Assembly: GCF_024385505.1 (NCBI RefSeq)
Contig: NZ_JANFLT010000005.1
Span: 1 to 64,000, forward strand
Source of the DNA: Arthrobacter zhaoxinii
Lineage (GTDB): Bacteria; Actinomycetota; Actinomycetes; Actinomycetales; Micrococcaceae
Direction of reading: 5' to 3'
Length of the DNA stretch: 64,000 nucleotides
Shown: positions 1 through 64,000 of the stretch, one piece after another
How positions within the stretch are numbered: position 1 is the first letter of the stretch
Layout: each line of letters starts with the position of its first letter
Made by a program: the position numbers and the translations under genes
The notes under the pieces: model-generated
Database searches by the model: none
What the model was told of the DNA's origin: nothing
The model's input: only the letters and a program-made list of their open reading frames with translations

Positions 1-560
1 TTCTGGTAGGCGGTGCGGATGGCTCCGTTGGGGGATACCTGGGCGCCGGTGGCAGAGGACCAGAGGATCGCGCCCTTGGCGAAGTTCTGGTACTTGCCGC
101 CCTTGATGGTCACTTCGCCGCTGGTGGGGAAGCCCAGGGCTCCGCCTTCGAAGCCGGCCTTCTGGTAGGCGGTGCGGATGGCTCCGTTGGGGGATACCTG
201 GGCGCCGGTGGCAGAGGACCAGAGGATCGCGCCCTTGGCGAAGTTCTGGTACTTGCCGCCCTTGATGGTCACTTCGCCGCCGGTGGGGAAGCCCAGGGCT
301 CCGCCTTCGAAGCCGGCCTTCTGGTAGGCGGTGCGGATGGCTCCGTTGAGTGAAATCTGGGCGCCGGTGGCCGAGGACCAGAGGATGGACCCGTTGGAGA
401 AGTCCTGGTACTTGCCGCCCTTGATGGTCATCTCATCACTTCGGGGATAGCCAAGCGCGCCGTTCTCGAAGCCCGACAGCTGATAGGCGGTCCGGATGGC
501 GCCCTTCGGTGAGACGCGTGCTCCTGTAGACGGTGACCAGAGGATGGCGCCGTTGGAGAA
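1..560 (-). repeat. 159-bp in-frame tandem repeats encoding LGFP units
   Basis: Repeat starts fall at 1, 160, 319 and 478, an exact 159-bp (53-codon) period. The first two units differ by about one base. The third is slightly diverged at its far end, and the fourth is clearly diverged. The array continues beyond position 1, so copy number is not known. The gradient suggests recent duplication or gene conversion toward the C-terminus. Confidence 0.9.
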
Positions 561-2144
561 GTTCTGGTAGGCGCCGTCGTTCCGGAGCCCGTCGACAATT
601 TCGGAGGTGGCGGAACCGAGTTCCGGGTGCGCTGCGCGTGCTGCCGCAATGGGGCCTGAGGCACGTCCGGCGGCACCGTTCATGATGGTGACGGACGCGG
701 AACTCGCGGTGATCGAGTTGATCTTTACCTTAGTACCGGCGTGCGTGGTGAACGTCTGCCCGGCCTGCCATGTGCTGTTGGCATTCGTGTATCCGGCGAA
801 ATCACGGGTATTGGGAGCCACGACCACCGAGTTGACGGCCCAGTCGTTTGCCAGGTCGGCCTTGACTATCTTGACTCCCCGGTTGCCGCCCACCGCAGTG
901 CCGGCGTCATAACCGACCGGTAGCTGCAGTTCCAGGTAATAGGTTTCCCCGGAACTGTCCTTGAACTTCACGGCACGGTTTGCTGCGGATCCTGCCCAGG
1001 CCTGCAGCGTGTACGTTGCGGACTGGCCAGGGGCGCCGATATTGCGGATTTCGTTGCCGCGGCCGAAGCCGCCGGCATCCCAGAAATAGGAATTGATTAC
1101 CGGCAGGCTGTACTGGGCATAGCCCATGAGGTCGGACGTGTCACCGTATTCCCGCGACGTGCATGAGCCGTCGGACCAGGCACCGTTGCTGCCGGCGCCG
1201 ACGTCGGCCCGGCCGTTATTGCATTTGAGGCTGTTGGCGTGCAGGAGACCGAGCACGTGGCCGAGCTCGTGCGTCACCACGTTATTGGTGAAACCGGAGG
1301 GGCTGGGCATCAATACGGAACCGCTTGTGGGTCCGCTCGTCCAGCCGCCGCCGAGGATGCCGCCGTAGCCTCCGCTGCGCAGATCCCCTGCCGGCACGAA
1401 AACCACAAGGGCTTCGTTGGGGTCTTCGTACCACTGGAGGTCCCGCCGAATGGTGTTCATCATCGCGGCGTAGTCCTGGCCGGAATTCGCAGTGCTGTTC
1501 AAGGTACGGGTTTTTACGACGGACATGCCGAGGCGTCCGTTGGACATGGCGCGCCAGTAATCGTTGGCCGCCGTGATGGATTTCTTCGCCGCCTGCTGGT
1601 CCACGCTGCCGCGGTTGTCGGTAAGCGTCGCGAACACCATGGTCACTTGGATGGTGCCGCTGCGGGCAGCGGCACCTGCCGTGCTCGCACCGCCGGCCGC
1701 GCTGCTGAAGGACTGCGCACCGTGGTCATGTGCCGCGGAAATATCCGTTTCGACGGCGGAACGGACGGTTCCGTCGGGGTCGGTCACCATGGGGGTCGCG
1801 GGACCCGGAACGGGGAAGCCGCCGCCGACTACCGGGACGTAGCCCGTGTCTTTGTCCTCTTCCGATTCCTCAGCCTCCGCGGTGGGAGCGGGAGTGGAAG
1901 CGGGAGCGGGAGCCGCGGGCTCGGGCGTCACCGCTTCGGGGCCCGGGGTGCCGGACGGCGCCGGGACGGGCCCGGCGGTTTCCGCAGGGGCGGACGGCCG
2001 GACATCAAAAGGTGCCGTCTCCGGATCCGCCTGTGCCTGGGACGGGGTGGGCACACCGGGAGCGACTAGCCCCTGGGCGGGGAGCCCCCCGGCCGTTAAT
2101 GAGGCAGCGAGGAGAGCCAGGACTGCGAGTTTTACACTTTTCAA
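1..2144 (-). CDS. Secreted zinc metalloprotease (metzincin type) with C-terminal LGFP repeats, 3' end cut by the window edge
   Basis: The reading frame is open from a TTG at 2144 to position 1, about 714 residues. The TTG has an AAGGA-type ribosome site a few bases upstream and starts a signal peptide (MKSVKLAVLALLAAS), so the protein is exported. A Pro/Ala/Glu-rich linker follows. The metzincin zinc site HELGHVLGLLH (HExxHxxGxxH) lies at nt 1271-1239, near residues 292-302. A likely Met-turn (SDLMGY) follows about 40 residues later, and cysteines lie between them. From about residue 520 to the edge the chain consists of 53-residue LGFP-type repeats (GAILWSSATGAQ, GALGFPT). In actinobacteria these repeats are linked to cell-wall association. 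I infer a wall-associated or secreted endopeptidase. The exact peptidase family and substrate are unknown, and the C-terminus is not visible. Confidence 0.85.
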   Translation of the reverse strand, partial: MKSVKLAVLALLAASLTAGGLPAQGLVAPGVPTPSQAQADPETAPFDVRPSAPAETAGPVPAPSGTPGPEAVTPEPAAPAPASTPAPTAEAEESEEDKDTGYVPVVGGGFPVPGPATPMVTDPDGTVRSAVETDISAAHDHGAQSFSSAAGGASTAGAAARSGTIQVTMVFATLTDNRGSVDQQAAKKSITAANDYWRAMSNGRLGMSVVKTRTLNSTANSGQDYAAMMNTIRRDLQWYEDPNEALVVFVPAGDLRSGGYGGILGGGWTSGPTSGSVLMPSPSGFTNNVVTHELGHVLGLLHANSLKCNNGRADVGAGSNGAWSDGSCTSREYGDTSDLMGYAQYSLPVINSYFWDAGGFGRGNEIRNIGAPGQSATYTLQAWAGSAANRAVKFKDSSGETYYLELQLPVGYDAGTAVGGNRGVKIVKADLANDWAVNSVVVAPNTRDFAGYTNANSTWQAGQTFTTHAGTKVKINSITASSASVTIMNGAAGRASGPIAAARAAHPELGSATSEIVDGLRNDGAYQNFSNGAILWSPSTGARVSPKGAIRTAYQLSGFENGALGYPRSDEMTIKGGKYQDFSNGSILWSSATGAQISLNGAIRTAYQKAGFEGGALGFPTGGEVTIKGGKYQNFAKGAILWSSATGAQVSPNGAIRTAYQKAGFEGGALGFPTSGEVTIKGGKYQNFAKGAILWSSATGAQVSPNGAIRTAYQ

Positions 2145-2389
2145 TGGATTCCTTGTAGAACGAGACCTGGCGGGCACTTAGCGGTGAAGCGACCGCAAGC
2201 CCGCGTCCGGGGTGGAGAACCGAGCCGTGATAATGCAGCCGGCGAACGTGTCCGTAGTGGTCTATCGGCAGGGCGGCGGAATATGTAAGCCGGAAGTCCC
2301 CGCGGCGGCCCGGAATTTGGAGGCAGCGCGGCCTCGGAAGCTAGGCTGGAAGCGTCTTTTCCCTCCCCTAAGAAACGGACTTACCTCAA

Positions 2390-2860
2390 ATGCGCGTCCA
2401 CATTGCAACCGACCATGCAGGCATGGACCTGAGCTCCCACCTCATCGCCCATCTCACCAGCAAGGGGTACGACGTGGTTGACCACGGACCCCGCGAATAC
2501 GATGCCGAGGATGATTACCCGGCGTTCTGCATTGACGCGGCGGAGGCCGTGGTGAGGGACCAGGAGGCCGGCACCGAGGCCCTGGGAATCGTGCTGGGCG
2601 GTTCCGGGAACGGCGAGCAGATCGCTGCCAACAAGGTGCGCGGCGTCCGGGCGGCCCTGGCCTGGAACCTCGACACCGCCCGGCTCGCCCGGCAGCACAA
2701 TGACGCCAACATCGTGGCGGTCGGCGGCCGCCAGCACAGCGTCGAAGAGGCCACGGGCATCATTGAAGCCTTCCTTGCCGAACCCTTCAGCGACGCCGAA
2801 CGCCACGTGCGCCGGATCGCGCAGATTGCACGGTACGAAACCACCGGTTCCGCGCTCTAA
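2390..2860 (+). CDS. rpiB: Ribose-5-phosphate isomerase B
   Basis: The 156-residue protein has the RpiB/LacAB fold signature: it begins MRVHIATDHAG and contains GGSGNGEQIAANK around residues 70-82. It interconverts ribose 5-phosphate and ribulose 5-phosphate in the cytoplasmic pentose phosphate pathway. The Cys base of E. coli RpiB is replaced by the Gly-rich loop with Glu76. This matches the mycobacterial form, in which a glutamate does the proton transfer. The ATG at 2390 has no strong Shine-Dalgarno. The stop TAA shares its last A with the start of the next gene, so the two are probably translationally coupled. Confidence 0.95.
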   Translation: MRVHIATDHAGMDLSSHLIAHLTSKGYDVVDHGPREYDAEDDYPAFCIDAAEAVVRDQEAGTEALGIVLGGSGNGEQIAANKVRGVRAALAWNLDTARLARQHNDANIVAVGGRQHSVEEATGIIEAFLAEPFSDAERHVRRIAQIARYETTGSAL

Positions 2861-3765
2861 TGCCCGAGGGCCATTCGATCCACCGTCTGGCCCGGCAGTT
2901 CACCTCGGTGTTCGGCGGGTCCCGCCTGTCCGTCAGCAGCCCGCAGGGCCGGTTTGCCGCCGGCGCAGCCCGGCTGGACGGACACGTGCTTGAGGCGGCC
3001 TCCGCCCACGGCAAGCAGCTGTTCCTGCACTTCGACAACGATCTCTACCTGCGCATCCACCTGGGCCTCTACGGCGCCTTCGACTTCGGCGGAGATGAAA
3101 CCTTCACCGGCGCCTCGAGCATCGGCGCGCCCCGGCGGGTGGGGGAGCAGGAGGTAGCCGGCGACGACGGCGCGGGTTACGCGGGTCCGCCCGAGCCCCG
3201 GGGCGCGGTGCGGGTCCGGCTGGTGTCCGAGCACGGCTGGGCGGATCTGCGCGGCCCCACAGCCTGCGAGGTAATCACCGACGCCGAGCGCAGCAAGGTG
3301 CTCGCCCGGCTCGGGCCGGACCCGCTGGCTGACGGCGCGCACGGACCCGCCGGCGCCGGACGTGCGGCGGAATTCACCCGCCGGCTCCGCAGTAAGGGCT
3401 CACCTGTCGGCCTGCTCCTGATGAACCAGGAGGTGCTGGCCGGCGTGGGCAACGTCTACCGCGCCGAAGTGCTCTTCCGTGCCCGGATCTCTCCCTGGCG
3501 GCTGGGCCGCAGCGTGGGCGAGGCCGAAGCCGCGGACCTGTGGAACGACGTCGTGCGACTCATGAACGACGGCGTGCGGCAGGGCAGGATCATAACCACC
3601 GCCCCGCAGGACCGCGAGGACACCGCCGAACCGGTACCGGTGTCCGAAGCCCACTACGTCTACAAACGGACCGGGCTCCCGTGCCGGCGCTGCGGCACGC
3701 CGGTGGCGGGAACGGACATGGGGGCGCGGAAACTGTACTGGTGCCCGGCCTGCCAGGCCGCCTGA
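2860..3765 (+). CDS. nei: Fpg/Nei-family DNA glycosylase (endonuclease VIII-like)
   Basis: The 301-residue base-excision repair enzyme begins MPEGHS; Pro2 is the expected catalytic amine and Glu3 the expected acid. MPEGHS is typical of the Nei branch. The middle holds the helix-two-turn-helix region (LLMNQEVLAGVGNVYRAE, about residues 187-204). The C-terminus holds a CxxC...CxxC zinc finger (CRRCG and WCPAC). The protein excises oxidised bases and cuts the abasic site. Its ATG overlaps the rpiB stop by one base (TAATG). A strong hairpin follows the gene. Substrate range among Nei1/Nei2 types cannot be read from the sequence. Confidence 0.93.
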   Translation: MPEGHSIHRLARQFTSVFGGSRLSVSSPQGRFAAGAARLDGHVLEAASAHGKQLFLHFDNDLYLRIHLGLYGAFDFGGDETFTGASSIGAPRRVGEQEVAGDDGAGYAGPPEPRGAVRVRLVSEHGWADLRGPTACEVITDAERSKVLARLGPDPLADGAHGPAGAGRAAEFTRRLRSKGSPVGLLLMNQEVLAGVGNVYRAEVLFRARISPWRLGRSVGEAEAADLWNDVVRLMNDGVRQGRIITTAPQDREDTAEPVPVSEAHYVYKRTGLPCRRCGTPVAGTDMGARKLYWCPACQAA

Positions 3766-3783
3766 GAGCAGGGTTAACGCAGG

Positions 3784-3813
3784 AAGGGCCTTCCGCTGCT
3801 GCGGAAGGCCCTT
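3784..3813. terminator. Bidirectional terminator between nei and tRNA-Gly
   Basis: A perfect 13-bp stem (AAGGGCCTTCCGC / GCGGAAGGCCCTT) with a TGCT loop lies between two convergent genes and can serve both. Confidence 0.85.
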
Positions 3814-3819
3814 CTATGG

Positions 3820-3893
3820 TGGAGGGGATGACGGGAATCGAACCCGCGTAATCAGTTTGGAAGACTGAGGCTCTACCATTGAGCTACATCCCC
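3820..3893 (-). tRNA. tRNA-Gly (anticodon TCC)
   Basis: A full cloverleaf is readable on the minus strand. The acceptor stem is GGGGATG/CATCCCC, the discriminator is U, and CCA is encoded (TGG at 3820-3822 on the plus strand). The anticodon arm TCAGT-CTTCCAA-ACTGA gives anticodon UCC. The T-loop is TTCGATT. Confidence 0.97.
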
Positions 3894-4044
3894 GGCGCCG
3901 TAAGGCAGGTTTTACCTTAGCACGCGATAACCGGCCGAGAGTAATCGGCCCCGCATCCGGTTCCCGGCCGGGTGCGGAATCCACTCCGGAGCACGGAAAT
4001 TCGTCATACCCGCTTCAGGACAGGTAGGCTGTCAGGTGCACTGA

Positions 4045-4118
4045 CGGGGTGTAGCTCAGCTTGGAAGAGCGCCTGCTTTGGGAGCAGGAAGTCGCAGGTT
4101 CAAATCCTGTCACCCCGA
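4045..4118 (+). tRNA. tRNA-Pro (anticodon TGG)
   Basis: The cloverleaf starts CGGGGTG and ends CACCCCG plus discriminator A. The anticodon arm CCTGC-TTTGGGA-GCAGG gives UGG. CCA is not encoded, unlike in the nearby tRNA-Gly. The gene lies about 55 bp upstream of the trigger factor start and is divergent from tRNA-Gly. Confidence 0.97.
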
Positions 4119-4172
4119 CTCTGTATAACCATGGTGCAGACCAATCCCAGAACCCTCAGGAGAACTTACGCT

Positions 4173-5522
4173 GTGAAGAGCGCCGTAGAAAACCTCACAC
4201 CCACGCGGGTAAAGCTCAACGTTGAAGTTCCGTTCGAGGAACTGAAGCCGAGCATCGAAGAGGCCTACAAGACCATCGCCACTCAGGTGCAGGTCCCGGG
4301 CTTCCGCAAGGGCAAGGTTCCCAACCGCCTCATCGATCAGCGCGTTGGCCGCGGCTACGTTCTCGAGACGGCGATCAATGACGGACTGAACGGCTTCTAC
4401 GCCGCGGCCGTCAACGAGACGGGCATCACCCCCCTGAGCCGGCCCGAAGTTGAGATCACCGAAGTACCGGACCCCGCCACCGACGAAGGCCAGCTGGTCT
4501 TCACCGTCGAGCTGGACATCCGTCCCGAAATCGAACTGCCGGATTACGCCGGCCTCGAGGTCACCGTTGAGCCCGCCGAGGCTTCCGACGCCGACGTCGA
4601 CAAGGCCCTGGACGAACTGCGCAGCCGCTTCGGCACGCTGAAGTCCGTGGACCGCCCCGCAGTTGCCGATGACTTCCTGACCATGGACCTGGTTGCCAAG
4701 GTAGACGGTGAAGAGGTGGATTCCGCCGCTGACCTGTCCTACCAGGTAGGCGCCGGCACCATGCTCGAAGGTATGGACGAGGCCGTCACCGGCCTGAGCA
4801 GCGGCGAATCCGCCACGTTCAACACCAAGCTGGCGGGCGGCGAGCACGCCGGATCCGACGCCGAGGTGACCGTCACGATCAAGGCCGTCAAGGAGCGCGA
4901 GCTCCCCGAAGCCAATGACGACTTTGCACAGCTGGCCAGCGAGTTCGACACCATCGGCGAACTGCGCGAAGACCTGGTCAAGCGCGCCGCTGAGTCCAAG
5001 CTCATGGAGCAGGGCGTCGAAGCCCGCGACAAGGTGCTCGAGAAGCTGCTCGAACTCGTGGAGGTTCCGGTTCCGGAGTCCGTCATCGAAGAGCAGATCG
5101 AACAGCACTTCAACTCGGAGAGCGCCCAGTCTTCCGGTGCCGATCACGACACCGAAGAGCACCGCGCCGAGGTCCGCGCCAACACCGAGGCCGCCTTCAA
5201 GAACGAAATCATCCTTGACGCGGTAGCGGAGAAGGAAGAAGTAGGCGTAGCTCAGAACGAGCTGATCGACTACATCGTTTCCTCCGCCTCCCAGTACGGC
5301 ATGGATCCGAACCAGTTCGCCCAGCTGATCGACCAGAGCGGCCAGGTTCCGATGATGGTCGGCGAGGTCCGCCGCCGCAAGGCACTGGCCAAGGTCCTCG
5401 AGCTGGCCAAGGTCACCGATACCACCGGTGCCGAGATTGACCTGACCGATTTCGTCCGCCCCGCAGGCGAAGAGGTCGAGGCAGCCGAACCCGAAGAGCA
5501 TCAGAACGACGACAAGGCCTAG
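4173..5522 (+). CDS. tig: Trigger factor, ribosome-associated chaperone and peptidyl-prolyl isomerase
   Basis: The protein has 449 residues from the GTG at 4173, which has an AGGAGA site nine bases upstream. The open frame extends further upstream but would run through the tRNA-Pro gene, so that longer start is rejected. The N-terminal ribosome-binding domain contains GFRKGKVPN, the trigger factor signature loop that docks on ribosomal protein L23. The central FKBP-like PPIase domain and the helical C-terminal chaperone domain follow. The tail is acidic. The protein holds nascent chains at the ribosome exit. It lies just upstream of clpP1-clpP2-clpX, a common bacterial order linking folding and proteolysis. 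Confidence 0.97.
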
Positions 5523-5554
5523 CCTGTCCGGGGTGTCCCACGGACACCAGCCAG

Positions 5555-5586
5555 GGTGCCGCCGGTCCGAAAGGGCCGGCGGCACC
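5555..5586 (+). terminator. Terminator after tig
   Basis: A 14-bp GC-rich stem (GGTGCCGCCGGTCC / GGGCCGGCGGCACC, one G-U pair) with a GAAA tetraloop starts 33 bases after the tig stop. GTGGTTT follows it. Confidence 0.8.
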
Positions 5587-5648
5587 GTGGTTTAACGGAC
5601 CTTTCACGGCCCGGTCTGCGCCACACACCGCTGTGACGCGCATCGTGC

Positions 5649-5662
5649 GCCGTCAGCGAACA
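5649..5662 (+). promoter_or_regulatory. Possible ClgR-type operator upstream of clpP1
   Basis: CGCCGTCAGCGAAC lies about 120 bp before clpP1. It fits the CGC-N5-GCG core of ClgR sites known upstream of actinobacterial clp genes, with a mismatch in the centre and a poor left flank. The position fits a promoter-proximal activator site. The call rests on motif memory only. Confidence 0.35.
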
Positions 5663-5779
5663 GTCGGCCAAACCGGCGCAGATCGCCGCTGCAACAGGCT
5701 AGTGTCCTAGAAGAGACAAACGGCAGGAGCCGCTGGCACGGCCAGCACCCGTTCCTGCCAGAGCGAGAGGTCACTCAGT

Positions 5780-6427
5780 ATGGCAACTGCACCGAACACA
5801 CCCACCATGGCTACGGTGGACCCGGCCGGCCGGGACGACTACATCTACAACCGCCTGCTCAAAGAGCGGATCATCTGGTTGGGCTCGGAAGTCCGGGACG
5901 AGAATGCCAACGCGATCTGCTCCCAGCTTCTGCTGCTTTCCGCAGAAGATCCTGAGAAGGACATCTACCTTTACATCAACTCTCCCGGCGGCTCCGTGAC
6001 CGCAGGCATGGCGATCTACGACACCATGCAGTTCATCCCGAACGACGTTGTCACGGTCGCCACCGGCCTGGCCGCCTCCATGGGCCAGTTCCTGCTCTCC
6101 TCCGGCACCAAGGGCAAGCGTTACGCAACGCCGCACGCCCGCATCCTGATGCACCAGCCCTCCGGCGGAATCGGCGGCACGGCTTCGGACATCAAGATCC
6201 AGGCCGAGCTGATCCTGAACATGAAGCGCGTGATGGCTGAACTGACTGCAGAGCAGACCGGCCAGACCGTCGAGACCATCCTCAAGGACAACGACCGCGA
6301 CAAGTGGTTCACCGCGCAGGAAGCCCTGGAATACGGCTTCTTCGACAAGATCTCCGCCCACGCAGGCGGAGTAACCGGCGGCGGCGGAACCAACCAGGAC
6401 CAGGCAGAGGGCAAGGACGAGGACTAG
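5780..6427 (+). CDS. clpP1: ATP-dependent Clp protease proteolytic subunit 1
   Basis: The 215-residue serine peptidase has catalytic Ser100 in GLAASMG, His125 in ILMHQPSGG and the expected Asp region further on. The hallmark [11 protein letters not shown] is at residues 67-77. It forms the degradation chamber with ClpP2; actinobacterial ClpP1P2 works as a mixed double ring fed by ClpX or ClpC. An AGAGG-type site precedes the ATG. The Gly-rich C-terminal tail ends in Asp/Glu. It is probably cotranscribed with clpP2, 47 bases downstream. Confidence 0.97.
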
Positions 6428-6474
6428 GGTCCCCGGCCAGCCACCCCTCCATTTGCAGACTTCAGGAGTAATTC

Positions 6475-7149
6475 ATGAACCATAATTTCGGCACCGCCGG
6501 CTCCGCCGTCGCCCCGCAGATGCCCACCAGCCGCTACGTCCTGCCGCAGTTCGAAGAGCGCACGCCCTACGGCTTCAAGCGCCAGGATCCGTACACCAAG
6601 CTGTTCGAAGACCGCATCATCTTCCTGGGTGTCCAGGTTGACGACGCCTCCGCAGACGACGTCATGGCCCAGCTGCTGGTCCTTGAGTCCACCGACCCGG
6701 ACCGCGACATCACCCTGTACATCAACTCCCCGGGTGGATCGTTCACGGCCATGACGGCCATTTACGACACCATGCAGTACATCCGCCCGGAGATCCAGAC
6801 GGTCTGCCTCGGCCAGGCAGCCAGCGCGGCCGCCGTACTGCTTGCTGCCGGCACGCCGGGCAAGCGACTGGCACTGCCGAACGCCCGCGTGCTCATCCAC
6901 CAGCCCTCACTGTCCGGCGGGCAGGGCGGGCAGGCCTCCGACCTGGAAATCCAGGCCGCCGAGGTCATGCGCATGCGCACCTGGCTGGAGGACACCCTGG
7001 CGCTGCACTCCAACCGCACCTCCGAGCAGGTCAACACGGACATTGAGCGTGACAAGATCCTCACCGCCGATTCGGCCCTGGAATACGGACTGATCGACCA
7101 GGTTCTTGATTCCCGCAAGCTCAAGACTCCGGCCATCAACAAGATGTAA
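6475..7149 (+). CDS. clpP2: ATP-dependent Clp protease proteolytic subunit 2
   Basis: The 224-residue ClpP paralog has a longer N-terminal extension than ClpP1. Catalytic Ser117 lies in GQAASAAA and His142 in VLIHQPSL, and INSPGGSF is conserved. It pairs with ClpP1 to form the active tetradecamer, the usual arrangement in this phylum. An AGGAG site lies eight bases before the ATG. A hairpin follows the gene, so clpX probably also has its own promoter. Confidence 0.97.
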
Positions 7150-7179
7150 CCTGCCCTGCTGACAAGCAGCATGTTCCGG

Positions 7180-7217
7180 CGGCCCGTGGCGCGTAATATC
7201 GCACCACGGGCCGTTTG
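7180..7217 (+). terminator. Hairpin between clpP2 and clpX
   Basis: A perfect 10-bp stem (CGGCCCGTGG / CCACGGGCCG) with a 14-base loop is followed by TTTGGTT. It is a plausible partial terminator. Confidence 0.6.
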
Positions 7218-7317
7218 GTTGCTGAATAGCTCCTCCAAGTGTCCTAGAGTGGATCATGGTTGGCTCAGCCCATGCTGCGGAACCGTTTTTTGATGGACCA
7301 TCTAAGGGGACTGAACT

Positions 7318-8610
7318 ATGGCTCGCATTGGTGAGAGCACGGATCTGCTCAAGTGCTCTTTCTGCGGAAAGAGCCAGAAGCAGGTACGCAAACTCATTGC
7401 CGGCCCCGGCGTGTACATCTGTGATGAGTGCATCGACCTCTGCAACGAAATCATCGAGGAAGAGCTCTCCGAGGTTGCCGATCTCGGCACCTTCGAACTC
7501 CCCAAGCCCCGGGAAATCTTCGATTCGCTGCAGGAATACGTCATCGGCCAGGAACCCGCCAAGCGGTCGCTGGCCGTTGCGGTCTACAACCACTACAAGC
7601 GCATCCAGGCCGGCCACGCTCCCCGCGGCGCCGGCAACCTCGCCGATGCAGTGGCTGCCGACGACGTCGAAATCGGCAAGTCCAACATCCTCCTGATCGG
7701 CCCCACCGGCTGCGGCAAGACCTATCTTGCGCAGACCCTGGCCCGCCGCCTCAACGTCCCCTTCGCCGTCGCCGACGCCACTGCGCTCACTGAAGCCGGC
7801 TACGTGGGTGAAGACGTGGAGAACATCCTGCTCAAGCTGATCCAGGCCGCGGACTACGACGTCAAGAAGGCCGAGCAGGGCATCATCTACATTGACGAGA
7901 TCGACAAGATCTCCCGCAAGAGCGAGAACCCGTCCATCACCCGGGACGTCTCCGGCGAGGGCGTGCAGCAGGCCCTGCTGAAGATCCTCGAAGGCACGGT
8001 GGCCTCCGTGCCGCCGCAGGGCGGGCGTAAGCATCCGCACCAGGAATTCATCCAGATCGACACCACCAACGTCCTCTTTATTGTTGCCGGCGCCTTCGCC
8101 GGCCTGGAGGAAATCATCGGATCCCGGTCCGGCCGTAAGGGCATCGGGTTCGGCGCACCGCTGATCGAAACCACCAAGGGCACCGACTCCTACGCGGAGG
8201 TCATGCCCGAGGACCTGCTGAAATTCGGCCTGATTCCCGAATTCATCGGCCGTCTGCCCGTTATCACCACGGTCTCGAACCTGGACCGTACGGCGCTCAT
8301 CCGCATCTTGACCGAGCCCAAGAACGCCCTGGTCAAGCAGTACCAGAAGATGTTCCAGCTCGACGGCGTCGAACTCACCTTCGAGCAGGGTGCCCTGGAC
8401 GCGATCGCGGACCAGGCCTTGGAGCGGGGCACCGGTGCCCGGGGCCTGCGTGCCATCCTGGAGGAAGTCCTGCTGCCGGTCATGTTCGACCTGCCCAGCC
8501 AGGAGGACGTCGCCACGGTGGTTATCACCGCTGACACCGTGGAGAAGAAGGCCGAACCGACCCTCATTTCGCACGCCGTCGCCACGAAGCGCCGGAACAA
8601 ATCCGCCTGA
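7318..8610 (+). CDS. clpX: ATP-dependent Clp protease ATP-binding subunit ClpX
   Basis: The 430-residue AAA+ unfoldase delivers substrates to ClpP. The N-terminal zinc-binding domain has Cys13, Cys16, Cys35 and Cys38. Walker A GPTGCGKT is at residues 128-135, Walker B is IIYIDEID, and the ClpP-docking loop motif IGFG is present. An AGGGG site precedes the ATG. The length is normal for the family. It sits in the conserved order tig-clpP1-clpP2-clpX. Confidence 0.98.
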
Positions 8611-8675
8611 CCCGCGGTTGGTAGAAGTAGTATGCAGGGCGCGTCTGCGCCGTTCAACGCTTCCAAGGAGTTTCC

Positions 8676-9308
8676 ATGACCGCTAATGCTTCCGTGTCCG
8701 GTTCCGCATCGACCGCCGATTTCTGGTTTGACCCGATGTGCCCGTTCGCCTGGGTCACGTCCCGCTGGATGGACGAAGTGGAACAGGTCCGCGATGTCCG
8801 CACCAACTGGCACGTGATGAGCCTGGCCGTCCTGAATGAGGGCCGGGACTCCCTGCCCGAGGACTACCGGAAGCGCATGGAGGCGGCCTGGGGTCCGGTC
8901 CGCGTGATCATCGCGGCGCAGGAGCTGCACGGCACCGAGTACATCAAGAAGCTGTACGACGCCATGGGAACCCGCATCCACATCGGCGGAAACAGCGACT
9001 TCCCCACGGTCATCCGTGAGGCGCTGGCCGAGGTGGGCCTGCCCGCCGAGTTGGCGCAGTACGCCGACACGGACGAGTATGACGACCAGCTGCGCGCCTC
9101 GCACAAGGAAGGCATCGAGAAGGTGGGCGACGACGTCGGAACCCCCATCGTGGCCTTCAACGGGACCGCCTTCTTCGGCCCGGTGCTGACCCGCATCCCG
9201 CGCGGCGAAGAAGCAGGTGCCATGTTCGACGGCGCCGTGATGCTGGCCTCGAACCCGGCGTTCTTCGAACTCAAGCGCAGCCGCACCGAGAGTCCGGCGT
9301 TCGACTGA
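8676..9308 (+). CDS. DsbA-fold protein of the Rv2466c (mycothiol-dependent nitroreductase) type
   Basis: The 210-residue protein opens with [17 protein letters not shown] and contains [16 protein letters not shown]. Both closely resemble M. tuberculosis Rv2466c as I recall it, a thioredoxin-fold enzyme that uses mycothiol. The active-site segment here is Cys22-Pro-Phe-Ala, whereas Rv2466c has Cys-Pro-Trp-Cys. The resolving cysteine is therefore absent and a monothiol mechanism is likely. No export signal is visible, so it is probably cytoplasmic. An AAGGAG site precedes the ATG. A strong bidirectional terminator follows. Confidence 0.85.
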
Positions 9309-9327
9309 TTATTCTGCCTTCATAAAC

Positions 9328-9369
9328 AGAACGCCCGGTCGGAAATATCCGGCCGGGCGTTCTGTTTTG
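9328..9369. terminator. Bidirectional terminator between the DsbA-like gene and valS
   Basis: A 17-bp stem (5' arm 9328-9344, 3' arm 9349-9365, one G-U pair) with an AATA loop is followed by TTTT on the plus strand. The flanking genes are convergent. Confidence 0.9.
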
Positions 9370-9380
9370 GTTCTACGGCA

Positions 9381-12008
9381 CTACTCCGCCGCAGGCGCCA
9401 GTTCGACGTCGGAAACGGCCAGCTCGCCCTCGCCGACGGCCAGGTTGAGTTCCCGGACGTTGCCGGCGGCCTTGAGGTCCGCCTGTCCGGCGCGGAGCCG
9501 GGTCACTGCACCTTCCGGCGCGGTGACCGTGGCCTTGAGGACCTCGGTCCGCTGCTTGACCTTGGCTTCGGACTTGGCCTTGCGGATCCCGCCCAGGGCG
9601 GCGGCAACCGTGCCGAGGATCCCGGCGTCGGCGTCCGCCACGGCCGTGGACAGCCCGTCCACATTCGGCCACGGCGCCCGGTGCACCGACCCGGCGCGCC
9701 ACCAGCCCCAGACCTCTTCGGTGGCGAACGGCAGGAACGGGGCGAACAGGCGCAGCAGCGCATCCAGCGTGGTGGCCAGGGTGGCCAGCACCGAGGCCTG
9801 CTCCGCCTCGCCGGCGGCACCGTAGGCGCGGTCCTTGATCAGCTCCACGTAGTCATCCGTGAAGGACCAGAAGAAGGACTCGGTCAGCTGCAGGGCCTTG
9901 GCGTAGTCGTAGCGTTCAAAGGCGCTCGTGGCGGCCTGCACGACGTCGGTCAGCTGGGCCAGCAGGGACAGATCCAGCGCGTTGGTGATCACCGAGGTGT
10001 CCGCCAGCGCCACGTTCTTCTCCGTGGCGCCCAGGTTCAGGACAAACTTGGATGCGTTGAGCAGCTTGATGGCCAGACGGCGGCCGATCTTCATCTGCGC
10101 AATTTCGTACGCCGTGTCCGCGCCGAGCTTCGCCGAAGCGGCCCAGTAGCGCACGGCGTCGGAGCCGAACTCGTTGAGCACATCCGTGGGAACCACCACG
10201 TTGCCCTTGGACTTGGACATCTTCTTCCGGTCCGGATCCAGGATCCAGCCGGAAATCGCGGCGTGCTTCCACGGCGCGGCGGCATTGAGCGCATCGGCGC
10301 GGACCACGGAGGAGAACAGCCAGGTGCGGATGATGTCGTGGCCCTGCGGACGGAGGTCGAACGGGAAGACCTTCGCGAAGAGGTCCTCGTCCCGGCTCCA
10401 GCCGCCCACAATCTGCGGGGTCAGCGAGGAGGTGGCCCAGGTGTCGAGCACGTCCGCGTCACCGATGAAGCCGCCCGGCTGGTTGCGCTGGGATTCTTCG
10501 TAACCCGGAGCCGCTTCGGCGGCCGGGTCCACGGGCAGGGACTCGGGTGCGGGCAGCACGGGGTGGTCGTAGTCCGGGTTGCCGGCGGCATCCAGCGGGT
10601 ACCAGACCGGAACGGGGACGCCGAAGAAGCGCTGGCGGGAGACCAGCCAGTCACCGTTGAGGCCTTCGATCCAGTTCTCGTAGCGGGAGCGCATAAACGC
10701 GGGGTGGAAGTCGATTTCCTTGCCGCGGGCGATCAGGCGTTCGCGGCGTTCCTCGTCGCGGCCGCCGTTGCGGATGTACCACTGGCGGCTGGTCACCACT
10801 TCGAGGGGCTTGTCGCCCTTTTCGAAGAAGTTGACCGGGTGGGTGATCTTCTTGGGTTCGCCGTCGAGGTCGCCGCTTTCGCGCAGCATCTCGACCACGG
10901 TTTCCTTGGCGCTGAAGACGGTCTTGGTGGCGAGGGCGGCGTAGTTTTCCTTGGCCGTCTCGGTGGCGATCCACTCCGGGGTCTCGGCGAGGATGCGGCC
11001 GTCACGGCCGATCACGGCGCGGGTGGGCAGGTTCAGTTCGCGCCACCAGGTGACGTCGGTGAGGTCGCCGAAGGTGCAGATCATGGCGATGCCGGAGCCC
11101 TTGTCGGGCTTGGCCAGCGGATGCGCCTTCACCTCGACCTCGACGTCGAACAGTGGGGACTTCACGGTGGTGCCGAAGAGGCGCTGGTACCGCTCGTCGT
11201 CGGGGTGTGCCACCAGGGCCACGCACGCCGGAAGCAGTTCCGGGCGGGTGGTCTCAATGTAGATCTTCTCGCCGTCGGGGGCGTGGAAGCTCACCCGGTG
11301 GTAGGCGCCGGGCTGCTCGCGGTCCTCAAGTTCGGCCTGGGCGACGGCGGTGCGGAAGGTGACGTCCCAGAGGGTCGGTGCCTCGGCCATGTAGGCGTCG
11401 CCGGCACGGAGGTTGTCGAGGAAGGCACGCTGGCTGACGGCACGCGAGGAGTCGTCGATGGTGCGGTAGGTGCGGTTCCAGTCCACGGACAGGCCGAGGG
11501 TGGAGAAGAGGTCCTCGAAGACCTTCTCGTCCTCCACCGCGAGTTCCTCGCACAGCTCGATGAAGTTGCGGCGGGAGATGACGTCGAAATCACGCTGGTT
11601 CTTGGCGGCCTTCGCCGGCGGGCGGTAGTCGGCGTCGTACGGCTTGGTGGGGTCGCAGCGCACGCCGTAGTAGTTCTGGACGCGGCGCTCGGTGGGCAGG
11701 CCATTGTCATCCCAGCCCATGGGGTAGAAGACGTTCTTGCCGGTCATCCGCTTGTAGCGCGCCATCACGTCGGTCTGCGTGTAGGAGAACATGTGTCCCA
11801 CGTGCAGCGAACCGGAGGCCGTGGGCGGGGGAGTGTCGATCGAGTAGACCTCGTCCCGGACCGTGTCCGGGTCAAACGCGTACGTTCCCTCCTCGCGCCA
11901 GCGGGCGCTCAGCTTGGACTCGAGCCCCTCAAGGGCGGGCTTGTCGGGGACGGATACGGTCTGGGGTTCGTTGTCGGGCGTGTCTGTGCCCGGGATATGT
12001 TCAGCCAT
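9381..12008 (-). CDS. valS: Valyl-tRNA synthetase
   Basis: The 875-residue class I synthetase charges tRNA-Val. The HIGH-type motif is HVGH at residues 69-72 (PPPTASGSLHVGH). The KMSKS motif is intact (KKMSKSKGN). The editing domain and an anticodon-binding domain follow, with a C-terminal helical tail rich in Ala, Lys and Glu. The frame is open further upstream to 12176. The ATG at 12008 (MAEHIPG) is preferred because GGAAGA lies nine bases before it; an ATG at 12017 is the alternative. The longer N-terminus has no family resemblance. Confidence 0.95.
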   Translation of the reverse strand: MAEHIPGTDTPDNEPQTVSVPDKPALEGLESKLSARWREEGTYAFDPDTVRDEVYSIDTPPPTASGSLHVGHMFSYTQTDVMARYKRMTGKNVFYPMGWDDNGLPTERRVQNYYGVRCDPTKPYDADYRPPAKAAKNQRDFDVISRRNFIELCEELAVEDEKVFEDLFSTLGLSVDWNRTYRTIDDSSRAVSQRAFLDNLRAGDAYMAEAPTLWDVTFRTAVAQAELEDREQPGAYHRVSFHAPDGEKIYIETTRPELLPACVALVAHPDDERYQRLFGTTVKSPLFDVEVEVKAHPLAKPDKGSGIAMICTFGDLTDVTWWRELNLPTRAVIGRDGRILAETPEWIATETAKENYAALATKTVFSAKETVVEMLRESGDLDGEPKKITHPVNFFEKGDKPLEVVTSRQWYIRNGGRDEERRERLIARGKEIDFHPAFMRSRYENWIEGLNGDWLVSRQRFFGVPVPVWYPLDAAGNPDYDHPVLPAPESLPVDPAAEAAPGYEESQRNQPGGFIGDADVLDTWATSSLTPQIVGGWSRDEDLFAKVFPFDLRPQGHDIIRTWLFSSVVRADALNAAAPWKHAAISGWILDPDRKKMSKSKGNVVVPTDVLNEFGSDAVRYWAASAKLGADTAYEIAQMKIGRRLAIKLLNASKFVLNLGATEKNVALADTSVITNALDLSLLAQLTDVVQAATSAFERYDYAKALQLTESFFWSFTDDYVELIKDRAYGAAGEAEQASVLATLATTLDALLRLFAPFLPFATEEVWGWWRAGSVHRAPWPNVDGLSTAVADADAGILGTVAAALGGIRKAKSEAKVKQRTEVLKATVTAPEGAVTRLRAGQADLKAAGNVRELNLAVGEGELAVSDVELAPAAE

Positions 12009-12267
12009 GGTTTCCATTCTTCCATGCAGGCCTGTGCTCTGAGGCACCGGCGGCCTGCCGGGATGTTGGGCGGCTGTACTGTCGGGCTCCGGGGTTGCCT
12101 CCGAATCCCGGGCGGAGCCGGCAGGCAATCCCGGAACGGCGGACTTCACCCTTGAATGCCGTTCCCGTCCGGACACCGTGCTGCTGTCTGCGGCGCGGAA
12201 CGAAAAGGAAAACGATGCAGTGATCCTGCGGGACTATCTGCTGTCCGTGCCGGGGCCGGAAGCGTAG
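12009..12267 (+). other. Intergenic stretch with an open frame lacking a start codon
   Basis: Between valS and the next minus-strand gene the plus strand is open from about 12043 to the TAG at 12265-12267. The frame ends ...LRDYLLSVPGPEA. Third positions are GC-rich, but there is no ATG, and the only GTG (12178) is internal with no ribosome site. It may be a remnant or chance. No family is recognised. Confidence 0.25.
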
Positions 12268-12576
12268 CTATCTGTTCTCCTGGACCCTGCTTTCCTGGAC
12301 CCTGCCGAAGTAGTGGGCCAGGAAGAAACTCATGGCGAGGGCACCGGCCAGCATCGGAATCCGTTCGCGGGCGCCCTGCGGAGACCGGCCCAGCAGGGCG
12401 GTGCCGCCGGCCGCGTTCAGGGCGCTCCACACGGCGTTGGCCATGGGGCCGGAGAGCCCGACGCCGGGCGGGTTGGCAAACGGCGTGGGAAACTTTCGTC
12501 CCTGCACGGCATTGATCCCGTGCGGGATGGCGTTGGCCAGGAGTATTCCGGCGAGGAATTTCTTGGTGGAAGACAT
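12268..12576 (-). CDS. Small membrane protein of unknown function
   Basis: The protein has 102 residues from the ATG at 12576 (MSSTKKFLAGILLANAIPH), with AGGA about ten bases upstream. The frame extends further, but the upstream part is Arg/Pro-rich and unconvincing. There are about three hydrophobic segments: residues 6-20, a weaker one near 45-60 and one near 75-90. The end VQESRVQENR is encoded by an in-frame 15-bp direct duplication (TCCTGGACCCTGC at about 12279 and 12294). I do not recognise the family. It probably sits in the cytoplasmic membrane. Confidence 0.65.
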   Translation of the reverse strand: MSSTKKFLAGILLANAIPHGINAVQGRKFPTPFANPPGVGLSGPMANAVWSALNAAGGTALLGRSPQGARERIPMLAGALAMSFFLAHYFGRVQESRVQENR

Positions 12577-12686
12577 AGGGCTGGTGTCCTGTCCGTGTCG
12601 GCGTGGATTGGGCATGGAGGCAGCCCGACGGGTATCAGGCCAGAGCCTACAGCTTCGGCAACCGGCGGGGTGGGGAGCCGCACGGC

Positions 12687-12960
12687 GTCCCACCGAATGG
12701 TGCTGTTGGTGCTGGTGGGACCTCAGGAGATATCACCAGTCCCAAACTGTGGGATGGCGTGCAGGCCTGGGCCGTCTCGCAGCACAGCGTCCCACAGATT
12801 GGTGCTGCCGGGGCTGGTGGGACCTCAGCAGATGCCACCGGCCCCAAACCGTGGGACCCCGTGCAGGCCTGGGCCCGTCTCGCAGCACAGCATCCCACTG
12901 GGTGGTGCTCCTGGTGCCGGTGGGACCTCAGGGGGTAACACCAGCCCCAAACCGTGGGAC
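12687..12960. repeat. Three tandem copies of a 68-69-bp imperfect palindrome (about 102-bp period)
   Basis: Copies lie at 12687-12754, 12789-12857 and 12892-12960. Each starts (G/A)TCCCAC and ends GTGGGA(C/T). The inner arms TGGTGCTG... and ...GCCCCAAACC are partly complementary, so each unit could fold into a long hairpin. The spacer between copies is also conserved (GTGCAGGCCTGGGC...CGCAGCACAGC). Frames run across this region on both strands but show no protein-like pattern. The stretch 12577-13078 has no other gene. Confidence 0.8.
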
Positions 12961-13078
12961 CCGTGCGCGCAGACGGCAGCTTCTATCCCTCTACAGAGGG
13001 TCGAACCGCACCGGGTGACCTGATGCGCTCCACCCCACAGCTTGGAAGAGCAACAATCGGCCAGAGACAGTCCACTGT

Positions 13079-13924
13079 GTGTGGATGCAGCAACTGCAGG
13101 CATTCCTGCTCTCACGTTACGGAGTAGCCAGCTACGGGACACTGACCGCCAACGGGTTCCCGCGGTGGACGATTGACCAGGCTCTGCGCACCGGGATCGT
13201 CCGGCGCGCAGACCGCGGGACGTTTGCGCTGCCTCAAGCAGACGCCCGGTTGGTTGATGCCGCACGCAGCCAGGCCTCGCTGACACGCATCTCAGCGGCT
13301 GACGTTCTTGGCTGGTGGTTGCTGACCCCACCCGAAACCGTACACGTCCGGTGCGACGCCGCCCGGACAATACCCGGCACGGTCATCCACCGGGGACAGC
13401 GCTCGGCACACCGGCTGATAGCGCCGCCCCGGCAGATCCTCCGGGACGCCTTCCGCTGCCTTCCCCGGCTGGACGCACTGGTCATGGCGGAATCTGCAGT
13501 CATAACCAACGCCGTAGGACTGCAGGCTCTGCAGAAAGAATTCTCCGGGCAGCAGGACTGGCAGGTCCGGACCCTGCTGGGGACCATTCGGCGCACTACG
13601 GCATCGCCACTGGAGGTCTGTGCGCGGTTCCACTTGCTGAACGCCGGACTGCGGGTCGAAACAGAGGTTGCCCTGCCTGGCATCGGACGAGTGGATCTGC
13701 TGGTCGACGGATGGTTGATCATCGAGATCGACGGGTTCGCGTTTCACAGCAGCCGGGAACACTATCGCGTGGACCGGCGACGCTGGAAGGCGTCGGCAGC
13801 GGCCGGGTGGATCACGCTGCGGATCACTGCGGAACTTGTCCTGCACCGGCCGGAGGAATTTGTGGATCTGGTGGAAAAAACACGGGACATGTGGAGCCTC
13901 CGTGTGCGACGGCGGCAGCAGTAG
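13079..13924 (+). CDS. AbiEi-like antitoxin domain plus DUF559 (Vsr-like) protein
   Basis: The protein has 281 residues from the GTG at 13079, or 279 from the ATG at 13085; neither has a good ribosome site. Residues 1-60 resemble the winged-helix AbiEi antitoxin domain (YGVASYGTLTANGFPRWTIDQAL). Residues 180-275 look like DUF559, a PD-(D/E)xK-related fold (VDLLVDGWLIIEIDGFAFH, then RRRWKASAAAGW). Proteins of this make-up are common and often multicopy in Arthrobacter-like genomes, and their role is not established. No partner toxin gene is adjacent, so a working toxin-antitoxin pair is not supported. Confidence 0.75.
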   Translation: MWMQQLQAFLLSRYGVASYGTLTANGFPRWTIDQALRTGIVRRADRGTFALPQADARLVDAARSQASLTRISAADVLGWWLLTPPETVHVRCDAARTIPGTVIHRGQRSAHRLIAPPRQILRDAFRCLPRLDALVMAESAVITNAVGLQALQKEFSGQQDWQVRTLLGTIRRTTASPLEVCARFHLLNAGLRVETEVALPGIGRVDLLVDGWLIIEIDGFAFHSSREHYRVDRRRWKASAAAGWITLRITAELVLHRPEEFVDLVEKTRDMWSLRVRRRQQ

Positions 13925-14035
13925 TAAGGGAGCAGCAGCACCATGAGCAGCGAAAGTAAGGGAGCAGCAGCAACAAGAGCAGACAAAGTAGAGCAGCAGC
14001 AGTAAGGGAGCAGCCGCCGTAAGGGACCAGCCGCC
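13924..14035 (+). repeat. Short direct repeats GTAAGGGAGCAGCAGCA
   Basis: Four copies of a 17-bp unit lie at 13924, 13956, 14002 and 14019; the last two have CAGCCGCC endings. They are separated by CAG-rich filler just after the AbiEi/DUF559 stop codon. Confidence 0.7.
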
Positions 14036-14102
14036 GTAACAATGCCCGGCTGCCCCGTGCCGAAAAACCAGGACGGAACCAAACGCTGGCTAAAGTGATC
14101 AC

Positions 14103-14861
14103 ATGACTGAGATCACACCGAAGCGGGCCGTTGTTACCGGAGCAAGTTCAGGGATCGGAGCCGCCGCAGTACGGGCACTGCGCGCCTCGGGCTGGAACGT
14201 CGTCGCCGTCGCCCGCCGCGGAGACAGGCTGCAGGCGCTCGCCGAAGAAACCGGCGCCGAAGCCATCGCAGCGGATGTCACCGATGACGCCTCGGTGGCA
14301 CGGCTCGCAGAGCAGGTCCTGGCCGGCGGGGGAGTGGACGCCCTGATCAACAACGCCGGCGGCGCCTTCGGACTCGATCCGGTTGCGGGAGGAAGCATCA
14401 GCGACTGGCAGCGCATGTATGACGTCAATGTCCTGGGCGCCCTGCGCATGACACAGGCGTTCCTGCCGGCACTGCGGGACAGCGGCCGGGGATCGGTTCT
14501 GCTGCTCACGTCGACGGCGGCCTTTACCGCCTATGAGGGCGGGGCCGGCTACAGTGCGGCGAAGTCCGGGGAAGAAATGCTGGCCCGGACCCTGCGGCTG
14601 GAGGAAGCCGAACACAACGTCCGTGTCATTGAGATTGCCCCGGGCATGGTCAAGACAGAGGAATTCTCGCTGAACCGGGTGGGGGACAAGGAAGCCGCGG
14701 ACAAGGTGTACACCGGCGTCGAAAAGCCGTTGACGGCGGAAGATGTCGCCGAGGTTATGGCGTTCGCTTTGAACCTGCCGCACCACGTCAATCTGGACCA
14801 GGTGGTCCTGCGCCCGGTGGCACAGGCGGCCCAGCACAAGGTCATACGCACCGGGCAGTAG
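14103..14861 (+). CDS. Short-chain dehydrogenase/reductase, YdfG-like
   Basis: This is a 252-residue classical SDR. The cofactor motif TGASSGIG is at residues 12-19, NNAG follows, and the catalytic set is Ser137, Tyr150 (YSAAK) and Lys154. The arginine after the second strand (AVARRGDR) suggests NADP(H). The C-terminal part (VYTGVEKPLTAEDVAEV, VLRPVAQ) resembles E. coli YdfG, which acts on serine and 3-hydroxy acids. The substrate here is inferred only from that likeness. It appears monocistronic; the ileS T-box leader follows. Confidence 0.85.
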   Translation: MTEITPKRAVVTGASSGIGAAAVRALRASGWNVVAVARRGDRLQALAEETGAEAIAADVTDDASVARLAEQVLAGGGVDALINNAGGAFGLDPVAGGSISDWQRMYDVNVLGALRMTQAFLPALRDSGRGSVLLLTSTAAFTAYEGGAGYSAAKSGEEMLARTLRLEEAEHNVRVIEIAPGMVKTEEFSLNRVGDKEAADKVYTGVEKPLTAEDVAEVMAFALNLPHHVNLDQVVLRPVAQAAQHKVIRTGQ

Positions 14862-14969
14862 GCCGCCGGTACGTCCCGAGGACGCCCGCCAATAGCCGGC
14901 TGGAAGTCCTCGGGCAGCCCCGCAGGGACAGGTGCTTCGACAACCGGCGCGGGCGTGGCCTAAACTTGA

Positions 14970-15233
14970 CCGGAACAGCACTGACCCGGCCATCACCGGT
15001 GAGCTTCCGGAAGAACAGTTACCTCTTTTAATAGGGGCAGCCCAGTAGAACCGGACGGGTAAGCCCGTCACAGCAGTCAATGAGCGGCAGCCGCGCGAAC
15101 CCAGCAGCACCGGGGACGCACGGCGGCAAGCGAGGTGGTACCGCGGTTACCGCCGGCCTTTCGGGGCCGGTAGAGGCCGCCCTCGCATCCTGTTCCACAG
15201 CCAGATTCACTTGCCGCTATCAGGATGACGAAT
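14970..15233 (+). promoter_or_regulatory. Translational T-box riboswitch for ileS (tRNA-Ile sensing)
   Basis: The leader has the Actinobacteria-type short stem I with ATC, the Ile specifier, at 14992-14994 in GCCATCACCGGTGAG. The T-box AGGTGGTACCGCGG is at 15133-15146. The antisequestrator is readable: GCGAGG (15130-15135) pairs with CCTCGC (15181-15186), the seven-base bulge TGGTACC lies between, and GCGG (15143-15146) pairs with CCGC (15177-15180). In the alternative fold CATCCTG (15186-15192) pairs perfectly with CAGGATG (15221-15227), which covers the ileS ribosome site. Uncharged tRNA-Ile should favour the first fold and open translation. There is no terminator U-run, which fits translational control. 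Confidence 0.93.
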
Positions 15234-18200
15234 ATGCCCTCTGTATACCCCAAAGCCAGCACCGGCGACTCAGCCGCTGCTGCTGTTCCCTCCTCCCCCC
15301 GGTTTCCGGAACTCGAAGAACGCGTTCTGAAGTACTGGGATAAAGACGGCACCTTCCAGGCCTCCATTGACGCCCGCCCTGCCGGGAAAGACGGCGACAA
15401 CGAGTTCGTGTTCTACGACGGCCCGCCCTTCGCCAACGGCCTGCCGCACTACGGCCACCTGCTGACCGGCTACGTGAAGGACCTGGTGGCCCGCTACCAG
15501 ACCCAGCGCGGCCGCCGCGTGGAACGCCGCTTCGGCTGGGACACCCACGGGCTGCCCGCCGAACTGGAAGCCATGAAGCAGCTCGGCATGAGCGACAAGG
15601 TCCAGATCGAGAAGATGGGCATCGACAAGTTCAACGATGCCTGCCGTGCCTCCGTCATGAAGTACGCCGGTGAGTGGCAGGACTACGTCACCCGCCAGGC
15701 CCGCTGGGTGGACTTCGAGAACGACTACAAGACGCTCAACGTCGAGTACATGGAATCGGTCATCTGGGCGTTCAAGACCCTGCACGAAAAGGGCCTGACC
15801 TACAGCGGCTTCCGCGTGCTTCCGTACTGCTGGAAGGACGAGACGCCGCTGTCCAACCATGAGCTGCGCATGGATGACGACGTCTACAAGATGCGCCAGG
15901 ACCAGACGGTCACGGTCACCTTCCCCATCACCGCCGGTGACAACGCGCTCTCCGCCGAGCTCGAAGGTGTGCAGGCCATCGCCTGGACCACCACTCCCTG
16001 GACCCTGCCCACCAACATGGCCCTCGCCGTCGGACCCGAGGTCCGCTACGCCGTCGTACCCGCCGGTCCGAAGGGCACGCAGGCAGGCGAGGGACGCTTC
16101 CTGCTCGCTGAAGACCTCGTCGGTTCCTACGCGAAGGACCTGGGGTACGACGACGCCGAGGCCGCCCGCGCTGCCGTCACCGCCGTCCACCTCGGCACGG
16201 ACCTGGCCGGCCTGCGCTACGCACCGCTGTGGAACTACTACACGGACACGGAGAAGTGGGGCACTGCCAACGCCTGGCAGATCGTCACCGCCGACTACGT
16301 CACCACCACCGACGGCACCGGCATCGTCCACCAGGCACCCGCCTACGGTGAAGACGACCAGAAGGTCTGCGAGCAGTACGGCATCCCCGTGATCCTCTCC
16401 GTGGACGAGGGCGGCAAGTTCCTGCCCATGTTCGGCACCGGTGAGCTCGCCGACATCGCCGGGCTGCAGGTCTTCGATGCCAACAAGCTGATCACCCGTG
16501 TGCTGAAGGCGGACGGCCGGCTGCTGCGCCAGGCCAGCTACGAGCACAGCTACCCGCACTGCTGGCGCTGCCGGAATCCGCTGATCTATAAGGCGGTCTC
16601 CTCCTGGTTCGTGGAGGTCACCAAGATCAAGGACCGCATGGTCGAGCTGAACCAGCAGATCAACTGGATCCCGGAGAACGTCAAGGACGGCCAGTTCGGC
16701 AAGTGGCTGGAAAACGCCCGTGACTGGTCCATCAGCCGCAACCGCTACTGGGGCAGCCCCATCCCGGTCTGGGTCTCGGACGATCCCAACTACCCGCGCA
16801 CCGACGTTTACGGTTCGCTGGCAGAGATGGAAGCCGACTTCGGCCGGCTGCCGCTGAACAAGGAGGGCCAGCCGGACCTGCACCGCCCGTTCATCGACGA
16901 GCTGACCCGCCCCAACCCGGACGATCCCACCGGGCAGTCCACCATGCGCCGCGTGGAGGACGTGCTGGATGTGTGGTTCGACTCCGGATCCATGCCGTAC
17001 GCCCAGGTGCACTACCCGCACGAGAACGCCGACTGGTTCGAAAGCCACAACCCCGGCGACTTCATCGTGGAGTACATCGGCCAGACCCGCGGCTGGTTCT
17101 ACACCCTGCACGTGCTGGCCACGGCACTGTTTGACCGGCCCGCCTTCCGCAACGTCATCAGCCACGGGATTGTGCTCGGCTCCGACGGACAGAAGATGTC
17201 CAAGTCGCTGCGCAACTACCCGGACGTTTCCGAGGTCCTGGACCGCGACGGATCCGACGCCATGCGCTGGTTCCTGATGGCCTCCCCGATCCTGCGCGGC
17301 GGCAACCTGGTTGTCACCGAACAGGGGATCCGTGACGGTGTCCGCCAGGCCATCCTGCCGCTGTGGAACGTGTGGCACTTCTTCAGCCTCTACACCAACG
17401 CAGCGAACAACGGCAACGGTTACGAGGCCAAGGCCTGCTACGACTCCACCGAACCGCTGGACCGCTACCTGCTCGCCGCCACCGGCGACCTGGTCCGGGA
17501 CATGGGCACGGCACTGGACGGCTACGACGTGTCCGTGGCGTGCGAGATCCTGCGCGCCTACATGGACACGCTGACCAACTGGTACATCCGCCGCAGCCGC
17601 ACGCGCTTCTTCGAAGAAGACACGCAGGCCTTCGACGTGCTCTACACCTGCCTGGAAACCGTGTGCCGGGTGGCAGCCCCGCTGCTGCCGCTCATCGGCG
17701 AGGAAATCTGGCGCGGCCTCACCGGCGGGCGCTCCGTGCACCTGACCGACTGGCCGGACGCCGACCTCTTCCCGAGCGACCCCGCCCTGGTGGAACGCAT
17801 GGAAGCCACCCGCCGGATCGCCTCCGTCGGGTCCTCCCTGCGCAAGGGCGCGAACCTCCGGGTCCGCCTGCCCCTGTCCGAGATGACCGTCGTCGCGCCG
17901 GAAGCGCAGTCCCTGGCCGGGCAGTTCGCCGCAATCATCGCCGACGAGCTGAACCTGAAGAACGTCCGCCTGGTGGACGCCTCCGACGCCGACCCGGCCG
18001 AGTTCGGGATCAGCCAGAAGCTCGTGGTCAACGCCCGTGCCGCCGGCCCCCGCCTGGGCAAGAACGTGCAGACGGCCATCAAGGCCGCCAAGTCCGGCGA
18101 CTGGTCCGTGGACGACGCCGGCACGGTCACCGCCGGCGGCCTGGCACTGGAGCCGCAGGAGTACACGCTGGAGACCGTCGTCGAAACGGGCGAAGGGGAA

Positions 18201-18524
18201 GCCGCGAAGGCCGTTGCCGTGCTGCCCGGCGGCGGCTTCCTGGTCCTTAACACCGAGGTCACGCCCGAGCTGGCCGCCGAGGGCACCGCCCGCGACGCCA
18301 TCCGCGCCGTCCAGCAGGCCCGCCGGGACGCGGACCTGCACATCAGCGACCGCATCCGCACCCGCATCAGCACGGGCGCGGAAGAAGCGGCCGCGCTCGA
18401 AGCCAACGGGAACCTGGTGAAGGCCGAAACGCTCACCGATGACCTGGTGGTCACCGGCGACCTGGTCACCGACGGCGCCGACACCGACGCCGACAAGTAC
18501 ATCGTCACAGTGGAGAAGATCTAA
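15234..18524 (+). CDS. ileS: Isoleucyl-tRNA synthetase
   Basis: The protein has 1096 residues from the ATG at 15234. That start is chosen because AGGA lies eight bases before it and is the sequence masked by the T-box; an in-frame ATG at 15225 overlaps AGGA and is less likely. The HIGH-type motif is [11 protein letters not shown], the CP1 editing domain follows, and the KMSKS motif is KMSKSLRN. The long form with a large C-terminal domain is the eukaryote-like (type 2) IleS also found in many actinobacteria. It charges tRNA-Ile. Its TAA overlaps the folC ATG by one base. Confidence 0.97.
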
Positions 18525-19903
18525 TGAGTTCAGCAGACCGCCCGTCCGGTTCCATTGACGGGTTCTCGGTGGAGAGCGTTTATGCCGAACTGCTCAGCCG
18601 CGCGCCGGAAAACAAGATGGAGCCGCGCATGGCTCCGCTGTTCCGGGCAATGGAAGTGCTGGGGGAGCCGAACAAGGCGTTCCCGATCATCCACATCACC
18701 GGCACCAACGGCAAAACCTCCACGGCCCGCATGATCGAAGCAGGACTGCGCGCCTACGGACTGCGCACCGGCCGCTACACCAGCCCGCACCTGACCAGCG
18801 TCACCGAGCGGATCAGCATTGACGGCGAGCCCGTCAGCGATGAAACGTTTGTCCGGATCTGGGACGAAATCCATCCCTACCTGGACATTGTCGACGCCGA
18901 ACTGGAGGCCGAGGGCGAGCCCCGGCTGACCTACTTCGAAGCCGTAACCATCCTCGCGTTTGCGGTCTTCGCGGACGAGCCCGTGGACGTGGCGGTCATC
19001 GAGGTCGGCCTCGGCGGCATCACGGATGCCACCAACGTCGGCGACGGCACCGTCTCCGTAGTCACACCTATTTCCCTGGACCACACCGAGCTGCTGGGCG
19101 ACGACGTCGCCGACATCGCCCGGGAAAAGGCCGGCATCATCAAGGAGGACGGGTTCCTCATCAGCGCCGCGCAGCCCATGGAGGCTGCACAGGTGCTACT
19201 CGAAAAGGCGCACGAAGCGGGCGTACCGTTCCGGTTCGAGGGCGTCGAATTCGGCGTGGAATCCCGCGTGATGGCCGTGGGCGGGCAGATGGTCACCATC
19301 AACGGCCTCGCCGGCCGCTACGAGGATCTCCAGGTTCCCCTGCACGGTGCGCACCAGGCCGAAAATGCAGCGGTTGCCGTGGCGGCGCTGGAAGCCTTCA
19401 TCGGCGGCGGCACCAAGGAGCTCGACGTCGAACTGCTGCGGACCGGGTTCCTGACCGTCACTTCCCCGGGCCGCCTGGAGGTGGTGCGGACCGCTCCCAC
19501 CATCGTCGTCGACGCCGCGCACAACCCCGCCGGCGCCAAGGCGACCGCCGAGGCACTGCGCGAGGCGTTCAACTTCACCACGCTCGTCCTGGTGGTCGGC
19601 ATCCTGGCGGAGAAGGACGCCGTCGGCATCCTCAGCGAACTCCGCGAACAGCTGGGGGACCTGGTGAGCGGCGTTGTCCTGACCCAGTCCGGCTCGCCCC
19701 GGGCCATCCCCGCCGACGAACTGGTCCAGGACGCGGTGGATGCCGGCTTTGCGGACGAAGACATCCAGGTCGAAGCAGGCCTGGACAACGCCCTCGAATG
19801 GGCCGTGGCCAAGGCCGAGGAGAACAACGACCTCTCCGGCGGCGTGCTCGTGGTCGGTTCCATCACCGTGGTCGCCGAAGCGCGCACCCTCCTCGGAAAG
19901 TAG
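18524..19903 (+). CDS. folC: Folylpolyglutamate synthase / dihydrofolate synthase
   Basis: The 459-residue Mur-ligase-family enzyme has the ATP loop ITGTNGKTSTARM near residue 65, then the conserved TSPHL. The C-terminal domain includes DAAHNPAGAKATAEAL. It adds glutamate to dihydropteroate and folates in the cytoplasm. It is coupled to ileS by a TAATG overlap and followed ten bases later by the DUF4233 gene, a frequent actinobacterial order. Confidence 0.95.
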   Translation: MSSADRPSGSIDGFSVESVYAELLSRAPENKMEPRMAPLFRAMEVLGEPNKAFPIIHITGTNGKTSTARMIEAGLRAYGLRTGRYTSPHLTSVTERISIDGEPVSDETFVRIWDEIHPYLDIVDAELEAEGEPRLTYFEAVTILAFAVFADEPVDVAVIEVGLGGITDATNVGDGTVSVVTPISLDHTELLGDDVADIAREKAGIIKEDGFLISAAQPMEAAQVLLEKAHEAGVPFRFEGVEFGVESRVMAVGGQMVTINGLAGRYEDLQVPLHGAHQAENAAVAVAALEAFIGGGTKELDVELLRTGFLTVTSPGRLEVVRTAPTIVVDAAHNPAGAKATAEALREAFNFTTLVLVVGILAEKDAVGILSELREQLGDLVSGVVLTQSGSPRAIPADELVQDAVDAGFADEDIQVEAGLDNALEWAVAKAEENNDLSGGVLVVGSITVVAEARTLLGK

Positions 19904-19913
19904 GCAGGCAGTT

Positions 19914-20390
19914 ATGGCAAGACTGACCAAGGCGCAGCGCGAATGGCGCCCGGGCATGCCCAAGAAGCGCCGTTCCGTCAAGGTGATGTTCGCGTCCACG
20001 GTCCTCACTCTTGAAGCGTTCGTGGTGCTGTTCGGGACGCTCGCCGTCTTCGGCGTCCACCGCGACACCATCTCCCCGCCGCTGCTCCTGGGCGGAGGCG
20101 TACTGCTCGCCGCGGCGATGATCGGAACGTGTGCGCTGCTCTCCAAGCCGGCAGGCCCGCTGATCGGATGGATTCTGCAGCTGGTGCTCATCGCCACCGG
20201 ATTCCTGGATCCCATGATGTTCTTCGTCGGCGTGCTGTTCGCCATGACCTGGTGGTACGGCCTGCGGGCCGGGATGCGCCTGGACCGGGAAAACCGGGAA
20301 CGGGACCGGATGCAGGCTGAATGGGAGAAGGCCCACCCGGAGGAAGGAAACGCTGCTGCCGGGCCCGGATCCACAGCGGGCACCGACTAG
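19914..20390 (+). CDS. DUF4233 family membrane protein
   Basis: The protein has 158 residues from the ATG at 19914 (MARLTKAQREWRPGMPKKRR). The frame extends upstream but would overlap folC, so that start is rejected. A basic N-terminus precedes four hydrophobic helices spanning about residues 25-115. The tail is charged. DUF4233 proteins sit between folC and ndk in many actinobacteria; function is unknown. Confidence 0.85.
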   Translation: MARLTKAQREWRPGMPKKRRSVKVMFASTVLTLEAFVVLFGTLAVFGVHRDTISPPLLLGGGVLLAAAMIGTCALLSKPAGPLIGWILQLVLIATGFLDPMMFFVGVLFAMTWWYGLRAGMRLDRENRERDRMQAEWEKAHPEEGNAAAGPGSTAGTD

Positions 20391-20429
20391 GCTTAGATCC
20401 GATATCCGATCGTTCCAAGGAGATACACC

Positions 20430-20846
20430 GTGAGCACCGAGCGCACACTTGTCCTGATTAAGCCCGACGGCGTCGAGCGCCGGCTCACCGGCGCCATCCT
20501 GGCGCGGATCGAAGCCAAGGGTTACACCGTGGCGGAGCTGAAGAAGACCGCCGCCACCCGCGCGATCCTCGAAGAGCACTATGCCGAGCACCAGGGCAAG
20601 CCGTTCTACGAACCGCTGGTGGAGTTTATGCTCAGCGGCCCGGTTGTTGCCGTAGTCCTCGAGGGACAGCGCGTGATTGAAGGGTTCCGGTCCCTGGCCG
20701 GCACCACCGATCCCACGACGGCGGCCCCCGGCACCATCCGCGGTGACTTCGGCCGCGACTGGGGCTCCGCGGTCCAGCAGAACCTGGTCCACGGCTCCGA
20801 TTCACCCGAGTCCGCAGCACGGGAAATCGGTATCTGGTTCAGCTAG
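20430..20846 (+). CDS. ndk: Nucleoside diphosphate kinase
   Basis: The 138-residue enzyme starts at a GTG with an AAGGAG site (CCAAGGAGATACACC). The family start TLVLIKPDGVERR is present, and the phosphorylated histidine lies in NLVHGSDS, the signature segment. It transfers the terminal phosphate of ATP to nucleoside diphosphates. It closes the ileS-folC-DUF4233-ndk run and is followed by a strong terminator. Confidence 0.97.
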   Translation: MSTERTLVLIKPDGVERRLTGAILARIEAKGYTVAELKKTAATRAILEEHYAEHQGKPFYEPLVEFMLSGPVVAVVLEGQRVIEGFRSLAGTTDPTTAAPGTIRGDFGRDWGSAVQQNLVHGSDSPESAAREIGIWFS

Positions 20847-20857
20847 TACGGATAGAC

Positions 20858-20891
20858 GAAGGGCCGGCACCAGTGATGGTGCCGGCCCTTC
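20858..20891. terminator. Bidirectional terminator after ndk
   Basis: A 15-bp perfect stem (arms 20858-20872 and 20877-20891) with a GTGA loop lies between convergent genes. Confidence 0.9.
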
Positions 20892-20907
20892 TGTCTGCAA
20901 CGGGAGC

Positions 20908-22008
20908 TTACGGAATCAGCTTTTCGTCCCGCAGGCGTGCAAAGAGCGCCTTGAAGGCGTCCTCCGTCCGGCGGTAACCGGTGAAGCCGGCCAGCCGGCT
21001 CTTGCTCATATCCGTGAGCACTTCGACCTTCCGGCCCAGGTCCGCGTCAGTGTGCCACCAGGACGCCAGCCGTCCGAGATCCGCTTCGGCCAGGCCGTGA
21101 CGGTCGGCAATCTTGGTCCAGGCTTCGGACATGCCGGCCATCTGCTCTTCCAACGGACGCGGAACGGATTCGAAGCCCACCGGCTCCACACCGAATTCCC
21201 CGGCCAGCCGCGGCCAGAGCGAACGCCAGCGGAAGACGTCGCCGTTAACCACGTTGAAGGCCTCATTGGCAGTGTTCGCATCCGTGGCCGCCCAGAGCAT
21301 GTGCTCGGCGAGCAGGCCGGCGTCGGTCATGTCGGTGACTGAATTCCACTGGGTTTCGGAGCCGGGGAAGACAAACGGCATCCCGAGCTCACGGCAGAGC
21401 GTGGCCTGCACGGCCAGGGTCTGGCCCATGTTCATCGCATTGCCGACGGCGAAGCCGATCACCGTGTGCGCGCGGTGGACGGACCAGACGAAGCCCTGCC
21501 GCTCGGCGGCTTCCATCAGTTCGTCTTCCTGCGCGTAGTAGAAGTTCTCCACCGGCAGCCGCGGCTCGTCCTCGGAGAACGGCGTATCCGGCATGGGGCC
21601 CTCACCGTAGGCCTCGAACGGTCCCATGTAGTGCTTGAGCCCGGTCATCAGGGCCACGTGCTCCAGGGGAGCATCCGCCAACGCCGTGAGGAGGTTACGG
21701 ACCATGGCGGAGTTGACCGCAATGTTCTCCGCTTCCGTTTCCTGGCGGGACCAGGAGGTGAAGAACACGTGTGTGGGACGGGCGCCTTCCAGCGCCTGTG
21801 CCAGGCTTTCGGGCGAGCCCAGGTCCGCTGCAACGGGAACGACGCCGGGACGTGCCGGGTCGGGGTTTCCGGCCTTCCGCGACAGCGCCAGGACGGTCCA
21901 GCCCTCACTCGAGAGCAGGTCCACCAGGGCTGCCCCCGCGATTCCGGTGGCACCGGCAACGAGCGCTGTGCGCTGGCCTTCTGAGCGGGCAGGGGTGGTT
22001 CTGAGCAT
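20908..22008 (-). CDS. SDR-family reductase of the PRISE (progesterone 5-beta-reductase/iridoid synthase-like) group
   Basis: The protein has 366 residues from the ATG at 22008, with GAGGAGA four to five bases before it; an upstream ATG at 22020 lies in that site. The NAD(P) motif is GATGIAG at residues 19-25. The extended-SDR fold carries NFYYAQED, matching the NFYYxxED motif of the PRISE group with its catalytic Tyr. Plant members reduce enones. The bacterial substrate is unknown. It appears to stand alone, convergent with ndk. Confidence 0.8.
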   Translation of the reverse strand: MLRTTPARSEGQRTALVAGATGIAGAALVDLLSSEGWTVLALSRKAGNPDPARPGVVPVAADLGSPESLAQALEGARPTHVFFTSWSRQETEAENIAVNSAMVRNLLTALADAPLEHVALMTGLKHYMGPFEAYGEGPMPDTPFSEDEPRLPVENFYYAQEDELMEAAERQGFVWSVHRAHTVIGFAVGNAMNMGQTLAVQATLCRELGMPFVFPGSETQWNSVTDMTDAGLLAEHMLWAATDANTANEAFNVVNGDVFRWRSLWPRLAGEFGVEPVGFESVPRPLEEQMAGMSEAWTKIADRHGLAEADLGRLASWWHTDADLGRKVEVLTDMSKSRLAGFTGYRRTEDAFKALFARLRDEKLIP

Positions 22009-22131
22009 GGGTCTCCTCATGGATCGAAAAGTGGCGCCGGCGTAAAAAGTCCGCACGCCTTCTTCTGCGGCAACGGGGAAACGGCGGGGGAAATTCCTGA
22101 CGGGTTCCCGGAAGGCGCCTAGGCTGTGCCC

Positions 22132-22770
22132 ATGGCACTTATATACGACGCCGAGCTGCGTCCGGGCAAAATGGAACTGATCTCCGGCTGGCTGCCGGGA
22201 ACGTGGTGGTTTCCCTCAACGGAGCCGGTGACGGTCCGGAAGCTGGCTTCCTTCCGGTTCGACGACCCCGACGGGGAGGTGGGGGTGGAAACCACCATCG
22301 TGGAAGCCGGATCGGCAGTGGTGCAGGTTCCCCTGACCTACCGCGGGGCGCCGCTGGAAGGCGCGGAGCAATTCCTGATCAACGAAATGGAGCACTCCGT
22401 CCTCGGCCACCGCTGGGTCTACGATGCCCTCGGTGACCCGGTCTATGCGCGGGCCCTGGAAGCCGCGCTCCTTTCCCGGCAGCCGCAGGCGGCCCAGTAC
22501 CTGGACAACGACGGCGCCCGCGAGCTGCTGCCCGAAACCATGCAGGTCAGCAGCACGGGGATGCCCGACGGCGCCGGGCTGGTCGAAGCTCCCGCTTCCG
22601 ATCCGGAGGGCTGGGCAACCTCCGTCCTAACCGAGGACGGCTGGGAATTCTCCGTGGTGCGGTTGCTGGACCTGGACGGGCGCACGGCACCGGACCCCTC
22701 GCTGACGGCTACCTGGGAGGGGCAGGAGATCCCGGTGGTCCTGGCCTGGGGGCTTCCGCTGGATCCCTAG
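22132..22770 (+). CDS. Stand-alone maltokinase N-terminal cap-like protein
   Basis: The protein has 212 residues from the ATG at 22132; a GTG six bases earlier is possible, and neither has a clear ribosome site. The N-terminus MALIYDAELRPGKMELISGW and the segment ASFRFDDPDGEVGVET resemble the cap-like domain placed before the kinase in maltokinase (Pep2/Mak) proteins and in CG0192-like proteins. There is no kinase domain, and no trehalose or glycogen gene is adjacent. The role is unknown. It is divergent from the PRISE reductase gene. Confidence 0.65.
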   Translation: MALIYDAELRPGKMELISGWLPGTWWFPSTEPVTVRKLASFRFDDPDGEVGVETTIVEAGSAVVQVPLTYRGAPLEGAEQFLINEMEHSVLGHRWVYDALGDPVYARALEAALLSRQPQAAQYLDNDGARELLPETMQVSSTGMPDGAGLVEAPASDPEGWATSVLTEDGWEFSVVRLLDLDGRTAPDPSLTATWEGQEIPVVLAWGLPLDP

Positions 22771-22777
22771 GGAAGGG

Positions 22778-23440
22778 CTACTGGCCGCCTACAAACGAAT
22801 TCAGGAACCGGAAGAAGATCGACGCGGCCGTTGCCACCCAGAGCAGGACGACCAGCGGCCACGCCCAGTCCGTCAGGAAACGGACCAGCCCGGCCGGCGC
22901 CGGTATGGCGCCGGCCGCCAGGTTGCGGATGGTGGTGAAGACGAACAGCGGAATCATGGCAGCCCACACCACGATGCAGTAGATGCACAGCACATAGATG
23001 TCGAACAGCGCCTGGCTCCACAGCCAGACAACAAACACCATGCCGAGGGTGACGCTGATCTGCAGGCCGATCCAGTACCAGCGGGCGAAACGGGCACCCG
23101 CCAGCATCCCCATGGCCGTGGTGATCACCACGGCAAAGGCCACGATGCCGATCAGCGGATTGGGGAAACCGAAGATGGCCGCCTGCCAGGTTTGGAACAC
23201 CGTCCCGCAGGAGACCCAGGGACTGATGTCGCAGCTGGTGATGTAGTTGGCGTCCGCATACACGCGGAGGCGTTCAATCACCAGGATTCCGGAAGCCACC
23301 CAGCCGACAACCGCGGTAACCAGCAGCGTCCAGGCAAAGGACCGGCGTTCCGGACGGACCGCTGCGCCCTCCGGATCCCGGAGGCCGGCGGCGTCGGCCG
23401 GGGTGGCGCCGGAAGATGGACGGGCTGCGCTGGAAGGCAC
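22778..23440 (-). CDS. Vitamin K epoxide reductase (VKOR) family membrane protein
   Basis: This is a 220-residue membrane protein with about five helices. The active-site pair is Cys152-Ile-Tyr-Cys155 in a helix, and the loop cysteines are Cys70 and Cys78 (SCDISPWVSCG). In actinobacteria VKOR re-oxidises exported disulfide-forming proteins with quinone, doing the job of DsbB. The fused or adjacent thioredoxin-like partner seen in some species is absent. An AAGGAG site is visible upstream of the ATG. Confidence 0.93.
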   Translation of the reverse strand: MPSSAARPSSGATPADAAGLRDPEGAAVRPERRSFAWTLLVTAVVGWVASGILVIERLRVYADANYITSCDISPWVSCGTVFQTWQAAIFGFPNPLIGIVAFAVVITTAMGMLAGARFARWYWIGLQISVTLGMVFVVWLWSQALFDIYVLCIYCIVVWAAMIPLFVFTTIRNLAAGAIPAPAGLVRFLTDWAWPLVVLLWVATAASIFFRFLNSFVGGQ

Positions 23441-23879
23441 GGAAGCTCCTTACGGAGTAGTCGGCAGAAGTAACTATCTGCGTCGAGTCTATGCGCAGAG
23501 GCAGGCCAAAAAGGCGGCCGTATGCGATAATGAAGCTTGGCTGATGGCGGAACCACATTCCGCCGCCGGTCCAGCGACAGGCTTCCGGTTCTGCCGGTGA
23601 CGCTTCCCGTGTAGTTAGCCCATCAATCCGGATGGGAACCAGGGAATCCGCCGGCCAGACCTACCCAGAACAGCCGTAACGAAATATCCGTTCCGCAGGG
23701 GTAGCAGGAAAAGCGCCGCTGGTCTTCGAGTGATACCGCGCCCCACAGCTGGCACGACCTCGAATGACATCCAGACGACTTCCGGCTGGCGGGCTGGCTG
23801 CGATGCCACCGCACAGCCGACACATTGCCTTGGGGCATTGGAATGTGGCCAGTGCCGCAGGGCCGGAGCATAGGCCTAC
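23441..23879. other. Divergent intergenic region upstream of rne/rng
   Basis: No gene is seen in these 439 bases. Two short inverted repeats stand out: GGCGGAA-CCACA-TTCCGCC at 23546-23564 and CCCATC-N6-GATGGG at 23619-23636. The stretch must hold the VKOR promoter and the 5' leader of the RNase gene, but no clear -35/-10 pair can be named. Confidence 0.4.
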
Positions 23880-26800
23880 ATGACTAATCAGAATAATGGA
23901 ACCAATGAACTGCCTGTAGAAAACGGCACGGCGGGGGAGAACCCCGTACAGCCGGACGAGCAGCCGGCCCCGGTCAAGAAGGCCACCCGCAGCCGCCGCA
24001 AGTCTGTTCCGGTTTCTTCCCCGCAGCCTGCGGCAGACACCGCAGCAGCGGTGACGCCGGCAGCCGAAACCGCGTCAGACACCCCGGCGCCCGCAGCTGA
24101 GAAGCCCAAGCGGACCCGCGCACCCCGCAAGAAGGCAGCACCGGCCGCCGAAGCGCCGGCCGCACCGGAGGAAACCCCGGAAGCCGCGGCCGCTCCCGCC
24201 GCCGCGGAGTCGGTTCCCGCCGACGGCGCCGCTTCAACCGACGCGCCGTCCGAAACCCCGGCCAAGACGGTCCGCCGGCGCCGCAGCCCGGCCAGGAAGC
24301 CTGCCGCCGACGCCGCAGCCGCCGTTGAAACCCCCGCCGCAGTTGAAACCCCCGCCGTGGTTGAAACCCGCGCTGCCGACGAAGTAACGCTGGCAGCCGG
24401 ACCCGAGTCCACCAACACTGCCGAACCCGCTGTTGAAGCGCCGGCACCGAAAACCCGTGCCCGCCGCCGTGCCAGCACGCCCACCGGCCCGGCACGCTCG
24501 GCCGAGTCGGCAACGCCCGCCGCCGCGGAGCCCGCTGAAACCCCCGCCGAGCCGGTGCTGCCCGCCGCAGCCGAAGCGCCGGTCAAGACCGAGACCCCGG
24601 CACAGGCCGAGGCCGCCGGGCCGACCTCCGCACTGGATCCGTTCTCCGTGCCGGAATCGCCCACGTCGGTGCTGTTCCACGCCCCGGACCTCACCGCTGT
24701 CCGTTCCGTGCCGGTGGCCAAGCCCGCCGAAGCCGAGGAAACGGACGAGCAGGAGGGCAGCGAAGACTCGGGCCGTCCGCGCCGCCGTTCCCGCCGAGGC
24801 CGCAGCCGTCAGGGCACGGAGCCGGCAAACGTACAGGAAGCCGCTGCGGAAGAACCGTCCGCCGGCCCCGAGGACAGCGAGTCCGACGGCGTTACCTCCC
24901 GCCGCCGTCGTCGCCGCCGCCGCGGAGACGCCGATCTGGAACTGACCGGGGGAGCGGACGACGATCCGCCCAACACCGTGACCCGGGTGCGTGCCCCCCG
25001 CGCGCACGCTGACGCCCCGGTCTCGGACCGCGTCACCAGCGTTAAGGGTTCCACCCGGCTGGAAGCCAAGAAGCAGCGCCGCCGCGAGTCCCGCGAGTCC
25101 GGCCGCCGCCGCCACGTGATCACCGAGGCTGAGTTCCTGGCCCGCCGGGAATCCGTTGACCGGCAGATGATTGTCCGCCAGCGCGACGAGCGGATCCAGA
25201 TCGGCGTGCTGGAGGACGGTATCCTCGCGGAGCACTTCGTCTCCAACACCCAGCAGGACTCGCTTATCGGCAACGTCTATGTCGGCAAGGTCCAGAACGT
25301 GCTGCCCAGCATGGAGGCAGCCTTCGTGGACATCGGCCGCGGCCGCAATGCCGTGCTGTATGCCGGCGAGGTCAACTGGGACGCCGCCGGCCTCGACGGC
25401 CAGCCGCGCCGCATCGAACTGGCGCTCAAGTCCGGCGACTCCGTCCTGGTGCAGGTCACCAAGGACCCGGTGGGCCACAAGGGTGCACGCCTGACCAGCC
25501 AGATCTCCCTGCCCGGCCGCTACCTCGTGTACGTTCCGGGCGGATCGATGACCGGCATCTCTCGCAAGCTGCCCGACGTCGAGCGCAACCGGCTCAAGAA
25601 GATCCTCAAGGACCACCTGCCGGAAAACGCGGGCGTCATTGTGCGCACCGCCGCTGAAGGCGCCAGCGAGGAAGAGTTGATGAATGACATCAACCGCCTC
25701 CGCGCGCAGTGGGAGACCATCGAGGCGAAGTCCAAGTCCACCAAGACGCTGCCGCCGGAGCTCCTGTACGGCGAGCCGGACCTCACCATCAAGGTGGTCC
25801 GCGACGTCTTCAATGAGGACTTCTCCAAGCTTGTGGTCTCCGGTGAGGAAGCCTGGGACACCATCGAGGCCTATGTCACGTACGTGGCACCGGACCTCGT
25901 GGGGCGGCTCGAGAAGTGGACGAAGGACGAGGACATCTTCTCGGCCCACCGCATCGACGAGCAGATTGCGAAGGCCCTGGACCGCAAGGTGTTCCTGCCC
26001 TCGGGCGGTTCCCTGGTGATTGACCGCACCGAAGCCATGACCGTGGTGGACGTGAATACGGGTAAGTTCACCGGCAGCGGCGGCAACCTGGAAGAGACCG
26101 TCACCAAGAACAACCTTGAAGCGGCCGAAGAAGTAGTCCGCCAGCTGCGCCTGCGCGACATCGGCGGCATCATTGTGATCGACTTCATCGACATGGTCCT
26201 TGAAGCCAACCGCGACCTGGTGCTGCGCCGCCTGGTGGAATGCCTGGGCCGGGACCGGACCAAGCACCAGGTGGCAGAGGTCACCTCGCTCGGCCTGGTC
26301 CAGATGACGCGTAAGCGTATGGGCACCGGCCTGCTGGAAGTCTTCGGCGAGACCTGTGAACACTGCGACGGCCGCGGCGTCGTCACGCAGGACGTACCCG
26401 TGGAACACCGCCGCAGCACCAGCCACACTCCGGCCGGCAACGGCCACGCGGTTGCCGACGAGAACCACCAGCAGCACCTCAAGCAGGAGAAGCAGTCCCG
26501 CGGGGACCGGAAGCGCAACCGCAGCCGTGGGCAGAACGGCAACGTCCAGGCAGCGGAAGAACAGCCGCAGCCGGACGAGCCGGTGCAGGAGGATGCCGAG
26601 CGGCAGGCAAAGGCCGAAGCCGCCCGCGCCGCCCTCGCGAGCATCGCGGCCGCCACTGCTGCCGCGCACGAGGTAGTGGATGCCGCAGCCAACGGCAACG
26701 GTGGAGCCCCGGCAGCGGATCAGGGAGCCGGCGACGAGTCCGACACCGAACCCGGTGCAGTGCTGAACATCCAGGGAGAAACCGTAGTGGTTCCCCGCCG

Positions 26801-27197
26801 TCAGCGGCGGCGTCCGGTCAAGGAAGAGCCTGCGCTGACACTGGAAAGCCTCACGGAGGCCTTCAACGAGGCAGCCTCGGCCGTGTCGCGCTCGGTGGAG
26901 CAGGAGCAGGAGCAGGAACAGGAGCGGAAGCAGGCAGCTGAGCCGAAATCCGTCCGCAGGCCCGAGACGCCGGCTGCGGCACCGGAAGCACCCGTCCGCC
27001 CGGCGCGCCGGCGCAGGGCAGCAAGCAGCCCCCAGGGCGCTGCGGAGGTCACGGCACCGGCTGCAGGGGACACGGCTCCCTCCGTCCCGGCGCGGCATAC
27101 GGTCACGGCCGCAGGCAGGCCGGCTGCTCCGGAAGAGAAAGCCGGAGCTGCGGCCCCGGTGATCCTGGGCGTGGGCGTGCCGGCCTCGGAGCTGTAA
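23880..27197 (+). CDS. rne: Rne/Rng family ribonuclease (RNase E/G)
   Basis: The 1105-residue endoribonuclease acts in mRNA decay and rRNA maturation. Residues 1-400 are low-complexity Ala/Pro/Glu with basic patches (RRRSPARKP, RRRRRRRGD), typical of long actinobacterial forms. The catalytic core begins near residue 430: the S1 domain is IGNVYVGKVQNVLPSMEAAFVDIG, the DNase I-like site has VVDVNTGKFTGSG and IVIDFIDM, and the zinc-link is CEHCDG. The C-terminal arm (about 850-1105) is again disordered. A weak GGAG lies 12 bases before the ATG. A strong hairpin follows. Confidence 0.93.
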   Translation: MTNQNNGTNELPVENGTAGENPVQPDEQPAPVKKATRSRRKSVPVSSPQPAADTAAAVTPAAETASDTPAPAAEKPKRTRAPRKKAAPAAEAPAAPEETPEAAAAPAAAESVPADGAASTDAPSETPAKTVRRRRSPARKPAADAAAAVETPAAVETPAVVETRAADEVTLAAGPESTNTAEPAVEAPAPKTRARRRASTPTGPARSAESATPAAAEPAETPAEPVLPAAAEAPVKTETPAQAEAAGPTSALDPFSVPESPTSVLFHAPDLTAVRSVPVAKPAEAEETDEQEGSEDSGRPRRRSRRGRSRQGTEPANVQEAAAEEPSAGPEDSESDGVTSRRRRRRRRGDADLELTGGADDDPPNTVTRVRAPRAHADAPVSDRVTSVKGSTRLEAKKQRRRESRESGRRRHVITEAEFLARRESVDRQMIVRQRDERIQIGVLEDGILAEHFVSNTQQDSLIGNVYVGKVQNVLPSMEAAFVDIGRGRNAVLYAGEVNWDAAGLDGQPRRIELALKSGDSVLVQVTKDPVGHKGARLTSQISLPGRYLVYVPGGSMTGISRKLPDVERNRLKKILKDHLPENAGVIVRTAAEGASEEELMNDINRLRAQWETIEAKSKSTKTLPPELLYGEPDLTIKVVRDVFNEDFSKLVVSGEEAWDTIEAYVTYVAPDLVGRLEKWTKDEDIFSAHRIDEQIAKALDRKVFLPSGGSLVIDRTEAMTVVDVNTGKFTGSGGNLEETVTKNNLEAAEEVVRQLRLRDIGGIIVIDFIDMVLEANRDLVLRRLVECLGRDRTKHQVAEVTSLGLVQMTRKRMGTGLLEVFGETCEHCDGRGVVTQDVPVEHRRSTSHTPAGNGHAVADENHQQHLKQEKQSRGDRKRNRSRGQNGNVQAAEEQPQPDEPVQEDAERQAKAEAARAALASIAAATAAAHEVVDAAANGNGGAPAADQGAGDESDTEPGAVLNIQGETVVVPRRQRRRPVKEEPALTLESLTEAFNEAASAVSRSVEQEQEQEQERKQAAEPKSVRRPETPAAAPEAPVRPARRRRAASSPQGAAEVTAPAAGDTAPSVPARHTVTAAGRPAAPEEKAGAAAPVILGVGVPASEL

Positions 27198-27210
27198 CCG
27201 CTTTTTCCCT

Positions 27211-27258
27211 GCGTCTGCGGGCGGTCTCTCCCCTAAGGGGGCGGGCCGCCCGCAGGCG
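27211..27258 (+). terminator. Terminator after rne/rng
   Basis: A 10-bp outer stem (CTGCGGGCGG / CCGCCCGCAG) encloses a smaller CCCC-TAA-GGGG hairpin and is followed by GCGTTTAA. It starts 17 bases after the stop. Confidence 0.75.
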
Positions 27259-27546
27259 TTTAACCGGGCCCGCCGCTCCTGGGCGGGTCCGATGCCCGCA
27301 ACACCGGGTCCATGGGATAAAGTAGAGACCGAGCAGTGGCACCGGTTCGGTGGCGCGTGGGTCGGCTCCGCAGATGCACAGCGCATTTGCGGGTTATGGG
27401 CCCGTTAGCGTAGCCTTGAACTTCGGTGCGAACGCCTTCCAACCGTTTATCGGTTCAGGCGCAACTGCATGGCGCAAGGCGGGTCCAATCTGGACCTGGC
27501 TAAATGCGCATCCAAGTATTAAACGTCGAGAGAAGTGAGTTCCCAA
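27259..27546 (+). promoter_or_regulatory. Leader region upstream of rplU
   Basis: About 290 bases without a gene precede rplU. A possible -10 element TAAAGT at 27318-27323 (GGATAAAGTAG) has no good -35 partner. The length suggests an untranslated L21 leader, where feedback control would be expected, but no structure can be assigned with confidence. Confidence 0.35.
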
Positions 27547-27858
27547 GTGGTGTACGCGATTGTCCGCGCTGGCGGCCGCCAAGAAAAGGTTTCCGTCGGA
27601 GACCTCGTAACCCTGGACCGCGTCCCCGGTGGAGCCGGTAGCACCTTTGAGCTGCCTGCCCTGCTTTTGGTTGATGGCGACAAGGTCACCTCTGCTGCAC
27701 AGGACCTGGCCAAGGTTACCGTGACTGCAGAAATCGTCGAGAACTTCCGGGGTCCGAAGATTGTCATCCAGAAGTTCAAGAACAAGACCGGCTACAAGAA
27801 GCGTCAGGGCTACCGCTCCTCGCTGACCAAGGTCAAGGTTACGTCCATCAACTCCTGA
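27547..27858 (+). CDS. rplU: 50S ribosomal protein L21
   Basis: The protein has 103 residues from the GTG at 27547 ([15 protein letters not shown]), the start expected from family alignment. In-frame GTGs at 27535 and 27550 are alternatives; the purine-rich GAGAGAAGTGAG before 27547 fits as ribosome site. The conserved C-terminal [13 protein letters not shown] contacts 23S rRNA. It is followed by rpmA 84 bases later, the universal pairing. Confidence 0.97.
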
Positions 27859-27942
27859 TTCTCCTGCCGGCCCCAGGGCCGGGAACGCGGGTGTGATCCC
27901 GCCTGAGGGTTTCAATATCAGTTAGCAAAGGCAGGCAAAGAA

Positions 27943-28206
27943 ATGGCACATAAGAAAGGTGCGAGTTCCACTCGCAACGGTCGCGACTCCAACGCCCAGT
28001 ACCTCGGCGTAAAGCGTTTCGGCGGCCAGGTTGTCAAGGCAGGCGAAATCATCGTTCGCCAGCGCGGCACCCACTTCCACCCGGGTGAGGGTGTTGGCCG
28101 CGGAGGCGACGACACCCTGTTCGCCCTGGAAGCAGGCGCAGTTGAATTCGGCAGCCGTCGTGGCCGCCGCGTCGTGAACATCGTGGCTGCTGCAGCCGCC
28201 GAGTAA
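27943..28206 (+). CDS. rpmA: 50S ribosomal protein L27
   Basis: The 87-residue protein begins [19 protein letters not shown]. The N-terminal tail reaches the peptidyl-transferase centre. It contains [20 protein letters not shown]. There is no Firmicutes-type cleaved extension. It is cotranscribed with rplU and ends at an ideal intrinsic terminator. Confidence 0.98.
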
Positions 28207-28226
28207 TCACCGGCAATTAGCTTTTC

Positions 28227-28265
28227 CGACGGGGCGGGCCTTGATGGCCCGCCCCGTCGTTTTTT
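28227..28265 (+). terminator. Intrinsic terminator after rpmA
   Basis: A perfect 14-bp stem (CGACGGGGCGGGCC / GGCCCGCCCCGTCG) with a TTGAT loop is followed directly by six T. obgE therefore needs its own promoter or read-through. Confidence 0.95.
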
Positions 28266-28313
28266 AAGCCAAGTAGAATTGGCATGATCAAGAAGTTCCT
28301 CTGAAGGAGAACC

Positions 28314-29897
28314 ATGGCCAGCTTTGTAGACCGCGTAGTGCTGCACGTTTCGGGCGGTACAGGCGGCCATGGTTGCGTGTCCGTCAAGCGTGAAAAGTTC
28401 AAGCCCCTGGGCGGGCCCGACGGCGGCAACGGCGGCGACGGCGGCGACGTCATCCTGCGCGTTGATACGAATACCACCACCCTGCTCGACTACCACCACG
28501 CCCCGCACCGGCACGCCACCAACGGCGGCAACGGGATGGGCGACTGGCGCGCGGGCAAGACCGGCGAGACGCTGATCCTTTCGGTGCCGGACGGCACCGT
28601 CGTCAAGAACAAGGCCGGCGAGGTCCTGGCCGACCTGGTCGGGGAGGGCGCCGAGTACATCGCTGCCGCCGGTGGCCAGGGCGGCCTCGGCAACTCCTCG
28701 CTTTCCTCGCAGAAGCGCAAGGCTCCCGGATTCGCGCTGCTGGGCGTCCCCGGCGAAGAGGCCGATATTGTCCTGGAGCTCAAGTCCATTGCCGATATTG
28801 CACTGGTCGGCTTCCCGTCGGCCGGCAAGTCCTCGCTGATTGCCGCCATCTCCGCTGCCCGGCCGAAGATCGCCGACTACCCCTTCACCACGCTGATCCC
28901 GAACCTGGGCGTTGTCCAGTCCGGTGACGTGCGCTTTACCGTCGCCGATGTTCCCGGCCTGATTGAAGGCGCCTCGGAAGGCAAGGGCCTGGGCCACAAC
29001 TTCCTGCGCCACGTGGAACGCTGCGCAGCCTTGGTGCACGTGCTGGATTGCGCAGCACTGGAAACGGACCGCGACCCCATTGGGGACCTGGAAGTCATTG
29101 AGCGCGAGCTCGAGAAGTACGAAGTGGACATGAGCTACGCGGGCACCGACGGCGACGTCGTGCCGCTGAACCGCCGTCCCCGCCTGGTCGCACTGAACAA
29201 GGTGGACGTTCCTGACGGCCGCGACATGGCCGAGTTCGTCCGGCCGGAACTGGAGAAGCGCGGCTACCGCGTGTTCGAGGTTTCCGCGTCCAGCCATGAA
29301 GGCCTGCGTGAACTCGGATTCGCCATGGCTGCCATCGTCAAGGACGCCCGGGATGCCGTGGAGAAGGCTCCGCCGCGCATCCAGCCGCCGGTCCTGAAGC
29401 CGCGCGGCGTCAACTACAAGGGCGGCTTCCTGATCCGCCGCGAGGAGCGCAACCTCGAGCCGCTCTTCCGCGTCCTGGGTGAGAAGCCGGTTCGCTGGGT
29501 CCAGCAGACCGACTTCACCAATGACGAAGCCGTGGGCTACCTGGCTGACCGCCTGGCCAAGCTGGGCGTGGAGGAGAAACTGTTCAAGGAAGGCGCCAAG
29601 CCCGGTGACGCCGTGGTCATCGGCGAGGGCGACGGCGTCGTCTTCGACTGGGAGCCCACAATGATCGGCGGAGCGGAACTGCTTGCTGCTTCCCCGCGAG
29701 GCAGCGACATCCGCGTCGAGGACTTCTCCCGCCCGACCCGCGAGGAAAAGCGCGGCGACCACCAGAAGCGCAAGGATGCCCGCGCCGCGGCCCGCGAAGA
29801 GCTCGAAGCAGAGCGCAAGGCAGGCATCTGGACCGAGTCCGTGAACTACAAGCACTCCTCCCGCCCTGCGGACGTCGAGGGTAACGAAGGGGAGTAA
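28314..29897 (+). CDS. obgE: Obg/CgtA family GTPase
   Basis: The 527-residue protein has three domains. The Gly-rich Obg fold covers residues 1-160. The G domain has G1 [10 protein letters not shown]3 DVPGL and G4 NKVD. The C-terminal OCT domain starts near residue 360. The basic tail [15 protein letters not shown]-like is common in actinobacteria. It assists late 50S assembly and couples it to growth. A GAAGGAGA site precedes the ATG. Confidence 0.97.
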
Positions 29898-29949
29898 CTC
29901 CTTCATAGTCCCGGTAGGGATGAGGCGCAGCGCATAGGCTGGGCAGGTT

Positions 29950-31164
29950 ATGAGTGAACAAAATGAATTCGCCCCGCCTGCCCGCCGTGCGCTGACCTCA
30001 CGCTCCGGCCTGGCCCGGGCCCGCCGGGTGGTCGTCAAAGTGGGCTCCTCGTCCCTGACCTCCGTGGCGGGCGGGATCTCCGACTCTGCCCTGAAGTCCC
30101 TGGCCGACGTGCTTTCCGCCCGGCATGCGCAGGGCACCGAAATCATCCTGGTCTCCTCCGGCGCTATCAGCGCCGGGTTGGCGCCGCTGGGACTCACCAA
30201 GCGCCCGGCCCAGCTTTCCTCCCAGCAGGCTGCCGCCAGCGTGGGCCAGGGCCTCCTGATGGCCCGCTACACCGCCGCCTTCAATGCGCACGGCGTCACG
30301 GTCAGCCAGGTGCTGCTCACCATTGAGGACCTGATGCGCCGGGCCCATCACGCCAACGCGCACCGGGCTATGGAGCGGCTGCTGAACTTCGGCGTGCTGC
30401 CGATTGTCAATGAAAACGACGCCGTCGCCAGCCACGAGATCCGCTTCGGCGACAACGACCGCCTGGCCGCCCTGGTGGCGCACCTCGTGAAGGCCGACGC
30501 GCTCATCCTGCTCTCCGACGTCGACGCCCTCTACGACGGTCCGCCGTCCGAGGGTGCCCGCCGCATCCCCGAAGTCACCGGTCCCAAGGACCTAGCGGAC
30601 GTGCGGATCGGCAAGGTGGGCAAGGCCGGCGTCGGTACGGGCGGGATGGCAACCAAGGTTGAAGCAGCCACCATTGCCGCGGAATCGGGCATCCCGGCAC
30701 TGGTCACGTCCACGGCCAACGCGGCCGCCGCGCTGGCCGGAGAAGACGTGGGCACCTGGTTCACCACCCGCGGCCGGCGCCGATCCATCCGCCTCCTGTG
30801 GCTCGCCCACCTCGCCCGCATTCAAGGCACCCTTGTGCTCGACGACGGCGCGGCAAGGGCGGTGGGGGACCGGCACCGTTCACTGCTGCCGGCGGGAATC
30901 ACTGCTGTGAAAGGGCAGTTCGAGCCCGGTGACGCCGTTGCCCTGGCCGACACCGCGGGCCGCGTGATTGCCCATGGCCTGACCAACTACGGTTCCGACG
31001 AGCTGCCCTCCATGCTTGGCCGCTCCACCCGCGAACTGTCCCGCGAGCTGGGACGCGGATATGAACGTGCGGTGGTGCACGTCAACGACCTCGTTCTCCT
31101 GCATCGCAACGAAGCACCGGCACCCGGGCCGGATGCCGGCACCGGACCTACACTGGGATCATGA
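29950..31164 (+). CDS. proB: Glutamate 5-kinase
   Basis: The 404-residue enzyme has an N-terminal amino acid kinase domain (VVVKVGSSSLTS, then VSSGAISAGL and NENDAV) and a C-terminal PUA domain from about residue 290. It phosphorylates glutamate in the first step of proline synthesis and is normally inhibited by proline. Its TGA overlaps the next gene as ATGA, so proB-proA is a coupled operon. Confidence 0.96.
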   Translation: MSEQNEFAPPARRALTSRSGLARARRVVVKVGSSSLTSVAGGISDSALKSLADVLSARHAQGTEIILVSSGAISAGLAPLGLTKRPAQLSSQQAAASVGQGLLMARYTAAFNAHGVTVSQVLLTIEDLMRRAHHANAHRAMERLLNFGVLPIVNENDAVASHEIRFGDNDRLAALVAHLVKADALILLSDVDALYDGPPSEGARRIPEVTGPKDLADVRIGKVGKAGVGTGGMATKVEAATIAAESGIPALVTSTANAAAALAGEDVGTWFTTRGRRRSIRLLWLAHLARIQGTLVLDDGAARAVGDRHRSLLPAGITAVKGQFEPGDAVALADTAGRVIAHGLTNYGSDELPSMLGRSTRELSRELGRGYERAVVHVNDLVLLHRNEAPAPGPDAGTGPTLGS

Positions 31165-32492
31165 CTTCCGTGAACACAACTGAGGCAGCGGCCGCCGAGC
31201 CGGGGTCCGCCGGCACCGATCCCGAGGCAGACGCCGGCGTCGAAGCCCGGGTCCATGCCCTCGCCGACCGCTCCCGCACCGCCTCCCGGCGCCTGGCCCG
31301 GGCCAACCGCGCCTGGAAGGACCGCGCCCTGCGGCAGATCGCGCAGAACGTCAACGCGAAACAGGCCGCCATCCTCGCCGCCAACGCCAGGGATGTCGCG
31401 GCAGGCCGGGAGAACGGCACCTCAACGGCTCTGCTGGACCGGCTCTCGCTGACGCCCGCGCGGATCACCGCCCTGGCCGCAGCACTGGAGAACCTTGCCG
31501 GGCTGCCGGATCCGGTGGGATCGGTTGCCCGCGGCCAGACGCTGCCCAACGGCCTGCGGCTGCGCCAGGTCCACGTACCCATGGGCGTGGTGGCAGCCAT
31601 CTACGAGGCACGCCCCAACGTCACGCTCGATATTGCCGGACTGGCACTGAAAAGCGGCAACGCGGTGCTCCTGCGCGGAGGCAGCGCAGCAGCGGCCACC
31701 AACGCCGTCCTGGTGGAGATCATCCGTGACTCCCTTGAGGACGTCGGCCTGCCCGCCGATGCGGTGCAGAGCGTCGACCAGTACGGGCGTGAGGGCGCCA
31801 ACGTACTCATGAAGGCACGCGGCCGGGTGGATGTGCTGATTCCCCGCGGCGGCCGGTCCCTGATCCAGTCGGTGGTCACCAACGCCACCGTCCCCGTCAT
31901 CGAAACGGGGGAGGGCAACGTGCATATCTTCCTCGACCGAAGTGCTCCGGTGGAGATGGCCGTCGATATCCTCCTCAACGCCAAGACACAGCGTCCCAGC
32001 GTCTGCAACACCGTGGAAACCCTGCTCATCCACGAAGGTGCTCCGGCGGCTCCGGACGTCCTCGCGGCCCTGGCCGCTGCCGGCGTCCGCCTCCATGCCG
32101 ACGCCCGTGCCATGGGGCTGCTGCCTGCCGGCGTAACTGCCGAACCCGCCGACGACGGCGACTGGGGGCGTGAGTACATGGACCTGGACCTGGCTGTGGC
32201 GGTGGTGGACACCCTCGACGATGCCCTCGGGCACATCCGCCGCTGGACCACCGGGCACACGGAGGCGATCATCACCAATGACCTCGCCAATGCCGAGCGT
32301 TTCATCGCCGAGATTGATTCGGCCGCAGTGATTGTCAATGCCTCCACCAGGTTCACCGACGGGGGAGAGCTGGGCCTGGGAGCCGAAGTCGGAATTTCCA
32401 CGCAGAAGATGCATGCCCGCGGTCCCATGGGGCTGAAGGAACTGACCACTACAAAATGGATCATCCAGGGCGACGGGCAGATCCGCGACTAG
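31161..32492 (+). CDS. proA: Gamma-glutamyl phosphate reductase (glutamate-5-semialdehyde dehydrogenase)
   Basis: The 443-residue NADPH-dependent reductase belongs to the aldehyde dehydrogenase superfamily. The catalytic Cys lies in QRPSVCNTVETLL, and the conserved YEARPNVT and RGGSAAAATN are present. It makes glutamate semialdehyde for proline synthesis. The first 25-30 residues are an Ala/Glu-rich extension. The start overlaps proB by four bases. Confidence 0.96.
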   Translation: MTSVNTTEAAAAEPGSAGTDPEADAGVEARVHALADRSRTASRRLARANRAWKDRALRQIAQNVNAKQAAILAANARDVAAGRENGTSTALLDRLSLTPARITALAAALENLAGLPDPVGSVARGQTLPNGLRLRQVHVPMGVVAAIYEARPNVTLDIAGLALKSGNAVLLRGGSAAAATNAVLVEIIRDSLEDVGLPADAVQSVDQYGREGANVLMKARGRVDVLIPRGGRSLIQSVVTNATVPVIETGEGNVHIFLDRSAPVEMAVDILLNAKTQRPSVCNTVETLLIHEGAPAAPDVLAALAAAGVRLHADARAMGLLPAGVTAEPADDGDWGREYMDLDLAVAVVDTLDDALGHIRRWTTGHTEAIITNDLANAERFIAEIDSAAVIVNASTRFTDGGELGLGAEVGISTQKMHARGPMGLKELTTTKWIIQGDGQIRD

Positions 32493-32613
32493 TTCCGCCC
32501 GGTACGCGCCGTGATCTGCCCGGCTGCGATGTGCACTCCGTTACGCGTACCATTGACTCAGAACCCATTCCGCCGGCTGCCCGGCGGAACCTATCAATCT
32601 CTAGGGGAGATAC

Positions 32614-32847
32614 ATGCTGATCCAGCTCACGAGCGCCGTGTTTACTGCTGCCGAAGAACACCACGTTGAACTGCCGGCGTCTCCGTACGTCTACGGCGGG
32701 GTGATCTTTGCGGCGCTGCTGTTGCTGATGCTGATCACCGTGTCCTTCAGCAACGTGGGCAACCGCCACTCGGCCGAGGCGGAGCACGTTGATCCCCAGC
32801 GGCAGTTCACGAACAAGCATGACCACGGCCAGGCGATCCGGGACTGA
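32614..32847 (+). CDS. Small single-pass membrane protein of unknown function
   Basis: The 77-residue protein has a good AGGGGAGA site before the ATG. One clear helix ([20 protein letters not shown], about residues 26-45) is followed by a hydrophilic, His-rich tail ([11 protein letters not shown]). I do not recognise a named family. The small gene lies between proA and nadD. Confidence 0.75.
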
Positions 32848-32882
32848 CCTGGTACGTGAATCCAGCGGAGGCGTTCCTGCCC

Positions 32883-33548
32883 ATGGGTGAACCGCAGCGG
32901 ACAGACAGCAACGGAAAACGCAGGTTCCGGCTGGGGGTCATGGGCGGGACGTTCGACCCGATTCATCATGGCCACCTGGTGGCCGCAAGCGAAGTGGCGT
33001 CCACGTTCGATCTGGACGAGGTTGTCTTTGTACCCACCGGTGATCCGTGGCACAAGCCGGCCGCCCAGCAGGTGAGCCCGGCGGAACACCGGTACCTCAT
33101 GACGGTCATCGCCACTGCATCGAACCCGCGCTTCACAGTGAGCCGTGTCGACATTGACCGGCCCGGCCCCACGTACACCATCGACACCCTGCGGGATCTG
33201 AAGGCAGCGCGCCCCGAGGCTGAGCTGTACTTCATCACCGGTGCGGACGCGATGGCGCAGATCCTGTCCTGGAAGGACATCCAGGAACTTTGGTCCCTGG
33301 CCCACTTTGTGGGAGTGACACGGCCCGGGCATGTGCTGGAAAACGTGGGCCGAGACGACGTCTCCCTCATGGAGGTGCCGGCCATGGCGATCTCCTCCAC
33401 CGACTGCCGGCGCCGCGTGGCAGGGGGCAAGCCGGTCTGGTACCTCGTACCGGACGGAGTGGTGCAGTACATTGCGAAGCACCGTCTGTATGCCGCCGGA
33501 CGGCAGGCCGAGAGCTCCGCGGAAACCGAAACAGAACCAGTAGCGTAA
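32883..33548 (+). CDS. nadD: Nicotinate-nucleotide adenylyltransferase
   Basis: The protein has 221 residues from the ATG at 32883, preceded by GGAGG eleven bases upstream; a GTG at 32856 would add nine residues. The nucleotidyltransferase signature [11 protein letters not shown] carries the HxGH motif (residues 28-31). ISSTDCRRR is the second ATP-binding motif. It joins ATP and nicotinate mononucleotide in de novo and salvage NAD synthesis. It precedes the tail-anchored gene and rsfS, a common nadD-rsfS neighbourhood. Confidence 0.95.
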
Positions 33549-33572
33549 AGACAGATACCGGATGGGTGGGAA

Positions 33573-34748
33573 ATGACGAACGGTCCAGAGTCCGCGCCGC
33601 GGCGCAGCCGCAGGGCGGCTGATGTACCCGTGGATTCCCCGGCCGGGCCGCGGGAACGTGAGTCCCAGCAGCGTGCCCGTGACCGGGAAGCGCTGCGCGC
33701 GTACAAGGCCCTGGCCGAGACGCAGGAGCGCCGGCACCCTGAGTCCGCCCTGCCCACCCGCCGGCAGCTGAGGCAGCAGCAACAGCAGCGCGCAGCAGCA
33801 GCAGGTGCCCTGCCGGGAAGCACCACCGCGGTGTCCTCCGAACCGGTTGATCCGTCACCTGCCGATTCGCCGACAGACCTGTCCGCACCCGATACTTCCT
33901 CCGCCCCTGTACCCCCGCGCCGGGAACGACGGCGGCAGGAGAGCCAGCGTGGCGCCGCACCGGCGGAGCAGGAGACCCGGCACGCGGCAACGGAATCCGG
34001 CCCTTCCGAGGCGACGGAATCCGTCGCAGAGGATCCCGCTGCGGCGGCCGGCACGGACCCCAACGCCGACGTCGAAGGCATGAGCGTGGAACAGGCCCTG
34101 GCCGCCCGCCAGGCACTCGAAGGCCAGGCCCGCAACCAGGTGGCAGCCATGGAAGCCCTGCAGTCGGCGGATCCGCAGGCAGTGGATCTCGAACTGCTGG
34201 CGCAGCAGAAGGCCCTGGCCGAACGCGCCAAGGTCCTGAACCGCCGGACGGAGGTCATCCGCAAGCTGTCGGAGGAGAACGAGCAGCGCCGGACTTCCAC
34301 CGGCGATCCGAGCACTGCCCACAACCTGGCCATGGTGACACCGCTCGAATTCGTTTCGGTTCCCGGGATGGAGCATCCCGTGATGAAGGCACCGCCCACC
34401 TCGCATGTGCCCATCGTCACCGCGGCAACGCAGCGGGCGGCTCCGGCCGCGGTTCCCGCCCGGCGTCCGGCGTCCGTGCCGCGCCGGGTGCCGGCCGGCG
34501 CTACGGATGTGCGCCGTTCCCGGGCCCTCGCCCGCACGGATGCGCCGGTCAGCGCAACACCTGAATCCGAGGACGCTGCCACCCCCGTCGGGGCCCGCAG
34601 TGCCTTCGGGCTCGACCCCCTAGATGTTATGACGGCCGGACTCGGCCGTACCCGGAAGCTGCGTTTTGCGGCTGCCGGTGTTGCAGGTCTGGGCGCACTT
34701 GCCCTGATCGTCGGAATACTAATGATCGTCGGCCGCCTTGGCAGCTGA
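33573..34748 (+). CDS. Low-complexity protein with a C-terminal membrane anchor
   Basis: The 391-residue protein has no recognised domain. Residues 1-160 are Arg/Gln/Ala/Pro/Ser-rich with RQLRQQQQQRAAAA. Residues 165-240 form a charged, probably helical segment (EQALAARQALEGQARNQ). A Pro/Arg-rich stretch follows. A single hydrophobic helix near residues 367-387 lies just before the end, so the protein is probably tail-anchored and faces the cytoplasm. It lies between nadD and rsfS. Function is unknown. Confidence 0.75.
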   Translation: MTNGPESAPRRSRRAADVPVDSPAGPRERESQQRARDREALRAYKALAETQERRHPESALPTRRQLRQQQQQRAAAAGALPGSTTAVSSEPVDPSPADSPTDLSAPDTSSAPVPPRRERRRQESQRGAAPAEQETRHAATESGPSEATESVAEDPAAAAGTDPNADVEGMSVEQALAARQALEGQARNQVAAMEALQSADPQAVDLELLAQQKALAERAKVLNRRTEVIRKLSEENEQRRTSTGDPSTAHNLAMVTPLEFVSVPGMEHPVMKAPPTSHVPIVTAATQRAAPAAVPARRPASVPRRVPAGATDVRRSRALARTDAPVSATPESEDAATPVGARSAFGLDPLDVMTAGLGRTRKLRFAAAGVAGLGALALIVGILMIVGRLGS

Positions 34749-34772
34749 CCGATTACCCCAAGGAGACACACT

Positions 34773-35159
34773 TTGAGCGCCACCGAATCTTCCATCGCCA
34801 TTGCACGGGCGGCGGCCAAAGCGGCGTCGGCCAAGATCGCGGACGATATCGTCGCAATTGACGTGAGCGAACGGCTCGCCATTACGGACGTCTTCCTCAT
34901 TGCCTCGGCGTCGAACGAACGCCAGGTCAACGCCATTGTTGACGGCATCGAAGAGGAACTGTCCAAGATGGACCTCAAGCCCGTACGACGTGAAGGACGC
35001 AGCGAAGGCCGCTGGGTCCTGCTCGACTACGCCAACGTCGTGGTGCACGTCCAGCACGAGGAGGACCGGGTGTTCTATGCACTGGAACGCCTGTGGAAGG
35101 ACTGCCCCGAGGTTGACCTTCAGCTCGAGGACGCCCCCGCCGGCGCCGAGTCCGAATAA
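34773..35159 (+). CDS. rsfS: Ribosomal silencing factor RsfS
   Basis: The 128-residue protein starts at a TTG with an ideal AAGGAG site. The RsfS/DUF143 core is present (ITDVFLIASASNERQVNAI, then GRWVLLDYANVVVHV and FYALERLW). It binds L14 and blocks subunit joining during starvation. It is followed nine bases later by a phosphatase gene. Confidence 0.96.
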   Translation: MSATESSIAIARAAAKAASAKIADDIVAIDVSERLAITDVFLIASASNERQVNAIVDGIEEELSKMDLKPVRREGRSEGRWVLLDYANVVVHVQHEEDRVFYALERLWKDCPEVDLQLEDAPAGAESE

Positions 35160-35168
35160 GCAACGGCT

Positions 35169-35852
35169 GTGAGCGCCCCTGCCCCCTGGGATCCCGATAC
35201 CGCGTCGCGCCGGGTGGTTTTCTGGCGCCATGGGCGTACCGAGTGGAACCGGGTGGGGCGCTTCCAGGGGCAGCAGGATATTGCCCTTGACGACGGCGGC
35301 CTCCGCCAGGCCGCCGAAGCTGCGGCAGTCCTGCGCTTCCTCGACCCTGACGTTATTGTGTCCTCGGACCTGAGCCGTGCCCTGACCACGGGCATGGCCC
35401 TGGCCGCGGAGACAGGCCTCGAGGTGGCGCAGGACCAGCGCCTGCGTGAGACTTTCGCCGGGACGTGGGAGGGCCGCACCTTCACGCAGATCGCCGAGCA
35501 GGATGCACCGCTGCTGGCCGCCTGGTCCGCCGGCGTCGGCAGCGCCCGGGCCGGCGGAGGGGAAACCCGTGTCGACGTCGGCAGGCGGGTGTCCGAGGCC
35601 GTGACCGACGCGGTCCGGGACATGCCCGCAGGCGGCACCCTGGTGGCAGTAAGCCACGGAGGAGCAATCCGTGCCGGCATCTGCGCTTTGCTGGGACTCC
35701 CCACGGAGTCCTGGGCGGTCATCTCCGGAGTCTCCAACTGCCACTGGTCCGTCCTGCAGGAAATCCCGGACCGGCACGGGCGTTCCGCCTGGCATCTCAC
35801 CCAGCACAACGTGGGGCTGGACTCGCTTCCGAGCGGTCCGGTGGAGGGCTGA
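35169..35852 (+). CDS. Histidine phosphatase superfamily protein (phosphoglycerate mutase-like)
   Basis: The 227-residue protein starts at a GTG. The catalytic motif is FWRHGRTEWN (the RHG histidine), and the second conserved His lies in AVSHGGAIRAGI. It probably dephosphorylates a small phosphorylated metabolite; the substrate is not predictable. It follows rsfS closely, as in related genomes. Confidence 0.88.
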   Translation: MSAPAPWDPDTASRRVVFWRHGRTEWNRVGRFQGQQDIALDDGGLRQAAEAAAVLRFLDPDVIVSSDLSRALTTGMALAAETGLEVAQDQRLRETFAGTWEGRTFTQIAEQDAPLLAAWSAGVGSARAGGGETRVDVGRRVSEAVTDAVRDMPAGGTLVAVSHGGAIRAGICALLGLPTESWAVISGVSNCHWSVLQEIPDRHGRSAWHLTQHNVGLDSLPSGPVEG

Positions 35853-35978
35853 AAGACCCTCTTCCCTGCCCGGCAGGGGAGCTCTGAGTGGATTTTGCGC
35901 TCCTGTTGATTTGTACTAAGGTAGAGGAGTTGCTTCGCCCCGGTGAACGGAAAAGTGAAGTAAACAACCTTTAGTTTT

Positions 35979-36054
35979 GGGGCTGTGGCGCAGCTGGTAG
36001 CGCACCTGCATGGCATGCAGGGGGTCAGGGGTTCGAGTCCCCTCAGCTCCACCA
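35979..36054 (+). tRNA. tRNA-Ala (anticodon GGC), copy 1
   Basis: The acceptor stem GGGGCTG/CAGCTCC contains the G3-U70 wobble pair that identifies tRNA-Ala. The anticodon arm CCTGC-ATGGCAT-GCAGG gives GGC. CCA is encoded. Confidence 0.98.
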
Positions 36055-36103
36055 AAACCTTCGGGCGACCGGAGGGTTTGCGGTGGAAAATCACTGAAAG
36101 TTC

Positions 36104-36179
36104 GGGGCTGTGGCGCAGCTGGTAGCGCACCTGCATGGCATGCAGGGGGTCAGGGGTTCGAGTCCCCTCAGCTCCACCA
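36104..36179 (+). tRNA. tRNA-Ala (anticodon GGC), copy 2
   Basis: It is identical to copy 1 over all 76 bases and lies 49 bases downstream. The spacer is unrelated to the sequence around copy 1. A T-rich terminator follows. Confidence 0.98.
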
Positions 36180-36184
36180 ATAAG

Positions 36185-36222
36185 ACCGCTGGTACACGTG
36201 AAAACGTGTCCGGCGGTTTTTT
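36185..36222 (+). terminator. Intrinsic terminator after the tRNA-Ala pair
   Basis: A stem of 13 pairs with one bulged T (ACCGCTGG-ACACG / CGTGT-CCGGCGGT) and a TGAAAA loop runs into six T. Confidence 0.93.
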
Positions 36223-36315
36223 GTTGCCCCAATAAGGGCAACAGTATGTGATGCACCTCTCACTACTCGTCCCGGCCGGCCCTTCCGTTATCTCCGTCAC
36301 AGCCCTAGGCTACAA

Positions 36316-36332
36316 ATTGTCACATTGACAAT
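36316..36332. promoter_or_regulatory. Palindromic operator upstream of pnuC (probable NrtR site)
   Basis: ATTGTCA-CAT-TGACAAT is a perfect 7-bp inverted repeat. It ends just before the pnuC ribosome site (AGGAG at 36338). The third gene of the operon is an NrtR-type repressor, so autoregulated control of NAD salvage is the simplest reading. The link is inference. Confidence 0.7.
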
Positions 36333-36348
36333 AAATCAGGAGAGCGAC

Positions 36349-36999
36349 ATGAACGCAGTACTGGACTGGATGAACTCCCCGGCGGCACACCTGCTCGGAG
36401 CACCGGTCAGCTGGATCGAAGTCATCGGATTCGTCACCGGCGCGGCCTGCGTCTACGGCGTGGCCCGGCAGCAGGCCTGGAACTGGCCCGTCGGCATTAT
36501 CAACAACATTGCGTTCATGATCCTGTTCTTCGGGGCCGGCCTCTACGGGGAGACCGTCCTGCAGGCAGTGTTCGCCGCCGTCGCCGTCTACGGCTGGTAC
36601 AACTGGGTCCGGGGAGCGAAGGACACGGAGCAGAAAAGCGACCTGCCCATCCGCGACGCCGGCCGGAACGAAATCATCGGCGGAATCGCCGCCGTCGTCC
36701 TGGCCACCGCGGGGATCGCCATGATCCTCACCCACGGAACCGACTCCGAGGTCCCCTGGCCCGATGCCTTTGTCCTGGCTGCCTCGCTCCTGGCCACCTA
36801 CGGACAGGCCAAGAAGATTTTCCAGCACTGGTACGTCTGGATCGCCATCGACCTCGTGAGCGTCCCGCTCTACTTCTCCCGCGGCCTCAACCTCACCGCC
36901 CTCCTGTACATCGGCTTCACCGCCCTCTGCGTCTACGGCCTGATCGACTGGAAGCGCACCCGCACCGCAGCCGCCCGCCCCGCCGCCGTTCCGGTATGA
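36349..36999 (+). CDS. pnuC: Nicotinamide riboside transporter PnuC
   Basis: The protein has 216 residues from the ATG at 36349, which has AGGAG seven bases upstream; an ATG at 36325 lies inside the operator and is rejected. There are about seven hydrophobic helices. The family patterns WNWPVGIINNIAF and YGWYNW are present, and the end has VSVPLYFSRGLNLTALLY. It imports nicotinamide riboside by facilitated diffusion, driven by phosphorylation inside the cell. Its stop overlaps nadR by four bases (ATGA). Confidence 0.95.
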   Translation: MNAVLDWMNSPAAHLLGAPVSWIEVIGFVTGAACVYGVARQQAWNWPVGIINNIAFMILFFGAGLYGETVLQAVFAAVAVYGWYNWVRGAKDTEQKSDLPIRDAGRNEIIGGIAAVVLATAGIAMILTHGTDSEVPWPDAFVLAASLLATYGQAKKIFQHWYVWIAIDLVSVPLYFSRGLNLTALLYIGFTALCVYGLIDWKRTRTAAARPAAVPV

Positions 37000-38102
37000 G
37001 CCTCTTCGCGCAAGGCCTGGTCATCGGCAAGTTCTATCCGCCGCACACCGGCCACCGGCACCTCATCGCCACGGCGTCGAAGCAGTCCGCCAGGCTGGCC
37101 GTGGTGGTCCTCGGCACCCGGTTCGAGGACATCGGCCTTGCCGACCGCGTGAGATGGCTCGCCGCGGAGTTCGAGGACACCAACGTCACCGTCATCGGAA
37201 TGCCGGACGACTGCCCCGTGGACTACACCTCCCGGGCCATTTGGAAGGCGCACAATGAGCTCCTGCGCCTTGCCCTCAAAAGCAAGGGCATCACGGCCGT
37301 CGACGCCGTCTTCAGCTCCGAGGAGTACGGTGCAACCCTGGCCGGGGATTTCGGCGCCGAACATGTCATGGTGGACAAGGCCCGGAGCGCGTACCAGGTC
37401 AGCGGGACCCTTTGCCGCGACGACCTCGGCGCGGCCTGGCGGAACATCCTCAAGCCCGCCCGCCAGGACATGGCCGTCCGGATCATCGTTGTCGGCGCCG
37501 AATCCACCGGCACCACCACCCTCGCCCAGGCTCTGACCACGCACTACCGGAACCGCTATCCCGAACTGGCGGATGTTCCGGAATTCGGCCGCCAGTTCAC
37601 TTACGACAAGTTCGCGGCGCTGCAGGCGGAGAAGCCCGACGCCGTCCTCTCCGACATGGTCTGGACGGCCGAGGATTTCGCGGTCATCGGAGAACGCCAG
37701 AACCAGATGGAGAACGAGGCAGCGGCACGGTGCCCCCTGGTGATTGCCGATACGGATGTCATCACCACCTCCCTCTTCGAACGGATCTACATCGGTGAGA
37801 AAAGCTACGGCTCCTATCTCGCCGTCAGCCGGCTGCCGCACCGCGACCTGTACCTCATTACCGACCACGACGGGGTCGCCTTCGAGGACGACGGCTGGCG
37901 CGATGCCGGGCACCCCCGCGCCGAAATGACCGAGTGGTTCAAGGAGGAGCTCACGGCAGCCGGTTCCCCGTGGATACTGGTTACCGGCAGCCCGGAGGAG
38001 CGGATTGCCACGGCAACGGGGATAATCGACCTCATCATCGCCCAGCGCAACAGCTTTACGTCCCCGCCCTGGGCCACACGGACGGTACTGACAGGAGCCT
38101 GA
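36996..38102 (+). CDS. nadR: NadR-type NMN adenylyltransferase / nicotinamide riboside kinase
   Basis: The 368-residue bifunctional enzyme starts MSLFAQGLVIGKFYPPHTGH, with the nucleotidyltransferase HxGH at residues 17-20. The kinase half begins near residue 160, with P-loop GAESTGTT at 167-174. It lacks the N-terminal DNA-binding domain of E. coli NadR, so it is enzymatic only. Kinase action traps the riboside brought in by PnuC, and the other half makes NAD. The gene overlaps both neighbours. Confidence 0.93.
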   Translation: MSLFAQGLVIGKFYPPHTGHRHLIATASKQSARLAVVVLGTRFEDIGLADRVRWLAAEFEDTNVTVIGMPDDCPVDYTSRAIWKAHNELLRLALKSKGITAVDAVFSSEEYGATLAGDFGAEHVMVDKARSAYQVSGTLCRDDLGAAWRNILKPARQDMAVRIIVVGAESTGTTTLAQALTTHYRNRYPELADVPEFGRQFTYDKFAALQAEKPDAVLSDMVWTAEDFAVIGERQNQMENEAAARCPLVIADTDVITTSLFERIYIGEKSYGSYLAVSRLPHRDLYLITDHDGVAFEDDGWRDAGHPRAEMTEWFKEELTAAGSPWILVTGSPEERIATATGIIDLIIAQRNSFTSPPWATRTVLTGA

Positions 38103-38845
38103 TGGCCGGCGAAGAAGAGCAGTTCCTCCAGGACTACGAGCCCAGGGAGTATCCCTCCGTGGGGCTGACCGTGGATCTGGTTGTCTTCGCCGTCACCGGA
38201 AGCACTCTCCATGCAGCCTTCGTCCGCCGCGGAGGGTATCCCTTCAAGGGGGCCCTGGCGCTGCCGGGCGGGTTCGTCGGACCGAATGAGGACGCTCTTA
38301 CAGCCGCCTGGCGCGAGCTGGAGGAGGAGACGGGACTGGACCTCGGTGCGCACCGCGCCCACGTCGAGCAGCTCGCCACCTACAGTTCCCCGAAACGGGA
38401 CCCGCGCATGCGCGTCGTTTCCGTCGCCCACCTTGCGCTGCTCGCCACGGACGGCCGCACCCTGCCCGCACTCGATCCCGGCACCGACAGCGCGGCAGCC
38501 CAATGGCTGCCCGTGTACGAAGTCCTCGCCCAGGAGACGCTGGCCTTCGACCACCGCGGGATTCTCACCGCCGCTCTTGAACGCCTCGCCGGCAAAATCG
38601 AATACACCCTGGCCGCCGCGCGGCTCCTGCCCGGGGAGTTCGCCCTCTACCAGCTGCGCCGGGTCTACCAGGCCGTGTGGAACACCGACAAGCTCGACGC
38701 CGGCAACTTCACCCGCAAGATGACCGGCGCGCTGCATGACACCGGGCGCAAGGTTGCCCGTGGCAAGGGCGCCCCGGCCGCAGTGTTCACCGTTCGGGAC
38801 GAGTATCTCAGCCCCCCGATGATCCGCCCCGCCGCCGAGAGTTGA
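38102..38845 (+). CDS. nrtR: NrtR family transcriptional regulator (Nudix domain plus winged helix)
   Basis: The protein has 247 residues from the ATG at 38102, overlapping the nadR stop as TGATG; a longer upstream frame overlaps nadR and is rejected. The N-terminal Nudix domain has a complete Nudix box, GX5EX7REUXEEXGU (start GFVGPNE, end RELEEETGL). The C-terminal half (about 160-247) is a winged-helix region with YQLRRVYQAVW and NFTRKM. NrtR repressors sense ADP-ribose and control NAD genes. The palindrome before pnuC is the likely target. The intact box raises the question of residual hydrolase activity. Confidence 0.9.
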   Translation: MAGEEEQFLQDYEPREYPSVGLTVDLVVFAVTGSTLHAAFVRRGGYPFKGALALPGGFVGPNEDALTAAWRELEEETGLDLGAHRAHVEQLATYSSPKRDPRMRVVSVAHLALLATDGRTLPALDPGTDSAAAQWLPVYEVLAQETLAFDHRGILTAALERLAGKIEYTLAAARLLPGEFALYQLRRVYQAVWNTDKLDAGNFTRKMTGALHDTGRKVARGKGAPAAVFTVRDEYLSPPMIRPAAES

Positions 38846-38861
38846 CGCTTTACCGCCCGGG

Positions 38862-39566
38862 TCAGCGAGCGTTCCCCCAGGTGCGAAGGGCACCGGCAAC
38901 AATCAGGCCCTGACCCGCACAGTACGTGAGCATCACGAGGGGACTGGTCCAGTCCGGCATCTGTTCCGGCAGGAAAATCCGGCCGGCGAGGACGGTGTCC
39001 GAGGCCAGGAACAGCAGGCCGCCGGCTGCCGCCATCGGACGGCACCGCGCCGCCGTCGCCGCCGTGCCTGCGAGGACAATGCCGTAGGCCGCCACGGCGA
39101 AGGCAAGACCCCCGAGAGTCGGCCAGAGGACCAGGAGCATCAGCACCCACCACAGCGGAAAAACCAGTGCCCACCGGGGAAAGGGGCCTGCTGCGGCATA
39201 CCGTGCCAGCAGCCAGATGTAACAGAGGTGCGCGAGCCCGAAGGAGCCGAGCATTACCGGCAGCTCCGGCGCCGAGGGGAAGAATGCGGCAGCCCCGTCG
39301 CCGATCCAGGAGAAAAACAGTGCCGCCAGCAGCAGTACGGGCGGCAGCTTCCGGCCGGCGGGCCCGCCGAACAGGCTTCGCCCGCCCCACAGGGCCGCGG
39401 CCGCCAGCAGCGGCATCAGGGTGAGCTTGGTGGGTTCGGCGATGTCGGTGGCTTCGACTGCCCGCGCCCCGATATGGACGGCAGAGGCCGCTGCGAAAGG
39501 CAGGAATCCCCACCACCACGAGCGGGGAAGGGCAGGAGTCTTGCTGCGGGCCGGTGCGGTGGTCAC
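38862..39566 (-). CDS. Lysoplasmalogenase family (YhhN/TMEM86-like) membrane protein
   Basis: The protein has 234 residues from a GTG at 39566 with GAAGGAG five bases before it; the longer frame to 39650 has no ribosome site. There are seven to eight hydrophobic helices. The family patterns EPTKLTLMPLLAA and FFSWIGDGAAAFF (acidic residue in a helix) are present. Family members hydrolyse vinyl-ether lysolipids. The substrate here is unproven. It is convergent with nrtR and divergent from the desaturase gene. Confidence 0.8.
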   Translation of the reverse strand: MTTAPARSKTPALPRSWWWGFLPFAAASAVHIGARAVEATDIAEPTKLTLMPLLAAAALWGGRSLFGGPAGRKLPPVLLLAALFFSWIGDGAAAFFPSAPELPVMLGSFGLAHLCYIWLLARYAAAGPFPRWALVFPLWWVLMLLVLWPTLGGLAFAVAAYGIVLAGTAATAARCRPMAAAGGLLFLASDTVLAGRIFLPEQMPDWTSPLVMLTYCAGQGLIVAGALRTWGNAR

Positions 39567-39764
39567 GGCACTCCTTCGGGTCGGCTGCTGCCAATGGTAC
39601 TGGGCCTGCCGGGAACCAGTCCTGCCGGCGCTCCGGAGAGGCGGCGGCAAAGGTCACGGGAGTGTCACAGACAAATACCAGACTTCCGGGTTAGGGTGAT
39701 CACATCTGTAGAGCGGAACCGCTCATCACGCCGGCTGGGAAGTCGTACACCACCAGAAGGCAGA

Positions 39765-40862
39765 ATGAGCGTAACCGCATCCTCCACTGCACCCGTTGAA
39801 GAAACCCCGAGCGAAAAGAAACCGCGCCGGAACAACGTGACCAGCACCTACTCCGGATTGCTCAAAGCAGTCCGCGACGAAGGACTGCTGAAGCGCCGCC
39901 GTTCTTTCTACATCACCACGTTCGTGTTTCTGTGCCTCGGTCTCGTTGCCGCTGCCACCGGGTCCTTCTTTATCGGGGAAAGCTGGTTCCAGCTGCTTAT
40001 CGCCGCCGCACTGGGCATCCTGCTGACCCAGCTTGCCTTTATTGCCCACGAGGCGTCGCACCGGCAGGTCTTCGAATCGGGACCGGCGAATGACCGCGCC
40101 GGGAAGTTCGTGGCCAACGCCGTCGTCGGCATCAGCTACCAGTGGTGGATGAACAAGCACAGCCGGCACCATGCCAACCCCAATACGGTGGGCAAGGATC
40201 CGGACATCGACATGGACACCATCTCCTTCCTGCCGGAGCAGGCCGCTCGGCAAAAGGGATTCATGGCGTGGTTCGCCCGCCGCCAGGGCTGGCTGTTCTT
40301 CCCGCTGCTGATGCTCGAGGGCATCAACCTGCATGCGACGTCCATCAAGCACCTCTTTGCGAACAAGCAGGTCAAGGGCCGTATCTCTGAACTGGTCATG
40401 GTGTTCACGCGTCTGGGCCTGTATCTGGCCGCCGTGTTCTTCTTCCTGCCGGTGGGAATGGCCTTCGCCTTCATCGGCGTGCAGCTTGCCGTCTTCGGCG
40501 TCTACATGGGCGCATCCTTCGCCCCGAACCACAAGGGCATGCCGATCCTTCCCCGGGACTCCAAGGTGGACTTCCTCGGCCGCCAGGTGCTGACCTCACG
40601 CAACATTGTCGGCCGCGGCATGAACACCCTGATGGGTGGACTGAACTACCAGGTGGAGCACCACCTGTTCCCGAGCATGCCCCGGCCACACCTGGCCCGG
40701 GCCAGCCAGCTGGTGAAGGAACACTGCGCCAAGCACTCCATTCCCTACACCGAGACCACGCTGGTGCAGTCCTACGGCATTGTGGTCCGGTACCTCAACG
40801 AGGTTGGCCTCTCAGCCCGCGACCCGTTCGACTGCCCGGTCCGGTCCAAGTACCGCATCTAG
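39765..40862 (+). CDS. Membrane fatty acid desaturase
   Basis: The protein has 365 residues from the ATG at 39765 with AGAAGG before it; the longer frame crosses the divergent gene and is rejected. The three histidine boxes that bind the di-iron centre are HEASH (95-99), HSRHH (132-136) and QVEHH near residue 305. Hydrophobic helices occur in pairs. The QxxHH third box is typical of front-end and acyl-lipid desaturases of the mycobacterial DesA3 type. It puts a double bond into membrane acyl chains, probably in the cold response. The position of the bond is unknown. Confidence 0.9.
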   Translation: MSVTASSTAPVEETPSEKKPRRNNVTSTYSGLLKAVRDEGLLKRRRSFYITTFVFLCLGLVAAATGSFFIGESWFQLLIAAALGILLTQLAFIAHEASHRQVFESGPANDRAGKFVANAVVGISYQWWMNKHSRHHANPNTVGKDPDIDMDTISFLPEQAARQKGFMAWFARRQGWLFFPLLMLEGINLHATSIKHLFANKQVKGRISELVMVFTRLGLYLAAVFFFLPVGMAFAFIGVQLAVFGVYMGASFAPNHKGMPILPRDSKVDFLGRQVLTSRNIVGRGMNTLMGGLNYQVEHHLFPSMPRPHLARASQLVKEHCAKHSIPYTETTLVQSYGIVVRYLNEVGLSARDPFDCPVRSKYRI

Positions 40863-40870
40863 CCCGTAGG

Positions 40871-40890
40871 TCCGCCGGAACACCGGCGGA
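40871..40890 (+). terminator. Weak hairpin after the desaturase gene
   Basis: An 8-bp perfect stem (TCCGCCGG / CCGGCGGA) with a four-base loop has no T-run after it. Confidence 0.45.
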
Positions 40891-40924
40891 TACCTGCGAT
40901 CGAAGCATCTGACAGACTAGGAAT

Positions 40925-41998
40925 ATGACTAAAAACCCCCTCGCCCGCCCGGCTGACAAGACTCCGGTGGCCCACCTCGGCATGCGCATGGAGGATTCCC
41001 TGCACGCATGGCGTGACGAACGTGCCCGCAAACGGGGCGACGTGCAGACCGTCCTGCCTTTCACCGGGTACGGCTCCACCGAATGGGTGCGGGTCCTGGG
41101 CCGGGTCATCCTGGCCAAGCCCGGCTACTTCGACGGCGCGGAAAAGTCGATGGCGTCCAAGGCGATTGCCGACGGCATCCGCGGCTGGCGGAACTTCATG
41201 AGCCCGCCCGTGAACAAGGCGACCGTCACCGTCGTCGTGGGCGACCAGAAGCATGTGGTCACCGCTGACCGCGGGGGAGTGGTGGACGCCGTCCTCCCGG
41301 CGGACCTGACTCCGGGCTGGACCACCGTCCTGCTTCGTTCCGAAGACGGCGAAGAAACCACTGCACCGATTTACGTGGTGGATCCTGCCGCCGAGGTGGG
41401 CGTGGTGTCCGACATTGACGACACGATCATGGTCACCGCCCTGCCGCGTCCGATGCTGGCAGCGTGGAACACCTTTGTCCTCGATGAGCATGCCCGCACG
41501 CCCACGCCCGGCATGTCGGTGATGATGGACCGGCTGGCACGGGAGAACCCCGTAGGCCCCGTGCTCTATCTCTCCACAGGTGCCTGGAATGTGGCCGCCA
41601 CCCTGACCCGGTTCATTACCCGCAACCTGTATCCGGCCGGTCCGCTGCTGCTGACTGACTGGGGCCCCACCACGGACCGCTGGTTCCGCAGCGGCCAGGC
41701 GCACAAGCGCACCCAGCTGGAACGGCTGGCCCAGGAGTTCCCGGATATCAAGTGGCTGCTGATCGGCGACAACGGCCAGCACGACGAAGAGATCTATGCG
41801 GACTTCGCCAAGCGCCACCCGGAGAACGTCCGGGCCATCGCCATCCGCCAGCTCTCGGCCGGCGAAGCAGTGCTCGCCGGTGGACGGACCGGGAAGCCGG
41901 GGGAGACCCCGGTGGATGTGCCGTGGATCTACGCCCCCGACGGCGCCGGGATGGCCCGTCAGCTCGCCGAGATCGGTCTGCTGACGGACGAGGGCTAG
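40925..41998 (+). CDS. App1 family phosphatase-like protein (DUF2183)
   Basis: The 357-residue protein has the HAD-type catalytic motif DIDDT at residues 163-167 inside VVSDIDDTIMVT, then YLSTGAWN and LIGDNGQHDEEIY. In yeast, App1 is a phosphatidate phosphatase. Bacterial members have no settled substrate. Residues 40-155 form a beta-rich N-terminal domain. No signal peptide is seen. A very strong terminator follows. Confidence 0.88.
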   Translation: MTKNPLARPADKTPVAHLGMRMEDSLHAWRDERARKRGDVQTVLPFTGYGSTEWVRVLGRVILAKPGYFDGAEKSMASKAIADGIRGWRNFMSPPVNKATVTVVVGDQKHVVTADRGGVVDAVLPADLTPGWTTVLLRSEDGEETTAPIYVVDPAAEVGVVSDIDDTIMVTALPRPMLAAWNTFVLDEHARTPTPGMSVMMDRLARENPVGPVLYLSTGAWNVAATLTRFITRNLYPAGPLLLTDWGPTTDRWFRSGQAHKRTQLERLAQEFPDIKWLLIGDNGQHDEEIYADFAKRHPENVRAIAIRQLSAGEAVLAGGRTGKPGETPVDVPWIYAPDGAGMARQLAEIGLLTDEG

Positions 41999-42015
41999 AC
42001 CCCCGCTTTTCAGAT

Positions 42016-42059
42016 AAAACGGCTCGTGTCCCGGAATATCCCGGGACACGAGCCGTTTT
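42016..42059. terminator. Bidirectional terminator after the App1 gene
   Basis: A 19-bp perfect stem (arms 42016-42034 and 42041-42059) starts with AAAA and ends with TTTT, so it works for both convergent genes. Confidence 0.95.
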
Positions 42060-42063
42060 GCGT

Positions 42064-42543
42064 TTAGCGCAGTTCGCCCTCGGTGATGGTCACACCCCAG
42101 GCAACGCCTTCCGCCCCGGTCACCGCCACGTCAATGATGCCTGCGGCGGGCCGGGCATCCACCGTTGCGGTGGTGGTTGCACCGTGCTGCCCACACGTGA
42201 ACGTCACAGGTCCGAGCTTGGCAACGTCGACGGTGACGGTGCTGTCCCGGGCACAGTTTGCGTGGAAGGTGAGGGCCTCGGCATCACTGCGGAGACCATG
42301 GACGGCAAGGCTGCCGCCGTCCGGGTCCTCGATCCGGCTAACGAGGATGGCTTCGCCCGGATCCGGCGCCGAAACCGGGGAGGCCGAGCCGGATGGGTCG
42401 GCACCCGGGCTCTGGCTGGCCGGGGTGTCCGGGGCCGCGGAACCGTCCGCAGTGTCTGCTGGCGAACAACCCGACAGGGATATGGCGGCAAAGGAAAATG
42501 CGGCTAATCCCGGCAGGGTATTTCTGCGTTGTTTCACTGACAT
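42064..42543 (-). CDS. Putative lipoprotein of unknown function
   Basis: The protein has 159 residues from the ATG at 42543, with AAAGGGGGA just upstream. The type II signal peptide ends in the lipobox LSGC with Cys26. A Ser/Pro/Ala-rich tether follows. A small domain of about 95 residues contains two cysteines (HANCARDS and TFTCGQHG), which may form a disulfide. It is probably anchored to the outer face of the membrane. The fold is not recognised. Confidence 0.8.
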   Translation of the reverse strand: MSVKQRRNTLPGLAAFSFAAISLSGCSPADTADGSAAPDTPASQSPGADPSGSASPVSAPDPGEAILVSRIEDPDGGSLAVHGLRSDAEALTFHANCARDSTVTVDVAKLGPVTFTCGQHGATTTATVDARPAAGIIDVAVTGAEGVAWGVTITEGELR

Positions 42544-42867
42544 TGGTTCCCCCTTTAATTGGGGAGGCCCTCCATGTTGTCTAACCCGGATTTCCGGGCG
42601 GCTGACCCCGACGGATGGTGCTTTGTGATACGCAGTGCACTGTGTCTTTCTCTTTCGCAGTCTTGCTTTTCCGCGGGGCAGTGTCAACCTTGCGGATTCC
42701 ACGGAGGAATGCCGAATACCCCTGAACGCCTGTCACTGCACGCCTGTTACGGGAATTCAATCAGTTTCCGAACGGCGGCTTTACCCGGCGAACTTATCCG
42801 GCATTAGCGTTGCCAAATCAGCGGCGGAAATCAGGGGCGGGCTATTTGCCGGCCGGCAGGCCGCGGC
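42544..42867. other. Intergenic region without a gene
   Basis: These 324 bases show no convincing frame and lower GC than the flanks. A perfect CCCGGA-TT-TCCGGG inverted repeat lies at 42585-42598, close to the lipoprotein promoter region. GCCGGCCGGC and GGCCGCGGCC palindromes near 42849-42869 lie at the end of the FUSC gene. Confidence 0.4.
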
Positions 42868-43968
42868 CTAGGCGTCGCCGTCGGACTCCGTATTGATGAT
42901 CCGCAGGATGCGGCGCAGATCCATGGCCAGTGCCGCCGTCGCATCCACCGGGCTCTCGGTCGAGCCTGAGGTGTTGACCAGCCGCACCAGCTCCACGAGC
43001 GCCTGGGTGGCCGTCGCGTGCTCCTCGCTTTCGGGATCCCACATCTCCACCGCTTCTGCGCAGCCGTTCACTGCCTTGGCCAGCGGTACGGTCAGGGCAG
43101 CCGGGACGGCCACATGCTCGGGATTGCGCCAGATCGCATCCGTGAGGACCTCCGTCATGTCCTTCACGTGCCGGGTGGCACGTTCCATGGCCCGCAGCGC
43201 CCGGTAGTCGGCAGTGAAGTCGCGGCTGTACTTGCGGCTGCGGATGTTTCCGTGCCGGCTGGTATCGGCCAGCTCCACGGCTTCCCGGACCTCTTTGGTC
43301 AGGGTGTCCAGCTCGCTCTCGCGCTGGGACCAGTCCTCGTGTTTCGGCGGCCAGGTTTCCTCCAGCGCCGTGCCCATGTCCCGCAGCTGCCGCGCCAGCG
43401 ATTTCCGCAGCGTCACCAGCCCGTTGACGGCGCCGTTCAGGTGCAGGGGCGGGAAGACAAGGGCATTGACGGCCAGCCCGACACCAACACCGACCAGCAT
43501 CTGCACGCCGTAGCCGAACGAGTAGCCGTCCGGATCGTCGCCGCCCAGGAGGAGCACGAACAACGCAGCCATCGGCACGTATTCCCGGCCGGACGAGCCC
43601 AGGAAGGACAGCCCGCCGAGCAGCACGCCAATCCCGACGATCACCGAAATGGTCCAGACATTCGGGGTGCCGATCAGCAGTGCCCCCAGCGCCAGGAGCA
43701 TGCCGGTCACCAGGCCCGCCAGGGTCTCCATGCCGGTGCGGAAGGAACCGGACACCGTCGGGTACATGCTGACAATGGCACCCAGCGGTGCGTAATACGG
43801 GTACTGCGAAGCTACCCCGGGCACATGCGGGGCGAGTGTCCAGGCGATGCCGACCGCGAGGGTTGCCTTGAAGGCGAGCTGGAAGCGGGTGACACGCAGG
43901 ACTCCGGTTACCCGGTTGGTAACGGCACTCAATGACCGTTTGGAGATGGTTTTTTCGCCAGTGGTCAT
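42868..43968 (-). CDS. FUSC/aromatic acid exporter family membrane protein
   Basis: The 366-residue protein has six hydrophobic helices in residues 25-175 (YYAPLGAIVSMYPTVSGSF is typical). A cytoplasmic helical domain rich in Glu and Arg follows (LDTLTKEVREAVELADTSR). Family members export aromatic acids or related compounds. The substrate is unknown. It lies next to a LysR gene in the same direction but is separated by about 60 bases, so the regulator may or may not act on it. Confidence 0.82.
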   Translation of the reverse strand: MTTGEKTISKRSLSAVTNRVTGVLRVTRFQLAFKATLAVGIAWTLAPHVPGVASQYPYYAPLGAIVSMYPTVSGSFRTGMETLAGLVTGMLLALGALLIGTPNVWTISVIVGIGVLLGGLSFLGSSGREYVPMAALFVLLLGGDDPDGYSFGYGVQMLVGVGVGLAVNALVFPPLHLNGAVNGLVTLRKSLARQLRDMGTALEETWPPKHEDWSQRESELDTLTKEVREAVELADTSRHGNIRSRKYSRDFTADYRALRAMERATRHVKDMTEVLTDAIWRNPEHVAVPAALTVPLAKAVNGCAEAVEMWDPESEEHATATQALVELVRLVNTSGSTESPVDATAALAMDLRRILRIINTESDGDA

Positions 43969-44026
43969 GATTCGAGTATGGCCCGGGCGTTCCCCGGGAA
44001 ACGACTTTTCCGCCCTGCTGCGGACC

Positions 44027-44947
44027 TTATGTGGGGAGCGGCACTATGCTGCGGCGGCCCAGCACCTCGGCCAGCCGGTCCAGGAAAAGCCCGACCTGGA
44101 CGTTCTGTTCATGGATCAGCAGGGCGAAGATGCTCCGCGCCAGCCGGATCTCGGGGACGTCCAGCACCACCGTGCCGGCGGGGCGGCTCAGCATCGCCAG
44201 TTCCGGCACCAGCGCCGCGCCCAGGCCGGCGGATGCCATGGCAAGGCTGGCGTTGAAATCATCGCAGTACGCGGCGACCTGCGGGTGCAGGCTGCAGCTG
44301 GCGAAGAGCCGTTCAATCACCAGGGCGTCCGGGGTGCCGGGGTGGTGCATGATCCAGGGCATCCCCGCCAGCTGTTCAGCCGTCACCTCGGCGCCGCTGC
44401 GGATGCCCCAGGACTCGGGCAGCACCACCCGGAAGTTGTCGTCGCCCAGCCAGCGGCGGCTGATCGAGGAGGGCCAGGCCAGTCCGCCCTGGCCCACCTG
44501 GTACACCAGTGCGACGTCGAGGTTGCCGCCGGTGCGCAGGCCCTGGATGGTCTGCGCGGGCTCAGCCACGGACAGCAGCAGCTCAATCCCCAGGTCCACC
44601 CACCGGGGTGAGGCAAGCAGCTCCGGCAGGGCAAAGGTAGCGAGGCTGGGGAAGATGCCGAGCCGCAGCTCGTGCCCGCTGCCCGGCCCGGGCCGCGCTG
44701 CGGCGGCCAGGAGGGCGTCCATGTCAGTAAGTACCTTGACGGCGTGCCTGGCCATGACGACGGCGGCGTCAGTGGGAGCAGCGGTGCGGGCGGAACGCTC
44801 GAACAGGCGCGCTCCGGTGTCCTTCTCCAGAGCGGACATCTGCTGTGACACTGCCGAGGCGGTGTAGCCCAGCCGCAGGGCGGCGGCGGCAAATGATCCG
44901 GTGCGGATCACCTCCAGCAGCGTCTTCAAGTGCACGGGGTTTACCAT
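44027..44947 (-). CDS. LysR family transcriptional regulator
   Basis: The protein has 306 residues from the ATG at 44947 with GGAGGG before it. The N-terminal winged helix (LKTLLEVIRTGSFAAAALRLGYTASAV) ends with the QQMSALEKDTGARLFER signature. The C-terminal effector domain is of the periplasmic-binding type. The effector and targets are unknown. An NrdR-box-like palindrome lies about 35 bases upstream of its start. Confidence 0.93.
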   Translation of the reverse strand: MVNPVHLKTLLEVIRTGSFAAAALRLGYTASAVSQQMSALEKDTGARLFERSARTAAPTDAAVVMARHAVKVLTDMDALLAAAARPGPGSGHELRLGIFPSLATFALPELLASPRWVDLGIELLLSVAEPAQTIQGLRTGGNLDVALVYQVGQGGLAWPSSISRRWLGDDNFRVVLPESWGIRSGAEVTAEQLAGMPWIMHHPGTPDALVIERLFASCSLHPQVAAYCDDFNASLAMASAGLGAALVPELAMLSRPAGTVVLDVPEIRLARSIFALLIHEQNVQVGLFLDRLAEVLGRRSIVPLPT

Positions 44948-44980
44948 CCTGTGCCCTCCTTCCTTGCCCGGCGGCGTCGA

Positions 44981-44996
44981 CCACAATATCTAGTGT
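44981..44996. promoter_or_regulatory. NrdR-box-like palindrome next to the lysR start
   Basis: CCACAATATCTAGTGT fits the NrdR consensus ACACWATATATWGTGT at 14 of 16 positions, by hand count. It is nearer the divergent lysR gene than nrdH (about 390 bases away). Confidence 0.55.
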
Positions 44997-45085
44997 TGGC
45001 CGGCACTAGGGCCGACACGCCCACGGTACGCGACACGCACGAATCTTGCCTGCCTCATCACATGTGCATTGCGTTCTGCACAGGC

Positions 45086-45158
45086 TGTGGAGAACCTCCG
45101 CCGAGCTCCGGAAATCCGCCGAATAACGGGGCACCGCCTGTGCACAAACTGTGGACGG
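45086..45158. other. DnaA-box-like sequences upstream of nrdH
   Basis: TGTGGAGAA (45086-45094) and TGTGCACAA (45139-45147) are each one base from the high-GC DnaA box TTGTCCACA in reverse complement. TGTGGACGG (45150-45158) is two bases off. The cluster is suggestive only. Confidence 0.3.
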
Positions 45159-45216
45159 ACGCCCCGTGTAATGACATACTTGTAATACATCATGTAGGGG
45201 TTCCGCCTCGGGGGGC

Positions 45217-45257
45217 GCACTAGATGTAGTGTCTGGGCAGGGAACTGGATGTAGTAT
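45217..45257. promoter_or_regulatory. Tandem NrdR-type boxes upstream of nrdHIEF
   Basis: GCACTAGATGTAGTGT (45217-45232) and GAACTGGATGTAGTAT (45242-45257) are related 16-mers. The reverse complement of the first, ACACTACATCTAGT, is the actinobacterial NrdR-box form. They lie about 130-170 bases before nrdH with start-to-start spacing of 25 bases. NrdR represses ribonucleotide reductase genes when dATP/ATP is high. nrdR itself is not in the window. Confidence 0.8.
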
Positions 45258-45385
45258 CTAGGAACAGACTTCGGGAGCTTCACGAAGCTCCGCAAGCAGA
45301 TTTCCAGCACCGCGAACGTCCCGCATCACCAGCTCCATCCAGCATCACAGAACAGACTTCACGCTTCACTAGGGGAGACCACGCC

Positions 45386-45631
45386 ATGACCGTTACGGTT
45401 TACACCAAGCCCGCCTGCGTACAGTGCAACGCCACTTACCGCGCCCTCGACAAGAAGGGCATTGTGTACCAGAGCGTGGACATGTCGCAGGATCCCGAGG
45501 CCCTCGAGCGCGTTCGTGCCATGGGCTACATGCAGGCACCCGTTGTCGTCACCGAGCAGGACTCCTGGTCCGGCTTCCGGCCCGACAAGATCGAAGAGCT
45601 GGCCCAGGCGCAGGTTTCCTCCGTAGCCTAG
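45386..45631 (+). CDS. nrdH: Glutaredoxin-like protein NrdH
   Basis: This is an 81-residue thioredoxin-fold electron donor with active site Cys11-Val-Gln-Cys14. The C-terminal SGFRPDKI is the NrdH pattern. It is reduced by thioredoxin reductase and supplies electrons to NrdE. An AGGGGAG site precedes the ATG. It is the first gene of nrdHIEF. Confidence 0.97.
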   Translation: MTVTVYTKPACVQCNATYRALDKKGIVYQSVDMSQDPEALERVRAMGYMQAPVVVTEQDSWSGFRPDKIEELAQAQVSSVA

Positions 45632-45730
45632 GCACCGCCGAAGGGCGGCCGGGGGTTCCCGGTTCCGCAGCACCTCGCATCATCCGCACCACGCACCACC
45701 CGCGCAGTACCCGTCAGGAGCGCAGCAACC

Positions 45731-46240
45731 ATGACACTGGGGATGGCAGACCAGGCCGGCCTCGGGCCGGCATCGGCATCCGCAGGGAATGGGCAGCCGG
45801 AAACGGATGCGTCCCTGATTTACTTCTCCTCAGCCTCCGGGTACACCCGCCGCTTTGTGGAAAAGCTCGGGATCCGCGCGGCGCAGCTTCCGCTCCACAC
45901 CTCCCAGCCCACCCTGCTCGCCCGCAGTCCGTACGTGCTGCTGCTTCCCACCTACGGCGGGACGGCAGCCCAGCCGGGCGCAGCGGCCCGGGGCGCCGTT
46001 CCCAAACAGGTCATCAAGTTCCTGAACAGCGAGCACAACCGCTCCTTGATCCGGGGAGTGATCGGGGCGGGCAACACAAACTTCGGGGAAACCTATTGCC
46101 TCGCGGCAGACATCATTGCCGTGAAATGCCAGGTCCCCGTGCTGTATCGATTTGAACTCATGGGCACGTCCGAGGACGTTGCCAAGGTTAACGAAGGATT
46201 GGAAAAGTTTTGGACACATCAGTCGCAGAAGCCGGCATGA
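45731..46240 (+). CDS. nrdI: Class Ib ribonucleotide reductase flavodoxin NrdI
   Basis: The 169-residue protein has the NrdI pattern: [16 protein letters not shown] for FMN phosphate, PTYGGT, and [13 protein letters not shown]. It produces the oxidant that assembles the dimanganese-tyrosyl cofactor of NrdF. The N-terminal 30 residues are an extra Ala/Gly-rich stretch. AGGAG lies before the ATG. The stop overlaps the likely nrdE ATG by four bases. Confidence 0.95.
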
Positions 46241-48375
46241 CGGACTCCAAGGAGCTCCCGGAGGCTTACAAGGGCCTGGGCTATCACGAGCTCAACGCCA
46301 TGCTGAACCTGTACGGCAAGAATGGAGAGATCCAGTTCGACGCCGACCGCGCTGCTGCGCGCCAGTACTTCCTTGAGCACGTTAACAACAACACGGTCTT
46401 CTTCCATGACCTGGAAGAGAAGCTGGAATACCTGGTCAAGAATGAGTACTACGAGCCGGAAACGCTCGACCAGTACTCCATGACCTTCATCAAGGAGCTG
46501 TACAACCGCGCCTACAAGAAGAAGTTCCGCTTTGAGACCTTCCTCGGCGCGTTCAAGTTCTACACCTCGTACACGCTGAAGACCTTCGACGGCAAGCGTT
46601 ACCTGGAGCGCTACGAAGACCGTGTCTGCATGGTTGCCCTGCACCTGGCCCGCGGCGACGAGCAGCTGGCCACGCAGATGGTGGACGAAATCATCGAGGG
46701 CCGCTTCCAGCCGGCTACCCCCACGTTCCTCAACGCGGGCAAGGCACAGCGCGGCGAGCTGGTCTCCTGCTTCCTGCTGCGCATCGAAGACAACATGGAG
46801 TCCATCGGGCGTTCCATCAACTCAGCGCTGCAGCTGTCCAAGCGCGGCGGCGGCGTTGCCTTCGCACTGACCAACATCCGCGAGGTCGGCGCGCCGATCA
46901 AGCAGATCGAGAACCAGTCCTCCGGCGTCATCCCCGTGATGAAGCTCCTCGAGGACAGCTTCTCCTACGCCAACCAGCTCGGCGCCCGCCAGGGTGCCGG
47001 TGCCGTGTACCTGCACGCCCACCACCCGGACATCAACCGGTTCCTGGACACCAAGCGCGAGAACGCGGATGAGAAGATCCGCATCAAGACCCTCTCGCTC
47101 GGCGTCGTCGTCCCGGACATCACCTTCGAACTGGCCAAGCGCGACGAGGACATGTACCTGTTCTCCCCGTACGACGTCGAGAAGGTCTACGGCATGCCGT
47201 TCTCCGACATCTCGGTCACCGAAAAGTACTACGAGATGGTCGACGACGCGCGGATCAAGAAGACCAAGATCCGTGCCCGCGACTTCTTCCAGACCCTCGC
47301 CGAGATCCAGTTCGAGTCGGGCTACCCCTACATCATGTTCGAGGACACGGTGAACCGGGAGAACCCGATCGAGGGCAAGATCATCATGTCCAACCTGTGC
47401 TCGGAGATCCTCCAGGTTTCCCAGCCCACCACGTACAAGGATGACCTGTCCTACGACGAGACCGGCAAGGACATCTCCTGCAACCTCGGCTCGCTGAACA
47501 TTGCCAAGACCATGGACTCGCCGGACTTCGGCCGGACCATTGAAACGGCCATCCGCGCGCTGACCGCAGTGTCGGACATGAGCCACATCGGCTCGGTGCC
47601 GTCCATTGCCAAGGGCAACGACATGTCCCACGCCATCGGCCTGGGCCAGATGAACCTGCACGGCTACCTGGCGCGTGAGCGGGTCTACTACGGCTCCGAA
47701 GAGGGCATCGACTTCACGAACATGTACTTCTACACGGTGGTCTTCCACGCCGTGCGGGCGTCCAACCTGCTGGCCATCGAAACCGGCCGGAAGTTCGCCG
47801 GCTTCGAGCGCTCCAAGTACGCCACCGGCGAGTACTTCGACAAGTACACCAACCAGGAATGGGTCCCGCAGACCCAGCGCGTGCGTGAGCTGTTCGAGGG
47901 CGTTCACATCCCCACCCAGGCTGACTGGGAGGCGCTGAAGGCTTCGGTCATGGAGCACGGCATCTACAACCAGAACCTGCAGGCCGTGCCGCCCACCGGT
48001 TCGATCTCCTACATCAACAACTCCACCTCTTCCATTCACCCGGTGGCGTCGAAGATCGAGATCCGCAAGGAAGGCAAGCTGGGCCGCGTGTACTACCCGG
48101 CGCCGTACCTGACCAACGACAACCTGGAGTACTACCAGGATGCGTACGAAATCGGCTACGAGAAGATCATCGACACCTACGCCGCTGCGACCCAGCACGT
48201 GGACCAGGGCCTGTCCCTGACGCTGTTCTTCAAGGACACCGCAACCACCCGCGACATCAACAAGGCGCAGATCTACGCCTGGCGCAAGGGCATCAAGACC
48301 ATTTACTACATCCGCCTGCGCCAGCTTGCGCTGGAAGGCACCGAGGTTGAGGGCTGCGTTTCCTGCATGCTGTAA
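46237..48375 (+). CDS. nrdE: Class Ib ribonucleoside-diphosphate reductase alpha subunit
   Basis: The protein has 712 residues from the ATG at 46237 ([18 protein letters not shown]), overlapping the nrdI stop as ATGA. A TTG at 46210 with a purine-rich upstream run is the alternative. The active site has Cys in ELVSCFLL, the NLCSEI radical-site loop and the paired SCNLGSLN cysteine. The C-terminal EGCVSCML carries the CxxC pair re-reduced by NrdH. The short N-terminus without an ATP-cone is as expected for class Ib. Confidence 0.97.
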
Positions 48376-49404
<1,029 letters not shown>

Positions 49405-49428
49405 TTCCCTAGCTGAATCCGCACCATT

Positions 49429-49464
49429 GCCGCCGCAGCGGGCCTTCGGGCCTGCTGCGGCGGC
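49429..49464 (+). terminator. Terminator after nrdF
   Basis: A 16-bp stem (arms 49429-49444 and 49449-49464, one G-U pair) has a TTCG tetraloop. It marks the end of the conserved block and the start of the accessory region. Confidence 0.9.
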
Positions 49465-49501
49465 AGCGCTGTTTAATGCACTGTGAGTTGGCAATCCAAT
49501 A

Positions 49502-49548
49502 TGACAAATTAGTTGTCAACTACCGGATTATGGCCCACTCAGAGTGGG
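49502..49548. promoter_or_regulatory. Two short palindromes in AT-richer DNA before the zinc-ribbon gene
   Basis: TGACAA-N5-TTGTCA lies at 49502-49518 and CCCACTC-A-GAGTGGG at 49534-49548. They are operator-like in size, but no regulator is adjacent. Confidence 0.35.
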
Positions 49549-49742
49549 TAAACCGATACTGCAGGATCCCCCCGCTTGAGAGATGTTGCCGTTAGTCGAT
49601 CTACGGCCTCGCAAGCGGGCGGACGTTTATGGGAGGACTTTCTGTCCTGTGCTCTGGATACGATTCAATTCTCCAGGAGCGAAAACAGCAAGTGGTGGTC
49701 CATGCGACCAGTCGGTCCCATTGAGCGTGAGAGCTCGTTCGT

Positions 49743-50363
49743 GTGGCCCTCGCTGTTGGCTTAAGCACTCCAGCAAGGCCCGGCCTGGTGCGCGCGTCGA
49801 CCAGATATACAAGGGATCATTTTTGTACCCATGTCGAGGCTCGGATGCAACCGTTGCACGAGAATGGGAGGGGCTGTCCCGCTTGCGCGGGGCAGCAGGT
49901 AATTGGCGGATACAACGATCTAGGCACAACCCACCGACACCTTGTCGCTGAGTGGGACCAAGCTAGAAACGGGAGCCTGACCCCTGAAGATGTCATCGCG
50001 GGAAGCGCTCGAAAAGCACAGTGGATTTGCTCGCTCGGCCACCGCTATACCAAGCCCATCAACAAGCGCGCCAAAGGCTCGGCATGCCAGTACTGCTTCA
50101 ACAGGATGGTCCTCAGCGGATTCAACGACCTTGCAACGCGACATCCGGGCATATCGCGTGACTGGCACCCTGAGAAAAACGGATCACTGACACCGACAGG
50201 CGTTGTTCCGGGGAACATGCGACGCTGGCGGAAGTGCGCCTGGGGCCACGAGCAACTGGGGGCTGTAGCAAATAGGACCAAAACCGGAGGCTGCAGCGTA
50301 TGCGCCCCGGACCGCCGCGTGCAGAAGGAGTCTCAAGCCGTCCTCACTAGCGAAGCTCTGTAA
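49743..50363 (+). CDS. Zinc-ribbon (treble-clef, DUF4379-like) protein, probably an N-terminally truncated fragment
   Basis: The frame has 206 codons. Three repeat units each pair a C-x2/3-H element with a CxxC: DHFCTH with GCPAC, WICSLGH with ACQYC, and KCAWGHE with GCSVC. The linkers NDLGTTHRHLVAEWD and NDLATRHPGISRDWHPEKN are the repeat signature of DUF4379-type zinc ribbons. Full family members are often longer and may end in a nuclease domain. Here none is present, the GTG start has no ribosome site, and the first unit begins abruptly, so this is likely a remnant. It sits directly before the type I restriction genes. Confidence 0.6.
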   Translation: MALAVGLSTPARPGLVRASTRYTRDHFCTHVEARMQPLHENGRGCPACAGQQVIGGYNDLGTTHRHLVAEWDQARNGSLTPEDVIAGSARKAQWICSLGHRYTKPINKRAKGSACQYCFNRMVLSGFNDLATRHPGISRDWHPEKNGSLTPTGVVPGNMRRWRKCAWGHEQLGAVANRTKTGGCSVCAPDRRVQKESQAVLTSEAL

Positions 50364-50468
50364 GGCTAGAGAGGGCCACAGCCGCAGCCCTGTTCGAACT
50401 ACTACTACTGCCTCCGCTGCCTTACTGCGAGGCTGGCGGGTCACGAATGTAACGACAGATAAGCTTGT

Positions 50469-51968
50469 GTGGTGATAACTGGAGAAATCAAAACTCAGGT
50501 AGACAAGGTCTGGAACGCGTTCTGGACCGGCGGCATTTCCAACCCCTTGGAAGTGATCGAGCAGATTACGTATCTGCTCTTCCTGAAGCGCCTGGATGAG
50601 AATCAAACGAGGGCGGAGAACAAGGCCAACCGCACGGGCAAGCCGCTTGAAAACCCTGTCTTCCCCACGGGGTTGGATGAGAAGGGCCGCTCCTACCAGG
50701 ACTTCCGCTGGAGCAGGTTCAAGAACTTCTCCCGCGACGAGATGTACACGGTCTTCGCCGAACACATCTTCCCGTTCCTCCGCACCGGGCTGATCCAGCT
50801 GGCTGATGGTGAGGAATCCTCCTATGCCCAGCACATGAAGGATGCCCGCTTCACCATCCCCAACGCCGGGCTGCTGGAAAAAGTCGTCGACATTATCGAT
50901 GACATCCCCATGGATGAGCGCGACACCAAGGGGGACCTCTACGAGTACATGCTCTCCAAGATCGCCTCCGCCGGAACCAACGGGCAGTTCCGCACACCCC
51001 GCCACATCATCGACCTCATGGTGAAAATGACAGCACCCCAGCCGATGGAAGCCATCTGCGACCCGGCTGCCGGCACCGCTGGGTTCCTCGTCCAGGCCGG
51101 CGAATTCCTCCGACAGCACAACCCCAACCTGCTCACGAACCCCGAACAAAGCAGGTTTTTCCATAACGGCCAGTTTCACGGCTTCGACTTCGACAGCACC
51201 ATGTTGCGCATCGGGTCCATGAACATGCTCCTGCACGGGGTGGAAAACCCGGACATCACCTACCGGGACTCCCTGGCGGACCTGCACGGCTCCGAGGAGG
51301 AAAAGTACGACATCATCCTAGCGAACCCGCCCTTCGCCGGCAGCCTGGACTACGAGAACGTCGCCAAGGACCTGCTCTCCGTGGTCAAGACCAAAAAAAC
51401 GGAACTGCTCTTCTTAGCCCTGTTCCTGAGGCTGCTCAAGCCCGGCGGCCGGGCCGCTGTCATCGTGCCTGACGGCGTTATGTTCGGTTCCTCCACGGCG
51501 CACAAGGCGCTGCGGAAGATGCTGGTTGAGGACCACAAACTTGATGGCGTCGTGAAACTACCTTCCGGTGTCTTCAAACCCTATGCCGGGGTTTCCACCG
51601 CGATACTGTTCTTCACCAAGACCAACTCCGGTGGCACCGACAACGTCTGGTTCTACGACGTCACTTCAGACGGATTCAGCCTCGACGACAAACGCACACC
51701 ACTAGGGACCTCCGACCTCGACGACGTCTTGTCCCGTTGGCCGCAGCGTACGACGACGGAGGCCGTACGGGGGCGCACCGACCAATCCTTCCTGGTTCCC
51801 AAAGCTGAGATCGCCGAAAACGGCTATGACCTTTCCCTCAACAGATACAAAGAAGTTGAACACGAAGTCATCGACCACAAGGAAACGGCTGAGATCATCG
51901 CTGACTTGGAGATGCTGGAAGCCCAGATTTCAGTCGCCCTGTCCGACTTGAAGGGTTTGATGTCGTGA
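50469..51968 (+). CDS. hsdM: Type I restriction-modification system methyltransferase subunit HsdM
   Basis: The 499-residue N6-adenine methyltransferase has an N-terminal helical HsdM domain (FWTGGISNPLEVIEQITYLLF). S-adenosylmethionine motif I is DPAAGTAGFL (198-207), and catalytic motif IV is NPPF (286-289). The start is the GTG at 50469, or 50472 next to it; no clear ribosome site is seen. It forms M2S with HsdS and R2M2S with HsdR. The stop overlaps the hsdS GTG by four bases. Confidence 0.96.
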   Translation: MVITGEIKTQVDKVWNAFWTGGISNPLEVIEQITYLLFLKRLDENQTRAENKANRTGKPLENPVFPTGLDEKGRSYQDFRWSRFKNFSRDEMYTVFAEHIFPFLRTGLIQLADGEESSYAQHMKDARFTIPNAGLLEKVVDIIDDIPMDERDTKGDLYEYMLSKIASAGTNGQFRTPRHIIDLMVKMTAPQPMEAICDPAAGTAGFLVQAGEFLRQHNPNLLTNPEQSRFFHNGQFHGFDFDSTMLRIGSMNMLLHGVENPDITYRDSLADLHGSEEEKYDIILANPPFAGSLDYENVAKDLLSVVKTKKTELLFLALFLRLLKPGGRAAVIVPDGVMFGSSTAHKALRKMLVEDHKLDGVVKLPSGVFKPYAGVSTAILFFTKTNSGGTDNVWFYDVTSDGFSLDDKRTPLGTSDLDDVLSRWPQRTTTEAVRGRTDQSFLVPKAEIAENGYDLSLNRYKEVEHEVIDHKETAEIIADLEMLEAQISVALSDLKGLMS

Positions 51969-53149
51969 CAGTAGGGATTGAACTGCAACGTAAACCGAAC
52001 ATAAGCTCCGACATCGAACTGGCCCGTCTCGGAGATCACGTCGAAATATTATCTGGATTCGCGTTTGACTCCAGTCGGTTCGCTTCCGAAGGTGAAATGC
52101 CACTGGTCAGGATCCGTGATGTTGTACGGGGTAGAACCGAGACCTACTACTCTGGCCCCTTCGAGGAGCGGTTTGTGGTTCGCAAGGGCGACCTTCTCGT
52201 TGGCATGGACGGTGACTTCAATCGAGAGTCCTGGTCGTCCGAACCTGCCTTACTCAACCAGCGAGTATGCCGGATTTCGCCTGACGATGCCCACCTCGAC
52301 CGTCGATACCTCTACCATTTTCTTCCGCAGGCACTCATGGAAATCTGGCACGCCACTCCATTTGCCACAGTCAAGCATCTATCGATTAAGGCCATTCGCG
52401 AGATTGCTCTGCCTCTCCCGCCCCTTGAGGAGCAGCGGCGGATTGCGGCCATTCTGGACAAGGCTGATGAGCTCCGCACCAAACGCCGCCAAGCACTCGT
52501 TCACATGGATGAACTCGTCCATTCCGCGTTCCGTGCCAAGTTCGGTGATGTCGTCCGCAACACCCGGGGTTGGCAATATGAAACGTTTGAGGACGTGGCT
52601 CCCAGTCGACTCGGCAAAATGTTGGACAAGAATGCCCAGTCGGGAAATCATCTGCGCAAATATCTCAGGAATGCCAATGTTCAGTGGTTCAACATCGAGA
52701 CGTCTGACTTGGCACAGATGGACTTTGACGAAAAGTCTCGTTCCACGTTCCATCTTGCTTATGGTGATGTTCTGATCTGTGAAGGTGGGGAGCCTGGCCG
52801 AGCAGCGATTTGGCGGGCTGAAATCGAAGATTGCTACTTTCAGAAAGCGGTCCACAGGGCGCGCCCAAATACGGCGATGGCAACGCCTGAGTACATCGTT
52901 TATCTTCTTTGGAATCTGTCCAAGGGCGGAGGCCTTGCAGATCACGTCACGGCCGCAACGATCGCCCATCTGACTGGCGAAAAGCTCAAGCGGATGAAAG
53001 TTCCGGTCCCACCGCTGCAGCTTCAGAAGGACTTTGCGGCTGAAGCAGCTGCCGCAGAGCGTTTGAAGGAGTACCACCGCGCGCACCTTCGAGAGCTGGA
53101 TGCCCTTTTCGATTCCCTCCAGCACCGGGCCTTTAAAGGAGAACTTTGA
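51965..53149 (+). CDS. hsdS: Type I restriction-modification specificity subunit HsdS
   Basis: The 394-residue protein has two target recognition domains: residues about 18-165 (LARLGDHVEILSGFAFDSS) and 210-360. Each is followed by a helical spacer (LPPLEEQRRIAAILDKADELR and VPPLQLQKDFAAEAAAAERL). Lower GC and codon use unlike the flanks fit frequent exchange of recognition domains. It decides the bipartite DNA target, which cannot be predicted here. Its TGA overlaps the following Mrr start by one base. Confidence 0.94.
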   Translation: MTVGIELQRKPNISSDIELARLGDHVEILSGFAFDSSRFASEGEMPLVRIRDVVRGRTETYYSGPFEERFVVRKGDLLVGMDGDFNRESWSSEPALLNQRVCRISPDDAHLDRRYLYHFLPQALMEIWHATPFATVKHLSIKAIREIALPLPPLEEQRRIAAILDKADELRTKRRQALVHMDELVHSAFRAKFGDVVRNTRGWQYETFEDVAPSRLGKMLDKNAQSGNHLRKYLRNANVQWFNIETSDLAQMDFDEKSRSTFHLAYGDVLICEGGEPGRAAIWRAEIEDCYFQKAVHRARPNTAMATPEYIVYLLWNLSKGGGLADHVTAATIAHLTGEKLKRMKVPVPPLQLQKDFAAEAAAAERLKEYHRAHLRELDALFDSLQHRAFKGEL

Positions 53150-54031
53150 TGAGTGAGACCACATCAACGACCGTGGACTCGGAAGTGCCGATTTGGCCGC
53201 TTTTCGTGACTCATGTGCTGGGTGCACTCTCCTCCGGCGATACGCTGCATCGCCGGGACATTGTTAGCCGGGCCATTGATTCAGCCAAGCTGTCGAGGCA
53301 GCACGTGCGGAGACGCTGAACACGGGCGGACTTCGTTCCGAGCAGCGGCTCGGGTGGGCCATTAGTAATCTCCTGAAGGCCGGGAGGATCGAGCGGCCGG
53401 TACGGGCCAATTACCTTATTATGGTGGCCGGTCGGGAGTGGTTTTCCAAAAACCCGGATGGGATTAGCGACTTCTCGACGGCGCGGACACTGTTCACACC
53501 TTTTGGGTCGCAGTCTGGTTCCTCAAAAGCGGTGGTGTCAGACATCGCTAAAACGCTCGTGACTGATATTGACCCGATCGAGCAGATCGAATCGGGGATC
53601 AACCGTATTCATTCGGACGCCGACGATGGGCTCCTGAGACGGCTGCGGGAGAGTCGTCCCGATTTCTTTGCGCAGGCGGTTGTCGGTCTGCTTCTCAAGA
53701 TGGGCTATGGCAGAGCCGAGCAGCGTAGGAAGCGCATCGGTGGCAGCAACGACGGCGGTGTGGACGGGGTCTTAGATCAGGACGCTCTGGGGCTGGACCG
53801 CATCTATGTGCAGGCTAAACGGTACGCCGACGGGAATACAGTTGGACGGGAAGCCATCCAGGCCTTCGCCGGTGCCCTGGATGGCGTGGGAGTCTCCCGT
53901 GGTGTTTTCGTAACGACCAGCGCATTCACCTCCGGTGCACGGCTTATGTGTTGGCTATTTCGTCCCGGGTGGGAGTCCAGGTGAAGTAGAGCTATGACGT
54001 CGTCGAACTCGATGAGGACTCCTTTGAGTAG
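53149..54031 (+). pseudogene. Decayed Mrr-type restriction endonuclease between hsdS and hsdR
   Basis: The ATG at 53149 overlaps the hsdS stop and encodes an Mrr N-terminal winged-helix start (VPIWPLFVTHVLGALSSG). The frame stops after 56 codons at about 53319. The rest continues in another frame as ETLNTGGLRSEQRLGWAISNLLKAG; one missing base near 53302 explains the shift. The nuclease core is intact in that frame (SNDGGVDGVL...IYVQAKRY, a D...QxK site). After TTSAFTSGAR the frame breaks again. The C-terminus SYDVVELDEDSFE is found in a third frame after an in-frame TAG. At least three lesions make it non-functional as written. Confidence 0.85.
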
Positions 54032-54141
54032 CACAGCCAGAGAACCGCTTTCGCATGGCTGCGGGCTTTATCTGAACTGTCGCTGTTTGACCGTGCGGGA
54101 GGCAACATCGGTTAGGCTCCAGAGAGAAGATCAATAAAGGA

Positions 54142-57100
54142 GTGGCATTGGGGGATGTGAACAGCAACTTTGCCGTACTGCAGGCGGAGTGGCCCGGTAT
54201 CGCGAAGGAAGCACGGCTGGCGGAGCTGTATGCGAGAAAGGACCCGCGGTCTTCGCTGCTATACGCGCGGCGGTCGGTCGAAGCGCTGCTGGACTGGCTG
54301 TTCGACGCCGACGACTCACTAACGTTGCCTTACAAGAGCGATCTCAACGGCCTGATGTCGGAACCGACGTTCAAGCGGCTCGCGGGCGAGACGATCGTGA
54401 GCAAGTTTCACCTGATCCGTAAGGTCGCGAACAGCGCCATCCACACCAATGCCGCCATAACCGTCCAGCACTCCGAGCAGGCCGTTCGGGAACTCTTCCA
54501 TGTCTGCATCTGGCTGGCACTTCGCTACACGCGGGATCCCGCCCACCGCCCGGCCTCCACGCTTGCGTTTAGCGGACAGTTCCTCAGCCCCACGCCGAAG
54601 CCGGGCGTTCCTGCCCCTGCCGGGAAGCCCCGCACGGCGGAGCAGACGGCTAAACTCGCCGAAGAACTTGCCAACAAGGATGCGGCTCTGGCCGCGCAGA
54701 AGCAGGACAACGAGCAGCTGCACGCCCAGCTTGTAGCCCTTCGTGCGGAGATCGCCCGGGCCAAGGAAGACAACAAGAAGCTCCCGGACAGCCACGACTA
54801 TTCCGAGGTGGAAACCCGGGTCTACATTGACCTGTACCTGGGCGAAGCGGGGTGGTCACTGGACAAGGCCGAGGATCGCGAATTTGAAGTCCACCACATG
54901 CCCACCCATGCCGGTCCCGCCACCGGAACCGGGTTTGTGGACTATGTGCTGTGGGGATCCGACGGTAAGCCCCTCGCCGTCGTCGAAGCCAAACGCTCAT
55001 CCAAGTCACCCTACGAGGGGCAGCAGCAGGCCAAGCTCTACGCTGACGCGCTGGAGGTGGAGAAGGGTCAGCGCCCGGTCATTTACTACAGCAACGGCTA
55101 TGAGCACTGGATCTGGGACGACGCTGCTGCCTATCCGCCCCGGCCGGTACAGGGCTTCCACACCCGGGACCAGCTCCAACTCATGGTGGACCGCCGCACC
55201 ACCAGGAAACCCTTAGCGACGGCGACCATCAATACCGAGATCGCCGGACGCAGCTACCAGCAGGCGGCCATTCGGGCCGTCACGGACGCACTGGAAACGG
55301 ACAGGGAACGCAAAGCGTTGCTCGTTATGGCGACCGGCTCCGGCAAGACGCGTACCGTCGTCGCGCTGTCCGATTTGCTGATGCAGGCGAACTGGGCCAA
55401 ACGGGTCCTGTTTCTTGCGGACCGCATAGCCCTGGTCGACCAGGCAGCCCGCGCTTTCAAAACGAACCTCCCCGGGTCATCCCCGGTTATTCTCGGCCGT
55501 GATGCGGAGGCAGACAGCCGCATCCACATCGCGACCTATCCAACGATGATGAACTTGATCAACGAACGGACCGACGACGGTACGGTCCTGAAACAGCGGT
55601 TCGGAATTGGCCACTACGACCTGATCATCATCGATGAGGCCCACCGCTCCGTGTACCAGAAGTACCGGGCCATCTTTGAGTACTTCGATGCGTATCTGGT
55701 GGGCTTGACCGCTACACCGCAGTCCGAGGTGGACCGCAACACATACTCGCTGTTCGATATTGAGGACCACGTCCCCACGTTCGCCTACGAGCTGACGCAG
55801 GCCATCTCCGACGGTTACCTGGTACCGCCCCGGACCGTGTCCATTCCGCTGAGGTTCCCGGTCGAAGGGATCCGCTACGAGGAACTCTCGGAGGAGGAAA
55901 AGGAGGACTGGGACTCCGCCGAATGGGACGAAAATGGGGAGATCCCCGACGCCGTGGATCCGGCCATCCTGAACACCTGGCTGTTCAACGCCGACACCGT
56001 GGATAAGGCACTCGAGGTGCTGATGACCCGTGGGCATAAGGTCGCCGGCGGAGACCGGCTCGGCAAGACGATCATCTTTGCCAAGAACCAGAAGCATGCC
56101 GAATTCATCGCCGAACGATTCAACATCAACTACCCCCAGTACGGGGGCACTTTCGCGAAGATCATTACGCACAGCGTCAACTACGCCTCCACCCTGATCG
56201 ACGCCTTCGCCCGCACCGATGACAGCCCGCACATTGCTGTGTCGGTGGACATGCTCGACACCGGGATTGACGTGCCCGAAGTGGTCAACCTGCTCTTCTT
56301 CAAGGTGGTGCGCTCCAAGACCAAGTTCTGGCAGATGGTCGGCCGGGGTACCCGGCTCCGGCCGGAGCTGTACGGACCTGGTGAAAACAAACAGGACTTC
56401 TTCATCTTTGACGTCTGCCAGAACATTGAATACTTCAACGCCGAGCTGCCCGGTTCCGAAGGGTCCCTGGGACAGTCCCTGGCGCACCGCAGCTTCGCCG
56501 TCCGGGCACAGTTGCTGGCCGAAGCCCGCACTGCCGGGCTCGACGGCGACTTCGTGCCGGCACTTCAATCCGGTCTGGTAGGGCAAGTGGCAGGGCTGCC
56601 CCGGGAGAACTTCCTGGTACGCCCGCAGCTGGAGTGGGTGGAGAAGTTCTCGAAGCCCGCTTCGTGGGGCACCCTTGGCACTCAGGATCTGACAGACCTG
56701 CAGACTAAGCTGGCCCCCTTGGCGACGCTGGTTTCCGCCGCCGATCCGGAGGAAGCCAAACGCTTCGACCTGCTGATGTACCAGGCTCAGCTGGCTTCAC
56801 TGACCTCAGCGGCCGCCGTCGAGCCGTACCGCAAGAAGATTGTCGAGATTGCGTCCGCACTGCAGGACCAGCCGAACATCCCCGCTATCGCTGCCCAGAT
56901 GCTTCTGATCCAGTCGATTCTGGAGGGAGGGGAATGGGGTCAGGTCTCACCGCAGTGGCTTGAATTAATCCGGGTTCGTCTCCGGGGGCTGGTTCACCTG
57001 ATCGAGAAGAAGCGCCGCAAGGTGGTCTACTCGAACTTTGAAGACACCCTCGGCGAGATCGTGGAAGGCGAGCTGATAGCGATCAAGACCGGGTCCGTGG

Positions 57101-57573
57101 ATTTGGTCCGCTACAGGGAGAAGGCCCGCGTATATCTGCAGGGGTTCCTGAACCACATGGCCATTCACCGCCTCCGCCGCGGGCTGCCCCTAACGGAGAC
57201 CGATCTGGAGGAATTGCAGCGCATGCTGGCCGAGAGCGGTGCAGGCTCGCCCGAGGACCTTTCGGCGGCGACCGAGCAGGCAGAGGGCCTCGGGCTCTTC
57301 GTGAGGTCCCTGGTGGGAATGGACCGCCAGGCAGCCCTGGATTCCCTGTCCGAGTTCGTGGGAGACAAGACCCTGAACGCCAACCAATTGCATTTCGTGG
57401 ACATGATCGTCCAGCAGCTCACGGAGAACGGCGTCGTAGAAATCGGGGCGCTGTATGAATCACCCTACAGCGATGCCGCACCCGCGGGACCGGAGAGCCT
57501 GTTCCCGGAGAAGGATGTGGATCTGCTGGCGAAAGCGCTGGACCGTGTCCGTAGCTCGGCGATGGTGGGGTAA
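54142..57573 (+). CDS. hsdR: Type I restriction endonuclease/helicase subunit HsdR
   Basis: The protein has about 1143 residues. The start is GTG 54142 or, better placed for AAAGGAG, TTG 54148. Residues 1-130 look like a DUF4145-type domain, and 165-213 form a coiled coil. The PD-(D/E)xK nuclease has Asp267 and Glu282-x-Lys284. The helicase motor has Walker A ATGSGKT (397-403), DEAH (498-501), LTATP and the motif VI-like QMVGRGTRLRP. The C-terminal helical domain binds the methylase. It cleaves DNA at a distance after translocation. It is separated from hsdS only by the broken Mrr gene. Confidence 0.95.
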   Translation: MALGDVNSNFAVLQAEWPGIAKEARLAELYARKDPRSSLLYARRSVEALLDWLFDADDSLTLPYKSDLNGLMSEPTFKRLAGETIVSKFHLIRKVANSAIHTNAAITVQHSEQAVRELFHVCIWLALRYTRDPAHRPASTLAFSGQFLSPTPKPGVPAPAGKPRTAEQTAKLAEELANKDAALAAQKQDNEQLHAQLVALRAEIARAKEDNKKLPDSHDYSEVETRVYIDLYLGEAGWSLDKAEDREFEVHHMPTHAGPATGTGFVDYVLWGSDGKPLAVVEAKRSSKSPYEGQQQAKLYADALEVEKGQRPVIYYSNGYEHWIWDDAAAYPPRPVQGFHTRDQLQLMVDRRTTRKPLATATINTEIAGRSYQQAAIRAVTDALETDRERKALLVMATGSGKTRTVVALSDLLMQANWAKRVLFLADRIALVDQAARAFKTNLPGSSPVILGRDAEADSRIHIATYPTMMNLINERTDDGTVLKQRFGIGHYDLIIIDEAHRSVYQKYRAIFEYFDAYLVGLTATPQSEVDRNTYSLFDIEDHVPTFAYELTQAISDGYLVPPRTVSIPLRFPVEGIRYEELSEEEKEDWDSAEWDENGEIPDAVDPAILNTWLFNADTVDKALEVLMTRGHKVAGGDRLGKTIIFAKNQKHAEFIAERFNINYPQYGGTFAKIITHSVNYASTLIDAFARTDDSPHIAVSVDMLDTGIDVPEVVNLLFFKVVRSKTKFWQMVGRGTRLRPELYGPGENKQDFFIFDVCQNIEYFNAELPGSEGSLGQSLAHRSFAVRAQLLAEARTAGLDGDFVPALQSGLVGQVAGLPRENFLVRPQLEWVEKFSKPASWGTLGTQDLTDLQTKLAPLATLVSAADPEEAKRFDLLMYQAQLASLTSAAAVEPYRKKIVEIASALQDQPNIPAIAAQMLLIQSILEGGEWGQVSPQWLELIRVRLRGLVHLIEKKRRKVVYSNFEDTLGEIVEGELIAIKTGSVDLVRYREKARVYLQGFLNHMAIHRLRRGLPLTETDLEELQRMLAESGAGSPEDLSAATEQAEGLGLFVRSLVGMDRQAALDSLSEFVGDKTLNANQLHFVDMIVQQLTENGVVEIGALYESPYSDAAPAGPESLFPEKDVDLLAKALDRVRSSAMVG

Positions 57574-57708
57574 CTGTGGCGGTCTCAACGAGTCAGCGCA
57601 CAGCAGTAAAAGCAGTTTTAGCTTTCGACGCTGCGACAGGCCGCGACTTTTCGAAACTGCGCCTTACCGCGAATCGTTGTTTTAAAGAACACAAATAGTG
57701 AAGGCAGA

Positions 57709-57753
57709 ATGGGTGGACAGATGAAGCACGTGATGAGGGAGTTGATTGGGTAG
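57709..57753 (+). CDS. Possible 14-residue leader peptide overlapping the next start codon
   Basis: ATG at 57709 has GAAGGCAG just before it and encodes MGGQMKHVMRELIG. Its TAG shares its last base with the GTG of the next gene (TAGTG). Such an overlap often couples translation. It may be chance. Confidence 0.3.
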   Translation: MGGQMKHVMRELIG

Positions 57754-59573
57754 TGGCGAGGGTGGAATGGGCTGCACTGGGCGGCGACGAGGTGGAGGCC
57801 GTTCTTTCAAACCTGCTATACAACGACAACCCAAGGGCTGTCCGGGTCAGGCCGTCCCAGGGTGATTATGGTATCGATGTCTTAGTGCCGCACGACTCCT
57901 CAACCCAGGTTCGCGACGTCTACCAGATAAAGAAGTTTGCCACCAATTTGACGGCGAATCAAAAGACTCAGATCGAGAGTTCGTTCAAACGAGTTCTTAT
58001 TGGTCTCGTCAGGAAAGATGTTCCTCTTGGCAACTGGTACCTTGCTATGCCGCTCAACCCCACCCTTGAGAATCTGCAATGGTTCCAAGGTCTACCGAAA
58101 GAAGCGATCGATGACCTATTCACGGATGAAACGACAGCGTTAACCGAGGACGAACAAAACAGAATAATAACCTGGTGGAACGACCCGGACCGGATCATAG
58201 AGTGGAAGGGGTTGGATTACTGCGAGTCTCTCGTCAGCAAATACTGGTTTGTCCCCGACTACTACCTTCACGGAGGGAGTGAAAGAATCCGAGCCGCCGT
58301 TTCAGACGTTGCGAAGATTCTTCAGCGTGACCTTCAGGTCACGCCTGCCTCGGACAGCACCTCGGTACTCAGCCCTGCAGAAATAACAGGGCATCTTGAA
58401 CGCCTTCAAGGTGCACTCGATGGGGATCCCCATTTCCGATATGGGATCGCACTCGAGCCAGAGCGCCTACCTCTGCTGGTAGCACCCGGCCTGATTGCTG
58501 CCACGCAGAAAACTGGAGCGGACGGATCAACTATCACGTTTAAGATCTACGTGCGTCACGCTGAAGCACTAGAGCAGCGACCTATTCCGATATCTCTCCG
58601 CATGGTGTTCGAGGAAGGCTCAGATGAAGAACGGGCATTTGAGGACTGGCGAAAGTTTGGCAAACCTCTAAGTATGGCCAATGTCGTCATTGATGCGGAT
58701 TTGCCCGGGGGCCTGGGTGGGGCGATGGAGGGTGCAGCTTTTATCTTCCAATCTAGCCCTGAAGAGTTTGACATGCGCTATAGAATTGTTGCCGCCAGTG
58801 GAGAAGTCCTCTCCGAGATTTCGTTGGCGGTTTCCTTGACAACAGGTTTGGACAAAACTGGGGCATGGTCTCGGGGTACTGACTCCTCTGGGTTCCTCAC
58901 GCTGGAGACACATGCCGATTCATCCGACGCAACGGTTCCTATGTCTATGTCTATGTCAGTAGGAGATCTTGCTGGACAGGATCCAACTGCTGTGTTGTCG
59001 ACTGTCCAGTTTGCCGCTAACTTTTCCCGGCCCGCTATTCTTATGGGTGCGCCCAAGTACGGCCCGTTTCATCGAGCTGGGGAAATCCAAAGTTCGGAAG
59101 CTCCGTACCCGATGTTCGTCTACCGTTACATCAGGGCGCTGACTATTATCCAAACGCTCACTCCCGTGCCGCTTACGGTCCCCGATTTAGAAAGCGTCGA
59201 AAAAAGCGACATCCTGGACGCCATTCGAGCTGCCGCCCTAATTGAGGGGAAAACGTTCATCCACGAATGGAATGAGCTCAGAATGGAGCTTGATCCTGAG
59301 GACGCTCTCTATGTCGCCGAACACGACCACTATGAGTTTGCCGTGCCCCAGCCCCTGACAATTAATGTGGGGGGACAGGAGATCGACCTTGGAACCGTCG
59401 AATTGGTTATGCTTTCCGCCAGATTAGAGGCAGGGGACGATGGCACACTTGTCGCCCGCCCCCATCTGAACAACACGATTCATGAGACCTTTGCGCCTGA
59501 TACCGAGCCGGCGCCCGGATTGCGCCTGCCCGTGCGAAGCAGGCCTGCCGCCACAGATGAACGTGCCACTTAA
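57753..59573 (+). CDS. Unassigned 606-residue protein with an Mrr-like nuclease N-terminus; candidate defence gene
   Basis: I do not recognise the full-length family. Residues 1-65 carry a helix with Glu15 (DEVEAVLSNLLY), then QGDYGIDVLV with Asp42, then VYQIKKF with Gln58 and Lys60. This order (E...GDxGID...QxK) is the Mrr/PD-(D/E)xK pattern and suggests a nuclease. Residues 85-200 are Trp/Asp-rich and mixed helical. From about 230 to 600 the chain is mostly beta-like with no recognised motif, and no membrane helix or ATPase site is seen. GC is lower than in the core genome. The GTG start has GAGGGAG upstream and overlaps a tiny ORF. It lies 179 bases after hsdR on the same strand. Confidence 0.8.
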   Translation: MARVEWAALGGDEVEAVLSNLLYNDNPRAVRVRPSQGDYGIDVLVPHDSSTQVRDVYQIKKFATNLTANQKTQIESSFKRVLIGLVRKDVPLGNWYLAMPLNPTLENLQWFQGLPKEAIDDLFTDETTALTEDEQNRIITWWNDPDRIIEWKGLDYCESLVSKYWFVPDYYLHGGSERIRAAVSDVAKILQRDLQVTPASDSTSVLSPAEITGHLERLQGALDGDPHFRYGIALEPERLPLLVAPGLIAATQKTGADGSTITFKIYVRHAEALEQRPIPISLRMVFEEGSDEERAFEDWRKFGKPLSMANVVIDADLPGGLGGAMEGAAFIFQSSPEEFDMRYRIVAASGEVLSEISLAVSLTTGLDKTGAWSRGTDSSGFLTLETHADSSDATVPMSMSMSVGDLAGQDPTAVLSTVQFAANFSRPAILMGAPKYGPFHRAGEIQSSEAPYPMFVYRYIRALTIIQTLTPVPLTVPDLESVEKSDILDAIRAAALIEGKTFIHEWNELRMELDPEDALYVAEHDHYEFAVPQPLTINVGGQEIDLGTVELVMLSARLEAGDDGTLVARPHLNNTIHETFAPDTEPAPGLRLPVRSRPAATDERAT

Positions 59574-59575
59574 TT

Positions 59576-60070
59576 TGCACACGTTCCATGTGTCGACGGA
59601 AACGCACTTCGCTCGTTGGGCTGGCACCCACAGGTGAGCGCCGTTCCTCGCCCTGGTCGGCTATGCGCACCTAAGGCAGCAGTTTAGGGATGCACTGAGC
59701 ACTATTGAGCCCGGCGATGATAAGACCAACGCACCGGAGGCTCACCAGCTGTGCGCGATGCGCTCGGAGCAGATGCCAGCGAATCGATGGAAGTGATCGT
59801 TGCCCTGATCGCGATAGCCGGTCTGGTGGTGGTGACCGTCGTCGTCGGCACCCTGGCGGCGAGGTCCAACAGGACGTGAGCGCCTGGTCCGTTCGAGGCG
59901 AACCTGTCGATCGGCCGCGACTTCCGCCCACCGAGGGAAAGCGAGGGCGACGACCGAGACGGTCCTCGACACCGGCGAGCTCGACCTCGCCGCTAGCCTC
60001 GCGGCCTACCGTATGCTCCGACGGGATCCAACCGTCCGTCTCACGGGGACCAGCTTCGAACGGGCCACCC
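59576..60070 (+). pseudogene. Stretch of broken coding remnants after the 606-residue gene
   Basis: Several short frames have GC-rich third positions but no complete gene. One starts after a TGA near 59638 and encodes FLALVGYAHLRQQFRDAL... to the TGA near 59796. A second starts at GTG 59751 or ATG 59787 and encodes one hydrophobic helix (MEVIVALIAIAGLVVV...) with a TGA at 59877, after which the same frame continues as FEANLSIGRDFRPP. A third contains LDTGELDLAASLAAYRML and ends at a TAG near 60079. No family is recognised. The pattern fits decay at an island edge. Confidence 0.45.
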
Positions 60071-60225
60071 TGACGCCGTAGGGCCCGGGCCGGATGCTGG
60101 CCACCAGGGCCGCAACGTCACCCTAGAGGATTGCGGAGCCGGTCGAGCCGATGTCAGAAATGACCGATAGTGCACCTACGTGTTGCTACAAATCGAATGC
60201 GGTGTAGGTATCGCTGACAAAGGGG

Positions 60226-60258
60226 AGCCTGACCGCACCCACTCAGTGCGGCCAGGCT
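60226..60258 (-). terminator. Probable terminator of the GH42 genes
   Basis: A 12-pair stem with one mismatch (AGCCTG-CCGCAC / GTGCGG-CAGGCT) lies about 80 bases past the first beta-galactosidase stop. On the minus strand it is followed by CCCCTTTG. Confidence 0.6.
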
Positions 60259-60340
60259 TCCGGGAAACGGTTCATTTTAATGTTTCGCGTCATCGCCATG
60301 AACCGGGTCGATGTGGCCCCGGACTACAGAGGGCCAAGTT

Positions 60341-62380
60341 TCAAGAGGTCGTCGTGCGGGGGAGCTTCCGGACTGTGACGGAGCGGGGAGCCAGTATGGA
60401 GTGCTCGCCCGTGATCGTGTCGCCGTCGATGCCGGTGATGTCCACCGGGGAGTCGGTGCGGTTGATGAGGAACGCGTAGTCAGCGTCGTCTCCAGTGCGG
60501 AGGACGTGTTCGATGGCGCCGCGGAGTTCCGTGGGCAGCTCACTGACGACGACGGCACGGGCGGCGAGGTCCGCGAGGACGGGTTCGATCCCGGAGGCGC
60601 CGAGACGCGCGCCCACGTAGGAGGCGCTGCCGGGGCCGACGCTTCGGCGGGTGATGGCGGCGTCGCCCGCGTGGTCGTTGGTCGTGTAGCGGGAGAGGAC
60701 CTCGACGCCGTCGACGCGCGGGTGTACCCGGTCGGCCCAGAGGGTGGCGGTGGTGCCGTTGTCGAGGTGCACGTCGTCGCCGTCGAGGAGGGCCCCGAAC
60801 TCGTCGATGCGGATGCCGAGCAGGTCGGCCAGCGCCCCGGGGTAGCCGCCGAGCCAGATATGGTCATTCTCGTCGGTGATACCGCTGAAGTAGCTCGCGA
60901 CGAGGTGCCCGCCGCCGTGCACGTACGCCTCCAGGCGCGCTTCCAGGGCTGCCGGGACGGTGTGGAGGACGGGTGCGACGACGAGTGAGTATGCAGTCAG
61001 GTCGGTGGCGGTCGGGACGACGTCGGCGCGGATGCCGAGGGCGAGGAACGCCGAGTACCAGTCGAGGGCCTCCTGCTTGTAGCGGAGCCGGTCGGAGGGG
61101 TGCGAGTCCTGTTCGGACGCCCACCAGGAGTCCCAGTCGAAGACGATCGCGGCCGGCGCGGTGCTGCGCCGGGTTCCGACGACGTCGGACAGGGCCGCGA
61201 GTTCGTGGCCGAGGTCCACGACGGTGCGGAAGATCGGGCTGCCCTCGCCCGCGTGGGGGACCATCGCGGAGTGGAACTTTTCGGCTCCGACCTTGGATTG
61301 CCGCCACTGGAAGAAGCAGACGGCGTCCGCTCCGTGGGCCACATGGGTGAGGGAGTCGCGGCGGAGGGTGCCCGGCTTCCTCGGAGTGTTGACGGGCTGC
61401 CAGTTCACCGCGCTCGTGGAGTGCTCCATGAGGAACCAGGGCTTGCCGCCTGCGATGTTGCCGGTGAGGTTCGCGGAGAAGGAGAGTTCGTCCTGGGCCT
61501 GCGGGCTGGGCACGAAGTAGTGGTCGTTGGCCACGAAGTCCACCTCGGCGGCCCAGTCGGCGTAGTCCATGCCCTTGGTCTCGCCCATGACCATGAAATT
61601 CGTGGTGATGGGGATCTCCGGGGTGATGCGCTGCAGGATGTCGCGTTCCTCGCGCAGGTAGCCCTTCAGGGCATCGGAGGAGAAGCGTTTGAAGTCGAGC
61701 TGCTGCGTTGGGTTCGGGTGCGAGGCCGCCTGCCGTGGCGGGAGGATCTGCTCGAAGCGGGTGTAGCGCTGGGACCAGAAGTCGGTGCCCCAGGCGTCGT
61801 TCAGGGCGTCAATGCTGCCATAGCGGTCGGTGAGCCACACCCGGAAGGCGTTCGCGGCGTCGTCGGAGTAGTCGTAGATGTTGTGGCAGCCGAGCTCGTT
61901 GGAGATGTGCCACGCACAGACCGCCGGGTGGTCCTTGTACCGTTCGGCCATCTGCGTGACGAGATTCAGGGCGTGTTCGCGGAACACGGGGCTGGTGGGC
62001 CGCCAGTGCTGGCGGGCGCCGGGGGAGAGGATGCTGCCGTCGGCCGTGACGGGGAGGATCTCCGGGTGTTCGGTGGCCAGCCACGGCGGTGGGGACGCGG
62101 TCGCGGTGGCGAGGTCGACGGCGATCCCGTTGGCGTGGAGGAGGTCGATGACCTCGTCGAGCCATGCAAAGTTCCAGGTGTCTCGCTCGGGCTGGATCCG
62201 TGCCCAGGAGAAGATCGCCAGCGACACGACGTTCACACCGGCTTCCCGCATGAGACGGACGTCCTCATCCCACGTCTGCCGAGGCCACTGCTCGGGGTTG
62301 TAGTCGGCGCCGTAGCCCATGCGCTTGCGGTCCGGTTCGGACGGCCAGCGTAGCCAGCGGTGGGTGGTGGGTGTGGGCAC
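60341..62380 (-). CDS. bga: Beta-galactosidase, glycoside hydrolase family 42
   Basis: The 679-residue protein starts at a GTG with AGGAG upstream. The GH42 barrel begins MGYGADYNPEQW. The acid/base is Glu162 in WHISNELG, and the nucleophile is Glu319 in WFLMEHSTS. The trimerisation and C-terminal beta domains follow. No signal peptide is seen, so it is cytoplasmic and cleaves imported beta-galactosides or galacto-oligosaccharides. It lies about 100 bases after a second GH42 gene on the same strand, so the two are probably one catabolic operon. The transporter and regulator are outside the window. Confidence 0.94.
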   Translation of the reverse strand: MPTPTTHRWLRWPSEPDRKRMGYGADYNPEQWPRQTWDEDVRLMREAGVNVVSLAIFSWARIQPERDTWNFAWLDEVIDLLHANGIAVDLATATASPPPWLATEHPEILPVTADGSILSPGARQHWRPTSPVFREHALNLVTQMAERYKDHPAVCAWHISNELGCHNIYDYSDDAANAFRVWLTDRYGSIDALNDAWGTDFWSQRYTRFEQILPPRQAASHPNPTQQLDFKRFSSDALKGYLREERDILQRITPEIPITTNFMVMGETKGMDYADWAAEVDFVANDHYFVPSPQAQDELSFSANLTGNIAGGKPWFLMEHSTSAVNWQPVNTPRKPGTLRRDSLTHVAHGADAVCFFQWRQSKVGAEKFHSAMVPHAGEGSPIFRTVVDLGHELAALSDVVGTRRSTAPAAIVFDWDSWWASEQDSHPSDRLRYKQEALDWYSAFLALGIRADVVPTATDLTAYSLVVAPVLHTVPAALEARLEAYVHGGGHLVASYFSGITDENDHIWLGGYPGALADLLGIRIDEFGALLDGDDVHLDNGTTATLWADRVHPRVDGVEVLSRYTTNDHAGDAAITRRSVGPGSASYVGARLGASGIEPVLADLAARAVVVSELPTELRGAIEHVLRTGDDADYAFLINRTDSPVDITGIDGDTITGEHSILAPRSVTVRKLPRTTTS

Positions 62381-62433
62381 GGAACAGCTCCTAGAGACGG
62401 AATATACGGGTAAATCGATCAGTGGTGCTTCCC

Positions 62434-62468
62434 CCCGCCGTCGTCCTCTGAACAGGAACGACGGCGGG
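62434..62468. other. Hairpin between the two GH42 genes
   Basis: An 11-bp stem (CCCGCCGTCGT / ACGACGGCGGG) lies in the 102-base gap. It has no T-run and may attenuate or stabilise the mRNA. Confidence 0.5.
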
Positions 62469-62482
62469 CGGGGTGTGACGGC

Positions 62483-64000
62483 TTAGAGCCGCTCTACGAG
62501 TACCCGGACGTCCCATGCGCCCAGCTCGAGGCTCGCGCCGGCGTCGTAATCGGTCTGATCGAGGGCGTCGCTCACGGCGGCGGGAAGCACGAAGGACGTG
62601 GGCTCCCATGTCCAGTTGTGAACGAAGTGCACTCGCTCGCCATGACGGTTGGTCGCACTGGTCACCGTCTGGGAGGGGTTAGTGGATCGCCAGGAAGTCG
62701 ATGCGCCCGAGCCTATGTTTACAGCCCAGGTCAGGAGCGCGGCGGTTACCTCTTGGTCCGGCAAGGTTCCCACATAGGTCACACGCCCCGCTCCGTGCTG
62801 CCTGGTGGTGATGGCGGGGAAGCGCGAGAAATGCGGGTGCTCGTAGGAAGCGAGGACTTGCGCGCCGTCCAGGATCAGACCGTCAGCCCACAGGGTCGCT
62901 CTGCCGGAGTCTGGGAGGACGAACCCAAGGTCGGCGGCTCCTGGGGCGGCGTTCAGAGGAAGCGGAGTGTTGAGGTTGCTGAACTCGTCGTAGAACACTC
63001 CGGCCGCATCGGCCAGAAAAGCAGGTTTGCGTTCCGAACGTGCGCGCGCCTCGTGGTCCTCGTACCCGGTACGGATACCAAGAATGAGGTGCCCACCTGC
63101 CGCGGCGTACAATTCGAGCCACTTCAGATCGTCATCCGAGGCGATGGTGAAGGCAGCGGCGACCAGGACAGGGTTTTTCCGCGCGTAGTCGCCGGGCTCG
63201 GTAGCGGAAAGCTGGGTCGGGTGCACGGTATTCGTCTGCAGGCCTGCGTGGAAGGCGCCGCGGGCGAAGGTATCGAAGGCTGTCTGGAACGAGCGTCGGT
63301 TCGGTTCGCCCGCCTCGCCGAGATTAGGATGCTCCTCCAGAGCCCACTTACTGCGGTTGGAGAAGAGGATGGCGACGTCGCTGTCGGGTATCAGACCGGT
63401 CACGCGGTCGCCGGCGGCCGCGAAGTCTTTTCCGAGGTCGGCAATCTGCTGGTAGGTGCGCCCCGGTTCCTGGCTGTGGGGTAGGACGCCGCCCCAGTAG
63501 GTCTCCGCTCCGGCGTGGAGCGTGTGCCAGTGCCAGTATTCGATCATGGCTGCCCCCCGTGATACCAGGGCCCAGGCAACCTGTCGCCATTGACCGTCGT
63601 AGGCCGGCTCGTTGGACCAAGTCATGCCGATCGCCTGCGCGTTGGTTTCGGTGACGAGGAACGGCGCCTGCTTGGACCCGTACATGCGGTCGGCGGTTGC
63701 GTAGAGAGCCCAGGTGCCGGACGTCGTCCAGTGCTGCTCATTTGGATCCTCGAGCGAGGGCACCGCCAGCATGTCCTGCATCCGGTAGTACGGGTTCCCG
63801 GCGGTAATGTCGAGGTCCCGCGTGAGCTGATCGTCCTCCGCTGTCCGCCGTTCATAGGAGATGCAGGTGGTGACGAACTGGTTGGGCTGGGAGTACTCGC
63901 GGACGATGTAGGCCTGCCACGAGATGAACGACGTCGTCAGCTCGGCCTGGAAGCTCCGCCAGGCGAGATCATACTGTGGCTGCGCGTTGGCATCAGGCGT
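62483..64000 (-). CDS. Second GH42 beta-galactosidase, 5' end cut by the window edge
   Basis: About 505 C-terminal codons are visible. The frame stays open from 63781 to position 64000 and reads SFISWQAYIVREYSQPNQFVTT, so the first ATG inside is not the start. The nucleophile is the Glu of PFLVTETNAQAIG. WHWHTLHAGAETYWGGVLPH and PGRTYQQI are typical of GH42. It differs clearly from its neighbour, so the pair is not a recent duplication and may differ in substrate. Confidence 0.88.
   Translation of the reverse strand, partial: TPDANAQPQYDLAWRSFQAELTTSFISWQAYIVREYSQPNQFVTTCISYERRTAEDDQLTRDLDITAGNPYYRMQDMLAVPSLEDPNEQHWTTSGTWALYATADRMYGSKQAPFLVTETNAQAIGMTWSNEPAYDGQWRQVAWALVSRGAAMIEYWHWHTLHAGAETYWGGVLPHSQEPGRTYQQIADLGKDFAAAGDRVTGLIPDSDVAILFSNRSKWALEEHPNLGEAGEPNRRSFQTAFDTFARGAFHAGLQTNTVHPTQLSATEPGDYARKNPVLVAAAFTIASDDDLKWLELYAAAGGHLILGIRTGYEDHEARARSERKPAFLADAAGVFYDEFSNLNTPLPLNAAPGAADLGFVLPDSGRATLWADGLILDGAQVLASYEHPHFSRFPAITTRQHGAGRVTYVGTLPDQEVTAALLTWAVNIGSGASTSWRSTNPSQTVTSATNRHGERVHFVHNWTWEPTSFVLPAAVSDALDQTDYDAGASLELGAWDVRVLVERL

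Follow-up and report, generated by a model that had tools for sequence, protein, structure and literature searches.

A gene at positions 57753 to 59573 (+ strand) of a 64,000-nucleotide stretch of Arthrobacter zhaoxinii DNA (contig NZ_JANFLT010000005.1; hereafter the window) encodes a 606-residue protein that we read, with a probability of roughly 0.6, as a self-contained, mobile-element-borne and probably defensive nuclease whose acidic C-terminal domain acts as a hitherto undescribed control domain. In the proposed mechanism, an N-terminal PD-(D/E)xK domain carrying residues E15, D42, Q58 and K60 would cut DNA, and the acidic, beta-rich C-terminal domain would keep this nuclease inactive. 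The same C-terminal domain would bind a releasing cue, most likely one met while the cell contains an invading phage or a competing plasmid, and no constant partner gene would be needed. Because no partner recurs among the family members, the C-terminal domain itself should carry recognition. We infer the DNA substrate, the autoinhibition, the sensing of a cue and the benefit in defence; autoinhibition and sensing are proposed by analogy with Cap4 and LmuA, and a role in defence is plausible from the mobile context and sporadic distribution of the family.

The gene is evident in sequence comparisons, with 34 sequences aligned and dN below dS in all eight relative pairs tested (dN/dS of 0.06-0.21, with dS above 1.4 and thus saturated in five of the eight). 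Two further points of reference for the counts given below are the alignments A1 (18 members) and A2 and A3 (34 sequences, window protein included), in which the incomplete rows are L007 and L008, plus L018 in A1. An earlier note on this DNA had placed the feature at 57709-59573 and described a 606-residue frame with a GTG start. The frame is real; position 57709 is the ATG of a 14-codon ORF (57709 to 57753, + strand), and the gene begins at 57753. The TAG of this short ORF and the GTG of the gene overlap, as the note had described, by one base, and the 179-base gap from the hsdR stop (57573) to the gene was also found as given.

The tight overlap had been taken to suggest controlled expression, a proposal that the comparison with relatives does not bear out. 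An ORF of 8 to ~60 codons ends at the start codon in seven of 39 relatives (18%), against a comparison rate of 154 among 1749 ATG/GTG positions on the + strand of the window (9%), which amounts to a weak excess of short ORFs ending at family start codons. No peptide resembling the product of the 14-codon ORF was found by eye upstream of 15 relatives. The short ORF is probably a chance occurrence, and as a sequence feature it would be weak evidence of control at best. A scan for promoters and terminators yielded a single promoter-like site, which lies inside the gene, and shuffled sequence gives as many.

Structure prediction divides the protein into a nuclease fold and a separate C-terminal domain. 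The full-length AlphaFold2 model, made with 34 sequences, has a mean pLDDT of 87.0 and a pTM of 0.65, and on the combined basis of this model, structural matches, the LmuA profile and the active-site motif, residues ~1-192 (57753 to 58328, + strand) are assigned to a PD-(D/E)xK nuclease domain with a helical extension. VIA-align was run on chains from the Foldseek list and placed Avs4 (8dgf_B) first, with Z 9.4 and an rmsd of 5.1 over 178 aligned positions, matching residues 1-218. This match was followed by the small subunit of R.BspD6I (Z 7.8, rmsd 4.0, 128 aligned), LmuA (Z 7.4, rmsd 3.7, 134 aligned), Nt.BspD6I (Z 7.2), a HerA-DUF assembly (7.0), EcoO109I (6.6) and Cap4 (5.0-5.7), where by the tool's own note a Z below 8 may reflect merely a common arrangement. 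We take the first eight rows for the full model all to be PD-(D/E)xK enzymes. Foldseek returned no row for the full model at E <= 0.001, and its first two rows were MHC chains with probabilities below 0.1; it gave probabilities of 0.93 for Avs4 and 0.84 for EcoO109I. Viral structure models gave no match at that threshold either. The predicted fold assignment is good, though every Z except the first is moderate, because PD-(D/E)xK enzymes crowd the top rows and the E/D/N15-D42-Q/E58-K60 set is conserved.

Profile searches point to the same part of the protein. The PADLOC LmuA profile matches residues 15-117 of the window protein at 7.2e-5, and 15 of the 18 members match it at E <= 0.1. The Pfam Mrr_cat profile (PF04471) scores the window protein at 12.6 bits, below the curated cut-off of 21; 11 of the 18 members match it at E <= 1, with a best value of 2e-5. 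Among ten relatives scanned with PADLOC, three (L061, L033 and L026) hit Avs2 with values of 2.6e-6 to 5.8e-6, one (L021) hits PDC-M58A with 1.9e-8, and a further three have no model match at 0.001; every matched stretch finishes by residue 147. The earlier proposal of an Mrr-like nuclease thus holds, in that profiles, AlphaFold2 and VIA-align agree on an Mrr/Cap4-type fold at the N terminus. The proposed two-part layout also stands as to a large uncharacterised C-terminal region, with the model placing its border closer to 192-207 than to residue 85.

The residues from which the nuclease was first suggested (E15, G37-D38-Y39-G40-I41-D42 and Y57-Q58-I59-K60) are all present in the window protein. 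K60 is found in 34 of 34 aligned sequences, window protein included, and D42 in 33 of 33; G37 and G40 are likewise kept in 33 of 33 each, and D38 in 32 of 33, with one N in the alignment. At position 58, 28 of the 34 sequences have Q and six have E; at position 15, 22 have E, seven D and four N, with one row gapped. Because these positions are kept across 34 aligned sequences, the E15/D42/Q58/K60 motif is, judged from the alignment, not a product of chance. The D...(E/Q)xK pattern of the PD-(D/E)xK superfamily is therefore seen in every sequence that could be read at the position concerned (D42 33/33, Q/E58 34/34, K60 34/34). For Mrr-cat enzymes, PD-QxK is the reported site (PMC12707154).

The family is sporadically distributed. 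A search with the single sequence found it in three of 148 related genomes and in four of 396 genomes of the phylum (own genome included in both counts), where one of the four (G338) is a weak match with internal stops, and it recovered six loci in a one-genome-per-species collection and nine plasmid records; phage records gave no match, in this search or in two others. With a profile of the 18 sequences in A1, matches at E <= 0.001 occur in 66 of 394 class genomes and 21 of 395 family genomes, own included, and in many of these genomes the match covers the nuclease part only. With the C-terminal query, matches of E 9e-70 or stronger come from 15 of the 394 class genomes, and in all 15 the match lies in one frame with the nuclease, so that the joined architecture is evident among these genomes; this profile was built from full-length members and thus favours that architecture. 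Ten weaker C-terminal matches (E 3.9e-4 to 0.0098) fall outside the count of 15. The plasmid records total 26, of which nine came from the first search and 17 by way of a second subfamily. A single place spans 80% or more of the query in seven of the nine and 13 of the 17, and one record (H26) is matched over 30% only. Nine plasmid records state actinobacterial genera, and from their genera the remaining ones are presumably actinobacterial too.

Two candidate members were set aside. An IMG/VR sequence (L142) with a tblastn value of 7e-4 had no family-profile match at E <= 1 and was dropped. A locus that could have represented a domain swap, with the C-terminal part lacking its nuclease (L086), proved to be a broken copy whose 5' part has given way to a transposase region that looks IS3-type by eye.

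No model spans the whole protein in Pfam, PADLOC or PHROGs (18 members) or in NCBIfam (window protein). The nuclease fold is known, and its pairing with the C-terminal domain is covered by no scanned family model. In the literature we recognised no paper as treating the protein, in a search that covered subscription journals and bioRxiv thinly.

Several known systems share the nuclease and differ in the remainder. Like LmuA of Lamassu, the family protein has an N-terminal nuclease of related profile and fold, and LmuA proteins likewise vary in their C-terminal domains (PMC10586767). However, the match is confined to LmuA positions 31-138 of 343 and does not run the full length, no LmuB (SMC-like) gene lies among the neighbours in the window, and among the family names listed no LmuB- or LmuC-like gene recurs across 45 loci, although single occurrences beside relatives may exist. 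Avs2 and Avs4 also share the nuclease domain, Avs4 as best fold match and Avs2 through the profiles matched by three of ten relatives, whereas the 18 members are without an NTPase profile (seven Pfam families are matched by the 18 members at E <= 1) and the Avs4 chain has 1534 residues, as against 606 in the window protein. The Q-x-K site and the Mrr_cat matches at E <= 1 recall Mrr and type IV Mrr-cat enzymes, yet the window protein falls below the Mrr_cat cut-off and no winged-helix or SRA profile was found in 18 members. Cap4 of CBASS has the same predicted nuclease fold (Z 5.0-5.7); in contrast to CBASS, no cyclase family recurs among the neighbours of the family genes in the matches listed. 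Pfam detects no SAVED profile in the 18 members.

The neighbours of the gene in the window are hsdM, hsdS, mrr, hsdR, a 122-aa ORF and GH42 genes. The type I restriction-modification (R-M) locus occupies 50469 to 57573 (+ strand) and consists of hsdM (50469-51968), hsdS (51965-53149), an mrr remnant (53421-53984, Mrr_cat 1.3e-26) and hsdR (54142-57573), all on the + strand. The mrr remnant aligns with positions 87-269 of a PADLOC profile 317 positions long; judged by eye, its 3' end runs on in a different frame. The position of the gene, on the same strand and 179 bases after hsdR, would suit an accessory subunit of HsdRMS, and the earlier note had raised such a partnership and called for a survey of repeated hsd linkage. 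That survey found none: relatives of HsdM and HsdS occur in 0 of 45 other loci (called genes, E <= 1e-3), and HsdR has two matches there, in L109 (25.9% identity) and L085 (29.6%), both of helicase type and limited to helicase parts. HsdRMS systems are complete without an additional subunit. As a family-wide rule the accessory role is already unlikely, and we regard it as highly improbable overall. The mrr remnant has one relative in the same 45 loci, a full-size protein of 310 aa with 62.8% identity that lies ~5.7 kb from the family member in L109.

No constant partner gene emerged from ORF clusters over 46 loci or from a neighbour scan of 45 loci. One locus was taken per place, giving 46 for ORF clustering and 45 with a called member, window included, for the neighbour scan. 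L105 and L017 are one plasmid, counted once as L105, and L010, a 103-aa fragment, is outside the 45 called-member loci and inside the 45 other loci of the Hsd comparison. The neighbour scans took in proteins of at most 1300 aa (251 of 257), from crude gene calls. With PADLOC at E <= 1e-8, no family among the matches listed hits two or more proteins of either neighbour set. Methyltransferases or related genes occur near three relatives, as an N-6 methylase three annotated genes upstream (L013), a helicase and a methyltransferase (L016) and an adjoining DNA methyltransferase (L141, PHROG 1.2e-94), an arrangement that fits gene neighbourhoods rich in defence functions and not a fixed partnership. 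In L141 (1487-2839, -) the relative also lies beside a 477-aa ORF that no PHROG profile matches, and this ORF and the methyltransferase are possibly a restriction-modification pair.

The C-terminal domain comprises residues 206-606 (58368 to 59570, + strand) and is characterized as beta-rich and acidic from its own model, VIA-align and its charge. Modelled alone with 34 sequences, it reached a mean pLDDT of 90.0 and a pTM of 0.80, and the model consists mainly of strands with few helices. Foldseek gave no row for this model at E <= 0.001, and the best VIA-align Z was 3.4 among 998 chains, which were Foldseek's top chains only. With cellular predicted structures outside the comparison, this low Z does not prove that the predicted fold is new. 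No SAVED, SRA, winged-helix or EVE protein was recognised among the listed rows, which excludes nothing. A resemblance to sliding clamps was considered and rejected: Foldseek rows for PCNA are many, but their probabilities are at most 0.12, with TM-scores of 0.05-0.14 and an rmsd of ~20-24 A, and PCNA is absent from the best 50 VIA-align entries listed. Similarities to LolA (Z 2.8) and LolB (Z 2.5) are too weak to use.

The net charge of residues 206-590 is -30 in the window protein, with a family median of -18.5, and it is negative in 34 of 34 sequences. Among 293 neighbouring proteins of 250-700 aa, taken as controls from crude gene calls, 2% match the window protein in acidity per residue and 11% match the family median, so that the acidity is moderate and no more than a hint. 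Ten positions are conserved in 80% or more of the sequences, namely A272, P277, G303, P318, G365, G370, L463, P477, G499 and G547. As this set holds no polar residue, the C-terminal domain is unlikely to be an enzyme.

These properties also bear on the alternative that the protein is a type IV restriction enzyme, in which the Mrr-type nuclease would cut close to a modified base recognised by the C-terminal domain. An Mrr-cat PD-QxK nuclease fused to a reader domain is a standard design of type IV enzymes (PMC12707154), and the gene stands singly in an R-M region beside the mrr remnant; in L109 the full-size mrr relative lies near the family member. However, a domain acidic in every sequence and conserved only at A, G, L and P is unlike a conserved base-reading pocket, and no Pfam profile of a modified-base reader domain was found in the 18 members. 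We consider this alternative doubtful.

The mobile setting of the family is evident at several loci, beginning with the window. A second genome of the species (G1065) matches the last 18 kb of the window only up to base 49408, just after a gene read by eye as nrdF, and has ~1.1 kb where the window genome has 49409 to ~69827. The variable segment is thus ~20.4 kb long (its end, ~69827, is counted from the window start), and its part within the window runs from 49409 to 64000. Within it, the R-M genes have 53-62% G+C and the two GH42-type genes 65-67%, and beyond the latter lie a sugar ABC transporter and a LacI-type regulator, both read by eye. Another member is carried by a phage-type contig (L141) with tape-measure, Dit, Tal-like, endolysin and holin matches, where it follows the phage genes, beside those for endolysin and holin, on the opposite strand (family profile 1.7e-88); from its gene content this contig is probably a prophage. 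Resolvase-type recombinases lie at most three genes away in eight of 45 loci (nine proteins), a count that stands, like that of the relaxase group below, without a random-gene control.

Transfer is also apparent from a tree of 41 rows, from which L008, L018, L019, L064/L083 and L086 were left out as incomplete. The window protein falls in a clade of six (100/100) with proteins of Goekera, Blastococcus, Acrocarpospora, a Mycolicibacterium plasmid and G1171, a genome of the same family as the window. The proteins of Acrocarpospora and G1171 are sisters (100/100). Acrocarpospora (Streptosporangiaceae) is presumably of a different order from G1171, and because these sister proteins come from different orders, the tree indicates that family members are transferred between orders. 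Also in the window's family is G1176, with a contig that encodes the same protein as plasmid pA of Pseudarthrobacter defluvii (Micrococcales). Broken copies occur as well, in two frames each (L008 and L083), split by insertion elements (L019), with the 5' part lost at a transposase region (L086) or as a fragment (L010).

Given this context, the gene might instead serve plasmid housekeeping or conjugation, acting in plasmid entry, maintenance or the exclusion of rival plasmids and not in phage defence. Relaxase, coupling-protein or DUF4913 genes lie at most three genes away in seven of 45 loci (L012, L014, L015, L079, L087, L093 and L105), and the 26 plasmid records agree with such a function. 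The other 38 loci, that of the window included, have no such gene within this distance by these tests, nor does the phage-type copy, and the presence of several broken copies implies that a carrier can do without the gene. This reading therefore strikes us as improbable.

A more specific version of the preferred reading, that of a self-contained and probably defensive nuclease, is that the family provides partner-free, single-protein immunity on the plasmids, phages and islands of Actinomycetota, by joining a Cap4/Avs-type nuclease to a new acidic beta-rich domain. The C-terminal domain would recognise a protein or nucleic acid of the invader, with the nuclease kept off otherwise, and the system would operate without an ATPase, a second messenger or a partner subunit in conflicts between mobile elements. 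We put this version forward tentatively, as a possibility. Should the preferred reading be true, the defence genes of actinobacteria would gain a nuclease family that is compact and needs no partner, together with a domain, its fold unsettled, that could sense invaders directly. With a single gene, an active site already defined and numerous natural relatives on plasmids, the family offers a clear test case.

Two loci have additional arrangements. In G1171 (L104), two divergent family members stand in tandem, at 8334-10079 and 10204-12012, separated by 124 bases. In L097, a 1352-aa protein (13112-17167) near a family member matches the family profile at E <= 1e-3; its sequence is NTPase-like by eye, and it is possibly of the Avs/STAND type.
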